This document shows, one piece after another, positions 1-51,828 of a stretch of 51,828 bases of DNA (positions are counted from its first letter, which is position 1; every line of letters begins with the position of its first letter). The stretch comes from an uncultured Oscillatoriales cyanobacterium. GTDB lineage: Bacteria > Cyanobacteriota > Cyanobacteriia > Cyanobacteriales > Microcoleaceae. The translations under genes and the position numbers were made by a program. The stretch spans positions 1 to 51,828 of the forward strand of contig CAITND010000049.1 of assembly GCA_903893625.1 (NCBI GenBank). Direction: 5' to 3'. The notes under the pieces were generated by a model, which saw only the letters and a program-made list of their open reading frames with translations, searched no databases and was not told the origin of the DNA.

Positions 1-187
1 AAATAATTTATTGAAGAAATGATTAAGAAAAGAACAGTTCAATTTTTAGAAAGTTAAAATTTTCAATTATATAAACTAATCAACAGTAACACGAAAAGAC
101 TCATCTGTTTGAAAAGCCTCCTAAAGTCATGTTTTTACCCAACCTTTTCACAAAATAACTTAGAACTGTAAAAAGGAGCATAATTGT
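1..187 (+). promoter_or_regulatory. Duplicated upstream region of the first ELW-repeat gene
   Basis: This stretch matches 2109-2295 at a constant offset of 2108 bases, with strong identity in the first 50 and last 60 bases and divergence in the middle. It ends in a clear ribosome binding site (AAAAAGGAGCAT) ahead of the ATG at 188. The conserved blocks probably hold the shared promoter and leader; no -10/-35 could be assigned with confidence. The similarity begins at base 1, so the duplicated unit may extend left of the window. Confidence 0.5.
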
Positions 188-1867
188 ATGTTAAACAATC
201 AAGATTCAACCATTATTTCTCCTTGGAAAGCCGAACTGGTTAAAGATATTTTTCCTGGAGAGTTTGACCTTTCTGCATCTAACTTAAAAAATTTCAACAA
301 CACCCTCTATTTTCAACCCTATCAAACTAAATCTTATTTTCCTTCAGTCAAGGAACAGTTGTGGAAAAGTGATGGTACGGAAGCAGGTACAAATTTAGTT
401 AAAGATCAAGGTTCATCTTATTACCGTTCTTCAGCCTTGAAAGTAGATAATAACACCCTATATTTTCAAGTCATCAATCTAGATCCTAGCACAATGACCT
501 CAAGCTTGCAGTTGTGGAAAACCGATGGTACAGATACAGGAGTTCAGTTAGTTAAAGACTTGGGAAGTTCTTTGAATATCAATACTTTTATCCCTACTGA
601 GAATAACCTTTATTTTACTACAGCAGGCTCCTCCTATGATGAGCAGTTATGGAAAACAGATGGAACAGAAGCGGGAACAATTTTATTGAAAGATGTCGAT
701 AATGATATATTTCATGTAAGAAAAATCAACAACAGTTTGTATTTAGATGTTAGTCAATACGATGCCTCGACCTCTAACTCTACGGCTCAGTTGTGGAAAA
801 CTGATAGTACAGGTACAGGAGTTGAGTTGATTAGAGACTTTGGTGATTTAACATTTGGTAATACTTATGAAGATAACACAGTAATTGTCAATGATACCTT
901 GTACTTTGAAGTAGTTCGTAACGATAGCTATTGTAGTGATATCATATATATGGAAGTGGGTCGTCAGTATTGTTATCCACAGTCTACCGAACTATCTCAA
1001 CTCTGGCAAAGTGATGGAACTAATACAGGAACAACTGTCATTAAAGATTTTGGCAGCATCAGAGATATTAATAAATTTTGGGGAGAAGTCAACAATACTT
1101 TTTACTTTTTAGTATCCCCACCTAACCCAGAAAATTATGCTGCAACCACCTATGAATTATGGAAAAGTGATGGTACAGATGCCGGGACAACCTTAGTTCA
1201 AGACTTAGGAAATTATTCTCCAAAATACTTAACAACAGTAAACAATACCTTGTATTTTTCCGTTAATAAATATGACTCTCTTACCAAGACAGACAACAAT
1301 CAGTTATGGAAAATAGATGGAACTAATGGCAATATTAGTTTAATCAAAGATGTGGGAGATTTATCAATTAAGGACTGGGAAACTATTGACAACAACCTGT
1401 ATTTTCAAATATCAAAATATGACTACAATACCTATACATCAACGGCTGAATTATGGAAGACTGACGGTACAGATATCGGAACAACATTAGTCAAAGATTT
1501 TCCTAACTCCAGTTTCATGAGTGATGACGAATTAGGAGTTATCAATAACACCCTTTATTTTCAATCAACTGATCCCAATTATGGCACAGAATTATGGATG
1601 AGTGATGGCACGGAAACAGGTACAATGATGGTAGCAGATATTAACCCAGGAAAAGGAAGTTCTAATCCTTCCATTCCCGTTGATGTGAATAATACACTTT
1701 ATTTACTCGCTGATGATGGCATACATGGGAATGAATTATGGAAATTAACCTCGACCCAATTAGGAAATGATGTTAGGAGTTTGGCGATGAGTAATCTAAA
1801 GTTAATGTCTGACTTCAGCCACACTTACCAATTGCCAACTTTTTCTAATCCTAGCAATGGTTTCTAA
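188..1867 (+). CDS. ELWxxDGTxxGT-repeat protein, copy 1
   Basis: A 559-residue protein made almost entirely of about ten repeats of roughly 45-60 residues, each centred on a motif like QLWKSDGTEAGT followed by a strand of the type NNTLYF. This family (ELWxxDGT repeats, often annotated hyalin-like) is predicted to form a beta-propeller or beta-solenoid. No enzyme motif and no classical N-terminal signal peptide are visible; the N-terminus starts MLNNQDSTIISPW. A strong AAGGAG ribosome binding site supports the start. It is a close paralogue of the gene at 2296-3954, sharing start context and 3' flank, so the pair arose by tandem duplication. In copy 2 a fasciclin gene follows directly; here only a fasciclin stub follows. 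Extracellular or cell-surface function is a guess; the family assignment is firm. Confidence 0.85.
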   Translation: MLNNQDSTIISPWKAELVKDIFPGEFDLSASNLKNFNNTLYFQPYQTKSYFPSVKEQLWKSDGTEAGTNLVKDQGSSYYRSSALKVDNNTLYFQVINLDPSTMTSSLQLWKTDGTDTGVQLVKDLGSSLNINTFIPTENNLYFTTAGSSYDEQLWKTDGTEAGTILLKDVDNDIFHVRKINNSLYLDVSQYDASTSNSTAQLWKTDSTGTGVELIRDFGDLTFGNTYEDNTVIVNDTLYFEVVRNDSYCSDIIYMEVGRQYCYPQSTELSQLWQSDGTNTGTTVIKDFGSIRDINKFWGEVNNTFYFLVSPPNPENYAATTYELWKSDGTDAGTTLVQDLGNYSPKYLTTVNNTLYFSVNKYDSLTKTDNNQLWKIDGTNGNISLIKDVGDLSIKDWETIDNNLYFQISKYDYNTYTSTAELWKTDGTDIGTTLVKDFPNSSFMSDDELGVINNTLYFQSTDPNYGTELWMSDGTETGTMMVADINPGKGSSNPSIPVDVNNTLYLLADDGIHGNELWKLTSTQLGNDVRSLAMSNLKLMSDFSHTYQLPTFSNPSNGF

Positions 1868-1933
1868 TTCTGTTCAAAATTCGTTTACTATTTTTAAAGG
1901 AACTCTTGTTTTTAATTAGGTTAAATTTGTTCA

Positions 1934-2005
1934 ATGGCAGATATTGTTGATATTGCTGTAAGTGCTGGTTCCTTCAGCAATCCCCTATATCTCGTTAGAA
2001 ACTGA
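1934..2005 (+). pseudogene. Truncated fasciclin gene (5' stub)
   Basis: Reading from ATG 1934 gives [14 protein letters not shown], identical to the first 14 residues of the intact fasciclin gene at 4021. The match then stops abruptly, and the frame runs through unrelated sequence to a TGA at 2003-2005. The preceding 65 bases are also nearly identical to those before 4021, so this is the 5' end of a duplicated fasciclin gene whose remainder was deleted or replaced. The break coincides with the left flank of the hairpin repeat at 1978-2055. A functional 23-residue peptide is unlikely. Confidence 0.75.
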
Positions 2006-2055
2006 GGGTGTAGGAAATGTAATGGGATAAACATTAAGCGACTTCTCCTACACCC
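1978..2055. repeat. Dispersed hairpin element, copy 1
   Basis: About 78 bases that recur at 5745-5821. The core is a perfect 10-bp inverted repeat, GGGTGTAGGA at 2006-2015 and TCCTACACCC at 2046-2055, with a 30-base loop containing GGGATAAACATTAA in both copies. Similarity also covers the 25-30 bases left of the stem. It sits at the point where the fasciclin copy is broken off. It could be a non-autonomous mobile element end or a transcription-terminating repeat. Confidence 0.6.
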
Positions 2056-2108
2056 AAAAACGGATTTAATTCAGATATTAACAATAGTTTATAAATAAAT
2101 ATATATCT

Positions 2109-2295
2109 AAATAATTTATTGAAGAAATGATTAAGAAAAGAACAGTACAATTTTTAGAAAGTTATACTTGTTGAGTATATATACTTAACAAATAATATAA
2201 ACAGGTTCATCTGCTTGGAAAACCTCCTAGGAAGTTATATTTTTACCCAACCTTTTCACAAAATAACTTAGAACTGTAAAAAGGAGCATAATTGT
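2109..2295 (+). promoter_or_regulatory. Duplicated upstream region of the second ELW-repeat gene
   Basis: Counterpart of 1-187: the first 50 and last 60 bases are nearly identical, including the AAAAAGGAGCAT ribosome binding site before ATG 2296. The middle differs, for example TATATATACTT here against an unrelated AT-rich stretch in copy 1. Conservation of both ends suggests common expression signals. No promoter boxes assigned. Confidence 0.45.
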
Positions 2296-3954
2296 ATGTC
2301 AACGGTTCAAGATTCAACCATTATTTCTCCTTGGAAAGCCGAACTCGTTAAAGATATTTTTCCCGGACAGTCTGACCTTTCCGCAGATCAGTTGACAAAT
2401 TTTAACAATACCCTCTATTTCCAAGCTGATCAAACTGAATCTGATTATTATTCTTCTTATTATTCAGTCAAGGAACAGTTGTGGAAAAGTGATGGTACGG
2501 AAGCAGGTACAAATTTAGTTAAAGATCAAGGTTCATCTTCTTACTTTTCTTCAGCCTTGAAAGTAGACAACAACACCCTATATTTTCGAGTCATCAATCC
2601 AGATCCTAGCACAATGACCTCAAGCTTGCAGTTGTGGAAAACTGATGGCACAGATACAGGAGTTCAGTTAGTTAAAGACTTGGGAAGTTCTTTGAATATC
2701 AATACTTTTATCCCTACTGAGAATAACCTTTATTTTGCTACAGCAGGCTCCTCCTATGATGAGCAGTTATGGAAAACAGATGGAACAGAAGCGGGAACAA
2801 CCTTAGTTAAAAATTTCGGCCATACTATATATCATGTCAGAGAAATTAACAACGTTTTTTATTTAGATGTTAATAACGACAATGACTTTTTCTATATAGA
2901 TCTTACTGCCATTAACCTTCCCTCTGCGTTTCAGTTGTGGAAAACCGATGGTACAGAAGCAGGAATAACCTTGGTTAAAGACTTTGGTGATTCAATATTT
3001 TGTGATACTTCTGAAGATAACACAGCCATTATCAATAATACCTTATACTTTGAACTGAATAGTCAATATTCGCCAGAGGTTCCCGAAAATTATCAACTCT
3101 GGCAAAGTGATGGAACTAATACAGGAACAACTATCGTTAAAGATTTTGGCAGCATCAGAGATATTAATAAATTTTGGGGAGAAGTCAACAATACTTTTTA
3201 CTTTTCAGCATCCGTCTCCCACCCAGAAAATAACAATAAAACAACCTATGAATTATGGAAAAGTGATGGCACAAATGCCGGGACAACCTTAATTAAAAAC
3301 TTAGGAAATTATTCTTCAGAATACTTAACAACAGTAAACAATACCTTGTATTTTTCCCTGAATAACTATGACTCTCTTACCAAGACAGACAACAATCAGT
3401 TATGGAAACTAGATGGAACTAATGGCAACCTTAGTTTAATTAAAGACATAGGAAACTTATCAATTGAGCAATGGCAAACCATTGACAATACCTTATATTT
3501 TCAACTCTCAAATACACAAACAGCCCAGTTGTGGAAAACTGATGGTACAGAAATCGGGACAACACTAATTAAAGATTTTCCTAACTCCAGTTTCGTTGGT
3601 ACTATCTATGATGACCAATTCAAATCCGTTAATAACACCCTTTATTTTCCCTTAACTGATCCCAATTATGGTACAGAATTATGGATGAGTGATGGTACAG
3701 AAACAGGTACAATGATGGTAGCAGATATTAATCCCGGAAAAGGAAGTTCTAATCCTTCCATTCCTGTTGATGTCAATGGTACACTTTATCTACTCGCTGA
3801 TGATGGCATACATGGCAATGAATTATGGAAATTAACCTCAACCCAACTAGGAAGTGATGTTAAGAGTTTAGCTATGAGTAATCTAAAGTTAATGTCAGAA
3901 TTTATCAGCACTTACCAATTGCCAACTTTTTCTAATCCTAGCAATGGGTTATAA
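2296..3954 (+). CDS. ELWxxDGTxxGT-repeat protein, copy 2
   Basis: A 552-residue paralogue of the protein at 188-1867, with the same ten-repeat layout (motifs such as EQLWKSDGTEAGT, YQLWQSDGTNTGT, TELWMSDGTETGT) and nearly the same last 120 residues. Divergence is concentrated in the inter-repeat loops of repeats 3-6, while flanking repeats are almost unchanged; that mosaic could reflect gene conversion as well as drift. No signal peptide or catalytic motif is apparent. The intact fasciclin gene starts 66 bases downstream in the same direction and is probably cotranscribed, so this pair looks like the complete version of the duplicated unit. Role is likely structural or adhesive, by analogy with repeat-propeller proteins only. 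Confidence 0.85.
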   Translation: MSTVQDSTIISPWKAELVKDIFPGQSDLSADQLTNFNNTLYFQADQTESDYYSSYYSVKEQLWKSDGTEAGTNLVKDQGSSSYFSSALKVDNNTLYFRVINPDPSTMTSSLQLWKTDGTDTGVQLVKDLGSSLNINTFIPTENNLYFATAGSSYDEQLWKTDGTEAGTTLVKNFGHTIYHVREINNVFYLDVNNDNDFFYIDLTAINLPSAFQLWKTDGTEAGITLVKDFGDSIFCDTSEDNTAIINNTLYFELNSQYSPEVPENYQLWQSDGTNTGTTIVKDFGSIRDINKFWGEVNNTFYFSASVSHPENNNKTTYELWKSDGTNAGTTLIKNLGNYSSEYLTTVNNTLYFSLNNYDSLTKTDNNQLWKLDGTNGNLSLIKDIGNLSIEQWQTIDNTLYFQLSNTQTAQLWKTDGTEIGTTLIKDFPNSSFVGTIYDDQFKSVNNTLYFPLTDPNYGTELWMSDGTETGTMMVADINPGKGSSNPSIPVDVNGTLYLLADDGIHGNELWKLTSTQLGSDVKSLAMSNLKLMSEFISTYQLPTFSNPSNGL

Positions 3955-4020
3955 TCCTGTTCAAAATTCGTTTACTATTTTTAAAGGAACTCTTGTTTTT
4001 AATTAGGTTAAATTCTTTCA

Positions 4021-4422
4021 ATGGCAGATATTGTTGATATTGCTGTAAGCGCGGGTTCATTTACAACCTTGGTGGCTGCTGTTCAAGCCGCAGGTTTAGT
4101 AGAGGCTTTGAAAAGTCCTGGCCCATTTACCGTTTTTGCGCCTAATGATGATGCGTTTGCTAAACTTCCCCCTGGAACCGTACAAACCTTAGTTCAAAAT
4201 CCACCCCAGTTAGCCCGAATTTTAAAATTTCACGTCGTTTCGGGTAAACTCACAAAAGCCGATTTAGAAAAATTAGGTTCTGTAACATCTTTAGAAGGTT
4301 CACCCATTCCCATTAACTGTTCCGATGGTTTTGAAGTGAAAAATGCAACGGTACTCGCACCGGATATTGAAGCGGATAATGGCATAATTCATGTTATTGA
4401 TACCGTAATTTTAATTGGTTAA
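4021..4422 (+). CDS. Fasciclin (FAS1) domain protein
   Basis: A 133-residue single-domain FAS1 protein. The two family motifs are clear: the H1 region ([15 protein letters not shown], around residues 37-51) and the H2 region ([15 protein letters not shown] at the C-terminus), with the YH-like motif as FHVVSG. Length fits a stand-alone bacterial FAS1 domain. There is no signal peptide, unlike many FAS1 adhesins, so location is uncertain; many cyanobacterial homologues are likewise leaderless. It follows the ELW-repeat gene by 66 bases. A duplicated, truncated copy lies at 1934-2005. Confidence 0.93.
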
Positions 4423-4442
4423 TTGATTGGGAAAAATAACCC

Positions 4443-4465
4443 GTAGGGGCGAGGTTTCCTCGCCC
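4443..4465. terminator. GC-rich hairpin after the fasciclin gene
   Basis: An 8-bp perfect stem, GGGCGAGG (4447-4454) and CCTCGCCC (4458-4465), with a 3-base loop, 20 bases after the fasciclin stop. It resembles the palindrome at 34678-34705 (GTAGGGGCGAGG half-site). There is no T-tract, so it may be a repeat that also acts as a transcript end rather than a classical terminator. Confidence 0.45.
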
Positions 4466-4536
4466 AAAACATGGGTATTAAATTAATCCAAAAATTTCTA
4501 TCAAGATTACTAATTATTAATCAAGGAGAACAAAAT

Positions 4537-5715
4537 TTGAGTCAATTTAAAAAACGGACGGCTATTGAATTATTTGCAGGAATTGGAGGTTTTCGTTTAG
4601 GGTTAGAAGCTAGTCAAATTCAAACGATTTGGGCTAATGATATTAATCAATTATGTTGTCAAGTTTATCAGAGTAATTTTGGTAAAAATTCAATGGTTTT
4701 AGGGGATATTCAAACCCTCAATATATCGGATATTCCTGATCATGATTTATTAACCGCAGGATTTCCCTGTCAACCTTTTAGTGCAGCAGGTAAAAAATTA
4801 GGAATTCGAGATCAATTTCGCGGAACCCTATTTGAAAGAATTGTAGAAATTATAGATACTAAAAAACCCCAGTATTTTTTATTGGAGAATGTTAAACGTA
4901 TTTTAACAATGGAACAGGGACACCATTTTAAAGTAATTTTAAATGCTTTGGCTTCTCTCAATTATTTAATTGAATGGCGAATTATTAGCCCGATTAATTT
5001 TGGAATTCCTCAAAATCGTGAGCGGATTTTTATTTTTGGAACTCGTTGTAAATCTGATTTCAACCCTATCAATTTAGAAGATAATTTAATATTTTTAAAT
5101 CAAAGTGAGACTGAATACTTAAATTTTGATTTAGAGAATATCGAGAAATATTTATCTCCCATTTTAGATTTAAAGATTAAAAATTATCCTTGGGGAATTG
5201 CTTATCAAAATAAAATGTATAGTCAATCCCTTCCCACTTTTCCTGATATCTATCCCCTTATCCGATTAAAAGATATTCTTCAATCTGAATCAGAAGTTGA
5301 GCCTCAATTTGATTTTACCACAGATACTTTAGAACGAATTAAACATAGTAAAGCAGTCAACCGCTATTGTAACGGTGTAGAAATTTTATATAACCAGGAT
5401 GGAGGTGCAAGGTTAGGATATACTATTTTTGGTGTTAATGGAGTTGCTTCCACTTTGACCGCATCCACTTCCAGACATTATGAACGCTATCAAATTGGCA
5501 ATAAATTTAGACGATTAACTCCCCTAGAATATGCACGTTTAATGGGTTTTCCTGACCATTGGTGTCGAGTCGCTAAAATTTACGATCAATATGCTTTATT
5601 TGGAAATGCTGTTGTTCCAGTTTGTATTAAGTGGATTTGTCAAAGAATTGGGCAAAAAAATATAACAATTCAGTCTAAAAAATATAAACAATTAACTTTA
5701 TTTACTTATTCTTAG
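4537..5715 (+). CDS. dcm: DNA (cytosine-5) methyltransferase, solitary
   Basis: Transfers a methyl group from SAM to C5 of cytosine in a specific DNA sequence. The conserved C5-MTase blocks appear in order: motif I FAGIGGFRLGLE, motif IV GFPCQPFSAAGKK with the catalytic PCQ cysteine, motif VI LENV, motif VIII QNRERIFIFGTR, a variable target-recognition stretch, then motif IX-X RRLTPLEYARLMGFP and LFGNAVVP. An ATG exists at 4471, but it abuts a repeat and has no ribosome binding site. TTG 4537 has AAGGAG eight bases upstream and gives the usual short N-terminus before motif I, so I prefer it (392 residues; 414 from the ATG). No cognate endonuclease gene is adjacent, so it is an orphan methylase or a relic of an R-M system; the recognition site cannot be read from sequence. 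Confidence 0.9.
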   Translation: MSQFKKRTAIELFAGIGGFRLGLEASQIQTIWANDINQLCCQVYQSNFGKNSMVLGDIQTLNISDIPDHDLLTAGFPCQPFSAAGKKLGIRDQFRGTLFERIVEIIDTKKPQYFLLENVKRILTMEQGHHFKVILNALASLNYLIEWRIISPINFGIPQNRERIFIFGTRCKSDFNPINLEDNLIFLNQSETEYLNFDLENIEKYLSPILDLKIKNYPWGIAYQNKMYSQSLPTFPDIYPLIRLKDILQSESEVEPQFDFTTDTLERIKHSKAVNRYCNGVEILYNQDGGARLGYTIFGVNGVASTLTASTSRHYERYQIGNKFRRLTPLEYARLMGFPDHWCRVAKIYDQYALFGNAVVPVCIKWICQRIGQKNITIQSKKYKQLTLFTYS

Positions 5716-5744
5716 TGTCTTAGTGTCTTTGTGGTTCCTTTAAC

Positions 5745-5821
5745 AATCCCCCCTAACTCATTATAAACCGAGGGTGTAGAAAATTTAATGGGATAAACAT
5801 TAAACAACTAATCCTACACCC
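5745..5821. repeat. Dispersed hairpin element, copy 2
   Basis: Second copy of the element at 1978-2055. The arms are GGGTGTAGAA (5772-5781) and TCCTACACCC (5812-5821), a 10-bp inverted repeat with one mismatch, and the loop contains GGGATAAACATTAA. It fills the gap between the convergent methyltransferase and cupA genes, ending 10 bases from the cupA stop, so it may act as a bidirectional terminator. Confidence 0.6.
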
Positions 5822-5831
5822 TACAGCCTAA

Positions 5832-7124
5832 TTAACGATAATCAGAGCTTTGAATATCTCTTAATCGTGCTTCAGGACGTTTAAAACGATCTAATTGAGC
5901 TTCAAAAAATTGACGATTTGCGATCAAATGTTTAGGATTTTGATCATCTAAAGGATATAGTAAAGCCGTGCGTAACGCTTGAATTACCGCAGAAGTGACA
6001 CAATACATTGACCGTTGAAAACTATTCGCCAACTGAATCAACATATCATCCTCACCTCGACAATGTTTTTGATAATATTCTACTAAATAAGATGGCAAGA
6101 AATGTAACATATCTTGCATTAATAATGTTGGGGGAATTCCGGCTGTCCCAACGGGGAAAATATCAGCATAAAGAATGCCATAATGGAAGTCTTTTTGATC
6201 GTCAGGAACTTGTTTCGCTTGAGCATTATAGGATTTTGTTCCTCGGAAGGGAGATGTCCGATAAAATACCGCTTCAACGTAGGGTAATGCCGCCTCATAT
6301 AACCACATAAACCCTTTAGATTTGGGGATAATTTCATAGCATTTCCCATCAATATAAACATGATGATAAATTGGGCGACCAGCGATCGCAAAAATCCCAT
6401 TAACCAGAAAATTCATCGCTTCAGGAACACTGGTAATTTTGCCTTCATCATAGAGATCGCTCATTTCAAAAAACACCGGAGCCATCACTTCCCAAAAGAG
6501 TCCTAAATTGCTATAATAGGACATCATTCTCACCTGTTCTATGAATAAATCAGGGAACAGTTTATACAATCCCATCATCATCGGATTTTTATTAAAATAA
6601 GCTTTAATAGCTCGATCTGCATTGACTTTATATTCATCCGTATCTAAATAGGGATCAAATAATCCTCCCATATCTCGATGCCAAAACATTGCCTGCATAC
6701 AAGCTTCGGCAAATTCCATATTAACTCGATCATGCCATAAATGATGCAATAATTTCGGCATTTTTCGGGTTTCACCCTTTTCTATAAAGGCTAATAATTC
6801 CGGGTGTGCTGTTGCTTCTCCTCGCCATATTCTTAAGTCAGCATCATCTCCAGCATAATGATTATGGAGGTCTAAATATTCTTTAGGAATGAAGTATTTT
6901 AAAAAGGGTAAGGGATTTAAAAATACTTGTTCTGCAATATAAAGTAAATCCCGCCAATAGAAATCCATTGGTACTGCATAGGCTTTATAAATCCCGATAA
7001 TTTGCATTAGGTTTTCTGGGGTATCGGGTAACATTGAACCCCCGGCTTCTAAGCGGTGAATAATCTCGTAAAATTCATGGGTTGAGGGAGGTAATTTTGT
7101 TTGGGGTAAGGTTGCTGTTGTCAT
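5832..7124 (-). CDS. cupA: CO2 hydration protein CupA/ChpY of NDH-1MS
   Basis: A 430-residue protein matching the cyanobacterial CO2-hydration subunit (CupA/ChpY), which sits on the NdhD3/NdhF3 arm of the inducible NDH-1 complex and converts CO2 to bicarbonate using photosynthetic electron flow. Family-typical segments include YAVPMDFYWRDLLYIAEQVF near residue 50, histidine-rich parts such as LHHLWHDRVNMEFAE, and a C-terminal LLYPLDDQNPKHLIANRQFF. Position at the end of the minus-strand ndhF3-CA-ndhD3-cupA set is the best evidence for CupA rather than the constitutive CupB. No cupS follows; the next feature is a hairpin repeat. Expression is expected to be induced by low inorganic carbon. Confidence 0.95.
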   Translation of the reverse strand: MTTATLPQTKLPPSTHEFYEIIHRLEAGGSMLPDTPENLMQIIGIYKAYAVPMDFYWRDLLYIAEQVFLNPLPFLKYFIPKEYLDLHNHYAGDDADLRIWRGEATAHPELLAFIEKGETRKMPKLLHHLWHDRVNMEFAEACMQAMFWHRDMGGLFDPYLDTDEYKVNADRAIKAYFNKNPMMMGLYKLFPDLFIEQVRMMSYYSNLGLFWEVMAPVFFEMSDLYDEGKITSVPEAMNFLVNGIFAIAGRPIYHHVYIDGKCYEIIPKSKGFMWLYEAALPYVEAVFYRTSPFRGTKSYNAQAKQVPDDQKDFHYGILYADIFPVGTAGIPPTLLMQDMLHFLPSYLVEYYQKHCRGEDDMLIQLANSFQRSMYCVTSAVIQALRTALLYPLDDQNPKHLIANRQFFEAQLDRFKRPEARLRDIQSSDYR

Positions 7125-7168
7125 AATTTTTTCCTTGTTTAAATTGTTGTTAAAAATCGGGATAGATA

Positions 7169-7223
7169 GGGCGGGTTTAGTTAGGTTAATGGTGGGTTCA
7201 GAAAGATTGATTTGAACCCGCCC
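7169..7223. repeat. Inverted repeat in the ndhD3-cupA gap
   Basis: GGGCGGGTT (7169-7177) pairs with AACCCGCCC (7215-7223), leaving 37 bases between the arms, inside the 107-base gap between ndhD3 and cupA. It could form an intercistronic mRNA hairpin affecting relative expression, or be a member of the palindromic repeats seen elsewhere here (CCGCCCCTAC half-site). Confidence 0.4.
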
Positions 7224-7231
7224 CTACGGGT

Positions 7232-8725
7232 TTATTGTTTAATAGCAATTTGGGTAGGAACAGCGTTATTTAAGGCAATAACCATCGATTGTGCAGTGGG
7301 TTCCATCCATCGAAATAACCAAGTGGGTTGTATACCGAGAACAAAAATTAACGCGGCTAAAATTAAGGCAGGAGCTTGTTCAGATAAGCTAACTTTTGGA
7401 TAATAAGCCAAGCTATTATCGAGCTTACCAAAACAGGTGCGGTTGAGAAGAATGACGAAATAAACAGCCGTTAAACCGGAGGCAATAATACACAATAAAC
7501 TGTGAATAGGGAAAACAGAAAATGTCCCTTGGAAAACGGGAAACTCAGCGACAAATCCAACTAAACCGGGGATACCTGCGCTTGCCATTCCTGCCATAAT
7601 TAATAGGGAACTGGTGAGGGGTAAACCGCGAACGGGGTTCATTAAACCATTGAGAATATTTAAGTCACGGGTTCCAACTTTTTCTTCTACAACACCGACT
7701 AATTGGAATAGAATGGCAAGGATTAAACCGTGAGCAATCATTTGAGCAATTGCCCCAATTAAACTCAGTTCATTGGCGGCGGCTGCTGCAACTAAAATAT
7801 AACCTACATGACCAATAGAACTATAGGCTACCATGCGTTTAATATCCTGTTGAGCAATAGCGGTTAAGGCTCCATATAACACACTAATTACCCCAATTGT
7901 TGCCAGTCCAGGACTAACAATATGCCAAGCTTCAGGAAACAGTTGTAAGCCAAATCGAATTAAACCATAGGCTCCTAATTTAGCCAGAATTCCTCCTAAT
8001 AAAATCGTCACGGGGGGAGAGGATTCAACGTAGGCATCAGGCAACCAAGTATGCAGGGGAACTAAAGGAATTTTGATGCCAAAACCTAAGAGTAAAACGG
8101 TGAGTAAAATTAATTGAGTGGTTAACCCGAAGTTCTGGGTTTGAATTGCAGAATAATCAAAACTACCAGCATCACTCAGCAATGCTATCCCTAAAAATCC
8201 GGCTAAAATCATAATTCCTGAAACGGCAGTATAAATCAGAAATTTCATCCCCGCATAGGCACGTTTTTCACTGCCCCAAATGCTAATTAACAGGTAAACA
8301 GGAATCAGTTCTAGTTCATAAAATAGCACAAATAGCAGTAAATTTTCGGATAAGAAGGCTCCAGCTATGCCTGCATTGACTAACAGAATCATCGAGTAAT
8401 AAAGACGAGGGCGGTCAATATTTCCATGACTGCTGGCGATGACAATTAAGGTTAATAAACCACTTAATCCGATTAAGGGAAAGGACAAGCCATCTATGCC
8501 TAAACTGTAGGATAATCCTAATTGGGGAATCCAATTCAGATATTCTTGCAGTTGAAAATTAGGATTGGTTAAATCAAAATCAAAGGCAAGTTTTACAGTC
8601 CAAACTAAAATGATACTGGTGATGACTAAGGCAATGGAACGAACTTGCTGGGTTGAAAATTGTTTAGGCAATAGTCCTATTAACAAGACTCCCAAAACCG
8701 GAATAATAATTAAAGCACTCAACAT
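7232..8725 (-). CDS. ndhD3: NADH dehydrogenase-like subunit NdhD3
   Basis: A 497-residue polytopic membrane protein (about 14 predicted transmembrane helices) of the MrpD/NuoM antiporter-like family. Hallmarks include LLLFVLFYELELIPVYLL with the conserved helix-5 glutamate, IKIPLVPLHTWLPDAYVESS, and the KRMVAYSSIGHVGYIL segment. It is called NdhD3 rather than D1/D2/D4 because it lies between ndhF3 and cupA. In NDH-1MS it forms part of the proton-pumping arm that carries CupA and powers CO2 hydration. The start is ATG 8725. Upstream in the operon are the Tat-like peptide and the carbonic anhydrase. Confidence 0.95.
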   Translation of the reverse strand: MLSALIIIPVLGVLLIGLLPKQFSTQQVRSIALVITSIILVWTVKLAFDFDLTNPNFQLQEYLNWIPQLGLSYSLGIDGLSFPLIGLSGLLTLIVIASSHGNIDRPRLYYSMILLVNAGIAGAFLSENLLLFVLFYELELIPVYLLISIWGSEKRAYAGMKFLIYTAVSGIMILAGFLGIALLSDAGSFDYSAIQTQNFGLTTQLILLTVLLLGFGIKIPLVPLHTWLPDAYVESSPPVTILLGGILAKLGAYGLIRFGLQLFPEAWHIVSPGLATIGVISVLYGALTAIAQQDIKRMVAYSSIGHVGYILVAAAAANELSLIGAIAQMIAHGLILAILFQLVGVVEEKVGTRDLNILNGLMNPVRGLPLTSSLLIMAGMASAGIPGLVGFVAEFPVFQGTFSVFPIHSLLCIIASGLTAVYFVILLNRTCFGKLDNSLAYYPKVSLSEQAPALILAALIFVLGIQPTWLFRWMEPTAQSMVIALNNAVPTQIAIKQ

Positions 8726-8888
8726 AAGCTTAGGGTATTAAAATTAGGGTAAATTTCAGGGATATTCAAGTGAAATAAAAGCTTTATTTTAAAGCCATTA
8801 TCTCAACTATATTAATCATATCTTGCCTTTTTAAAATAGGTAAAAGACTGAGTTTTAAAGTTTGGATAATGGCAATAAAAATGATTTA

Positions 8889-8996
8889 TCAAAATTCGGT
8901 CAATTCCTGAGATGTAAAGGCTGTTCCAACCATGCAAACTCCATATTGCAATAAATGTCGGCGGGTAGAACTGGGTGTATCGTAATCTGGGGTCAT
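8889..8996 (-). CDS. Tat-signal-like small ORF (35 aa)
   Basis: A 35-residue ORF starting at ATG 8996 with a good ribosome binding site (AGGAAAG, 5 bases upstream on the minus strand). It reads MTPDYDTPSSTRRHLLQYG and then a short hydrophobic stretch (VCMVGTAF), and stops soon after. The TRRHLLQYG...GTA pattern parallels SRRNLLKFG...GTA of the carbonic anhydrase signal peptide just upstream in the operon. It is either a relic of a duplicated carbonic anhydrase gene, reduced to its signal peptide, or a genuine tiny protein. The good ribosome binding site keeps the second option open. Confidence 0.4.
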   Translation of the reverse strand: MTPDYDTPSSTRRHLLQYGVCMVGTAFTSQELTEF

Positions 8997-9081
8997 GTTG
9001 TCTTTCCTAGCTGATGGAATATCAAAAAGCAAGCTTATCTCTGATTCAATTGAATTGATTATAAACTTGCTTGAAGCAGCT

Positions 9082-9786
9082 TTAAGCAACCACTTTTACC
9101 ATTCCCTTATCTAAGTCATAGTAACCTCCCACTATTTTTAATTTCCCGTCTTTGATTAATTGGGAAATTACCGGAGAAGCTTGTAAACGACTCATTCCTA
9201 ATTTGACATTAGAAATAATGCTTTCTTCTAAGGTTTGATTGGGCTTAATAGCAGGTTTAATTGCGTCTAAAATACTACCAATTTGACCAGGAACTGCATT
9301 GCCAGCAATAGTAGCTTTGACCGCTCCACAACTTTGATGTCCAATGACCATCAGAACTTTTGCTCCTAACACTAATGTTCCAAATTCAAGACTCCCAATT
9401 TCTTCGGGTGTGGCAACATTTCCGGCATTTCTAACTACGAATAAATCTCCAAAACCTCGGTCAAAAATAATTTCCGCAGGAACCCGTGAATCTGCACAAC
9501 TCAGAATAGCAGCAAAGGGAGCTTGTCCTTGGGCAACTTCTTGAATTCTTGTCATGGTTTGATTCGGATTTTTGCGTTTATTTTCGATAAACCGCTTGTT
9601 TCCTTCTAACAGTTGGTTTAAGGCTTCATCTGGGGTAATATTATTCCCAGCAATCGCAGGTTTCTCTTTTAACCAATTAACTTTTGTTCCCAATCCTGCT
9701 GTTAAAGCGGCAGTTCCCGCCACTCCTGCACCAAACTTTAATAAATTCCGACGAGAGACGTTTAAGTTTTGTTTAGTTTTGTTCAT
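9082..9786 (-). CDS. ecaB: Tat-exported beta-carbonic anhydrase (EcaB-like)
   Basis: Interconverts CO2 and bicarbonate. Beta-CA zinc-site motifs are visible: CADSR (Cys, Asp-Arg dyad) and GHQSCGAV (His and Cys ligands), with LFVVRNAGN between them. The N-terminus carries a twin-arginine signal (SRRNLLKFGAG, then a hydrophobic GVAGTAALTAG), so the folded zinc enzyme is probably exported across the thylakoid or plasma membrane. An ATG at 9816 lacks a ribosome binding site; ATG 9786 is preceded by GAAGAA and puts the RR motif near the usual place, so I prefer it (234 residues). It lies between ndhF3 and ndhD3 in the same direction. In Synechocystis the beta-CA EcaB has been linked to NDH-1 CO2 uptake (from memory); the symbol is by analogy. 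Confidence 0.88.
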   Translation of the reverse strand: MNKTKQNLNVSRRNLLKFGAGVAGTAALTAGLGTKVNWLKEKPAIAGNNITPDEALNQLLEGNKRFIENKRKNPNQTMTRIQEVAQGQAPFAAILSCADSRVPAEIIFDRGFGDLFVVRNAGNVATPEEIGSLEFGTLVLGAKVLMVIGHQSCGAVKATIAGNAVPGQIGSILDAIKPAIKPNQTLEESIISNVKLGMSRLQASPVISQLIKDGKLKIVGGYYDLDKGMVKVVA

Positions 9787-9865
9787 GATTTCTTCAGATT
9801 TAATTAATTTGAACATTCAGAGAATTAATCCTCTGGATGAATTATAAATGAAAAAGCCAAATCTT

Positions 9866-11701
9866 TTAAAACAAATTTAGGGTAAAGAACCCTAAAAGTA
9901 AAGTCACCCCCAAGATGATAGTTAAAGCATAGAATTGGGTTTGGCCAGAAACGTTGTATTTCAAACTTTGCCCACTAAAAACCGTTGCTATTCCCACTAA
10001 ATTTACAAAACCATCGACGATATAGCGGTCAATCCAATACATAATATTAGAGATTAATCCGACTCCGAAAATAATCGTGACTCGATACAATTTTGCAGTG
10101 TAAAAATCGTAAGCAAAGAAGTCTTGTACAGCTTGAGAAGGCAGTTTGACAGGTTTTTGCCAATTACTATTGAGATAAATTAACCCACTGAATCCACATC
10201 CTAACAACGTTGAAGTGATTAATAAACCTGCAACAGTAAGATTAGTTTCTTGTCCTTGGGGTAATAAATCCCACTGTTTTAATAATAAAGGAATATGCAA
10301 ACAAAATCCCATTAAAATTGTCATGGGTAACACCATCGCCCATAACCCTTCCGGTGAACGGGTGGTCATTTGTTTGGGTTTTCCGGCAAAAATCAATCCG
10401 AATTCACGGGTTAAACTAAAGGCAGTTAAACTATTAACTAAAAACAGGCAAAATACAATAGCGGGTTGAGTCTTCCACAGGGTTTCTGCTAACTCTAATA
10501 TTGTCCAAAAGCCCCCAAAGGGAGGAACCGCAATTAACGCCGCCATTCCCACTAAAAAACATAATCCCGAAATCGGACGTCGTGACCATAATCCCCCATA
10601 TTGGGTTAAATCTTGGGTGACATTATTACTAATAATTCCCCCAGTGGTCATGACTAATAAAGCCATCGGAAAAGTATAGGTAAATAACAGAGAAAGTGCC
10701 GATTGGGTTTGTCCCGTTCCTACCGCAATAAAGGTGATGCCCATATAGGCACTGACGGAATAGGAAAGGGCGCGTTTAATATCAATTTGAGCAATCGCAA
10801 TACAACTCGCTCCCACAGCCGTTGCTAACCCAATAAACACCGCAGTTGACATTACAAAAGGAGACAAAGCAATAACAGGCTGCATTTTGACTAATACCCA
10901 AGCTCCACAAGCAACGACAACAGAATTCCGTAAAATCGTACTCGGAAGGGGGCCTTCCATCGCTTCATCTAACCATAAATGCAGGGGAAATTGAGCGCAT
11001 TTTCCTAACGGCCCAGCTAATAATGCTAATCCTAATAAGGTGGCAACTTTGGGATCAATTTGGGCAGTTTGTGACCATTGGGCTAATTCTGTAAAATCCC
11101 AAGTTCCGGCGAGAGGAAATAGGGCAACCACTCCCATTAATAGGAATAAATCACCGACCCGTTTGGTTAAAAAAGCATCTCTCGCCCCGGTTACGACTAA
11201 GGGTTGGTTAAACCATAACCCGACTAATAAATAGGTTCCGAGAGTGAGAATTTCCAGAATAATGTAACTGTAGAATAGGGAGTTACACAGCACTAATCCA
11301 CATAACCCCGCTTCAAATAAAGCTAATAGAGAATAAAACCTCGCCCACCCCCAGTCCATTTCCATGTAACCGACGGCGTAAATTTGGGCTAATAAATTTA
11401 ACCCGGTAATTACTAAGGTGGCGCCAATGGTGACAACGGAAACTTCTAAGGGGATAGAAAGATTGAGGTCAACGATGCTAAACCAAGGAATGATTAACCG
11501 TTGGGGAGGATGACCCCAAATTTCCGTGAGGGCGACTAACCCATGTACAAAGGCGAATAAGGTGGTGATGATATTGACATATCCGGCTGGACGGGGGCCA
11601 GTGCGTCGAATAATGGAGGGAAACCAGAGGGCGGATAACAAAGCTCCGATTAATGGGTAGCACGGTATCCACCAAATGGTCTTGAGAAAAAAATCAGCCA
11701 T
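9866..11701 (-). CDS. ndhF3: NADH dehydrogenase-like subunit NdhF3
   Basis: A 611-residue NuoL/NdhF-type antiporter-like subunit with about 15 transmembrane helices. Typical segments are WGWARFYSLLALFEAGLCGL, LGKCAQFPLHLWLDEAMEGP (the family usually reads PLHVWLPDAMEGPTP) and IAQIDIKRALSYSVSAYMG, followed by a C-terminal lateral-helix region. It is the first gene of the minus-strand CO2-uptake operon and, with NdhD3, gives NDH-1MS its CupA-binding module. The order ndhF3-ndhD3-cupA is the classic inducible set; here a carbonic anhydrase gene is inserted after ndhF3. The 309-base space upstream holds its likely promoter. Confidence 0.95.
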   Translation of the reverse strand: MADFFLKTIWWIPCYPLIGALLSALWFPSIIRRTGPRPAGYVNIITTLFAFVHGLVALTEIWGHPPQRLIIPWFSIVDLNLSIPLEVSVVTIGATLVITGLNLLAQIYAVGYMEMDWGWARFYSLLALFEAGLCGLVLCNSLFYSYIILEILTLGTYLLVGLWFNQPLVVTGARDAFLTKRVGDLFLLMGVVALFPLAGTWDFTELAQWSQTAQIDPKVATLLGLALLAGPLGKCAQFPLHLWLDEAMEGPLPSTILRNSVVVACGAWVLVKMQPVIALSPFVMSTAVFIGLATAVGASCIAIAQIDIKRALSYSVSAYMGITFIAVGTGQTQSALSLLFTYTFPMALLVMTTGGIISNNVTQDLTQYGGLWSRRPISGLCFLVGMAALIAVPPFGGFWTILELAETLWKTQPAIVFCLFLVNSLTAFSLTREFGLIFAGKPKQMTTRSPEGLWAMVLPMTILMGFCLHIPLLLKQWDLLPQGQETNLTVAGLLITSTLLGCGFSGLIYLNSNWQKPVKLPSQAVQDFFAYDFYTAKLYRVTIIFGVGLISNIMYWIDRYIVDGFVNLVGIATVFSGQSLKYNVSGQTQFYALTIILGVTLLLGFFTLNLF

Positions 11702-12010
11702 TGGTGTGACCTATTGATGGGTTTGTAGAAAGATTCCAACGGAATAAAACCTTACTCCTGGGACTTTGTAGCTTTTTGAAGTCTAAGGGACTTCGGTAAA
11801 CTACATAGATTTTTTACTGTTGAATATAAATATACCATAGACATTTATATATAGATAGTCCCCAAGGTATATCAATATAAGAGATATTTCTGATAAATAA
11901 TATAGGTTTTGTTTATGTTGAATCATCTCCTCCTCCTTTTCTTTAACACTTGACACTTTCTTACTAAAAATGCTATCTTGGAATGTGATTTAGTAATTTC
12001 GGGAGGGATT
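11702..12010 (-). promoter_or_regulatory. Divergent control region of ndhF3, with candidate LysR-type site
   Basis: A gene-free 309-base region between ndhF3 (leftward) and the metallopeptidase gene (rightward). An interrupted palindrome ATAAAT-N11-ATTTAT lies at 11826-11848, about 125 bases upstream of the ndhF3 start. The spacing fits the T-N11-A form bound by LysR-type regulators; in Synechocystis this operon is controlled by the LysR-type NdhR/CcmR. The surroundings are very AT-rich, so chance is a real alternative. For the rightward gene, GGGAGGG precedes ATG 12011. Confidence 0.35.
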
Positions 12011-13036
12011 ATGGCAGTCACTAACTCCATTGATATCTCAACCCTCTATGCTCGCCTCAATCAGATGGGATTGAGCAAAAACTTTGTGCGCGAGAATGGG
12101 CTTCCTGAATGGTGGACGGAAGAATGTGAAACGCTTCCCGATGCAACTCTTACAGCTGCTGCCTATATCTCCCGACGCTTCAATCTCGAATTTCAGTCAT
12201 TAATTACCCCTGAATCTCAGCCAACTTTTCAACAATCCACGAAAACCTGTTACAAAAAAGTTGATCATCATGTTTTACCAGAAATCAGTATTGCCAGTCA
12301 TTTAGGGCGACGAGTTGCGGAACTTGTTGTTAAAACATATACAAAAGAGTATCAACCTATTGCCGGGAGAACGGCTTACCAGATTAGGGAAGAAATTCTC
12401 AACCTAGGAAAAGTTGTTAATCTCGAAAACTTATTAAATTTCTGTGCTGAATATGGTATCCCCGTTTTTCACTTTGCTAGGTTTCCCAAAACCGTTAAAA
12501 AGTTTCATGGTATGGTGACAGATTTCACCTCTAAACCTGTCGTGGTGATTGGTTTGCAAGATTTGTCTCCTAGTCGTCTTGCCTTCATTTTAGCCCATGA
12601 ATTGGGTCATATTGCCCTCAATCACCTAGAAGCAGGAGAAACCATCAACGATGAGGAAATCAAGCTTGATGATGTGCAAAACGATAACGAATGTGCAGCC
12701 AATGAATTTGCGATTGAATTGTTACTTGGAAAATCTGACCAAGTATATTATTTCCCTCAATATATGAAAGCTGAAAGCCTTGCTTTCAGTGCTCGTGAAA
12801 AAGCCAAGCGTGATCAGAACGATCCCGGTGCGATCGCCTGGAATTACGGCTGGTATAAAAAGAGTCACTTTGCAGTGGCAAGGAAAGCAGTTAATCTAAT
12901 TGAAAAGAATGAAAATGCCCCTAAAATGATCAATCAGCAATTGAGTCAATTGTTAGACTGGGATTGTTTAAGTGAAGACAATCAAGAATATTTAGCTCTA
13001 GCACTTAAACTAGATCGGAATCAAGTAGGAGGGTAG
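12011..13036 (+). CDS. ImmA/IrrE-type zinc metallopeptidase (antitoxin-like)
   Basis: A 341-residue protein with an M78/COG2856 peptidase domain: LAHELGHIALNHLEAG around residues 195-209 supplies HExxH, and NECAANEFAIELL about 30 residues on supplies the third ligand glutamate. Residues 1-70 (NQMGLSKNFVRENGLPEWW) look like a degenerate helix-turn-helix. A longer reading from 11978 exists, but GGGAGGG four bases before ATG 12011 favours this start. The next gene begins 6 bases after the stop and encodes a PIN-like protein. Xre/COG2856 proteins paired with PIN toxins are a known toxin-antitoxin arrangement, so this is probably the antitoxin or regulatory partner. It has no relation to the adjacent divergent ndhF3 operon. 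Confidence 0.85.
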   Translation: MAVTNSIDISTLYARLNQMGLSKNFVRENGLPEWWTEECETLPDATLTAAAYISRRFNLEFQSLITPESQPTFQQSTKTCYKKVDHHVLPEISIASHLGRRVAELVVKTYTKEYQPIAGRTAYQIREEILNLGKVVNLENLLNFCAEYGIPVFHFARFPKTVKKFHGMVTDFTSKPVVVIGLQDLSPSRLAFILAHELGHIALNHLEAGETINDEEIKLDDVQNDNECAANEFAIELLLGKSDQVYYFPQYMKAESLAFSAREKAKRDQNDPGAIAWNYGWYKKSHFAVARKAVNLIEKNENAPKMINQQLSQLLDWDCLSEDNQEYLALALKLDRNQVGG

Positions 13037-13042
13037 ACCTGT

Positions 13043-13663
13043 TTGTTAGTTTGTTTTTTAGATAACGACATCATCCTAAAACTAGCAGCATACGACCTGT
13101 TTGCAGAAGTGATCGCTGCTTTCGATTTGACCTGGCAGGACTTGCGGATTTTGAATACGGCTATCTACATTATTAGAGCAAAAAATACGGCTAAACACTA
13201 TTCCCCAGAATGTATACAGAGGGCAATCTCTATTGTCGAGAAATGCCAAACTGTGCCAACCCAACCAACGGATGAATTTCAATTGCTGCTGAGGATTGAC
13301 GAAATAGATGAAGGCGAAGCATCACTCATCGCCGCCACAGCAACCGAGTCGGCTTTTTGGTTAATGACTGGTGATAAGCGTTGCTTAAAAGCATTAGTAA
13401 GTGATGAGAGTATTGCATCAATTCGTCAACGCCTAGTAGGTCGTACTATCTGTCTTGAACAAATTTTGCTGAAGCTAATCTCAATTCATGGAATTGATTG
13501 GGTTCAACACAGGGTCTTAGATGCCCCAATCTGTGACAAAGCAATTAAAATTGCCTTTGGATGGTCAACTCCTGCGGATGAAACCAGCGTCAAAGAAGCG
13601 TTAAATAGCTACATTAAGGAGTTGGAAAAGCAATCACAAGGGTTATTAGCAAATCTAACCTAG
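13043..13663 (+). CDS. PIN-like nuclease, putative toxin
   Basis: A 206-residue protein starting with TTG 13043, supported by AGGAGGG at 13027-13033. PIN-type acidic positions are visible: CFLDNDIILKLA at the N-terminus, DEGEASLIAA near residue 92 and LMTGDKRCLKAL near residue 115, the last resembling the T-x-D-xx-L motif. PIN proteins are metal-dependent RNases; together with the metallopeptidase gene 6 bases upstream, the pair looks like a toxin-antitoxin module. The C-terminal third is not recognisable. Use of TTG may keep its translation low compared with the upstream partner. The gene converges on the metzincin gene with a gap of only 4 bases. Confidence 0.7.
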   Translation: MLVCFLDNDIILKLAAYDLFAEVIAAFDLTWQDLRILNTAIYIIRAKNTAKHYSPECIQRAISIVEKCQTVPTQPTDEFQLLLRIDEIDEGEASLIAATATESAFWLMTGDKRCLKALVSDESIASIRQRLVGRTICLEQILLKLISIHGIDWVQHRVLDAPICDKAIKIAFGWSTPADETSVKEALNSYIKELEKQSQGLLANLT

Positions 13664-13667
13664 GAGG

Positions 13668-14378
13668 CTATTCCTCTCGTTTATTCTTGGCTCTATAACG
13701 GCGAATAGCAGCGTTCATTAAGTTAATTTGCTCTGCATGAAATGAGGGAGGCATTAAATTATGAATGGTATGATCCAATCCATCGTGCATAACGTCTGTG
13801 GGCAATGTGGAATGATCCAGTCCAAGTGTATGTCCGATTTCATGGGCAATAGTATTGGCAATTAAGTTAGACAAGTGATTAACACTAAGGTTGGCATCGT
13901 AAGAAGCATAAAATACTTGGTCAATACGAATAATTGCACGGTCTGTAACCATTCCTGACAGAAAACTAGCCACTCCTAGATAGTTAACTGGTTGGTTGTC
14001 AGCAAATATATAGACATGAGTAAAATCTTCACCCCACTCTTTAGTGTCGGGGAGATCTGAAGTCAAAAATACGTTGACACTTCTCAAAGCACCATAGAGT
14101 TTTAAAAAGGCATCTATAAAAAGAGTAGTGATCCCATCCCTATTTTCCGGTGCGACATCCATTCCCGACACATCTATCCAAATGCAACGGCGAAACTCTT
14201 GATCTGGGTTTGTGAGAGTTCGCCCGCAAGAAGGGCAAAACTCCCACGGAGGCTGAATCCGAGATCGACACCCTGGACATCGGGGTTTAGACGGCCTAGT
14301 CAGGTCAATACGCTGGGAAAGGGGAAGTTTAAGCTGGCGATTGTGTTTGGTTAGATCTAGGCGATCATACAGAGACAT
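13668..14378 (-). CDS. Zinc-ribbon plus metzincin-type metalloprotease
   Basis: A 236-residue protein. Residues 34-51 form a zinc ribbon (CPGC ... CPSC). The C-terminal half has a full metzincin signature, AHEIGHTLGLDH (H179, E180, H183, H189), followed by a Met-turn candidate DVMHDG at residue 197. Matrixin-like proteases are usually secreted, yet this one has no signal peptide and begins with a cytosolic-type zinc ribbon. The two TerD genes lie upstream on the same strand (167-base gap), suggesting participation in a Ter-type stress module. Substrate unknown. Confidence 0.75.
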   Translation of the reverse strand: MSLYDRLDLTKHNRQLKLPLSQRIDLTRPSKPRCPGCRSRIQPPWEFCPSCGRTLTNPDQEFRRCIWIDVSGMDVAPENRDGITTLFIDAFLKLYGALRSVNVFLTSDLPDTKEWGEDFTHVYIFADNQPVNYLGVASFLSGMVTDRAIIRIDQVFYASYDANLSVNHLSNLIANTIAHEIGHTLGLDHSTLPTDVMHDGLDHTIHNLMPPSFHAEQINLMNAAIRRYRAKNKREE

Positions 14379-14544
14379 TTACTTAGAATGGGGATTTTTT
14401 ATCATCATAAATTTTTTTGAGCTAATTTCAGCTAGTGTCCTTGCCGAAAAATATAGGATATTTCGCTGCATCAACATCCGTCTCTCTGACAAATGCTGAT
14501 TAGATTAACATTCAGTTGATTTTCTCTTGGCACTCAGCGAATAG

Positions 14545-15147
14545 TTAGCCATAGGATGTAACAATTTCTGCTAAACCGTTCACACTAACACCGTTGCCAA
14601 TTGCAGCCAATTTCCAATCATCGTTGTGCTTGTATAATTCAGCCATGAGCATTCCGGTCATACCTTTGTACTCAGATCCTGATAGGTTATACCGAGCCAG
14701 TTCTTGATTGTTGGACATATTAACCAAGCGCACAAAGGCATTTTTTACCTGTCCGAAATCTTGTTTGCGAGCTATACAATCGTAGATATTAACCGTGAAA
14801 ATCAGTTTTGTAATCTGTGATGGGATCAGAGATAAATCCACAATGATTTGTTCATCATCTCCCTCTCCTGTACCCGTGAGATTATCCCCCAGATGGGTAA
14901 TTGCTCCTGAACGGTGGTTGAGATTGCCAAAGTAAATCACATTAGCTATATCATTGACTTTGCCATCAGCATCTAAACAGATTATGGAGGCATCAAGATC
15001 GTAGTCTGGACTATTGCTGAAAGCACCAAATAAACCACCACCCGTTTTTTTGACCACATCCCAGCCTAGTCCGCAAATCAGTTTTTTGAGTCCTGGTGCT
15101 TCTTTAGAAAGCGAGATGCGTTGCCCTTTTTGTAAATTAATTCCCAT
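14545..15147 (-). CDS. terD: TerD family protein, copy 1
   Basis: A 200-residue TerD/CABP1-type protein, one of the Ca2+-binding proteins of tellurite- and stress-resistance clusters. Family motifs are GINLQKGQRISL at the N-terminus, the acidic SPDYDLDASIICLDADGK, and GDNLTGTGEGDDEQIIVDL in the middle, whose acidic side chains bind calcium. It starts 12 bases after the stop of a second TerD gene at 15160-15735 and is surely cotranscribed. No TerC, TerB or TerZ is nearby, so this is a partial ter set. Role in tellurite resistance is not implied; membrane-associated stress signalling is the broader family idea. Confidence 0.9.
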   Translation of the reverse strand: MGINLQKGQRISLSKEAPGLKKLICGLGWDVVKKTGGGLFGAFSNSPDYDLDASIICLDADGKVNDIANVIYFGNLNHRSGAITHLGDNLTGTGEGDDEQIIVDLSLIPSQITKLIFTVNIYDCIARKQDFGQVKNAFVRLVNMSNNQELARYNLSGSEYKGMTGMLMAELYKHNDDWKLAAIGNGVSVNGLAEIVTSYG

Positions 15148-15159
15148 TGGTTTTGCCTT

Positions 15160-15735
15160 TTAGCTATAGCGATCAAGTAATGTTTGTAAACCTCCTTGAT
15201 AACCTGCCCCCACTGCATTCAGACGCCACTCTCCGTCTTTACGGTAGAGTTCAGCCATAATTAACGCGGTCTCAATTGAATAGTCTTCAACCAGGTCATA
15301 ACGGACAACTTCTTGTTTTGTCTGGGCATTTACGATCCGCACAAAAGCATTTTGCACTTGTCCAAAGTTCTGATGCCGTTGTTGTGCTTCGTGGATGGTC
15401 ACAGTCACAATAATTTTTTGGATGTCAGCAGGGATTTTTTGGAGGTTGATTTTGACAACTTCATCATCACCTTCACCCACACCCGTAAGGTTATCTCCGG
15501 TATGCTGAACCGATTGATCAGGGTCGGGACTGGTGAGATTGTTGTAAAAAATAAAGTGATTATCCGAAATCAGTTTTTCATTGGCACCCAGCAGAAACAA
15601 GGATGAGTCTAGGTCAAAGTCGGAACCTGTGTCTGTAACTTTAACGTCCCATCCTAGTCCTACGAATATCTCGGTTAATCCCGGTGCGATCTTGTCGAGA
15701 GATACGCGCTGCCCTTTGGTAAGTGAAACTCCCAT
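15160..15735 (-). CDS. terD: TerD family protein, copy 2
   Basis: A 191-residue TerD-domain protein with GVSLTKGQRVSLDK, SDFDLDSSLFLLGANEK and GDNLTGVGEGDDEVVKINL, all typical. It is first of the two TerD genes (12-base gap) and is a diverged paralogue of its neighbour rather than a recent duplicate. The start ATG 15735 fits the family N-terminus exactly. Upstream, 15736-15910 is gene-free and probably carries the promoter of the TerD pair. Confidence 0.9.
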   Translation of the reverse strand: MGVSLTKGQRVSLDKIAPGLTEIFVGLGWDVKVTDTGSDFDLDSSLFLLGANEKLISDNHFIFYNNLTSPDPDQSVQHTGDNLTGVGEGDDEVVKINLQKIPADIQKIIVTVTIHEAQQRHQNFGQVQNAFVRIVNAQTKQEVVRYDLVEDYSIETALIMAELYRKDGEWRLNAVGAGYQGGLQTLLDRYS

Positions 15736-15910
15736 GATTCAGTTTTCCTCTGTATTAGATTAGTGATCGATAAGACTGTATACGGAATTATAGATGACCT
15801 ATGGTCTATAAGTCAAGATCGACAGAGTAATTATAAAAGTAAAAACCTTTTGATAGTAGTAGTTAGAGGTGCTATAGTCCGCAAAAAATACCACTGTGGA
15901 TCAAGAAGAT

Positions 15911-16732
15911 TTAATCTTTAATAATTTGGATAAATTCTTTTAATATTTGTTCATAGCGATCGCCTGCCACTTCAATAACATCATTATGATCAGCCCCTTC
16001 CACCCAAAAAGACAATTTAGGAGTATTTATCGCTGCAAATAAACGTTGTCCATGACTAAACGGAATCACTTGATCAACGGTTCCATGAATCACTAAAACC
16101 GGAGCTTTAATTAAAGGAATTTTGCTCAGATTGGCAAACTTATCAAAAGGATATAAAGGAAAATCAATTTTGACTCGAAAGGTGCTAATAAATGTACTTT
16201 CTAAAACTAAACCCCCCACAGGTTGACGAGAGGCTAAATCAACCGATGGCCCCCCACCAACTGAACGACCATAAATAATAATCTGATGCGGTGGAATTTT
16301 TAACTGTTGTGTAAGATAATTATAAGCAGCATCAATTGCTTGATAAGCTCCCTGTTCTGAAGGTTTTCCTTCACTGGTTCCATAGCCGGGATAATCATAG
16401 GAAAAAACCGCAAACCCCATCTGACGAAATCGTTCTAATAAAAAGCGATTATCCCCTAAATCTTCAGCATTTCCATGACTGTAAAGAATGGTATATTTAG
16501 CTTTGGGGTTAGGTAAATATAACGCTGTAATATTCACACCTGGTGCTGTTTTTAGGGTTAGCAATTCTGGAGTCAGTTGATAACTGGAAGGTTGAGGAAC
16601 AAAAATCAAGTGTTCTGAATAGAAGTACGCCCAAACCCCAACAGCGACATAGAGAATTATCAGAAAACGGATCATGCGTTTCAGGGAAAACTCACCAATA
16701 ATAAAGCGTTTGATCACAGTCTGGCGGTTCAT
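15911..16732 (-). CDS. Membrane-anchored alpha/beta hydrolase
   Basis: A 273-residue alpha/beta-hydrolase of the ABHD17/BEM46-like group. The nucleophile elbow is IYGRSVGGGPS, the oxyanion-side motif LYSHGNAEDLGDN, the acid lies in VIHGTVDQVIPFSHG and the histidine in EGADHNDVI. Residues around 20-38 (MIRFLIILYVAVGVWAYFY) form one membrane helix, so the catalytic domain is probably anchored, perhaps facing the periplasm. Family members are esterases or acyl-thioesterases; substrate unknown. It stands alone, divergent from gcvH. Confidence 0.88.
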   Translation of the reverse strand: MNRQTVIKRFIIGEFSLKRMIRFLIILYVAVGVWAYFYSEHLIFVPQPSSYQLTPELLTLKTAPGVNITALYLPNPKAKYTILYSHGNAEDLGDNRFLLERFRQMGFAVFSYDYPGYGTSEGKPSEQGAYQAIDAAYNYLTQQLKIPPHQIIIYGRSVGGGPSVDLASRQPVGGLVLESTFISTFRVKIDFPLYPFDKFANLSKIPLIKAPVLVIHGTVDQVIPFSHGQRLFAAINTPKLSFWVEGADHNDVIEVAGDRYEQILKEFIQIIKD

Positions 16733-16829
16733 GAAGATTTTTAGATGACAAAGCTGTTTTTATTCTAATTTTGTAGTTTAATAGATTGGGTGAACAATTA
16801 ATAGAGTTAAGGAATTGTGAGGAATCACT

Positions 16830-17216
16830 ATGGCAGACTATCCTGAAGACCTGAGATATTTAGATAGCCACGAATATGTCAGACTTGATGGCGAAATTGC
16901 CACCATTGGTATTACGAGCTTTGCTGTGAGGGAACTCGGAGATATCGTGTTTGTGGAATTACCGAGTGTAGGGACTCAGGTTTCTAAAGGTGACGCTTGT
17001 GGAACAATTGAGTCTGTGAAAGCTGTGGCAGAATTGTATGCACCGATAAGCGCTACAGTGATTGAATGCAATACGACCCTTGAAGATTCCCCTGAAATTA
17101 TATGTGATGATCCCTATGGAGAAGGATGGTTAATCAAAGTTAAAGTTGATAACCTGAGTGATTTAGATGATACCTTATCCGTAGAACAATATCAAGCCTT
17201 AGTTGAAGGTTTTTAA
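16830..17216 (+). CDS. gcvH: Glycine cleavage system H protein
   Basis: A 128-residue lipoyl carrier of the glycine cleavage complex, which shuttles the aminomethyl group between the P, T and L proteins and so takes part in photorespiratory glycine breakdown. The lipoylation motif is GTIESVKAVAELYAP with K64 as acceptor. The start is supported by GAGGAA upstream of ATG 16830. Length is normal. gcvP and gcvT are not adjacent. Confidence 0.96.
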   Translation: MADYPEDLRYLDSHEYVRLDGEIATIGITSFAVRELGDIVFVELPSVGTQVSKGDACGTIESVKAVAELYAPISATVIECNTTLEDSPEIICDDPYGEGWLIKVKVDNLSDLDDTLSVEQYQALVEGF

Positions 17217-17280
17217 CAGAGGGTTTTGGGTTTTAGGTGTGCTCAAAGTCTTAATAAAAAATTGAATCAAAAAATATTTA

Positions 17281-17831
17281 TGTTCAATTTATCCACTCTA
17301 TCAGTTCCCGAAAACATCACGTTTGAGCAAGGAATGGAAATTACTCAAACACTGTTGAATAAAATCGAAGAAAAACAGTTATTTGAGGCTGAAGTTGAAA
17401 CTGTAATCGCCCAGTTAGTGAAAACTCAAAATGGGGCAAGAGGATTTTTTGTGACCTATTTAACTGATCCTCGCCCCTGCTGTGATCAACCCACTGCTGC
17501 GATTATTCAAGGGTTAAGAACCTCTCCAGAAATCATATCAGAATTATTAGTAAAAAATGTAGCGATGTCCTCCGCAATGGCAGTGTATCATGGTCGGCAA
17601 AATAATTTAGAAATGGAGCAGAGTTCACAACGGGTTTCTCAACGGTCTGCGGATTTAATTCAACTGTTGAATTTACCGATTTTGCGATCGCTTGTTCAAC
17701 AACTATTAGACAGTGCTAAAACCGGAGAAGGAACTTATCAAGAATTTTTAGAACGTTGGGGATATGATTTAGAACAACTGTCGGCTATAGTTAAGGCTTT
17801 AGAACCATTGTTATCCTACAATTGTGGGTAA
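17281..17831 (+). CDS. Conserved-looking protein of unknown function (183 aa)
   Basis: I do not recognise a family. From ATG 17281 it is a soluble, mainly helical protein of 183 residues; the frame stays open upstream to about 17226, but that part reads like non-coding sequence. A notable segment is FFVTYLTDPRPCCDQPT, followed by two helical stretches (SQRVSQRSADLIQLL and ILRSLVQQLLDSAK). It follows gcvH by 64 bases in the same direction and may be cotranscribed with it, but nothing ties it to glycine metabolism. A palindromic repeat lies just downstream. Confidence 0.65.
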
Positions 17832-17841
17832 TACCAATAAA

Positions 17842-17869
17842 GTAGAGACGTTATATATAACGTCTCTAC
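17842..17869. repeat. 28-nt perfect palindrome (GTAGAGACG family)
   Basis: A perfect 28-base palindrome with outer arms GTAGAGACG / CGTCTCTAC, 11 bases after a stop codon. The same outer arms recur at 25615-25642, 38705-38732 and, degenerated, 34406-34433. It may act as a transcript-end hairpin here. Confidence 0.75.
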
Positions 17870-17981
17870 AAGGTTTCTTTAACTCTTTATATTTTATATT
17901 TCTTAAACTAACTAACCTTGACAAATCAATAAAATTGAGATAAAAATCTTTTATTCTATTTAAGTTACAACAAATCATCCT

Positions 17982-19058
17982 ATGGACTCCAACCCACCTC
18001 TCAAAATCCAAGGCTGTTTAGGGGACGTTACCATTGAACAGGATCATGTTCGTTTGAAAGGATGGGTGATATCCATCACCGGGAAACCGATAGCAGGCTT
18101 TAAGCTAATCATTGGCGATCAAGAAATTACCCAATTTAAAATTGAAAACAACCTGCCTAGCCCCGATGTTTATAAACTATTTCCCACCTTGCCTAACTCT
18201 GATCAAGCTCGATTTTTGATTTATATTCCTTTAGAGGTTATTGCCCCGGAGCAATTTAATCATTTAGTACAATTAATTCCTCTAGTTAATGGAGAAGAAG
18301 CAGAAATTTTATTTAATTTATTAGAATCTAGTCTTCCGGTTCCCGAAAAAGAAGATCGGGTAGGAGTAGGAGGCAGTTTTAAATTTGTTGCCTGTGATTT
18401 TTTGGGTCATTTTATTAATAAAGCGCAATTAAAACCCAATGAATTTATTTTAGATGCGGGATGTGGCGTCGGACGTATGGCTTATTCTCTTGCCTATTAT
18501 TTAGATGATACTGCCCGTTATGAAGGGTTTGATATTGTTGAAAAATGGATTAATTGGAGTCAATCTGTTATTCATCAACATCGACCTAATTTTAATTTTA
18601 AGTGGGCAAATATTTATAATAAACGCTATAATACAGAAGGAACAATTAAAGTAGAAGATTATAGTTTTCCCTATCCTGATGAACAATTTGATTTTGTTTT
18701 TTTAACTTCTGTATTTACTCATTTATATGCTAATGCCGTTCAGAATTATCTGAAAGAAGTTTATCGAGTTCTTAAACCTGGAGGACGGTGTTTATGTACA
18801 TTATTTTTATTAAATGAAGAATCAGAAGCATTGATTAAGGAGGGAAAAAGTTCTCAAAATTTAATCCATGAAATTGAAGATTCATTTTGTTCAGATTTGG
18901 AAATTCCTGAAGCTTCAATGGGTCATCGAGAAACTTCAGTCATGCAGTGGGTGGAAGCATTAGGTTTTACAGTTTCAGCTAAATATTATGGATTATGGTG
19001 TGGACGAACTCCCGGCACTAGCTACCAAGATATGTTAATCTTGAAAAAACCGGAGTAA
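17982..19058 (+). CDS. SAM-dependent methyltransferase with N-terminal beta domain
   Basis: A 358-residue protein. Residues about 8-115 form a beta-rich module (LKGWVISITGKPIAGFKLII), of the sort found attached to glycosyltransferases and methyltransferases acting on surface glycans. From residue 130 there is a class I methyltransferase: motif I ILDAGCGVGRMAYSL, then YEGFDIVEKWINWS (acidic motif II), FPYPDEQFDFVFLTSVFTHL (motif IV) and EVYRVLKPGGRCLCTLF (post-motif). Substrate unknown; the linked module makes a cell-surface or lipid-linked glycan target plausible. It stands alone, with no clear operon partner. Confidence 0.83.
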   Translation: MDSNPPLKIQGCLGDVTIEQDHVRLKGWVISITGKPIAGFKLIIGDQEITQFKIENNLPSPDVYKLFPTLPNSDQARFLIYIPLEVIAPEQFNHLVQLIPLVNGEEAEILFNLLESSLPVPEKEDRVGVGGSFKFVACDFLGHFINKAQLKPNEFILDAGCGVGRMAYSLAYYLDDTARYEGFDIVEKWINWSQSVIHQHRPNFNFKWANIYNKRYNTEGTIKVEDYSFPYPDEQFDFVFLTSVFTHLYANAVQNYLKEVYRVLKPGGRCLCTLFLLNEESEALIKEGKSSQNLIHEIEDSFCSDLEIPEASMGHRETSVMQWVEALGFTVSAKYYGLWCGRTPGTSYQDMLILKKPE

Positions 19059-19183
19059 TTCAGATCAATTATTTTGTCGATATCTATTTTATATAGACAG
19101 AGTTTTAATCAAACCTAAATATAGAGGTTATAATTATGGATTAAAAGCCTTAGCTATCTTTCAATAAACTATTAAATTATTAA

Positions 19184-20065
19184 ATGATTATGCCACCTAT
19201 TCCAGTTACTAAAGTCAAACTTGGATACACTCCACAGTCAGAAGACACGAGCATTGATGTAGATGTGCTGATGTTTCAACTCTTGCGGCAACTGACACCC
19301 CAGCAGAAAGCTCAACGAGTTCGCCACTTTAATCAAGCCACTCGAAAATTGACTTTAACCGGAATTAAAAACCAGTATCCCAATGCTTCTTTATCCTGGG
19401 TTCGTCAAGAATTGATCCGAAGGTGTTTAGGTCAAGAATGGATAGAAATTTTAGAGTTAAAAACAAAAATATCTCAGACAGAGGAAAAATTTATGGTTAT
19501 AGATCCCCTTGAATTAGCTGAACAAATTGCTACAATTTTTGAAACCTTAAATATTCCCTATTTGGTAGGTGGATCGGTCGCAAGTTCTCTCTTAGGAGAA
19601 AGTCGCTCTACACAAGATTTAGATTTAGTCATCAGTATTTCACTTTCAAAAGCACAGCAACTTATTCGAGTCATGGAGGCAGAATTTTATATTAGTGAAT
19701 CGGCTGTTGTAGAAGCTGTGATAGCAAAAAGGTCTTTTAATATTATTAATTTAGCGTCAATGGAAAAAGTTGATATCTTTGTCCTTGGAGATGATGCTTT
19801 TTCTCGTTCTAAAATGAGTCGTCGTCAAATGTATAGGACTGAATCTGAAAAAGGCATTTATATCTATTCAGCCGAGGATATTATTCTACAAAAGTTGTGC
19901 TGGTATAAACTTTCTGCCACAGAATCACAAAAACAGTGGAGAGATGTCTTGGGAGTTTTGAAAGTGCAAGGAGAACATCTTGACTTTAACTATCTCACTC
20001 AATGGGCTAATACTCTCAACATTAAAACTCTTTTAGAGTTAGCTTTAAAACAAGCTGGATTATAG
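19184..20065 (+). CDS. Nucleotidyltransferase-fold protein with N-terminal extension
   Basis: A 293-residue protein. Residues from about 105 on form a minimal nucleotidyltransferase domain: LVGGSVASSLLGESR, then STQDLDLVIS with the DxD pair, and KVDIFVLGDD as third acid. The first 95 residues contain LRQLTPQQKAQRVRHFN and a helical WVRQELIRRCLGQEWIEIL. My recollection is that such an N-terminal piece often exists as a separate small gene just upstream of such nucleotidyltransferase genes in cyanobacteria, so this may be a fusion of a two-gene module. Methionine 103 (MVIDPLELAEQ) could be an internal start for the separate product. Possible AbiEii-like or MNT-like toxin-antitoxin role; not established. 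Confidence 0.75.
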   Translation: MIMPPIPVTKVKLGYTPQSEDTSIDVDVLMFQLLRQLTPQQKAQRVRHFNQATRKLTLTGIKNQYPNASLSWVRQELIRRCLGQEWIEILELKTKISQTEEKFMVIDPLELAEQIATIFETLNIPYLVGGSVASSLLGESRSTQDLDLVISISLSKAQQLIRVMEAEFYISESAVVEAVIAKRSFNIINLASMEKVDIFVLGDDAFSRSKMSRRQMYRTESEKGIYIYSAEDIILQKLCWYKLSATESQKQWRDVLGVLKVQGEHLDFNYLTQWANTLNIKTLLELALKQAGL

Positions 20066-20128
20066 AATTGATTGAAAAAACTTTTTTTAAAATCAAGTGT
20101 ATTTTTGGGTTTTGGGAAATTAAGCCCT

Positions 20129-21004
20129 TCAAGGCTGACTACAGGTAAATAGACGAGAAAAGAATAAGGATAAATTTTCGTCTGGTGTTGCAGTTCCTAC
20201 GCCATAACAGGCTCGTTTTCGCCAAGAAATAACAGGTAAATGTCCTGGGGGTGCATTTAGGGTAAAATCTAATTCTTCATAATAAATCCAACTTTCTCCC
20301 CGTCGCCAACCCACTTGATCACAAAATTTTGCATAATCCCCTTCTAAATCATAGAAAATTTGCCATTGACTTGTTAAACTAAATAATCCCTGACTATAAT
20401 ATTCCCAGAGCCAGTTTAGGGTGTTTAAATCGGCACAGGGAAACTGTTCAATATCTTCAGACCTTAACCAGTTTTCGGCTTCCCGTTCTCCAATATATAA
20501 AATTAATTGCCAGGTATATTCATCTGCTGTTTTCCAATCGCCATCAGCTAATAATTCAATCAGTGAACTATAGTCTATTCCCACTTCTGATAAGGGGTAA
20601 GTCGAATTAAACTTGGAGTCAAAATCGGGAGAGGATAGGGGAGTTAGATTAACTAATAATTCGGGGTTTAAAGTTTCTAAATAATGTAATATCCAGTCTA
20701 AGGAATTTTGTAAATTTTGTCGTTCTAGGGTAGCTTGTTGAAGTTCAAATTCTAAGGTTTGCAACCGAGGTAAAAGATCAGCAATTGTCAATCTTTTTTT
20801 GGAGACTGAAGGAGTTTTTTGTTGATAAACGTCCAGCGTTTGTAAGCGTTTCCAGGTTTTTTTTGCCCAGTCTAAACGTTTTTTATCCGGTTCTGAACCT
20901 GACGGTATTGATATATTGAATTGTAAATCCCATCCACAGACTAAACAAGCTTCTGGAATTGGTTTTTGATAGGAAGAGTTACAAACTGGACATTGAAAGC
21001 TCAT
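20129..21004 (-). CDS. Zinc-ribbon GUN4-domain protein
   Basis: A 291-residue protein. The N-terminus is a zinc ribbon (CPVC near residue 5, CLVCGWDL near residue 20), followed by a linker with a helical heptad region (LLPRLQTLEFELQQATLERQ). The C-terminal 150 residues are a GUN4 domain (YSSLIELLADGDWKTADEYT, DQVGWRRGESWIYYEELDFT, APPGHLPVISW). Real Gun4 binds porphyrins and activates Mg-chelatase; this is a GUN4-domain paralogue with an extra zinc ribbon, so it may use the domain for tetrapyrrole or ligand sensing rather than chlorophyll synthesis. Start ATG 21004. Confidence 0.88.
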   Translation of the reverse strand: MSFQCPVCNSSYQKPIPEACLVCGWDLQFNISIPSGSEPDKKRLDWAKKTWKRLQTLDVYQQKTPSVSKKRLTIADLLPRLQTLEFELQQATLERQNLQNSLDWILHYLETLNPELLVNLTPLSSPDFDSKFNSTYPLSEVGIDYSSLIELLADGDWKTADEYTWQLILYIGEREAENWLRSEDIEQFPCADLNTLNWLWEYYSQGLFSLTSQWQIFYDLEGDYAKFCDQVGWRRGESWIYYEELDFTLNAPPGHLPVISWRKRACYGVGTATPDENLSLFFSRLFTCSQP

Positions 21005-21106
21005 GAAATCAATGGGGGTGATGTCGGTATTAGCGAGTTTGTGGTATGTTAACGATTAGGGAACCTTCGAGTTAATGAGTGAGTTTTATCCCCCTCTGAA
21101 TCGAAT

Positions 21107-21202
21107 CCGATTAAGACAAAGGCATTAAGACAAGCTCAAATTGCGATGATTCAAAGTAAGTAACGATTGAACTTGGAGCGTTACAGGGGTCTTATTACCA
21201 GT
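21107..21202 (+). pseudogene. Decayed C-terminus of a CHAT-domain protein
   Basis: Translation from 21107 gives PIKTKALRQAQIAMIQSK then TAA (21161-21163). This closely resembles the conserved helix near the C-terminus of CHAT-domain (caspase-like) proteins, usually of the form KAEALRQAQLAMI. Continuing past the stop in the same frame gives RLNLERYRGLITS, also like the expected continuation, then a second stop. No matching N-terminal part exists upstream. It is a small relic in a 409-base gap that otherwise holds nothing recognisable apart from the kinase's upstream sequence. Confidence 0.45.
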
Positions 21203-21413
21203 TAAGGGTGATTTAGGGCGGGTTTTTGCGGTTATCTGTGGAAAACAGAAATTTTGACAGAATCCACCCCAACAATTGTATTGAATATTTTACCGTTGTA
21301 GGGGCAACTACTGACAGATGATGACTAAGTGTTAAAATCTCCTGTCTTTTGCTAACAATATTGTATGATTTAACTATAGTGGGATTTGCCTATCTATTGG
21401 GGGAGAACAAAGA

Positions 21414-22919
21414 ATGAGTGAGTCTGACTTAACTACTATCTTAATTGTTAATAATCAGTCAATAGACCTCCAGGAAGTATTGGATTTATTCAGTCAAACA
21501 GAGGTTAATTTATTATTTTTGAATTCAGATGAAGCTGCTCTGAGCATCGAGATATCTTCTCTACCCGATTTAATTTTTATAGCGGTTGCGATACCTGGTG
21601 AGAATGAATTTCTGTTTTGTGAACAGTTGAATACATCTCCTCTGATTCAAAATATTCCGATTGTTTTTATTACTGAATCTCAAGACCCAGAATCTATCAA
21701 AAAAGGGTTGAGTTTGGGGGCTATTGATTATCTATTTACTTCCTTAGAAAAAGAGGAGTTTTTACTAAAAGTCAAAAACTATTTGGGAATGGCTAAATCT
21801 CGAAAAAGACTCCTTCACGGCTATCATTTATTACAACAGGAATTAGAAGTTAAAAAGCAAGAAAAATTGCAGCTTAAAAAGATTAATAATAAATTAGAGA
21901 TGCAGGTTGAATGTTATCGTCAAAAATTAGTTCAATCGCAGGAAAGATTAAAACAAGAAATTGCCGAATGTGAACAGACAAAGATAGCTTTAGAACAGTG
22001 TTTAAATCAACTAAAGACGATTCAAACCCAATTGGTTAATAGTGAAAAAATGTCTGCGTTAGGGCAAATGTTAGCAGGAATTGCCCATGAAATCAATAAT
22101 CCCGTTAATTTTATCTATGGAAATTTAGCTTATGTTCAAGAATATATCGACGACATTTTAAAGATTGTTGAACTTTATCAACAGTATTATCCTGATGGAA
22201 ACCCTGCCATTCAACAGGAATCTGAAGCAGTGGAATTAGATTTTATTTTGGAAGATTTGCCCAAAATGTTAGAATCGATGCAAGTGGGAGCAGAACGCAT
22301 TCGAGAAATTGTTTTAAGTTTACGAAGTTTTGCCCGTCAGGATGGCTCTAAAATGAAAGCAATTAATATTCATGAAGGCATTGATAGCACGTTAATGATT
22401 TTACAAAATCGCTTAAAACTTAAATCGGGTCATCCTGCAATTCATGTCATTAAAGAATATAGCCCTTCTTTACCTTTAGTCGAATGTTATGGAGGACAAA
22501 TGAATCAAGTTTTTATGAATATTTTAGCTAATGCTATTGATGCTATTGAAGAGGATGATCAACATAAATCTTTTGAAGAATTGCAGGTTAAATCGAGTCA
22601 AATTTGGATTCAAACGGATATTGTTAATGATCATAATGTTTCGATTAAAATTACCGATAATGCTGGCGGAATATCAGAGGATGTGCTTGAGCATTTATTT
22701 GAACCTTTCTTTACGACAAAACCCGTTGGAAAAGGGACAGGGATAGGTTTATCGATTAGTCAACATATTGTCGTTGAAAAACATCAAGGCAGTTTACGAT
22801 GTACCTCTACCCCCGGAGAAGGAACAGAATTTATTATTGAAATTCCCATTACTCAGGAAATGCCCACTCAAAAAAATATGTATAAAAAACCAGTTTCTAT
22901 TTCAAGTCAGGGGAATTGA
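21414..22919 (+). CDS. Histidine kinase with degenerate N-terminal receiver
   Basis: A 501-residue soluble sensor kinase. Residues 5-125 are receiver-like but lack key residues: the phosphoacceptor position reads IFIAVAIPG with Ala57 in place of Asp, and the conserved lysine loop reads YLFTSLE. A coiled coil (135-210) leads into a HisKA-type region with H225 in GIAHEINNPVNF, followed by a complete HATPase: N-box QVFMNILANAIDAIEE, G1 ITDNAGGIS, F-box LFEPFFTTKPVGKG and G2 GTGIGLSISQ. The kinase should be active, while the receiver is a pseudo-receiver controlled by binding rather than phosphorylation. The start ATG 21414 follows GGGGGAGAAC. It precedes a TPS exoprotein gene by 58 bases, so the two may be coexpressed. 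Confidence 0.88.
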   Translation: MSESDLTTILIVNNQSIDLQEVLDLFSQTEVNLLFLNSDEAALSIEISSLPDLIFIAVAIPGENEFLFCEQLNTSPLIQNIPIVFITESQDPESIKKGLSLGAIDYLFTSLEKEEFLLKVKNYLGMAKSRKRLLHGYHLLQQELEVKKQEKLQLKKINNKLEMQVECYRQKLVQSQERLKQEIAECEQTKIALEQCLNQLKTIQTQLVNSEKMSALGQMLAGIAHEINNPVNFIYGNLAYVQEYIDDILKIVELYQQYYPDGNPAIQQESEAVELDFILEDLPKMLESMQVGAERIREIVLSLRSFARQDGSKMKAINIHEGIDSTLMILQNRLKLKSGHPAIHVIKEYSPSLPLVECYGGQMNQVFMNILANAIDAIEEDDQHKSFEELQVKSSQIWIQTDIVNDHNVSIKITDNAGGISEDVLEHLFEPFFTTKPVGKGTGIGLSISQHIVVEKHQGSLRCTSTPGEGTEFIIEIPITQEMPTQKNMYKKPVSISSQGN

Positions 22920-22977
22920 TTAATCGAAAATTGGAAATAGCATCTATTCGTCAGAAATTGAACCATTAATTAAAGGT

Positions 22978-25806
22978 ATGAATATGATTTTTTTAACTGC
23001 TAAATATTGGATTAAAAACCATAAACCCCTGTTAAAAACAATGTTAATTTTGTTTGTGTTTCCATTAATTAATAGTGGAAATTCTTCAAAAGCGATCGCC
23101 CAAATTATACCCGATCAAACTTTACCTCAAAATTCCCTTGTCACCCCCGATGGGAATATCATGAGGATTGAAGGAGGAACCCAAACGGGAATCAATTTAT
23201 TTCATAGTTTCCAAGAGTTTTCAATTCCCGAAGGCAGTGCCGCCTTTTTTAATAATTCTGTCAATATTCAAAATATTATTAGTCGGGTCACGGGGAATAA
23301 TATTTCTAACATACAAGGCTTAATTCAAGCCAATGGTGCAGCAAATTTATTTTTAATTAATCCCAATGGTATTTTATTCGGCCCTAACGCACAACTCAAT
23401 ATTGGAGGTTCCTTTACAGCTAGTACCGCCAATAGCATTATTTTTGATAATAGCAGCGAATTTAGCGCCAAAAACCCCCTAGCACCGCCTTTATTAACCG
23501 TTAACGTTCCAATTGGTTTACAACTGGGAAATCAACCCGGTTCTATTACCAATCAATCCCAAGGTTTAGGCATAGGAATTGATGGCAAAAGTGCCAATAC
23601 AGGATTACAAGTTCAACCCGGTCAAAATATTAGTTTAATTGGCGGAGATGTGATTTTAAATCAAGGGAATCTTACCGCTTTTGGGGGTAAAATAGAATTA
23701 GCAGCCCTACGGAATGGCACTTGGTCTTTGCAACCTTCAACTTATGCCTTTACTTCCCCAGATTTTCAGTTAGGTTCAATTCGACTGTTTCGCCAGAGTC
23801 AAATTGATGCTAGTGGGGCAGGTGGAGGGTTAATTAGTCTGCAAGGAGGAGAGGTTTCCTTAACCGATAGTTCCCGAATTATTTCTAATACCTTGGATGC
23901 CATCAATGGCGCTGGAATTAAAATTCAAGCCGAACAATTCCGCTTAGAAAATCGGGCTTTTATGTCCTCATCAACCATTGGCACAGGCAATGCAGGCGAT
24001 ATTAATATTAATGCTAAAAATTCGATTGATTTAGTTGGAACTGACCCCCTAGCCTTTCTGGAACAATTATTATCAGAAAAGTTTAATCCCCAAAATCTCT
24101 ATGATGGCATTTTTAGCGTCAGTATTGGCGAAGGCAACGGAGGAAACGTTACCCTCGATACGGCACAATTGCAAGTCATGAATGGGGCAGGAATTTTAAC
24201 ATCCACTTTGGGGAGTGGGTCAGGGGGAAATATTACTATTTTCGCCTCTCGTTTCGCTGATATTACTCAAGGTTCAATTCTGATTACCGGAACTATTAGT
24301 AGTGGAAGTGCCGGAAATATTAATATTATTACCCCTCAATTGCACGTCCTACAAGATGGATATATTATTACCAGTCCGGGACGCTCAGGAGAAGGTCAAG
24401 GCGGGGATATTACCGTCAATGCTGATACCGTAGAACTGCGGGGGGTGACATCCGGTGTCGCCGTACCTGCGGGATTATTTACCGCTACCTTGGGAACCGG
24501 AAGCGCCGGAGATATCATCGTTAACGCCCGTCAACTCACCGTTGCTAATGGGGCGCAAGTGTCCGCTTCGGCTGCGGGGGCAGGGAAAGGGGGCAATTTA
24601 ACCGTGAATGCCGATATCGTAGAATTGCGGGGGGTGTCGGAGGATGGACGGTTTTTGAGTGGGTTATATACCTCATCTTCCCTATTGACCGTCCAGGGAC
24701 AAAAAGGAACAGCACCCGCCGGGGATTTAACCGTGAATACCCAACGTTTGCTGGTGCAGGATGGTGCCCAAATTTCGGCAGCCACCGGAGGGGAGGGGTC
24801 GGCGGGAAATTTAACCTTAAATGCCTCGAAATCAATTGATGTGGTTGGTTTTGCTACCAATATTGATCAATCCGTTGAATCGGTGTCCTTTGGGACAGTA
24901 GGCGATGGGATTGTTCCCAGTTCCATTGAGTCTAACACCAGTGGGGCGGGAAATGCGGGGGATTTGCGGATTAATACCGGACGCTTAACGGTACGAGATG
25001 GGGCAGAAATTGGGGTGCGCGGAACCAATGACGGGACGGCGGGTAACTTAGAAATTCAAGCGAATCAGGTTCTATTGGATAATGAAGGCACCCTCAGTGC
25101 CGCCACGGTTGCGGGTACGGGGGGAAACATTCGCCTACAGGCGCAAAGCGTTGAACTGCGGCGGGGGAGTCAAATTACCACGAATGCTGGAAACGCCGAT
25201 GGGGGGAATATTACCCTGGGTGCTTCCAATTTAGTCGCCTTAGAAAATAGTGATATTACGGCGAATGCGGAAGCGGGGAAAGGGGGACAAGTGAGAATTA
25301 ATGCTCAAGGGGTTTTTGGGACACAATTTCGAGAATTTCAAACGCCTCAAAGTGATATTACCGCCACCAGTGAGTTAGGGGCACAGTTTAGCGGGGCGGT
25401 GGAAATTAGTAGTCCAGAAGTTGATCCCAGTGCGGGGTTAGTGGAGTTACCGACGAATTTAGTTGACCCGACTACCTTAATTGCGGCGCGATGTTCGGGA
25501 GATGAGGGGAATCAATTTGTGATTACCGGACGGGGGGGTTTACCTCCGAGTCCCAATGATGCGTTAACCTCTGAACCAACGGTGATGAATTGGATTAATC
25601 TTGTTGAGGGTCATGTAGAGACGCGCCATGGCGCGTCTCTACGGGGGGCTATTGGCGCGTCTCTACGGGGTATGACTAACCCCCAAATTCGGGAAGCCCA
25701 GGGATGGGTTGTCCGGGCTGATGGGGCGATAGAATTAGTCACTAATCCCCCCCAAGGAACACCACAGCCTACAGGTGTGTTACCGCCCCAATGTTCGACG
25801 CTGTAG
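22978..25806 (+). CDS. Two-partner-secretion exoprotein (filamentous hemagglutinin N-terminal domain)
   Basis: A 942-residue secreted protein. A signal peptide (KTMLILFVFPLINSG, cleavage near AIAQ at residues 39-42) precedes a TPS/haemagglutination-activity domain (about residues 45-165) with the hallmark NLFLINPNGILFGPNAQL. The remainder is a parallel beta-helix of short repeats (GNAGDININA, GGNITLGASN, GAGKGGNLTVNA). The C-terminus, from QGWVVRADGAIELV, matches the ending often seen in cyanobacterial members. Secretion needs a TpsB (FhaC/ShlB) pore, which is not in this window. Just before the C-terminus, at 25615-25670, a palindromic repeat is embedded in frame, encoding ETRHGASLRGAIGASLRG. 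Likely a surface or released adhesin. Confidence 0.9.
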   Translation: MNMIFLTAKYWIKNHKPLLKTMLILFVFPLINSGNSSKAIAQIIPDQTLPQNSLVTPDGNIMRIEGGTQTGINLFHSFQEFSIPEGSAAFFNNSVNIQNIISRVTGNNISNIQGLIQANGAANLFLINPNGILFGPNAQLNIGGSFTASTANSIIFDNSSEFSAKNPLAPPLLTVNVPIGLQLGNQPGSITNQSQGLGIGIDGKSANTGLQVQPGQNISLIGGDVILNQGNLTAFGGKIELAALRNGTWSLQPSTYAFTSPDFQLGSIRLFRQSQIDASGAGGGLISLQGGEVSLTDSSRIISNTLDAINGAGIKIQAEQFRLENRAFMSSSTIGTGNAGDININAKNSIDLVGTDPLAFLEQLLSEKFNPQNLYDGIFSVSIGEGNGGNVTLDTAQLQVMNGAGILTSTLGSGSGGNITIFASRFADITQGSILITGTISSGSAGNINIITPQLHVLQDGYIITSPGRSGEGQGGDITVNADTVELRGVTSGVAVPAGLFTATLGTGSAGDIIVNARQLTVANGAQVSASAAGAGKGGNLTVNADIVELRGVSEDGRFLSGLYTSSSLLTVQGQKGTAPAGDLTVNTQRLLVQDGAQISAATGGEGSAGNLTLNASKSIDVVGFATNIDQSVESVSFGTVGDGIVPSSIESNTSGAGNAGDLRINTGRLTVRDGAEIGVRGTNDGTAGNLEIQANQVLLDNEGTLSAATVAGTGGNIRLQAQSVELRRGSQITTNAGNADGGNITLGASNLVALENSDITANAEAGKGGQVRINAQGVFGTQFREFQTPQSDITATSELGAQFSGAVEISSPEVDPSAGLVELPTNLVDPTTLIAARCSGDEGNQFVITGRGGLPPSPNDALTSEPTVMNWINLVEGHVETRHGASLRGAIGASLRGMTNPQIREAQGWVVRADGAIELVTNPPQGTPQPTGVLPPQCSTL
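25615..25670. repeat. 28-nt palindrome plus half-copy inside the TPS gene
   Basis: A perfect 28-base palindrome at 25615-25642 (arms GTAGAGACGCGCC / GGCGCGTCTCTAC), then a second half-site TGGCGCGTCTCTACGGGG at 25653-25670. It lies within the coding region and is read through in frame, adding about 19 residues of low-complexity sequence. Confidence 0.75.
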
Positions 25807-25932
25807 GGGGTTCAATCAATAAAGGTAAACTAATTACAAAGGTACTCCTATGAACCCATATAAACCCAGTCCACTACTCATCAAGAGTAATAAACTGGGA
25901 ATAGCAAATCGTAGCGGTAAAAGCTAAACGTT

Positions 25933-26946
25933 TCATTGCTGGGATTGAGAAAGTTGAGTCACAAAACGATCATCCAACAAAGACGAAAATCTAATATTCG
26001 AGTTGAGCAGTTTCTTTTCTTGCATCAATTTTGCTAATTTTTGGGAAGAATAAACTAGACTCGGATCAGTTTGAGAGAGAAGTTTTTGATTTTCAGTCAA
26101 AGTAAAGAATTTCAGTAATTTCAGAAAAGATAAAAATTTTGTTGGTGTAACTCCTCCCCGTTTTGCCATAATTTTAGCCGCACTCTCTGGTTGATTTTTG
26201 AGATAATCTAAAGCCATAAACCAACCCCGAACTAATTGTTCTAAATCTTTAGGCTGAGTCTTTAAGATATTCTGATGTACCACCAACACATCAACAATTT
26301 CACCCGGAATTTTACTACTGTCAAATAAAACGTTTGATCCGGTTTCGATTAATTTAGAACGAGTGGGTTCAAAGGTAACAACAGCATCAACTTCACCCTC
26401 TTTAAACGCAGATTCATGTTCCGAGTACCCTAAAGAAACAATGATAATATCTTGCACTGAAAGTCCCGCTTGATCAAGTCCCCGACTCAGCATATAAGCC
26501 CCTAATGCTGTATTTTCTACCCCGACTTTTTTTCCTTTAATATCGGATAGGGTTTTTAACTGCGGTTTTCCCAGAATAACATCTGCACCATTCGATAAAT
26601 CAATCAGCAGAATCACCCGAATCTCAGGAAAAGTTTCGGCTAAGAGTAAGCTTTCATCAAGACTGATTGCTCCGGCTTGTAAATTCCCACTGCGAATGGC
26701 GCGATTAATTTCTGTTGTGGAAGGATAATCTACAATTTTAATTGAACTATTTTGATAGTAACCTAATTGATCGGCTAAATATAAAGGTGCAAAACCCGGC
26801 CAATCGTTCCTACCGACGAGAAGGGGTGTGGTCGGCTGTTGAAAACAACTGACTAATATCCCTAAACTAATACAGATCAAGATCCCCATTAAAAATAAAT
26901 AGATTCGCTTTTTCGTTTTTCCCAACTGGATTTTATTTCTGTTCAT
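25933..26946 (-). CDS. NMT1/THI5-like substrate-binding lipoprotein
   Basis: A 337-residue periplasmic binding protein of the NMT1/TauA/SsuA group. The N-terminus has a lipoprotein signal (a hydrophobic helix ending in LVSC) and then TPLLVGRNDWPGFAPLYLAD, the typical first strand and ligand loop; later GKKVGVENTALGAYMLSRGL and VDAVVTFEPTRSKLIE are also family-typical. Relatives bind aliphatic sulfonates, nitrate or pyrimidines for ABC import, but no permease or ATPase gene is adjacent. Its start overlaps the stop of the hybrid kinase by 14 bases, so it is translationally coupled to a signalling gene and may be a periplasmic ligand sensor for it rather than a transporter part. Ligand unknown. 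Confidence 0.88.
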   Translation of the reverse strand: MNRNKIQLGKTKKRIYLFLMGILICISLGILVSCFQQPTTPLLVGRNDWPGFAPLYLADQLGYYQNSSIKIVDYPSTTEINRAIRSGNLQAGAISLDESLLLAETFPEIRVILLIDLSNGADVILGKPQLKTLSDIKGKKVGVENTALGAYMLSRGLDQAGLSVQDIIIVSLGYSEHESAFKEGEVDAVVTFEPTRSKLIETGSNVLFDSSKIPGEIVDVLVVHQNILKTQPKDLEQLVRGWFMALDYLKNQPESAAKIMAKRGGVTPTKFLSFLKLLKFFTLTENQKLLSQTDPSLVYSSQKLAKLMQEKKLLNSNIRFSSLLDDRFVTQLSQSQQ

Positions 26947-29900
26947 TGACCAATTCCTCTGCTTTTTTTTCTAAGATCAAACTTTGAATTAACTGAACTA
27001 ATTGTCGAAGTTGGACAGGTTTAGGAAGATATTCATTGACACCCGCAGCTAAACATTTTTCTCGGTCGCCCTGCATCGCTAAAGCTGTTAATGCAATAAT
27101 CGGAAGGGTGGCAAGTTTTGAATCAGCCCGAATTTGGCGTGTGGCTTCTAAACCATCCATTTCGGGCATAGAAATATCCATTAAAATCACCTGGGGATGC
27201 AGACTACGAGCTTTTTGAACCGCTTCAATTCCATTTCGAGCAACTTCTACATCAAACCCCTTTACTTGTAAATAATTAAGCAGGGTATGAATATTATCAG
27301 AATTATCTTCAGCTAATAGAATTAAAGGACGTTTTAATTCATTGGGAGCACTTCGAGAAGAAGCAGATTTATCTAAAAGTTCTGTTGGAGTTAATATGGG
27401 ATGTTCTCCCCAAGATAGGCGAGTCCAAGGAAGTGTAAGTATAAAGCAACTGCCTTTTCCCAATTGACTGTCAATCTTCACTGTACCTCCGTGCATTTCC
27501 ACCAGTTTTTTCACTAACACTAATCCTAAACCTGTACCTTCATAACGTCGAGATAAACGGCTATCAATTTGAATAAAAGCTTGAAACAGTCGAGATTGAT
27601 CTTCTGGTGCAATCCCAATGCCATTATCAATTACAGAAAAACTAACGGTTTGTTCCTGAAAATCTCCTCGAACTTCGAGTCTAACTCGCCCACCTTCAGG
27701 GGTAAATTTTACCGCATTATTGAGCAAATTAATTAACACCTGACGCATTCGACGCTCATCAACATTGAGTGCTTCTGTAACATCTTCAATTTGATAACTC
27801 AGGCGAATATTTTTTTGATACGCTTGTTGTTTGACAAAACTTAAGCTGTTTTTACAAAGTTCATTGACAGAAACTGGAGAACATTCTAAGTCAAATTTTC
27901 CGGCTTCAATTTTGGAGAGATCGAGAATATCATTAATCAGTTCGAGTAAGTGTTCTCCATTTCTGTGAATCATCGCTAAAACTTGATTTTGTTGGTCAGT
28001 TAATTCTCCAAAGGTTCCTTCTTGTAAAACTTCTGACATTCCTAAAATTGAGTTTAGGGGTGTTCGCAGTTCATGGCTCATATTGGCTAGAAATTCATCT
28101 TTAAGGCGGGATGCACGGGCAAGTTGAGCGTTAGCGATCGCTAATTGTTCATTGGTTTGACGTAGTTGAATTTCGGCATTTTTGCGTTCTCGTAGGGCGG
28201 CTTGTCGTTCACTAATATCTTGAAAAACACAAATATAATCCCCGTCTTCTGTCACAGTTAAGGAAACTTCTTGATTAAATTTTGTACCATCTTTTCTTAA
28301 GGCAATCGTTTCTCCTCGCCAAAATTTTTGTTGTATTAAAAGTGGAAATACATTTTCTTCAAACCATTCTACCACATCCGGTGTGTAGAGAACTCGCCAA
28401 CTTTTACCCAGAAGCTCTTCTGGATAGCTATACCCAAAGAGTTTTAAATGGGCATTATTGAGATAAATATATTTTTCGTTTTTTAAAAGAGAAATACCAT
28501 CAATTGAAGCTTCTACCGCCGCTAATTGACGTTTTAAATTATCTTCGGCTTGTTGATGCAAGCGTTCAATTCTATCCGCTTCAATAATATTACTACAAGT
28601 AGCTAAAAACGGTTGCAAATAATTAATCAGATCTTGATTATAACCTCCGGGTCTGTTTGCCACACAAACCACTCCCAATAATTCCTTATGAGTGTAAAAG
28701 GGTATCCCTAAAAATGCTGTTAAAGATAGATAATCTTGAGGTAAATTTTCGGTGTATATTGAGTTAATTGGATTGGAATTAATAAACACAGGTTTACCCG
28801 CTAAAATTACGGAGCAAAACAATCCTTTTATATTGAAATTTTGCGCCTGTTTTTCCCCTTTTCCAGAGTCGAATTCAAGGTGAAAGACTCTATGATTCAT
28901 GGGATGGATCTCTAAATAGGAATTTCCTTGTTTTTTCATATAATATTCTTCCAGATAAGGTTCCCCATTCTGGCGAGTGAAGACTTCTGCCAGAAAAGCA
29001 TACTCACTTTCGGTTAATTTTAAGACTGAAGATAGGACATTTTCAAACAGCAAATGGGAATCTACATCGGTAATAAATTGAGCTTGAGCATAACTAATAG
29101 CTTCTAAAATTTGGTGGCTTTCATATAAGTCTAATTCGGCTTGTTTGCGATCGGTAATATTTTGAGCGACCCCTAAAATTTGTTGGGTATTACCTTGTTG
29201 ATCTCGTTTAAAAACAGTCCCATGACTCGAAAACCACAACCATTCTCCATTTCGATGCTGAATTCGATATTCAATATAATGAGTTTCTCGATCATTAAGT
29301 TGGGCAGTTTGTTGAAGATGTTGTCGTACTGCTTCTTGATCATCAGGATGAAAAAATCCCAAGAAATTATCACCCATTTCTGACATTTCTGTGGGGGTAT
29401 ATCCTAAAATTGGGGTTAAGGATTGGCTATTATAAATAGTACGATTTTTCGCTAAATCATAAATATATAAAATATTCGGGCTATTATCAGCAATACTTTC
29501 AATAAATTGTTCTCGTTCTCGAATGGTTTCCACTAATTGAGCTTGTTCTAAAGCCACACCCACTTGATCTACTATTTCTCGCATCAGTTCAATTTCAAAT
29601 TCTGTCCATTGTCGAGGACAAGTACAGTGATGAGCAATCATAAATCCCCAAAAATGATCGGTTTTAAGAATGGGAACAATTAATTTGGCTTTAACGCCCC
29701 ATTCCTGTAAAAATTCGACTAAACAGGGTGTTACATCTTGATAGGTTTGATCAATATCTGCAATGGCTTTTACCATTCCATGACGATAGAGTTGTTGATA
29801 CTCTAGGGGAAAAACTTCTTCAGGAAAATCAACACTGAGAACAGAACGCCATCCGGGTAATACACTTTCTGCGATCATCTGTCCTGTTCCATTAGAAAAA

Positions 29901-31684
29901 ATCCGATAAATTAGGAGGCGATCGCAATCTAAAATCTTTTGAACTTCGGTGACAGTGGTTTGTAAAATTTGGTTGATATCTAAAGATTGACGAATTTTCA
30001 AGGCGATTTCTGCAAATAGGCGAGATTTTCGTTCTTGACGTTCTAATTTAGCAGTTCGATCCAGAATTCGAGTTTCTAATTCTTGATTCATAAGTCTTAA
30101 TTCTTGTTCGATTTTTTGGCGTTCCTGAAGTTCGGTTTGGGCTGTTTGATAAAGTTGCGATTGTTGAATCCCCAGAGAAAGTTGAACAGCAATTTCATCT
30201 AATAATTCTAATTCATTAGAATGCCAATTTCGAGGAGCAGAACATTGATGTGCAATTAATAACCCCCAAAGAAAATTCCCACTTTCTCGATTTTGAGCTT
30301 GAATAAGAATCGGTACAACTAGATTGGCTTTGATCTCAAATTGAGCTAATAGCTGTTTATGACATTCCGTTAAGTCAGCCGTTTCCAGATCGTAAATAAT
30401 AGTTTTTTTCCCATGTAAATAATGGAGATCACCTCCGGTTTTAAAACAAGTGTCTTCCAAATATATCCCTAAGATGGAAGTCCAACCTTCAGCAACAGAT
30501 TCAGCCCGAATCATGCCATTGAGTAGGGCATCAAATTGATAAACAACAACCCGATCGCAATGGAGAATTGTGCGAATATGTACCACGGCATTATTGAGAA
30601 TATCTGTTAAATTCAGAGATTGACGAATATGGAGAGCCGTTTGGTAAAAAAGCCGTTCCCGTTGCACCTGTTGTTGTAATTTTTGTTCCGCTTGTTTGCG
30701 TTCAGTAATATCAAAACTAACCCCAACTAAACCCATAGGGTTGCCCGCTTGATCTCGAATTAACATCCCAAAAATATGAACGGGCAAGCTACTACCATCT
30801 TTGCAAGAGAGCGTAAATTCTCCTTCCCAATATCCTTGGGTTTGAACTGCCATCATAATCTCTTTTGCTAAATTACAATTATCAACGGGAATCAAAAAAT
30901 CAATAATATTATTGCCAAGGACTTCTGTAGCTGTCCACTGATATAATGTTTGGGAATATTGATTCCAATAGATAATTTTTCCGCTTAAATCCGTGGCAAC
31001 AATTGCATTACGCACCTGATCTAAAAGTGAAGCTTGCAACGCAATTTTGGCTTCGCTCAAACTTCGTTCTCGAATCTCGGCTTGCAATCGTTGATTAGCT
31101 AGTTTTAACGCTTCTGTCCGGTTTTGAATTTTTTCTTCAAGTTTGATATTTTGACTTTGGAGTAACTGAAGTTTCTCCGCTTCTAATTGAGTAACTTTTT
31201 GCTGTAATACATCTACCAATTGTAATAAATCCGTCGGTTCTAGGGAATTTCGCAGATCTCGATGGGTGAGTAAACCCACCAATTTCCCCTCTATATCCAC
31301 CAGGGGTAAATGACGAATTCTATGCTGATGTAATAAGTTTAAAGTCGCACTCAGATTGGTAAATTCAGTTTGTTTAAGGGTGATCACAGGTTGGGTCATG
31401 ACTTCCTCGACCGTCAGACCTTCTATGGTGATCCGTTGAGCAATTAAACGCACAATATCCCGATGGGTTAATATCCCCACGGGGCGATTATTTTCAGTAA
31501 CAATTAAACAGGTTTTTCCCTGACTGGATTCTAATGAATTCAGAGTTAATAAACAGGCGGTTTGAGATTGATTGAGGATGGCGATCGCTTCAATTACCGC
31601 AGTTTCTGGCGTCACCGTCAGAGGATCAATGGTGATGGCTTTTTGTAGAGGAAGAATAAAAAGGCTATCAGAATCGCTAGACAT
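26933..31684 (-). CDS. Hybrid histidine kinase with CBS pair, PAS/GAF domains and a cyanobacteriochrome-like GAF
   Basis: A 1583-residue multidomain sensor: CBS pair (about 17-148), coiled coil (150-215), PAS (217-330), GAF1 (350-510), GAF2 (556-715), PAS (728-848), GAF3 (860-1035), PAS (1050-1160), HisKA with H1204 in NMSHELRTPLNSILG, HATPase (1300-1420, GIGIAPEDQ and YEGTGLGLVL), and a C-terminal receiver with D1503 (VILMDISMPEMDG). GAF1 has both marks of a DXCF cyanobacteriochrome: DTCF (C413) and ECHKQLLAQFEIKANLVVP with the bilin-anchoring C441-H442. GAF2 has Cys-Leu there and lacks DXCF, so it is unlikely to bind bilin. No membrane helices. It is the middle gene of a minus-strand operon between a receiver-kinase and an NMT1-like lipoprotein gene. 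Receiver and kinase motifs are intact. Confidence 0.92.
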   Translation of the reverse strand: MSSDSDSLFILPLQKAITIDPLTVTPETAVIEAIAILNQSQTACLLTLNSLESSQGKTCLIVTENNRPVGILTHRDIVRLIAQRITIEGLTVEEVMTQPVITLKQTEFTNLSATLNLLHQHRIRHLPLVDIEGKLVGLLTHRDLRNSLEPTDLLQLVDVLQQKVTQLEAEKLQLLQSQNIKLEEKIQNRTEALKLANQRLQAEIRERSLSEAKIALQASLLDQVRNAIVATDLSGKIIYWNQYSQTLYQWTATEVLGNNIIDFLIPVDNCNLAKEIMMAVQTQGYWEGEFTLSCKDGSSLPVHIFGMLIRDQAGNPMGLVGVSFDITERKQAEQKLQQQVQRERLFYQTALHIRQSLNLTDILNNAVVHIRTILHCDRVVVYQFDALLNGMIRAESVAEGWTSILGIYLEDTCFKTGGDLHYLHGKKTIIYDLETADLTECHKQLLAQFEIKANLVVPILIQAQNRESGNFLWGLLIAHQCSAPRNWHSNELELLDEIAVQLSLGIQQSQLYQTAQTELQERQKIEQELRLMNQELETRILDRTAKLERQERKSRLFAEIALKIRQSLDINQILQTTVTEVQKILDCDRLLIYRIFSNGTGQMIAESVLPGWRSVLSVDFPEEVFPLEYQQLYRHGMVKAIADIDQTYQDVTPCLVEFLQEWGVKAKLIVPILKTDHFWGFMIAHHCTCPRQWTEFEIELMREIVDQVGVALEQAQLVETIREREQFIESIADNSPNILYIYDLAKNRTIYNSQSLTPILGYTPTEMSEMGDNFLGFFHPDDQEAVRQHLQQTAQLNDRETHYIEYRIQHRNGEWLWFSSHGTVFKRDQQGNTQQILGVAQNITDRKQAELDLYESHQILEAISYAQAQFITDVDSHLLFENVLSSVLKLTESEYAFLAEVFTRQNGEPYLEEYYMKKQGNSYLEIHPMNHRVFHLEFDSGKGEKQAQNFNIKGLFCSVILAGKPVFINSNPINSIYTENLPQDYLSLTAFLGIPFYTHKELLGVVCVANRPGGYNQDLINYLQPFLATCSNIIEADRIERLHQQAEDNLKRQLAAVEASIDGISLLKNEKYIYLNNAHLKLFGYSYPEELLGKSWRVLYTPDVVEWFEENVFPLLIQQKFWRGETIALRKDGTKFNQEVSLTVTEDGDYICVFQDISERQAALRERKNAEIQLRQTNEQLAIANAQLARASRLKDEFLANMSHELRTPLNSILGMSEVLQEGTFGELTDQQNQVLAMIHRNGEHLLELINDILDLSKIEAGKFDLECSPVSVNELCKNSLSFVKQQAYQKNIRLSYQIEDVTEALNVDERRMRQVLINLLNNAVKFTPEGGRVRLEVRGDFQEQTVSFSVIDNGIGIAPEDQSRLFQAFIQIDSRLSRRYEGTGLGLVLVKKLVEMHGGTVKIDSQLGKGSCFILTLPWTRLSWGEHPILTPTELLDKSASSRSAPNELKRPLILLAEDNSDNIHTLLNYLQVKGFDVEVARNGIEAVQKARSLHPQVILMDISMPEMDGLEATRQIRADSKLATLPIIALTALAMQGDREKCLAAGVNEYLPKPVQLRQLVQLIQSLILEKKAEELVNEQK

Positions 31685-31687
31685 AAA

Positions 31688-31717
31688 ATTACGAATTACG
31701 AATTACGAATTACGAAT
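31688..31717. repeat. Heptanucleotide STRR forming the kinase-kinase spacer
   Basis: Four tandem copies of the heptamer ATTACGA plus two bases. The repeat makes up nearly all of the spacer between the receiver-kinase and hybrid-kinase genes and also supplies the last codons and the TAA stop (31703-31705) of the upstream gene. Confidence 0.8.
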
Positions 31718-32848
31718 GGGCTGATTTTCGGCTTTCAATTCCAGGGTAAAAATCGCCCCTTGGGGTTGATTATCTGCAATCGAAAGACAACCTTGATGAG
31801 CATCAATTACCATTTTACAAAAGGCTAATCCTAATCCGGTTTGATTAACCCCTTCAAAACGTTGACCAATCTCATATTTTTGAAAAATATGTTGCTTGAT
31901 TTCATCTTTAACTCCCCTTCCTGCATCCCGAACATGAACTTTAACGGTGTTGATGTCTACTGGATATTCAACTTCCATTGAAATCAAACTATTTGAGGGG
32001 GAAAATTTAATCGCATTATTCAGTAAATTTTCCAGTACCCGCTTGATTAAATCGGGATCAGCAATTACTAACCGTTTAGCCTCTGGAATTGTAGCGGTGA
32101 GGATGATTTTCTTTTTAACAGTTTGGCCTTCAAATTCATTGACAACATCTTGCAGCATCACAGAGAGATTCACAGGTTGAGGATTCAGCAGTTCTTTGCC
32201 TGATTCTAGTTTTGCCATTAATAGCAAGGAATTAATCAGGTTGTTCAACTGCTGTCCTGAACTGGCAATTTGATGCACTTTTTGGGCTTGTTTTTCCGTT
32301 AGACTTGTTAGGTTTAGGAGTTCACAAGCTAATCCAATCGCAACCACTGGATTTCTCAGATCGTGAATCACAGCATAGGCCATATCTTCGCGTAATTGTA
32401 GCAATTGTTCTAGCTTTTGATGCGATGTTTCTAACTGATCATGTTGTTTTTTGAGTCGTAGCATTGAACGAACTCTGGCTCTAACTTCTAGTGCACTCAT
32501 CGGTTTTCCAATAAAATCTTCTGCCCCTGCTTCTAAACATTGTGCTAACGTTTCTTTAGAATTGAGTGCCGTAATCATAATAATTGGAATCGGATTCAAT
32601 TCAGGAATTTGTTTAATTTGGCGACAGATATCCATGCCATCACAATCGGGCATCATCACATCTAATAAAATCAGATCCGGTAAACTAGATGCTAAAAATT
32701 TAAACGCTTCCAATCCATTAGAGGCATAATGTAATTGATATCCTTCTCGGAACAAAATTCCTTCCAAAACATCAAAAACATCCGGTTCATCATCCACAAT
32801 CAGAATTGAATCAGGTTTGATCATGGTTATTTGTGAATTTTTGATCAA
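31703..32848 (-). CDS. Receiver-histidine kinase
   Basis: A 381-residue protein with an intact N-terminal receiver (LIVDDEPD acidic pair, phosphoacceptor D63 in LILLDVMMPD, MITALNSK) and a C-terminal kinase: H-box MAYAVIHDLRNPVVAI, N-box RVLENLLNNAIKFSP, G1 VRDAGRGVKD, G2 QTGLGLAFCKMV. This receiver-first architecture is common in cyanobacterial phosphorelays. It is first in a three-gene operon with the hybrid kinase and NMT1-like lipoprotein, and could exchange phosphate with the downstream kinase. An alternative start is the Met at codon 9 (MIKPDSILIVDD, 32824). Its last residues (IRNS) and stop are encoded by the heptamer repeat, so the original C-terminus may have been altered. Confidence 0.9.
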   Translation of the reverse strand: MIKNSQITMIKPDSILIVDDEPDVFDVLEGILFREGYQLHYASNGLEAFKFLASSLPDLILLDVMMPDCDGMDICRQIKQIPELNPIPIIMITALNSKETLAQCLEAGAEDFIGKPMSALEVRARVRSMLRLKKQHDQLETSHQKLEQLLQLREDMAYAVIHDLRNPVVAIGLACELLNLTSLTEKQAQKVHQIASSGQQLNNLINSLLLMAKLESGKELLNPQPVNLSVMLQDVVNEFEGQTVKKKIILTATIPEAKRLVIADPDLIKRVLENLLNNAIKFSPSNSLISMEVEYPVDINTVKVHVRDAGRGVKDEIKQHIFQKYEIGQRFEGVNQTGLGLAFCKMVIDAHQGCLSIADNQPQGAIFTLELKAENQPIRNS

Positions 32849-32856
32849 CAGTTATA

Positions 32857-32881
32857 GTAGGGAATAAGGAATAGGGAATAA
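32857..32881. repeat. Heptamer-type STRR upstream of the kinase operon
   Basis: Tandem imperfect copies of a TAGGGAATAAGGAATAGGGA-type heptamer, immediately before the first gene of the signalling operon. Of the short-tandem-repeat class common in filamentous cyanobacteria; a related GGGAACA run lies at 40224-40243. Confidence 0.6.
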
Positions 32882-32945
32882 CAAACTCCTGACCACTTTT
32901 TTTCAAGAGAGGTCTGGGTGACATCGAACGATTAAGACAGTGTGA

Positions 32946-34583
32946 TTAAATTGATGGGGAAATATCAATTTTAGTAAAAAATACGGTTGTCCCTACAATT
33001 AATAATACAGGCATGAGCCAATTTCCCCAACGTACATAGAGGGTTTGAGTCTGATCACGATAAATTGTATCAGCATAGAGTTCATAAGTATTGTGATTTG
33101 AAACCCACCGAGTTCTCCCCTGGGGGTCAATAATGGCTGAATATCCTGTATTAGTTGCTCGAATTGTCCAACGATGATTTTCAATGGCTCGCATCACATC
33201 TAAGGCATGATGTTGAGCTAACATTGTAGAGGAGTAGTGAGCATCATTAGACGCCGTAATTATAAATTCTCCTCCTGTGGCAGTTTGGCGACGAAAATGG
33301 TTTGCAAACGCAGAATCATAACAAATTCCTACCGTTGCTTGACCGAAAGGGGTTTGAAATTCTTGACCGGGTTTGCCATGAATTAAAGTGGCATCTAAAG
33401 GAGATAATCGGCGAATAAATTTCCCTAAAATTTCACTAAAGGGAATAAATTCTCCTAAAGGAACCAAGTTAATTTTATCATATTCACTGATAATATTACC
33501 TGCTCCGTCTATCGCAAATAAACTATTCGTATATCCTCCTGATTTCAAGGCAAAACCTCCTACTAAAGCCGGAACTTTTTTATTTAAAATTGCTTGATAA
33601 AAGGCGCTATTTTCTCGGAGGTTAGAATCAGTCCAAAAAAAAGGCAGGGCTGTTTCTGGAGTCACTACCAGGTCTACCCCTTGATTGGCTAAGGTTACAT
33701 ATCCGGTGGTATACCCATTTAAAGCTTTTAAATATCCTGAATAATTTAATTTAATTTCATTGGGGATATTTCCTTGAATAATCCCAATTTTTAACGCCTG
33801 TTCTGGATTATTTTCCAAAGGACGATTATACAAAGTTAACCCAATTCCATGAGTAATTATAACAAAGAATAAGGCTAAAATAAAGAATAAATATGATTTT
33901 TTATTAACATCAATATTTTGGATATTTTTGTAATATAAAACAGAAAATTTATGCCGATTCAAAATCAATCCTTCTGCAATTAACCCATTGACAATTAATA
34001 ATAGGGCGGTAATCGTTGTGGGTCCAGAAATTTGACCTAAATGTAAAATTATTAAATTCCCGAAGCTTTGGGTATAGGATAAAGAAGACCACCATAAAGC
34101 ACTTGAACTCCACAAAGATTCTAAGCCACACCATAACGCCGTTGCGATTAAAACTCGTGTTAAGGCGAGGGAAATTGTAGAGCATCGTTGAGAAAGTTTA
34201 GCCGATAAAATTAAAAATAATCCAGTCCAAAGGATGACTAATGCAGTTCCCCAAAGGGTAATAAAACTCCAAGCAAATAAAGCAATAGCTAAACTCGCTA
34301 ACCAAGTTACTCCTAACCAGGTCATCGGGTGAATTCCAGTAATCCAAAATAAGGCAATTCCGTAATAGCAAATTCCCCAAATAAACGCTAATATTAACGG
34401 AAATTGTAGAGATAAGCTATGGCGCATCTCTACGGACTTAGGAATGGTAAAAAAATTAACCCAAAGGGGAACTAATGCCACCCAAGCAAACCCCCAAAAC
34501 CCCCAAGGTTCTGTAGCTAACCCCATTAAAATTCCACCTATTCCGGTTAATAATAAACGTTGAATTATTTCGCGTTTGTTCAT
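32946..34583 (-). CDS. lnt: Apolipoprotein N-acyltransferase
   Basis: Adds the third acyl chain to the N-terminal cysteine of lipoproteins. A 545-residue membrane protein: about six N-terminal helices, then a periplasmic nitrilase-like domain with the Glu-Lys-Cys triad seen in VVTPETALPFFW, EYDKINLVPLGEFIPF and VGICYDSAF, and a final C-terminal helix (LMPVLLIVGTTVFF). Length is normal for Lnt. Between the first and second membrane segments, SVEMRHSLSLQ is encoded by a degenerate 28-nt palindrome (34406-34433), an apparent in-frame repeat insertion in a loop. Stands alone between the signalling operon and gyrA. Confidence 0.93.
   Translation of the reverse strand: MNKREIIQRLLLTGIGGILMGLATEPWGFWGFAWVALVPLWVNFFTIPKSVEMRHSLSLQFPLILAFIWGICYYGIALFWITGIHPMTWLGVTWLASLAIALFAWSFITLWGTALVILWTGLFLILSAKLSQRCSTISLALTRVLIATALWCGLESLWSSSALWWSSLSYTQSFGNLIILHLGQISGPTTITALLLIVNGLIAEGLILNRHKFSVLYYKNIQNIDVNKKSYLFFILALFFVIITHGIGLTLYNRPLENNPEQALKIGIIQGNIPNEIKLNYSGYLKALNGYTTGYVTLANQGVDLVVTPETALPFFWTDSNLRENSAFYQAILNKKVPALVGGFALKSGGYTNSLFAIDGAGNIISEYDKINLVPLGEFIPFSEILGKFIRRLSPLDATLIHGKPGQEFQTPFGQATVGICYDSAFANHFRRQTATGGEFIITASNDAHYSSTMLAQHHALDVMRAIENHRWTIRATNTGYSAIIDPQGRTRWVSNHNTYELYADTIYRDQTQTLYVRWGNWLMPVLLIVGTTVFFTKIDISPSI
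34406..34433. repeat. Degenerate 28-nt palindrome inside lnt
   Basis: Outer arms GTAGAGAT / ATCTCTAC with a partly decayed interior (GGCGC retained on one side). Same family as the palindromes at 17842, 25615 and 38705, but read through as part of the lnt coding sequence. Confidence 0.55.
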
Positions 34584-34883
34584 AAAAAATCGTATTCAGG
34601 CGTTCACGGTTTAAAAATATTTCTAATATATAGCAAGTCTAAATCAGTTGTACATCAGACTTAAAATCCAATTCATCGTAGGGGCGAGGCGTGCCTCGCC
34701 CCTACAAAGACATTGGGGTATTTTTTGGGATTAATAATCTTGATTATTATGAGTGTACAATCCGTTTAGACTCGCTATATAAAATAAGTTAATAAATACT
34801 AATAATATCCCCCTAAATCCCCCTAAAAAGGGGGACTTTAAAACAGCTATGGGGGGTAATTCTGGGTTAAAAATTAACCCGAT
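34584..34883. repeat. Repeat-filled gap between lnt and gyrA
   Basis: A 300-base gap with no gene. It holds a 28-base near-perfect palindrome at 34678-34705 (arms GTAGGGGCGAGG / CCTCGCCCCTAC) and a CCCCCTAAAAAGGGGG hairpin at 34819-34834. The latter is 50 bases beyond the gyrA stop and, read on the minus strand, may terminate gyrA transcription. No gene-like signal in the rest. Confidence 0.6.
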
Positions 34884-37592
34884 TTATTCTTCTTCTCCAG
34901 ATTCTTCAGAAGTTGATAGACTTTCAACATCTTCTTCCCCAGCAGAGGGAACAATTGCAACCGCAGCAATAGAATCCTCTTCATATAAGCGCTGAACCCG
35001 AACCCCCGTTGCACTTCGAGACTGAAGGGGAATTGCATTCACCACTTGACGAATAATAATCCCACGACTGCTAATTAACATTAACTCCTGAGTTTCATCA
35101 ACAACTTTTAACGCCACAACTTCATCTTTCTTGGCATGGGGTTTAAATTTGGTGGCAATAATGCCTTTCCCTGCCCGATTTTGTAGACGGAATTGAGTTA
35201 CGGGAACCCGTTTTCCATAACCACTTGCTGTGATTACTAAAACCGATAATCCTTGAGAAATTTCCTCCGTTGTTACTTCGGTTTCTATTTCATTTTCCTC
35301 GGTGGTTTCTGCTATTTCTGCTATTTCTGCTGTTTCTGTTGTTTCTGCTGTTGTGAGAGTTAATTCTTCCTCGGTAGTTTCTGCCGTTGTTAGCATTAAT
35401 TCTTCATCAGTTTCAGGTTCTTCACCCTCCGCTTCAACAAAATTAGAAATAATCGCACTGGGCAAAATATCCATACTGATTAGGGTATCATCCCCTTTCA
35501 ATTTCATGGATTTAACGCCTCGTGTTGCCCGTCCTAACGGTCGCAATTGTTTATTATTGGCTTTGAAATGAATTGCCATGCCGTGACGGGAACCAATGAT
35601 AATTCCATCGTCAACTTTTGCCCGTCTCACCCAGCGTAACTCATCTCCTTCTTCTAAAGAAATCGCAATTAAACCGTTGGTGCGAATATTACTAAAGGCG
35701 GATAATTGCGTTTTCTTAATAAATCCACCTTTCGTTAACATTACTAAATATTCATCATCGCTAAATTCGCTGACGTGAACAATGGAAGTAATGCGTTCTT
35801 CCTTAGGAATGGGTAACATTTGGATAATCGGAACCCCTCGCGCCGTGCGGGATGAAACGGGGATTTGATAGGCTCTGATACTATAAACAACACCGCGTTC
35901 ACTAAAGAATAATACGGTATCATGATCGCAACAGGTGATAAAGTGTTGAACTTCATCATCCTCTTTCATTTTTGTGCCTTGTTTGCCTTTGGTAGCCCGA
36001 CTTTGGGCGGCAAAAGTATTCACAGGCATTCGCTTCATATAACCTTGTTCTGTTAACAGAATTAATGCTTTTTCATTAGCAATTAAATCAGTATCATCTA
36101 ACTCTCCTTCTGCGTGTTCAATCACAGTACGCCGAGGGGTGTTGAACTTTTGTTTAAGTTCTAGGGCTTCAGATTCAACGATTTCTAAAATTCGTTCTCT
36201 GCGAGCTAAAATATCCTCTAAATCGGCAATTTTGACTTGCAGTTCTTGGTGTTCCTGGTCAATTTTTTGAGATTCTAAAGCGGTTAAACGCCGTAATTGC
36301 ATTTGTAAAATCGCATCGGCTTGTTGTTCAGATAACCCATAATTAGCCATTAATTCTTGTTTGGCTATGGGAATATCCGCCGCATGACGAATTAAGGCAA
36401 TAATCGCATCTAAATTGTCTAAGGCAATTAATAACCCCAGTAAAAGATGATCCCGTTCTTGAGCTTTTCTGAGTTCATATTCCGTGCGTTTACGGATAGT
36501 TTGTTCCCGGAAATGTAGGAAAACTTCTAAGAAGCGTTTCAGGGTGAGAATTTCGGGACGGCCATTAACTAAAGCCAACATATTCGCCCCAAAATTTGTT
36601 TGTAGGGGCGTTTGTTTATAGAGGTTATTGAGAATAACACGGGGATAAGCATCCCGTTTGAGTTCAATTACGATCCGCATTCCATCCCGATCGCTTTCAT
36701 CGCGGATATCGGAAATTCCCTCTAATTTCTTATCATTAACCATTTCAGCAATGCGTTCAATCATCGCGGCTTTATTGGTTTGATAAGGCAGTTGGGTGAC
36801 AATAATCGCTTCTCGATCAGGTCTGCCTTTATGTTCGATGGTTTCAAAGGTGGCAATCCCGCGCATGGTAATTGAACCCCGACCATCAGTATAGGCTTCT
36901 TTAATTCCCGATGTGCCTAAAATTTGCGCTCCTGTGGGAAAATCCGGCCCTGGAATATGCCGCATTAATTCGGCAATGGTAATCTCAGGATTATGAATTA
37001 ATGCTAATAAACCATCGACTAATTCCCCTAAATTGTGGGGAGGAATATTCGTCGCCATCCCAACAGCAATTCCTGACGATCCATTTAATAGTAATTGCGG
37101 AATTCGTGCAGGTAAAACTAAAGGTTCCTGTTGAGAACCATCGAAGTTATCGCCAAAGGCAACGGTTTCTGCGTCAATATCTCGCAGCAGGGAATCACTG
37201 GTTAAGGCTTGCAAACGACATTCGGTATACCGCATCGCAGCAGGGGGATCGTTATCGACTGACCCAAAGTTCCCATGACCGTTAATTAATGGCGATCGCA
37301 TGGAAAAATCCTGTGCCATCCGTACTAAGGCGTCATAAACGGCGACATCCCCATGAGGGTGATATTTACCGAGTACCTCCCCCACCACACGGGCGCATTT
37401 ACGGAAGGGTCGATCGGGTGTTAAGCCCAGTTCGTTCATCGCGTATAAAATCCGACGATGAACGGGTTTCAAACCATCCCGCGCATCTGGCAGCGCTCGC
37501 CCTACAATCACGCTCATGGCGTATTCTAGGTAGGATTGCTGCATTTCGTTTCTCAGATCCGTCGGGATAATTCTCGACTCAGAGGTACTCAT
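34884..37592 (-). CDS. gyrA: DNA gyrase subunit A
   Basis: Breakage-reunion subunit of DNA gyrase. Residues 1-500 carry the winged-helix/tower core with [20 protein letters not shown], the quinolone-region [19 protein letters not shown] and the active-site tyrosine in [10 protein letters not shown]; the C-terminal part is a six-bladed beta-pinwheel, with the GyrA box seen as [12 protein letters not shown]. Between the fourth and fifth blades there is an unusual acidic Thr/Glu-rich insertion of about 65 residues (repeats like TTAETTEE and [11 protein letters not shown]), probably a disordered loop. The C-terminus is also acidic ([12 protein letters not shown]). Total 902 residues, slightly long for cyanobacterial GyrA because of the insertion. 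Start ATG 37592. Confidence 0.97.
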
Positions 37593-37773
37593 ACCTTCAA
37601 AAACTCCATTACAATTTAAAATTAGTCACATTTAACCGAAAATATTAGTAGAAATAAAATCATCTTCGGTAGAGGCTCTAAAATCAGTGACTAATGCTTA
37701 AAATTCTACCATAATTTGCCTTCTTCTTGGGGGTGAAATCTGGGATTCAAAATTGACAAAAAACTATTGACAA

Positions 37774-38694
37774 ATGCTAACAGTTATTTATTCTGACGAA
37801 TTCCTCAACCATAAGACCGGATTATTCCATCCAGAACGGCCAGAACGGTTAACAGCAATTGTAAACGCCCTTAAATCGGTATCTTGGACTGACCAGTTAA
37901 ACTGGGAAGTTCCGACTCCCGTAGCTGATCGCCTGCAACCCTTGATCACGCTATTGGAAACGGTGCATACTTCCTCCCATATTCACCAGGTCAAAACCAT
38001 CGCTGATCAGGGGGGAGGTTACCTGGATGGAGATACCCCCATTTCGGCTGAAAGTTATGATGTGGCACTGTTGGCGGTGAGTGCCTGGTTGGATGGGGTG
38101 GATCGGGTCTTGACAACGGGACGTCCGGCTTTTGTTTTAGCGCGTCCGCCCGGACATCATGCGGAAGCCGATCGCGGAATGGGATTTTGTTTATTTTCTA
38201 ATGCTGCGATCGCTGCTTACTATGCTCTGCAACAACCGGGAATCCAAAAAGTTGCTATTTTAGATTGGGATGTCCATCACGGGAATGGAACCCAAGCGTT
38301 AGTGGAAGATGATCCTCGGATCGCTTACTGTTCGTTACATCAATCCCCCTGTTATCCTGGAACCGGATATATCGAAGAACGCGGCTCTTACAATAATGTT
38401 TTGAATATTCCGATGTCACCGGGTAGCACAATTGAGTTATACAAACCTGCCTTTGAGCGGGGTATTATGCCTTTTTTACAGCAGTTTCAGCCGGATTTGC
38501 TGCTTGTCAGTGCGGGGTATGATGCTAACCAAGATGATCCCTTAGCCAGTATTTCCCTACAACCCCAAGACTTCGGACTATTTACCGAATATTGTCTACA
38601 ACTCACTTCTAAAATTGTCTTTGGACTCGAAGGCGGCTATGATTTGCCAAGTTTATCTCAATCCGTTGTAGCGACATTAGAAAAATGTTTGTAG
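37774..38694 (+). CDS. Histone deacetylase family (AcuC/AphA-like) amidohydrolase
   Basis: A 306-residue zinc-dependent deacetylase. Motifs include RPPGHHAEADRGMGFCLFSN (active-site histidine pair), ILDWDVHHGNGTQ (Asp and His zinc ligands), SAGYDANQDDPLA (Asp ligand) and LEGGYDLPSLSQS with the catalytic-loop tyrosine. In bacteria members deacetylate small acetyl-amines or acetyl-lysine proteins; substrate here is not deducible. Start ATG 37774; no operon partner. Confidence 0.92.
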   Translation: MLTVIYSDEFLNHKTGLFHPERPERLTAIVNALKSVSWTDQLNWEVPTPVADRLQPLITLLETVHTSSHIHQVKTIADQGGGYLDGDTPISAESYDVALLAVSAWLDGVDRVLTTGRPAFVLARPPGHHAEADRGMGFCLFSNAAIAAYYALQQPGIQKVAILDWDVHHGNGTQALVEDDPRIAYCSLHQSPCYPGTGYIEERGSYNNVLNIPMSPGSTIELYKPAFERGIMPFLQQFQPDLLLVSAGYDANQDDPLASISLQPQDFGLFTEYCLQLTSKIVFGLEGGYDLPSLSQSVVATLEKCL

Positions 38695-38704
38695 GGTTGA
38701 CTGT

Positions 38705-38732
38705 GTACAGACGTGCCATGGCGCGTCTCTAC
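38705..38732. repeat. 28-nt palindrome, two mismatches
   Basis: GTACAGACGTGCC / GGCGCGTCTCTAC arms, 10 bases after the deacetylase stop; member of the GTAGAGACG palindrome family. Could serve as transcript end. Confidence 0.65.
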
Positions 38733-38941
38733 TGACGGTTGACTGTTGCGCGGTTGATGGTTAGCGAGGGAGGACGCTCGTACTGCACATTGACTCAAAT
38801 CACAAAAGTTATCCAGATTAATCACAAATTAACCTAGTTTTGAATCACTTAAAATTCTGCACATAAAGTTCATGATTAACCTAGACAAACCTACGGACTT
38901 AGATCGGCATCTGAGCAAGGCATCCCAAGGAAAGGTGATTT

Positions 38942-39136
38942 ATGATGGCATACCGTCCAATACCGCTTGAAGAACTTTTCGGTCAAATTATGTTTTCTAG
39001 TGTGGTGACTCGTAGTGACCGTCAACACTTGCGATCCGCCATTTTGAGAGATAGTTTGACTGAAGATGAAAAAGCAATTATTAACCGATTACTGTATAAT
39101 GTTCGCCGAGGTTGGGTGAAATTAGTCGATATGTAG
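38942..39136 (+). CDS. Small conserved-looking protein (64 aa)
   Basis: Starts at tandem ATGs (38942 and 38945) with GGAAAGGTGA upstream. The product contains PLEELFGQIMFSSVVTRSD, then LRSAILRDSLTEDEKAI and INRLLYNVRRGWVKLVD: two helices with a basic C-terminal end. I have the impression of a widespread cyanobacterial small protein but know no function. Supported by the ribosome binding site and clean boundaries. Confidence 0.7.
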   Translation: MMAYRPIPLEELFGQIMFSSVVTRSDRQHLRSAILRDSLTEDEKAIINRLLYNVRRGWVKLVDM

Positions 39137-39275
39137 TTGATGCTTTTGGATTAAAAAAAAATTATCAAAAATTCCGCTACCCATTCTCCTTTTTTTCATT
39201 GTCATTATCCTGAAATTGATCAATTTTAGATACAATATCATTCGTTAACTGCGCGTTCAGGATTAAGCCAAACCC

Positions 39276-40028
39276 TTGCTATCTACATCTTTACTGGTGG
39301 CTCACGGTAGTCGTGATCCTCGTCCACAACAGGCTTTAAATTTATTGGCAAAACGCTTAGGGAAATGTTCAGACTTTCCGCCCGTTGCAACTGCAACCTT
39401 AGAATTAGCACCCTTTCCTCTCCATCAACAGATTCAAGATTTTGCTAAGTTAAGTCAATCTTGGGGATATTCTCAAGTCCAAATTTTACCGTTATTTCTA
39501 TCATCAGGCGTTCATGTTAACGCCGATTTACCGAAAGAAATTGCGATCGCCCAGGAACAACTCGGATCAGAAATTCAACTCAATTTATTACCTTATTTCG
39601 GTTCTCAAGTCAACCATTTAGCCCCTTTAATTGCTACAAAAATGGCATTGCTTGAGATAGAACATTGGATTTTAATCGCCCATGGCAGTCGCCATCCAGG
39701 GGGAAATCAACCTATTGAACAGTTAGCGAATCAAATCGGGGCAATTCCTACCTATTGGTCAGTTTCTTTGAATTTAGAAACTCAAATTCAAGTATTAATT
39801 TCATCGGGAGTTCACCGCATTGGAATTATCCCTTATTTTATGTTTTCGGGTGGTATAAGCGATGCGATCGCCAAATCAATTAAACAGTTTTCTCAAGAAT
39901 TCCCCACCGTTGAATTTTATATAATTTCACCTTTAGAAATAGATGAAAATTTAGTCAATTTAATTAAGGATTTATTCTTATCCCATTCAGAATTTAAGCA
40001 GTTGTCAATTTTTGATCTGCTGAAATAG
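39276..40028 (+). CDS. sirB: Sirohydrochlorin ferrochelatase/CbiX-type chelatase
   Basis: Inserts iron (or cobalt) into sirohydrochlorin on the way to sirohaem or B12. A 250-residue two-lobed chelatase: LLVAHGSRDPRPQQAL at the N-terminus and LIAHGSRHPGGNQPI near residue 134 are the paired metal-binding histidine motifs; LPLFLSSGVHVNADLP and IPYFMFSGGISDAI are the matching porphyrin-side loops. An in-frame stop at 39264 and no ATG before the first motif make TTG 39276 the likely start. Long form (duplicated lobes), as usual in cyanobacteria. Confidence 0.92.
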   Translation: MLSTSLLVAHGSRDPRPQQALNLLAKRLGKCSDFPPVATATLELAPFPLHQQIQDFAKLSQSWGYSQVQILPLFLSSGVHVNADLPKEIAIAQEQLGSEIQLNLLPYFGSQVNHLAPLIATKMALLEIEHWILIAHGSRHPGGNQPIEQLANQIGAIPTYWSVSLNLETQIQVLISSGVHRIGIIPYFMFSGGISDAIAKSIKQFSQEFPTVEFYIISPLEIDENLVNLIKDLFLSHSEFKQLSIFDLLK

Positions 40029-40497
40029 ATGGAATCCCCGTCCGTTCACGGCGGGGCGGATGTCAAAACAGCTTAGTCGATGTTGGACAGATGTTGATCA
40101 ATCCGCAAAATTGTTTTAGGAGAAATTTGGTTTTTCTGCGGTGGTTTGAGCTTGATTTTGATCGAGACAACTCTAAAAAACCTCAAAAACCTGATTTTTG
40201 CATCCGTACTGTTTCAGGTATAGCAGGGAACAGGGAACAGGGAGGATAATTCTTGATATTTAATTTTTTCAATATTTAATCCGATTAAATTCTCTTCCCT
40301 TTCCTGACCAGGAAGGAGAGCCAGGAGGTTAGGTCATTTCTCTGGATCTGGGTGAATTGATCACCACTGGTATCAAAAAATTTTAAACTCTACAAGATTA
40401 TACGGATTTATGCTCACTAAAATGAACATTTAAGCTTTTAATTGATCCCAATTTGATGTAAAATTTGATCGGCTTATTCAATACGGTCATCAATAAT
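40029..40497. other. Gene-free gap with a possible IS200/IS605 right-end relic
   Basis: A hairpin just past sirB, CCCCG-T-CCG-TTCA-CGG-CGGGG (40037-40057), is followed by GCGGATGTCAAAA. The form GGAATCCCCG...CGGGG...GATGTCAA resembles the 3' end of IS200/IS605-family elements (where the TnpB guide-RNA scaffold lies). No tnpA or tnpB is present, so at most a relic. The rest of the gap carries a heptamer run GGGAACAGGGAACAGGGA at 40224-40243 and nothing gene-like; it separates sirB from the defence island. Confidence 0.4.
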
Positions 40498-41205
40498 ATG
40501 TCATCAACACCTTCTATAGATTCCTCTGCTTCCGTTTCTTCTACGACTGAAACAGTTGAAAAAACCCGCTTCCTCTTGACATTATGGGCAATGAGTTGTA
40601 CCGATGGCGAGGTCAAAAAAAGTGCCTTGACCAGTAAAGTTAAGCAAAAACGCAAGGGGAAAAAGGTTGGTGTTTCTAAAACTCTTTACGACGAACTGCA
40701 AGCGGCGGATGTAATCAAAATTTATAAGCAAAATCAAACGCCTATGGTATCTCTCACCGATACCGGAAAACAAATGTTAATCGATTCGTTAACAAATCCT
40801 GACTTTGTGTTTGATGCAACGGTTGTGGCGGCTCGGTTAGCAAATGGGTTAATTGCGTTAATTCGAGAACTGCATCAAGGAGGAATTCCTCTAACATCTG
40901 TTAAACAAGTTACCATCGCTTCTTATGAGGAGTTTAAAGCGATCGCCCTTCAAGTGTATGATCAATTAAATAAAGATTATAATTACGATAACTTAGTCCC
41001 GATTTATCGCATTCGTCGGACTATCGGTGATCAAGTTACTCGTTCACAGTTCAATGAATGGATGTTAGAGATGCAAGCTAATGATATTTTTCAATTGCTT
41101 GGGGGAGAAGTTCTAAACGTCACGGGTGATCAAGTCGAAGATTCTATTCTTCCCCCGGTTGGAAAGCTGCGGTTTTTTGCCCAACGTTTGACTGCTGAAA
41201 ACTAA
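40498..41205 (+). CDS. Winged-helix-like protein of defence module A (A1)
   Basis: No named family recognised. From ATG 40498 the product has 235 residues: a Ser/Thr-rich tail, then an N-terminal winged-helix-like domain (LYDELQAADVIKIYKQN, then VSLTDTGKQMLIDSL) and a helical C-terminal domain ending in a second winged-helix-like segment (SQFNEWMLEMQANDIFQLLGGE). It is clearly related to B1 at 47713: KTLYDELQAADVIK aligns with DQIYDALQTQELIK, LTDTGKQMLIDSL with LTEQGLQALVTNL, and SYEEFKAI with SFDEFQEK. Each is directly followed by an ATPase gene, so it probably acts as a DNA- or target-recognition subunit. The start at 40465 (TTG) is less likely. Confidence 0.75.
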   Translation: MSSTPSIDSSASVSSTTETVEKTRFLLTLWAMSCTDGEVKKSALTSKVKQKRKGKKVGVSKTLYDELQAADVIKIYKQNQTPMVSLTDTGKQMLIDSLTNPDFVFDATVVAARLANGLIALIRELHQGGIPLTSVKQVTIASYEEFKAIALQVYDQLNKDYNYDNLVPIYRIRRTIGDQVTRSQFNEWMLEMQANDIFQLLGGEVLNVTGDQVEDSILPPVGKLRFFAQRLTAEN

Positions 41206-41244
41206 TCTCAAACCCTTTAATTGTTTTTACTGACCTTAACTCCT

Positions 41245-43230
41245 ATGAATACAGTATCCTATTCTACCCTAGAAGAACTCAAAACAGCAATTTCCAGCTA
41301 TAACCCCTTTAGTCGAGTTGCTGTTGATAATGTTAATAGCATTCGCAAGGAAGAACCCTATTTAAAATCGCTCAATACTTCTATCTTTGAGAAAGTTATA
41401 GATGTTATCCGTCAGGTTAAACACAGTTCTGATGGTAAAGATAAAGTTGCTACCTTAGTGATAACAGGTGATCCAGGTGCAGGCAAAACACAACTGGTTA
41501 AACGAATTCGTCGCCATTGCCTTGATCAAGATCTAGCTATTTTGATTTATGCTAATCTGGCTAAGTGCAGCAGTTCTGATTTATTGAAATCTCAATTTCT
41601 GGAAATGTTTGTTAAGGAATTAGCTCTTACAGAACGGGATGAAAATAAAAACTTTAAACCGAATCAATGGCAAGAAATTGCAACTGCAATAATTAATAGT
41701 GCTGCGCCGAGTGGTAAAAGTTATGCAACGGTTAACTTGGTAAATAATTTTGATCAATTTTATGCAAAAGCTAAAACCAAAAATCAAAATATAATTCAGC
41801 AATTAAGTCAAGGTATCAAGAAAGTTTATCCTGATTTTGATGCTTATACGGTTAGAGCAATTTTATGGACACTTTCACAAACTTATGGCGATTTTGCGGT
41901 GGAATGGTTAGCTGGAAATGCCTTAGACTCTGAAACCGCTCAAGGGATGGGATTACCCAGTTATACAAATCAGAATATCACAGAAAAAAATAGTGCTGCG
42001 TTTAGTAACTTATTAAAAATTTTGTCTTTAGTAAGCCAGTATAAAACTCTTGTGATCTGTTTTGATGAATTTGATGAGAAAGTCTTAGAGACGGGTCAAA
42101 CTAACGCACAACTTATTACAGAGTTTATTAAAGATCTGTATGATAATCTTGAGCAATCAAACTCTAGTAAAGGTGTATCGATTATCTCGTTAATGTTTAC
42201 GTCCATCTGGACACAACAAATTAAAGGTTTTTTTGGAGGATATCACTCTCGTACAGATTCTCTAATTGATCGAATGTCTACGACTACAAAGGGAGAACCA
42301 CTATCCTTAGAACATATAAATGGTAAATCAATCTTAGAGTTAGTCAGTTTTTGGCTAGAGGAGTTTTTATATAAACCTCGTCAGTTAAAACCCCATGATT
42401 CAGTTTACCCCTTTACAGTTAACCAATTAGAGGAAATTGGAAAAAACAGACCAACCATTCGAGAAACTTTAGACTGGTGTTATAAAGAATATAAGAAAAT
42501 TCAAGAAACCATTGTCAAAGATCCGAAAGAGCAATATCAGTTAGCTCGACAACAAATGAATCAGCCAGATATTACCGATTATTTAGAAGATAATGATTTT
42601 CTAGCGAATACATTAAAATTCGGTTTTGAGCAGTTAATTAATCAACCCTTAGAAGGGATCACTGCAAGTGGAGAAAAGTTGAAAAAAGTGATCATTGAGT
42701 CTGTAGAAAGTATTGATAATAAATGGGTAAAATTTAAGCTTAATGGAATTGAAAATGAAAGCAAAAGGTTTATAATCGGTGTTGCAGTTATCCAAAATCA
42801 AGGTGCTACTTCGGTTAAAGCGGGTTTGAAAGAATTAGTTAATTATTCTAAATTTGGATTAACTCGTGGCTGTATGGTCAGAAGTCCTGATAAGAAAATC
42901 GGCAGAAATACCCAAGCTTATCAACTTTTAGAACAGTTGACTCAACGCGGAGGAGAGCAAGCACCTTTACGCCCTGAAGAAATTAAACCTTTAATCGAAA
43001 TCTATTCAATTTATCAAAATTGTCAGAGTTTCGGATTAACTGAGGAACAAGTTAAGGAATTTTCTCAAGGAGAAATTGCAGATAATCCCTTATTGCAAGA
43101 AATCCTTAGTGATCCTTCTGGTAAAATTGATGAAGAAACTGTGGATAGTGACGAATTAATTTTGCTTTTTGATCAATTCTTTGAGCAAGAAGAACAATCT
43201 GATGAAGACATTAATGATTTATTGAGTTAA
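41245..43230 (+). CDS. P-loop ATPase of defence module A (A2)
   Basis: A 661-residue AAA+/STAND-type ATPase. Walker A is GDPGAGKTQ (residues 75-83) and Walker B LVICFDEFDEK (about 270-280); MFTSIWTQQ follows like a sensor-1 strand, and NRPTIRETLDWCYKEY resembles a sensor-2/winged-helix junction of ORC-like ATPases. The C-terminal 200 residues hold a segment (RFIIGVAVIQNQGATSVKAGLKELVNY) that lies where module B's ATPase has its nuclease-like core (SCVARAFGEAKNYELLSGHL), but without the ExK pair; it may be a degenerate nuclease fold. The gene lies 39 bases after A1 and 23 before A3, so the three are one operon. A TTG at 41221 would add 8 residues. Confidence 0.85.
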   Translation: MNTVSYSTLEELKTAISSYNPFSRVAVDNVNSIRKEEPYLKSLNTSIFEKVIDVIRQVKHSSDGKDKVATLVITGDPGAGKTQLVKRIRRHCLDQDLAILIYANLAKCSSSDLLKSQFLEMFVKELALTERDENKNFKPNQWQEIATAIINSAAPSGKSYATVNLVNNFDQFYAKAKTKNQNIIQQLSQGIKKVYPDFDAYTVRAILWTLSQTYGDFAVEWLAGNALDSETAQGMGLPSYTNQNITEKNSAAFSNLLKILSLVSQYKTLVICFDEFDEKVLETGQTNAQLITEFIKDLYDNLEQSNSSKGVSIISLMFTSIWTQQIKGFFGGYHSRTDSLIDRMSTTTKGEPLSLEHINGKSILELVSFWLEEFLYKPRQLKPHDSVYPFTVNQLEEIGKNRPTIRETLDWCYKEYKKIQETIVKDPKEQYQLARQQMNQPDITDYLEDNDFLANTLKFGFEQLINQPLEGITASGEKLKKVIIESVESIDNKWVKFKLNGIENESKRFIIGVAVIQNQGATSVKAGLKELVNYSKFGLTRGCMVRSPDKKIGRNTQAYQLLEQLTQRGGEQAPLRPEEIKPLIEIYSIYQNCQSFGLTEEQVKEFSQGEIADNPLLQEILSDPSGKIDEETVDSDELILLFDQFFEQEEQSDEDINDLLS

Positions 43231-43253
43231 TCAACATTAATCAAGTAAAGCCT

Positions 43254-44726
43254 ATGTTTTTTAAACAAGCTCTCAGTTTACCTGCTCCTGAAGTTTCAGC
43301 ATTAACTCAAGGTAGAATGATTCTAGTTTTACCTTCACTCTTTCTAGGAATTGGTCAACCTTTTTTTCTCTATCCGGCTGAAACTTCGGGTGTAGCTATT
43401 TCCTTAGAAAAAATTTATCGTTCTAGCTTTTTACCTGATGCTAAAATAGCATTAAATCAAGCTCAAAATAATCGAGTTTTAATTAAAGCTTGGGCTAAAT
43501 GTGAACTTTGTCATCGCCTTTATGATCATCCAGAGTTATTAGAAAAATTAGCTCAATTAACCATCTGGACAGGAGAAGGACTAAGAGCAAAAATTGAGGA
43601 AAAAAATCTTAAAAATTTGGCTTATTTACGAGTTTATAAACTTCCTGAACCTTTTGAAATAGAAGCGATTGCAGAAAGTTCGGCTAAAATTGGTAAATTT
43701 TTAGGTTTGTCTATTTCTGCAAATGTTAGTGAATCTATCCCGATTTTAGATGATATAATATTTGCCAAACGTCAAGCATCAATTAAAAACCTTGAATCGC
43801 CAGAACATCCTGAATTAGAAGAATTAGAAACTGCGATCGCCCAATTCACAACTAACCCTTTATCTCAGGAAGAACAACTCGGTTTAAACCTTTTACAAGC
43901 CAATATTCATCAACTCTTAGGTTGGAAAACTTCACAACCTGCCAATTTAACCGATGATTCCAGCTTAAATTGGATCAATGAAATAGCAGCATTAGGAAAC
44001 GGAAGTAAAGAACTAGATGAAGGCAAAAGCAACTATCAAGCCGGAACAGACTTTGAGAATATTGTCAAAAAAAGTTTAGAATTTTTAGGTTTTACTATAG
44101 ACTATGCTCATAAAGGAGGTGCAGGAGGATTAGATTTATTTTGTTCAAAACCATACCCCTTAGTAGGAGAATGTAAAGCTGGGAGAAAAATCCCTAATCC
44201 TACAGTCGTTCAACTCTTGAATTTAGGAACACTGCGTTTAAAAGATGAGAACCTGTTTAAACAAGCAGCTAAATTAATTATAGGCCCCGGTGAATTAACT
44301 CCAGCAGTGCGTGATGCAGCAAAAGTACATGGTATGGCAATTATTAATCCGATGACATTAGAAAAACTTGTCAAACTCCAAGCTCAATATCCCGGTTCAG
44401 TTAACTTAATTGAACTCAAAAACTATTTACAAAAAGGTCAAATGGATGATAACATAGATGAATATATTAAAATCGTGTTTAATCGTTTAAAATTGCGATC
44501 GCATATTATTCAACTGTTTAAACAACTCAATCAACCGATCAATTTAGATAATTTGATCGGGGCTTATTCCTTCTCTAACCCCCCACAACCCTTAGAACGA
44601 GAACAATTAAAAGAAATCCTGATAGAACTCTCCTCACCCCTAACGGGTTACTTAGGACGCACACCCGATGAGCGCTTTTACTTCCTAAGAGAACTCATAG
44701 TAGACCAAAGCCAAAGTTTTGATTAA
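43254..44726 (+). CDS. DUF1802 plus PD-(D/E)XK nuclease of module A (A3)
   Basis: A 490-residue two-part protein. Residues 1-140 match DUF1802-type sequence (FFLYPAETSG, VLIKAWAKCE, LTIWTGEGLRAKI, LRVYKLPEPFEIEA). Residues about 260-380 form a restriction-endonuclease-like domain: GTDFENIVKKSLEFLGF, then GGAGGLDLFCSKPYPLVGECKAGR with the D-(x)n-ExK catalytic set (D in GLDLF, E-C-K), and VVQLLNLG. It ends with a helical C-terminus (about 410-490) with a possible winged helix. It is third in the A1-A2-A3 operon. DUF1802 has no known function as far as I know; the nuclease fits a DNA-targeting effector. Confidence 0.8.
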   Translation: MFFKQALSLPAPEVSALTQGRMILVLPSLFLGIGQPFFLYPAETSGVAISLEKIYRSSFLPDAKIALNQAQNNRVLIKAWAKCELCHRLYDHPELLEKLAQLTIWTGEGLRAKIEEKNLKNLAYLRVYKLPEPFEIEAIAESSAKIGKFLGLSISANVSESIPILDDIIFAKRQASIKNLESPEHPELEELETAIAQFTTNPLSQEEQLGLNLLQANIHQLLGWKTSQPANLTDDSSLNWINEIAALGNGSKELDEGKSNYQAGTDFENIVKKSLEFLGFTIDYAHKGGAGGLDLFCSKPYPLVGECKAGRKIPNPTVVQLLNLGTLRLKDENLFKQAAKLIIGPGELTPAVRDAAKVHGMAIINPMTLEKLVKLQAQYPGSVNLIELKNYLQKGQMDDNIDEYIKIVFNRLKLRSHIIQLFKQLNQPINLDNLIGAYSFSNPPQPLEREQLKEILIELSSPLTGYLGRTPDERFYFLRELIVDQSQSFD

Positions 44727-44767
44727 AATTTGTAAAGCAGTTTGACGTCAAATCCATTGGCTTAACC

Positions 44768-45394
44768 ATGAACTACGCCAGAACATCCAATAACTTCCCC
44801 ATTAACGTTGATTTTCTCCCCCCTGACGTCATCCCCTTTAACGGAAAAATCGGCATGACCTACGCCCCCGGAAAATCCCATCAAGGGATGCACGTTCTCT
44901 GGGATCGGAGCTTATATCACGACCTAGACCGCCTGCGCTACTTCTATCACACCGATGTTTTGGTATCCCTAATTGAACCCCACGAATTTCATAAAGTTCA
45001 AATTCCCACCCTCTTCCCCGAAGCTCAAGCTAGAGGAATGGAAACAATTTGGTTTCCCATTCCTGACTTAAAAGTTCCGACCTCAATGGAAGGCGTCATT
45101 AACCTAGTCCCCCAAATTCTCGACCGAGCCAAAGCAGGTAAAACCGTTGTCGTTCACTGTATGGGGGGATTTGGACGCACCGGAACTATTGTGTCTTGCT
45201 GTTTAGTGACCTTGGGTTATACTCCAGAAAATGCGATCGCTATTGTCCGCCATACCCGTGAATATTGCGTTGAAACCACCGAACAAGAAGAATATGTCAG
45301 CTTATTTTCCCAAGCCTGGAAGCAGTCATCAATAGACATTCTTAGGAAAATTAACGAGGAATTAGAAAATACATCTTGTGGAAAAGCAAGATGA
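44768..45394 (+). CDS. Dual-specificity/tyrosine phosphatase (CDKN3-like)
   Basis: A 208-residue cysteine phosphatase. The P-loop is VVHCMGGFGRTGTIVSCCL with C131 nucleophile and R137, and the general acid is D100 in PIPDLKVP, so the active site is complete. It is most like the cyclin-dependent-kinase-inhibitor-3-type phosphatases found in bacteria. Its stop overlaps the next gene's start (ATGA, 45391-45394), tightly coupling it to a restriction endonuclease, and it follows A3 by 41 bases. A role as a dephosphorylating signal or effector within the island is possible; a stray housekeeping gene is the alternative. Confidence 0.88.
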   Translation: MNYARTSNNFPINVDFLPPDVIPFNGKIGMTYAPGKSHQGMHVLWDRSLYHDLDRLRYFYHTDVLVSLIEPHEFHKVQIPTLFPEAQARGMETIWFPIPDLKVPTSMEGVINLVPQILDRAKAGKTVVVHCMGGFGRTGTIVSCCLVTLGYTPENAIAIVRHTREYCVETTEQEEYVSLFSQAWKQSSIDILRKINEELENTSCGKAR

Positions 45395-46308
45395 ATACAC
45401 AGGAGGTAATCAGATTAGCGTCTCATTATTTAGATGGCTTGTCTGGACATATTTTTGATCTGTTGGATATTTCTAAACCGATTTCTGTAGATGCCGCAGT
45501 TAATCTATCTAAAGTCATTTCAAAACTTTCGCCGCTCCTGGGAAATTTGATTGAATTTAATACAGTAGAATTTTTGAATAAACAAAACGAATTTTCCGAG
45601 TTTGGCAAGTGGCAACGGCAAGATCCTGGTTTTCCAGATACTATTTTTGTTGGAAACGTTCAACCCATGCCAGGTTTAGAAATTAAAGCTTGGTTTCCCC
45701 TGGCAACGGAAATAACAGCGCGTTTCAAAGATAGTCAAAATCACTTCCAATTTGACCAGACTTATGTTGCAATATTGGCATGGCTACCGGAAAATATTAT
45801 TTATGGTAAGCCTCGAATTATTGATGTCTGTGTTGTTTCTGGTTTATCTGTCGCTGCTGCTAGAGATAATCATTATCATAACCCACCGGATTATCTTGTT
45901 TTAGAGCCAGAGGATACGACTCAGAGAACAGCAAATTTACAACAAACTAACACCAATGGCTATAAATTTCAAGGTTCTACTCAGGAACTTTTAGAAGCGC
46001 AAAAAATCGTAGAATTATGGGGAAGTGAAGGAAGAATTTACAAACCAACTAGAGAATATCAATTACAGTTACGCGAATTACTCACCCGCTACAAATATAG
46101 ACTCGATACGAATTTTGCCAAGATGGATCGAATTGAACATCCAGGTATTGAGCAATTTAAACAGCGTGTTTTTAACATTGAAATGTGTGATATGAAGATC
46201 GGGGAATGGAATAGACTTTTATCCAGCCGGAAAGAGGAAAGAATTAAGCAAGCTTTACAAAGTTATTTGGATATTAAAGAAGAGAGTATTGATAAAATTC
46301 TGGATTAA
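45391..46308 (+). CDS. Type II-like restriction endonuclease, PD-(D/E)XK
   Basis: A 305-residue protein. Residues 77-113 carry a textbook PD-(D/E)XK core: QDPGFPDTIFVG (P82-D83), then MPGLEIKAWFPLATEITARF with E97-x-K99. Basic, helical sequence surrounds it. The gene faces and overlaps by 35 bases at its 3' end the DNA methyltransferase gene on the other strand, the usual Type II pairing. Recognition site unknown; families such as XcyI/Cfr9I come to mind but I cannot confirm. The TTG at 45376 gives a longer form, but ATG 45391 with the ATGA overlap is preferred. Translation is coupled to the phosphatase upstream. Confidence 0.8.
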   Translation: MNTQEVIRLASHYLDGLSGHIFDLLDISKPISVDAAVNLSKVISKLSPLLGNLIEFNTVEFLNKQNEFSEFGKWQRQDPGFPDTIFVGNVQPMPGLEIKAWFPLATEITARFKDSQNHFQFDQTYVAILAWLPENIIYGKPRIIDVCVVSGLSVAAARDNHYHNPPDYLVLEPEDTTQRTANLQQTNTNGYKFQGSTQELLEAQKIVELWGSEGRIYKPTREYQLQLRELLTRYKYRLDTNFAKMDRIEHPGIEQFKQRVFNIEMCDMKIGEWNRLLSSRKEERIKQALQSYLDIKEESIDKILD

Positions 46309-47383
46309 ATCTCTCTGTACCCCAGTAAAAATAGTCAGGGTCAATTTCACAGGAATAGGCTTTTCTGTTTAACTGACGTGCTGCCAGAGAAGCACTAAAC
46401 AAACCTCCAAACGGTTCCCAGATAATATCATTTTCATCACTGGAAGATTGAATAATCAGACTCATAAGATCAAGGGGTTTTTGATTGAGATGTAACGCTT
46501 TACCAGATTTGGTTTTAATTCGTTCATTTCCTCGTAAAGCCGAACGTTCCCAAACATTTGTAAACCCATGAGGACATTGAAATTTTGAGCGCATTTTGCT
46601 CCATTCTTGTTTCGTCAAAGAGCGTTGATTATCTAAAGAAAAATAGGGTTTACCTTCTAAATTACCCTTTTCATTGGCATAATTAACGAGACGTTCAAAC
46701 ATTTCTGGCGGAGGAAAATACCATAAATGTCCTTGATCAAAATATTTTCTCGTTGCTGCATCTGCGACACCGCAAGCATCATTTGCGCGTTTAAGGGGGA
46801 GTCCTGAACGTTTCCATTCTTTCAGCAACCATGTTTTTAAAGGCAAATTGTTAATTGTTACTTCTCTAACATATTGAACACAAACTTCTGTAACAACTGG
46901 AAACCTACGAATTTTTTCAGTATTAACATTACCTGCAATATGACCTTTGCCTTTATTCCAAATATTGCAATTTACATAACGCCATCCGTATTTTTCCAGA
47001 ATGGGATGAACAACAGCCCAACCTATTTCTGAATTCCAAAACCAAAGGGTAGTACAAGGTATCGCTGCTTTTGACCAAGCTTGAATATGAGGTTCATACC
47101 ACTGAGGTAAATCCAAATGATCTGATGTATCTCCTTCAAATCCTAAAACACCATAAGCGCCATCTGAAACAATAACAGTCGGTTGTTCCCATTGATCATA
47201 ATGTTCGAGGCTATCACCTAAAAACAACGTAACAAATTCATCATTCCATTGAGAAAAGCTCGGACTTGCATCTAGTTTAACGACTTTTCCACGACCGACT
47301 GTACTCGTTGCTTTGGGTTTTAAAGTGTTGTTGGGGGGTTGATTAGGTAAAGTCATTAACTCAAATGCTTTTTTAGAATTCAT
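46274..47383 (-). CDS. DNA N4/N6 methyltransferase (restriction-modification partner)
   Basis: A 369-residue amino-methyltransferase. Motif IV reads SDGAYG (residues 73-78), in the position of the DPPY-type catalytic loop, and precedes motif I, EPFGGLFSASLAA (about 323-335); the end CEIDPDYFYWGTERF is a typical SAM/D-loop and beta-class tail. The order IV...I points to the beta class (N4-cytosine or N6-adenine). NQKPLDLMSLIIQSSSDEND is a familiar sequence between X and I. It should protect the sites cut by the convergent endonuclease gene. Start ATG 47383 (an in-frame ATG follows at 47356). Confidence 0.87.
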   Translation of the reverse strand: MNSKKAFELMTLPNQPPNNTLKPKATSTVGRGKVVKLDASPSFSQWNDEFVTLFLGDSLEHYDQWEQPTVIVSDGAYGVLGFEGDTSDHLDLPQWYEPHIQAWSKAAIPCTTLWFWNSEIGWAVVHPILEKYGWRYVNCNIWNKGKGHIAGNVNTEKIRRFPVVTEVCVQYVREVTINNLPLKTWLLKEWKRSGLPLKRANDACGVADAATRKYFDQGHLWYFPPPEMFERLVNYANEKGNLEGKPYFSLDNQRSLTKQEWSKMRSKFQCPHGFTNVWERSALRGNERIKTKSGKALHLNQKPLDLMSLIIQSSSDENDIIWEPFGGLFSASLAARQLNRKAYSCEIDPDYFYWGTERFNPEFYQYSLL

Positions 47384-47712
47384 AAAAATTGTTACTCTTA
47401 GTAAAAGAGAGGAAAATGTATCAACAATTCTATGTTAGAATCAATAACATCAGTTTTATTTAAACACGATCTTCCCTAGCTATGCCTTCTAGTACAATTA
47501 CATTTTAACCAGCAACCTTTCCTTGCATCCCACATTAAGCTAATGGCCTAGATACTATGGCTTACGGGCTTATGCTTGCTTTTACTACACAGAGTCTTTC
47601 TTTGGCAGTACAATAGCAGGCAGAACGAGGACAAGATGCTGATGATATCGCATGAGCCTTTGGATTCGTATAGTGATCATGTTGAGTTAAAATTCGGCAT
47701 AGAGAGGACAAT
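47384..47712. other. Gap between methyltransferase and module B
   Basis: A 329-base region, divergent between the methyltransferase (leftward) and B1 (rightward). It must hold both promoters. An ORF that overlaps the start of B1 (47576-47785) is a shadow. GAGAGGACA precedes ATG 47713. No repeat or relic recognised. Confidence 0.5.
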
Positions 47713-48288
47713 ATGGCTAAACTTAGTACAGAGCAACTCATCTATCTACTTTATGCCCGTGCATATACCGCAAAAGATACGGTAACAAAAGGCACGGTCA
47801 AGTCCTATTTGGCGAGGGAGTGGAAGGAGAAAGCAGATCAAATCTATGATGCCTTACAAACACAGGAACTAATTAAGCAAGCAAGTAAAGGGCGTTTTTA
47901 CCTGACCGAGCAAGGTTTACAAGCTCTTGTCACTAATTTAGCTACTACCGATTACGAATTTAGTTCTGTTAAAGGCCCTAAAGTATTAAACACTTTATTG
48001 ATTTGTATTAAACAGGCTGCTAATTTTCATTCTCAAGTTAATTCTTTTGATGAAATGAGTTTTGATGAATTTCAGGAGAAATTCAAAACGCTTTATCTTA
48101 AAGTGAGGCAGAAGCAGGAACTCCGGGGTGTCGTTGCTATTCATAGCAAAGAACTTTGCGATGAGTTTATGGAAATAAACCCTATTTCACCAGAAAAATT
48201 AAGTAAATATTTTGATTTGCTTAAGTCAAATGGTAACATTTTTGCTGTAAATGAAAAAGGTCATGAATTAATTCAATGGGTGGAGTAG
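47713..48288 (+). CDS. Winged-helix-like protein of defence module B (B1)
   Basis: A 191-residue homologue of A1 (40498-41205), with the winged-helix-like N-terminal domain (IYDALQTQELIKQASKGRFY, then LTEQGLQALVTNL), a linker, a helical segment (SFDEFQEKFKTLYLKV) and a C-terminal winged-helix-like end (SPEKLSKYFDLLKSNGNIF, then NEKGHELIQW). It lacks the Ser/Thr-rich N-terminal extension of A1. It ends 3 bases before the ATPase-nuclease gene, so the pair is translationally coupled. Likely recognition or adaptor subunit. I do not recognise a named family. Start ATG 47713 with GAGG seven bases upstream. Confidence 0.78.
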   Translation: MAKLSTEQLIYLLYARAYTAKDTVTKGTVKSYLAREWKEKADQIYDALQTQELIKQASKGRFYLTEQGLQALVTNLATTDYEFSSVKGPKVLNTLLICIKQAANFHSQVNSFDEMSFDEFQEKFKTLYLKVRQKQELRGVVAIHSKELCDEFMEINPISPEKLSKYFDLLKSNGNIFAVNEKGHELIQWVE

Positions 48289-48291
48289 AAT

Positions 48292-50019
48292 ATGCCTGAA
48301 GATGCTGGAAAAAAGAAGCTTATAAAAGATTTATTGATAGCAGTTCAAAGAGGTGAAGGATTTATTGAAGATATTTGGATTGAGCGTGTTATTAAACTTC
48401 CAGGAACAGAAGGTGAGGGATCTACTGCACGAAGTTTATCAGGAAGAAAAGTCAATAATATTACTCAACTTCTTGAAGACGATCTTCAAAATTGTTTTGA
48501 TGACGGATATTTTACTTTTAGATTTATTTCGGCTATAAAGGGAAGTGGTAAAACCTCTTTGCTAACTTATTTGCACCAGTTAACCAAGACCAAGCCAACC
48601 TACGAAAAACTTTCTGTTGTCTGCCGTTTTCCTCTTTCTGATGTACGGTCAATAGCTATTCCTTATAATTTTAGTATAAAATTTTACTGTTATATTCTTG
48701 CTCAAACTTTTTGGGAACTGTTAAATAATACAAATATTTTAATTAAAAACGGAGCTAAGAATATACTGAGTGATTATCTAGAAAACAATGAATTGAGTGA
48801 ACTAATAATAGCTACTAAACCAAAGCCTTTTTGTGCTAAATTTAATAGGTACTTAGCCAATACAGGAGTAATTTTTGAAGACTTATTGTTTGAATTGATT
48901 TATGAAGTATCTAGGATAGAACCACAATTTACTTTTGCCTATTTAGTTGATGAGTTAGATTCCTTAGAAAAATACCCTAATGACCTTCAGGAAACTAGAT
49001 CTATCATTAAAGCTCTAATTAAGAGAGTATCTCAACAATTTAGATCGAAAATCCGTCTCCTAATTTATATTGTAGGAACATCAGAAAATATAAAAAGTTT
49101 TATTGATGAAGATTCTGTACTAGAAAGCCTTGTTAGTCGTTGGGTTATTAATCTAAATACAGGATATGGAAATGAATTTGAAATGATAAGATCTAAAATT
49201 GATGCGCGTATAGAAGGAGCCTTTAAAGGATATAAAAATTTTTCTCAAGCCTGGCAGGACATTAAGAATATACCTTTAAATCCTGCTCAAAACTTAAGAA
49301 GCTTTTGTCAAGAATACGCTACAGCAGTTATAGAGATACATGAAAAGCATTTTAGAGAAGAACCTGAAAAAAGTTTTGAAGGAAATGCACGTCAGTTAGT
49401 GGAAGCGCAATGTAGGCAGAAATGGCAAACCCATCTCAACAAAAAATCATATACTTTATCTTCAGTTTCCACGACAACTGTACTTGAAGGTCACGCTTTC
49501 GATTGTTATATAGAATTACATCACAACAATTCCTGTGTTGCTAGAGCCTTCGGTGAAGCAAAAAACTATGAACTTTTAAGTGGTCATCTAGAAACTTTTA
49601 ATGAATGGTTAGAAGATGTGAAATTTAAACCTTCAAATACTGATGGTACACCACCTGATCTTGCCTTTATAATTGCTCCTTCGTGTCCTTCTCTTTTGCA
49701 GCGAAAACTAGAGCTTAAAAACATTTGTTTTATAGAGTCTAATAAGGTAGTTACTCCTGTAATCGAGCCTGATGAAACAATAAACATAACTTCGGGTGTG
49801 GATATTAATACTGCTGAAAAAGATTTAATCGTTAATGCTTTTAAGGGAACTGCAATTAAAAAGACAACAATCGATAGGTTAATGCAGTTTAGAAGTAATA
49901 AGAATTATAAAAATTTGGATGAACTAGCTGCTGATTTAAAATTGACTCAAAATGCCAAGCAAAAACTACAAAAAAAGGTTGATGATGGAAAAATTTGCTT
50001 CTCAGCACCCAGTAAATAA
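48292..50019 (+). CDS. ATPase-nuclease-HhH fusion of defence module B (B2)
   Basis: A 575-residue protein with three parts. (1) P-loop ATPase: Walker A AIKGSGKTSL (81-90) and Walker B FAYLVDELDSLEK (215-227), then IYIVGTSENIKSF as sensor-1-like. (2) PD-(D/E)XK-like domain, about 395-485: GHAFDCYIELHH (D404), then FGEAKNYELLSG (E422-x-K424), with PDLAFIIAPS following. (3) helix-hairpin-helix domain, about 500-568: VDINTAEKDLIVNAFKGT and KNLDELAADL, resembling ComEA/T2SK-type HhH that bind DNA. So a motor, a nuclease and a DNA-binding tail are fused. Partner B1 is 3 bases upstream. It parallels A2 (ATPase) plus A3 (nuclease) of module A. Confidence 0.82.
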   Translation: MPEDAGKKKLIKDLLIAVQRGEGFIEDIWIERVIKLPGTEGEGSTARSLSGRKVNNITQLLEDDLQNCFDDGYFTFRFISAIKGSGKTSLLTYLHQLTKTKPTYEKLSVVCRFPLSDVRSIAIPYNFSIKFYCYILAQTFWELLNNTNILIKNGAKNILSDYLENNELSELIIATKPKPFCAKFNRYLANTGVIFEDLLFELIYEVSRIEPQFTFAYLVDELDSLEKYPNDLQETRSIIKALIKRVSQQFRSKIRLLIYIVGTSENIKSFIDEDSVLESLVSRWVINLNTGYGNEFEMIRSKIDARIEGAFKGYKNFSQAWQDIKNIPLNPAQNLRSFCQEYATAVIEIHEKHFREEPEKSFEGNARQLVEAQCRQKWQTHLNKKSYTLSSVSTTTVLEGHAFDCYIELHHNNSCVARAFGEAKNYELLSGHLETFNEWLEDVKFKPSNTDGTPPDLAFIIAPSCPSLLQRKLELKNICFIESNKVVTPVIEPDETINITSGVDINTAEKDLIVNAFKGTAIKKTTIDRLMQFRSNKNYKNLDELAADLKLTQNAKQKLQKKVDDGKICFSAPSK

Positions 50020-50132
50020 GCGGAAGCTAATAGAAATATTATCTACGAAACTCCATCCCATAAGGTCGAAATGTGCATTCAAGGTTTCAGTTAATATCAA
50101 TGCTCTTAAATCTTACACTGATAACTGAGTAA

Positions 50133-50155
50133 GGGCGGGAAAACCCCGCCCCTAC
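50133..50155. terminator. GC-rich hairpin between convergent genes
   Basis: GGGCGGGAAAACCCCGCCC, then CTAC; a short strong stem-loop between B2 and the glycosyltransferase, of the same half-site type as other GTAGGGGC repeats. Plausible bidirectional terminator; no long T-tract. Confidence 0.45.
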
Positions 50156-50158
50156 GGA

Positions 50159-51376
50159 TTAAACAACATGGCTCAATTCTAAACGCCGTTCTTGTAACAA
50201 ATCTCGATAGAGATGTTCCAGTTTAGTAATATTTTGGCTGAGGGTATAGCGTTCTAAAACCCGTTGACGGGCTTTTTGACCCACAATGGGAATCATTTCA
50301 GGATGATCTCGTAATAGAGGTAATAGAGTTCGCAATTGGGAAGTAACGCCTTCAGTTTTCATGATAATTCCGGCGCCACCTTCCATAACTTCCCCATCCG
50401 CCCCCGCATCCGTCGCCACACAAGCAGTCCCACAGGACATCGCCTCTAATAAAGAGATCGATAACCCTTCCACCATCGACGGTAAAACAAAGACATCCGA
50501 CCCCCGCAGAATTTCAATGCGTCGGTCTTCATCCCCCACAAACCCAAACCAGATGATCCCATCTTCTAGCCCATAGGAGGCTTGTAAAGAGGCTTCTAAT
50601 GGCCCATCACCGACAATGACTAATAGACAATCTGACCCCATTTCCGACTTTTTCCAGGCTTTCAGCAGAGACTCAACATTTTTTTCCGTTGCTAGACGTC
50701 CCTGATAGACAAAAACCCGTTCAACTCCCAATTCTTCCTTAAAGCGAGATGGCCCCGGAGAATATTTCTCCACATCCACCCCATTCGGAATTACCGCCAC
50801 CCGATGTTTAGCCACACCCAGACGGTTTAACATCTCCCGTTGGACTTGGGAAAACACAATTACACGGTCATAGTTTGCTAAAAAAGGCGCGTAAATTTGA
50901 TAGGTTAAATGTTGTGTCCCCGATTTGAGATTGCGGAATTTGTAGTCAAAGGGGGTGTGAAAAGTCGCCACCAAAGGGATATTCAGTTCTGCACAAATTT
51001 CGGGTAACATGAAATCCAAAGGCGAAAGAGTCAAGGACGCATGAACAACATCCGGTTTCAGCCGTTGTAAGGACTGCGTTAGGACTTTGCTGGAACTGAG
51101 GGTGGGAATGGTATAGACTTGAGACTTATAGAGACAGGGTAAAGACACCTCTTGAGTCATGGGAAAGGGTGTCACCTTGCTATTGTTATCCCCTGTAAAA
51201 ATTTTCCATTTACCGTTTTCCAGTTCCCATTCCGAGTTTCGCTCAGTTGCACTGTAGGCGGCAAAGTGGAGAAAACTGACTCGATGGCCCCGATCTAGCA
51301 GGGCGTTGGTAATTTCCCTAGAATAAGTAACGTTACCGCAGAAGGGTGATTTTTTTCCAAGCCAAGCAATGTGCAT
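50159..51376 (-). CDS. GT4-family glycosyltransferase
   Basis: A 405-residue GT-B retaining glycosyltransferase. The C-terminal lobe contains IPNGVDVEKYSPGP, VYQGRLATEKNVESLLKAW, VGDGPLEASLQ and the family's donor-site motif PSMVEGLSISLLEAMSCGT (E-x7-E). The N-terminal lobe begins HIAWLGKKSPFCGNVTYSRE and has a histidine-bearing acceptor motif, PLVATFHTPFD. Donor and acceptor sugars cannot be read. It contains an unusual low-complexity tract near residue 50 (SEWELENGKWKIF), possibly a repeat-derived insertion. It converges on the defence island from the right and is probably not part of it. Confidence 0.9.
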   Translation of the reverse strand: MHIAWLGKKSPFCGNVTYSREITNALLDRGHRVSFLHFAAYSATERNSEWELENGKWKIFTGDNNSKVTPFPMTQEVSLPCLYKSQVYTIPTLSSSKVLTQSLQRLKPDVVHASLTLSPLDFMLPEICAELNIPLVATFHTPFDYKFRNLKSGTQHLTYQIYAPFLANYDRVIVFSQVQREMLNRLGVAKHRVAVIPNGVDVEKYSPGPSRFKEELGVERVFVYQGRLATEKNVESLLKAWKKSEMGSDCLLVIVGDGPLEASLQASYGLEDGIIWFGFVGDEDRRIEILRGSDVFVLPSMVEGLSISLLEAMSCGTACVATDAGADGEVMEGGAGIIMKTEGVTSQLRTLLPLLRDHPEMIPIVGQKARQRVLERYTLSQNITKLEHLYRDLLQERRLELSHVV

Positions 51377-51828
51377 TCAAGTGATTTGGAATTTATTAAA
51401 AGTGGTTTGTTGAGCATGACTTTACCACGATTACCGCGTTCTGTCCTCAATATTCAGATTGACATTCTCCCGACACCAACGTTTCACTTATGGTGCGGGT
51501 CTTCTTGCTCCCATTTACGATAAAAGTAGGATGGGCTCTGCCCATCACAACCCAATGACATGATCACAACCCAATGACATGATCACAACCCAATGGCATG
51601 ATCACAACCCAATGGCATGATCACAACCCAATGACATGATCACAACCCAATGGCATGATCACAACCCCAGGGCTGTTTCATTCTCAAAAAATGCGATCGC
51701 TAAACCTTTGATCTGGGGCAGGTTTTAGGCTTGATTTCAAAAGAAAATATCAAAACTGTTGAAATCATCCTTCTTTTCTTTACAGAGTAAGGCTTTTAGA
51801 AATTAGCGATCGCATTTTAGATCCGACG
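51377..51828. other. Repeat-rich gene-free window end
   Basis: A 452-base region with no ORF of note. It holds a GATGGGC/GCCCATC hairpin around 51532-51546, the 19-bp tandem array 51544-51668, and two HIP1-containing arms in inverted orientation, AAAATGCGATCGCTAA (51688-51703) and TTAGCGATCGCATTTT (51803-51818). Any promoter of the glycosyltransferase gene would be at its left edge. Confidence 0.6.
51544..51668. repeat. 19-bp tandem repeat, 6.6 copies
   Basis: Head-to-tail copies of ATCACAACCCAATGRCATG. The one variable base (R) runs A, A, G, G, A, G in copies 1-6, and a partial seventh copy follows. There is no spacer between units. Confidence 0.9.

Follow-up and report, generated by a model that had tools for sequence, protein, structure and literature searches.

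A three-gene cassette in a Planktothrix genome, A1-A2-A3 (module A), was found to consist of parts that reassort largely independently between close relatives: the A1 body, the A1 tail with A2 (and in part the A3 front), the A3 nuclease and the A3 tail. The cassette is read here, with a probability of about 0.6, as a chromosomal, ATP-dependent restriction complex directed against invading DNA, of the kind that combines an ORC/Cdc6 ATPase with a restriction endonuclease (REase). Allele reassortment is the main new point and could not be seen in an earlier reading of this single sequence; a mosaic nature of the A1-A2-A3 triad was not found in print. The window (the whole stretch of 51,828 nucleotides that was analysed) also carries a two-gene relative, B1-B2 (module B), and a restriction enzyme pair. 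All eight genes of the original prediction were present at the positions given for them (Table 1). Alternative earlier TTG starts exist for A1 (40465) and A2 (41221), the ATG starts used in Table 1 being reasonable.

Table 1. Features of the locus, with coordinates in the window
Feature	Position	Strand	Description
A1	40498..41205	+	Winged-helix-type protein, 235 aa; body ~aa 20-195, tail ~aa 200-235
A2	41245..43230	+	Predicted ORC/Cdc6-, DAP3- or STAND-like AAA+ ATPase, then a domain whose secondary-structure order resembles that of restriction endonucleases, lacking ExK
A3	43254..44726	+	DUF1802 domain aa 6-175 with ASCH/PUA-like fold in the model, Mrr-type PD-(D/E)XK nuclease aa ~258-375, C-terminal helical domain
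Replaced stretch	41107..43800	+	Break in DNA similarity to L052, L053 and L110
Phosphatase	44768..45394	+	Dual-specificity/tyrosine type, PTP-SAK family
Type II restriction endonuclease	45391..46308	+	PADLOC REase_II, 3.2e-44
DNA N6/N4 methyltransferase	46274..47383	-	Convergent to and overlapping the endonuclease gene
B1	47713..48288	+	A1 homologue, 191 aa, winged-helix-type (weak matches)
B2	48292..50019	+	P-loop ATPase (GSGKT, DELD), predicted PD-(D/E)XK nuclease, weak helix-hairpin-helix C-terminus

Domains and folds of module A

Sequence and profile comparison gave weak wHTH matches for A1, mostly in its N-terminal part. A2 matches the Pfam model AAA_16 (4.5e-9), and its Walker A lysine K81 and Walker B aspartate D274 are kept in 61 of 61 sequences. 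When the structure model of A2 was compared with known folds, the sole match at E≤1e-3 was to DAP3 (7e-4), with ORC and Cdc6 chains matched at E 6e-3 and above (probability about 1.00) and further matches to RADAR RdrA, a plant NLR and the restriction enzyme PaqCI (probability 0.99, E 0.05). The AAA_16 and model matches place A2 among the ORC/Cdc6-type AAA+ ATPases; judged from the model, it is an AAA+ ATPase of ORC/Cdc6- or STAND-like form. Residues 450-575 follow the order alpha-beta-beta-beta-beta-alpha-beta, with ExK absent. A Wadjet or SMC-type identity was rejected on the AAA_16 and ORC-type matches of A2.

The nuclease assigned to A3 by the original prediction was borne out: residues E268, D294, E306 and K308 are jointly present in 41 of 41 and 66 of 67 sequences, and Mrr_cat is matched at E≤0.1 in 26 of the 41 family members. 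Foldseek returned no match to the A3 model at E≤1e-3. Nine of the ten top chains were TRIP4 ASCH or EOLA-type (E 8e-3 to 0.055, probability 0.84-0.99), EOLA being an ASCH-type protein, and the mismatch nuclease EndoMS was matched with a probability of 1.00 at E 0.11. The partner gene of the ATPase thus encodes a PD-(D/E)XK REase with a conserved active site, fused to a front domain for which the model favours an ASCH-like fold. Sequence searches of the PDB with profiles of A1, A2, A3 and B2 gave weak matches only (for A2 including Cdc6 at 0.03), a search with the endonuclease between the modules gave nothing useful, and a profile comparison of A2 with A3 was equally uninformative.

Module B and the genes between the modules

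Homology of A1 and B1, proposed earlier, was supported by BLASTP (26% over 139 columns, E 5e-7 in a single comparison) and by comparison of the family profiles of 41 and 4 rows (probability 97.1, E 7.8e-11, 133 columns). Searched against 194 cyanobacterial genomes, the B1 profile had 7 matches at E≤1e-4, namely 3 B1 and 4 A1 genes. B1 also has NCBIfam matches below threshold to the anti-phage model ProA (0.0057) and to magnesium chelatase. Matches to the NCBIfam ATPase family Sll1717, short of its cut-off, were seen for both A2 (4.5e-9) and B2 (1e-5); their pairwise similarity is not significant (best E 0.21), their profiles overlap over 22 columns at Walker A (probability 7), and A3 and B2 are not significantly similar either. 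The nuclease motif of B2 (D404, E422-A-K424) is invariant in 4 of 4 sequences, and the Pfam matches listed for B2 at E≤1 include no nuclease model. Of the winged-helix/ATPase/nuclease logic ascribed to both modules, the homologous first gene, the ATPases and the A3 nuclease hold, and the B2 nuclease stands as a prediction from its motif. B1-B2 is proposed to be a compact relative of module A in which one protein combines ATPase and nuclease. Recent duplication of one module from the other was rejected, as neither A2/B2 nor A3/B2 shows significant similarity and A and B lie ~70 kb from each other in P. rubescens.

A phosphatase, an endonuclease and a methyltransferase do lie between the modules, and the predicted REase adjoins the predicted DNA methyltransferase as in type II restriction-modification (RM). 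That this set forms a unit with the modules was not upheld. Among 45 regions (L038-L082), relatives of the phosphatase and the methyltransferase were found in L053 only, which is of the same genus, and relatives of the endonuclease in none, so that the RM pair was rejected as a part of the system. At four other Planktothrix-group loci (L053, L087, L110 and L129, the last three being the only loci of L087-L166 in which RM genes were compared), the set or part of it lies near A with B absent from the fetched stretch, and the order of its genes differs within the genus. Given also the distance between A and B in P. rubescens, the bracketing of the RM pair is local.

Conservation and genomic site

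The gene sets are kept together in other genomes. The order A1-A2-A3 was found in 39 of 45 regions around A2 matches (with A2 split over two frames in 4 of the 39) and in 75 of 80 regions around A3 matches; of the remaining 5, contig ends truncate 4. B2 occurs in few genomes (7 of 386), and in 6 of these B1 lies next to it. A2 was found in 43 of 291 genomes, a minority of the phylum. In one large family, 47 of 60 genomes contain A3, and in 26 of the 47 a particular housekeeping gene is found no more than 12 kb away. Where species of this family have similar flanks, their A2 proteins share 27-82% identity; the recognised neighbours at this site are taken to be housekeeping genes. Such a frequent single site is unlike typical islands and was counted against a defence function. 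No match was found in plasmids searched with A2, B2 and A3, in phages searched with A3, or in viral contigs scanned for close relatives of A2 and B2.

Class C relatives have paired A1-like and A2-like genes at 5 of 5 loci, accompanied at two of these (L212 and L213) by FtsK and PD-(D/E)XK, and at L213 also by a 3'-5' exonuclease. One class C A1-like protein has a weak MksE match (0.0016), below the cut-off.

Reassortment of allele modules

Five Planktothrix-group genomes have GyrA 95-99% identical to that of the window and the adjoining A1 72-87% identical, yet their A2 is only 32-39% identical. Three A2 types, about 35% identical to each other, occur at the six loci of the group, and allele types are discrete, with about 90% identity within and 35% between. 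DNA similarity of the window to L052, L053 and L110 ends at 41105-41107 and returns at ~43268-43402 (weakly) or 43795-43800; a patch of ~60 bases at 42017 is the sole similarity inside the replaced stretch.

The A1 body largely tracks host kinship and the A1 tail tracks the A2 allele. Pairs were counted among 109 triads minus 4 identical duplicates, triads with a split A2 being left out. Where the A1 body is at least 80% identical (135 pairs), A2 is at most 45% identical in 49 pairs, at least 80% in 32 and between these values in 54. Among 52 pairs with A2 at least 80% identical, the A1 tail is at least 80% identical in 50, yet the A3 nuclease is at most 65% identical in 24. The pairs are not independent and the correlations are descriptive: Spearman coefficients were 0.70-0.87 within modules, except for the A1 body (0.43 between its two halves) and the A3 front (0.50), and -0.04 to 0.03 between A2 and the A3 nuclease, with a moderate 0.52 between the A3 front and A2 and 0.59 (64 pairs) between the A1 body and flanking proteins.

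Trees were built by a quick method for 40 of 105 triads, selected by hand. The A1 tree recovers the Planktothrix-group clade (SH-aLRT 100), whereas for A2 a grouping of the six Planktothrix-group rows as one clade is rejected (AU 9.6e-11), and the A2 of the window joins those of other families on a long branch. Within A3, the front tree rejects the trio L053/L110/L129 (1.6e-13), and the nuclease tree rejects L052/L053/L110 (4.4e-6) but not L053/L110/L129 (0.20); a Planktothrix-group clade is not rejected by the front tree (0.48). Across the phylum, 13 of 32 disjoint closest pairs with A1 body at least 80% identical have A2 below 60% throughout.

Recombination is the best explanation of reassortment between relatives. 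Fast evolution alone as the cause of low A2 identity was rejected in view of the sharp DNA boundary, the discrete types and the conflicting trees inside A3. The swapped A2 genes could instead be separate acquisitions that replace one another, a turnover of genes beside a conserved A1 with no selection for diversity, for which the grouping of the window's A2 with those of other families speaks and for which the extra A2 copies in L057, L093, L101 and L156 are a possible source. This is thought unlikely, with one full-length A2 in each of the six Planktothrix-group genomes, the 13 divergent closest pairs and a mosaic inside A3.

Proposed function

We infer that the three proteins form a complex in which A1 and the ASCH-like A3 front would read DNA, A2 would assemble on DNA and switch with ATP, and the A3 nuclease would cut it, in a defence whose allele types phage pressure may maintain. 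Counted in favour of such a restriction complex were the conserved operon, the kept nuclease site, the ASCH/EndoMS and ORC/Cdc6/RdrA/NLR/PaqCI folds, the class C pairs, the reassortment and the adjoining RM pair; counted against it were the lack of a PADLOC or NCBIfam assignment, the fixed site, the absence of plasmid, phage or viral matches, the weak Foldseek E values and the A3-front clade (0.48). The swapping of parts between close relatives is what an arms race would be expected to produce at an immune locus, and the allele pattern and often fixed site fit diversifying selection on a restriction locus that stays in place. There is perhaps an even chance that module A is a common, often positionally fixed immune locus resembling a polymorphic immunity gene, with long-lived sensor ATPase, reader and nuclease alleles held across species and genera, four modules reshuffled by recombination at conserved patches, and the A1 tail co-inherited with the ATPase.

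A housekeeping complex for DNA repair or replication that acts on the cell's own DNA, its divergence reflecting fast evolution and no arms race, would accord with the frequent fixed site and the 47 of 60 genomes of one family, with EndoMS among the A3 fold matches and with the kinship signal in the A1 body. It is nevertheless judged improbable, since A2 occurs in a minority of the phylum and discrete types and conflicting trees inside one gene would be unexpected. Least probable is a kin-discrimination system or DNA-uptake barrier with a target other than phage, in which alleles label strains and the DNA or cells of other types are cut or killed: several discrete allele types do occur in one genus at related loci, and hosts of this kind exchange DNA, but a cytosolic nuclease requires DNA entry.

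If the restriction-complex reading is confirmed, cyanobacteria would harbour a widespread restriction-type candidate, and its natural allele modules would already indicate the parts that bear specificity. Balancing selection at a defence locus resident in bacteria could then be tested directly, and the locus might help to cause the phage resistance of particular strains, or poor transformability, among bloom-forming and filamentous cyanobacteria. That the A1 tail is inherited together with A2 predicts a physical interface between the two, or else reflects no more than adjacency. From the free exchange of nuclease and ATPase it is predicted that they escape separate inhibitors or respond to separate triggers.

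Comparison with known systems

In agreement with the original prediction, no marker models of BREX, DISARM, Dnd or Zorya were among the PADLOC matches listed for the eight genes (for the methyltransferase, the best 25 of 35). For BREX, no PglZ or PglX model appeared, and BrxC_BrxD for A2 (0.042) was below the cut-off. PADLOC listed no model at E≤1 for A1, A3, B1 or B2, and NCBIfam had none at its cut-off for these four; weak PADLOC matches of A2 were to mad8 (2.2e-4) and IetA (6.7e-4).

Module A had been put forward as undescribed, which does not stand, as its gene set matches one clause of a 2024 paper (PMC10853773, Nucleic Acids Res), where Orc/Cdc6 genes with an REase-ASCH fusion and a DndG-like triple wHTH protein are named without experiment as a candidate anti-invader system. 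The likeness extends to the ATPase and the REase and, probably, to the fused ASCH-like domain and the wHTH-type partner; that paper describes its neighbourhoods as mobile, whereas module A lies in the chromosome, frequently at a single site. Allele reassortment is not raised in the relevant sections of PMC10853773, "cyanobacteri" does not occur in its main text, and DUF1802 is absent from the paper, having turned up in one other paper only. A related HerA/FtsK set described there has a rapidly evolving wHTH partner and an inactive REase domain within the ORC/Cdc6 protein. These HerA/FtsK capture systems resemble class C loci L212 and L213 and differ from modules A and B, which have no HerA/FtsK gene (no such Pfam match in the eight genes). 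B2, an ATPase followed by a predicted nuclease, resembles the prokaryotic CR-effector relatives of PMC10853773 (ORC/Cdc6 NTPase with C-terminal REase) in layout and differs in its A1-type partner B1 and weak HhH C-terminus.

McrB and GmrSD models were absent from the matches listed for the eight genes in Pfam, PADLOC and NCBIfam. Type IV modification-dependent restriction (McrBC, GmrSD) combines a reader domain, an NTPase and a PD-(D/E)XK nuclease. Module A possibly follows the same logic; that its ASCH-like domain reads modified bases, and so works in a type IV-like manner, is conjecture, a guess put somewhat below even odds. In type I restriction-modification, recombination exchanges specificity parts of HsdS at a locus that stays in place. 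The exchange in module A, by comparison, affects the ATPase and, separately from it, the nuclease, and the conserved unit is without a methyltransferase.

Conservation of the gene sets

The main result of this analysis is the mosaic structure of the A1-A2-A3 triad (module A), a gene set that is itself conserved as a unit. A2 was present in 43 of 291 cyanobacterial genomes, representing 25 of 115 genera (E ≤ 1e-10), and 39 of the 45 A2 regions fetched carried A1-A2-A3, including four in which A2 is split over two frames (L046, L068, L079, and L081). The remaining six lie at contig ends (L080 and L082) or contain A2 alone (L069 and L071-L073). A scan for the A3 family, with one genome per species across 84,980 species, gave 263 candidate stretches with 249 relatives among them, of which the best 80 were kept; A2 was found in 79 of these 80, and both A1 and A2 lay upstream in 75. 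Of the five without both, four run off the ends of their contigs (L132, L133, L139, and L141); in L152, A2 is short and A1 is missing. By title, 79 of the 80 are cyanobacterial; the exception is L164, from a Planctomycetaceae MAG. Its triad and that of L162 (Nodosilinea) share 99-100% identity, and this contig was probably mis-binned. B2 was found in 5 of 291 genomes and, by profile search, in 7 of 386. It is preceded by B1 in six of its seven loci (the window, L083-L085, L180, and L181), the seventh (L086) being a B2 fragment close to a contig end. Both gene sets are conserved as units in other genomes.

Features and their positions
Stretch	Positions	Feature
Window	40498-50019	A1, A2, A3, phosphatase, type II endonuclease, convergent methyltransferase, B1, B2, in this order
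Window	45391-47383	Endonuclease and methyltransferase genes, convergent and overlapping
Genome G000, contig C76	8737-9687	Distant ATPase
L101 (Oscillatoria sp. PCC 10802)	2432-19443	Tandem array of triad genes
L128	10833-12281	Second A3 copy
L217	5686-5994	A1 N terminus only
L218	5790-6095	A1 N terminus only
L219	5657-9876	A1 gene, then SNF2 helicase gene

The original prediction had taken the two modules for a candidate undescribed system, which does not stand for module A: its gene content fits a set (ORC/Cdc6, ASCH-REase, and triple-wHTH) named in a comparative paper (PMC10853773), and module B fits a remark there on ORC/Cdc6 proteins with a C-terminal REase. No such gene set was found in the accessible portions of PMC12839542 and PMC12458937. 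No report of the triad mosaic was found in the accessible literature on DUF1802, ASCH domains and nucleases, defence sets combining ASCH, REase, Cdc6, and wHTH, cyanobacterial or Planktothrix defence, and allele exchange in cyanobacterial defence.

The tandem array in L101 comprises four A2, three A3, and two A1 genes, one A3 being truncated where the stretch ends. Two small genes, of about 105-110 and 120 aa, recur together beside A3 in L045, L055, L061, L068, L074, and L076, the pair being present in two or three copies in L068 and L074.

Domains of A2 and A3

DUF1802 stands at the start of A3 in 41 of 41 members. The nuclease residues Glu-268, Asp-294, Glu-306, and Lys-308 are conserved in 41 of 41 sequences and in 66 of 67; in the one exception, a second copy in L128 beside an intact A3, all four are replaced. 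The A3 model (pLDDT 85.4) had no structural match at E ≤ 1e-3; nine of the ten best-ranked chains were TRIP4 ASCH or EOLA-type (E 8e-3 to 0.055), and a further match was EndoMS (E 0.11, probability 1.00). In A2, Walker A Lys-81 and Walker B Asp-274 are kept in 61 of 61 sequences. The A2 model (pLDDT 87.5) matched a DAP3-type chain at 7e-4; ORC/Cdc6, RADAR RdrA, a plant NLR, and the PaqCI restriction enzyme were also matched, at higher E-values. Because residues 450-575 of A2 follow the order of a restriction-endonuclease fold and the ExK motif is absent, they are read as a putative inactive nuclease domain; an inactive REase is described in ORC/Cdc6 proteins of related systems in PMC10853773.

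Mosaic structure in the Planktothrix group

Judged from sequence, the window host is a Planktothrix-like cyanobacterium. Planktothrix records are the nearest named loci by A3; the window's genus includes genomes G157 and G255, the latter with the same triad as a P. rubescens record (L088). GyrA of the window shares 99% identity with its G157 counterpart and 95-96% with those of four other Planktothrix-group genomes, one of which (that of L129) is labelled Oscillatoriales only. The locus is flanked on the left by GyrA, a histone-deacetylase-like gene, and a CbiX-like gene, and on the right by a glycosyltransferase-like gene, all of these names being our putative assignments from sequence. Where present in the Planktothrix-group loci, the phosphatase, endonuclease, methyltransferase, and glycosyltransferase share 89-99% identity with the window copies. 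Copies of the overlapping endonuclease/methyltransferase stretch in L087 and L110 are 97-98% identical to the window pair, the endonuclease counterpart in L087 having a shorter frame; phmmer found no PDB relative of the window endonuclease at E ≤ 0.1.

Across the five other Planktothrix-group loci, A1 is 72-87% identical to the window copy and A2 32-39%. A single full A2 is present in each of the six genomes, and the next-best hit is a distant ATPase (about 24-26%) or a short stretch. This ATPase, seen in G000 and at similar places in five Planktothrix-group genomes, has an open frame of 813-828 aa and is common to all six genomes compared. Three A2 types can be distinguished (L052/L053/L110, L087/L129, and the window); they are tracked by the last 35-40 residues of A1 and largely by the A3 front. 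The A3 nuclease groups differently, as window/L087/L052 versus L053/L110/L129. At the DNA level, the window resembles L052, L053, and L110 up to 41105-41107 within A1 and again within A3, with one patch of about 60 bases in between; similarity to L087 stops at 41149 and returns at 43740.

In trees of 40 rows, the six Planktothrix-group rows form a clade for A1 (SH-aLRT 100), and such a clade is rejected for A2 (AU 9.6e-11, to be read with caution given the long window branch). The A3 front places L052/L053/L110 together (97) and rejects L053/L110/L129 (1.6e-13), with the Planktothrix-group clade not rejected (0.48). The A3 nuclease rejects L052/L053/L110 (4.4e-6) and the Planktothrix-group clade (0.0028), with L053/L110/L129 not rejected (0.20).

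A resident locus in family f6

Family f6, that of genome G072, includes G048, which shares an identical triad with a Dolichospermum record. Of the 60 genomes in this family, 47 carry A3, the copy in G420 being just a fragment. A housekeeping gene that we take to be glucose-6-phosphate isomerase lies no more than 12 kb from A3 in 26 of these 47; in the others A3 is farther from it or on another contig, or no such isomerase gene was found. Among the 13 genomes without A3, the flank, which we take to be mdh-ndhO-mutM-psaE, is in its usual order with the triad absent in three (L221, L222, and L223) and inverted in a fourth (L226); none was seen within the stretch fetched in the other nine. In f6 species pairs with flank proteins 80-95% identical, among the 45 most similar of 64 pairs, A2 identity ranges from 27 to 82%. 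Over all 64 pairs, correlation with flank identity is 0.59 for the A1 body, 0.21 for A2, and -0.06 for the nuclease, the flank genes correlating mutually at 0.49-0.80.

Reassortment of modules across the triads

The 109 triads, less four identical ones, gave 105 distinct triads and 5460 pairs. The A1 body is at least 80% identical in 135 pairs, in which A2 is at most 45% identical in 49, at least 80% in 32, and between these in 54. Among disjoint closest pairs with an A1 body at least 80% identical (32), A2 is below 60% throughout in 13. Where A2 is at least 80% identical (52 pairs), so is the A1 tail in 50, and the A3 front is at least 75% identical in 39; the A3 nuclease is at most 65% identical in 24 and at least 80% in 23, and the A3 tail is at most 65% in 26. 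Correlations over 487 close pairs are descriptions rather than tests, because the pairs are non-independent: within modules they are 0.75-0.87 for A2 thirds, 0.87 for nuclease halves, 0.70 for A3 tail halves, 0.50 for A3 front halves, and 0.43 for A1 body halves; between modules they are 0.78-0.83 for A1 tail/A2, 0.32-0.55 for A2/A3 front, 0.13-0.41 for nuclease/A3 tail, 0.03-0.22 for A2/A1 body, and -0.04 to 0.03 for A2/nuclease.

Our best reading is that the triad forms an ATP-dependent restriction complex whose resident locus is subject to diversifying selection; function, target, and selective cause are all inferred. Modules would be exchanged by recombination at conserved patches in A1 (residues 161-200, alignment numbering) and the middle of A3. 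The A1 tail and A3 front lie next to A2, so that physical linkage, in addition to contact, may explain why they are inherited with it.

The A1 family

The homology originally proposed for A1 and B1 was confirmed by BLASTP (E 5e-7) and profile-profile comparison (probability 97.1, E 7.8e-11), and the B1 profile retrieved A1 genes: its seven matches in 194 genomes (E ≤ 1e-4) were three B1 and four A1 genes. The A1 profile matched in 39 of 194 genomes (E ≤ 1e-3), mostly A1 genes and two B1; one match, in G034 (L220), was not recovered with the family models. Among the remaining matches is a third class, C (L212-L216), in which an A1-like gene of 264-294 aa adjoins an A2-like ATPase in all five loci. 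A neighbour scan of L212 and L213 found these two genes followed by a PD-(D/E)XK-FtsK protein, with a 3'-5' exonuclease also in L213. In L219, A1 is followed not by A2-A3 but by an SNF2 helicase of 1097 aa that weakly matches PLD. The short proteins of L217 and L218 have similar neighbours in both genomes.
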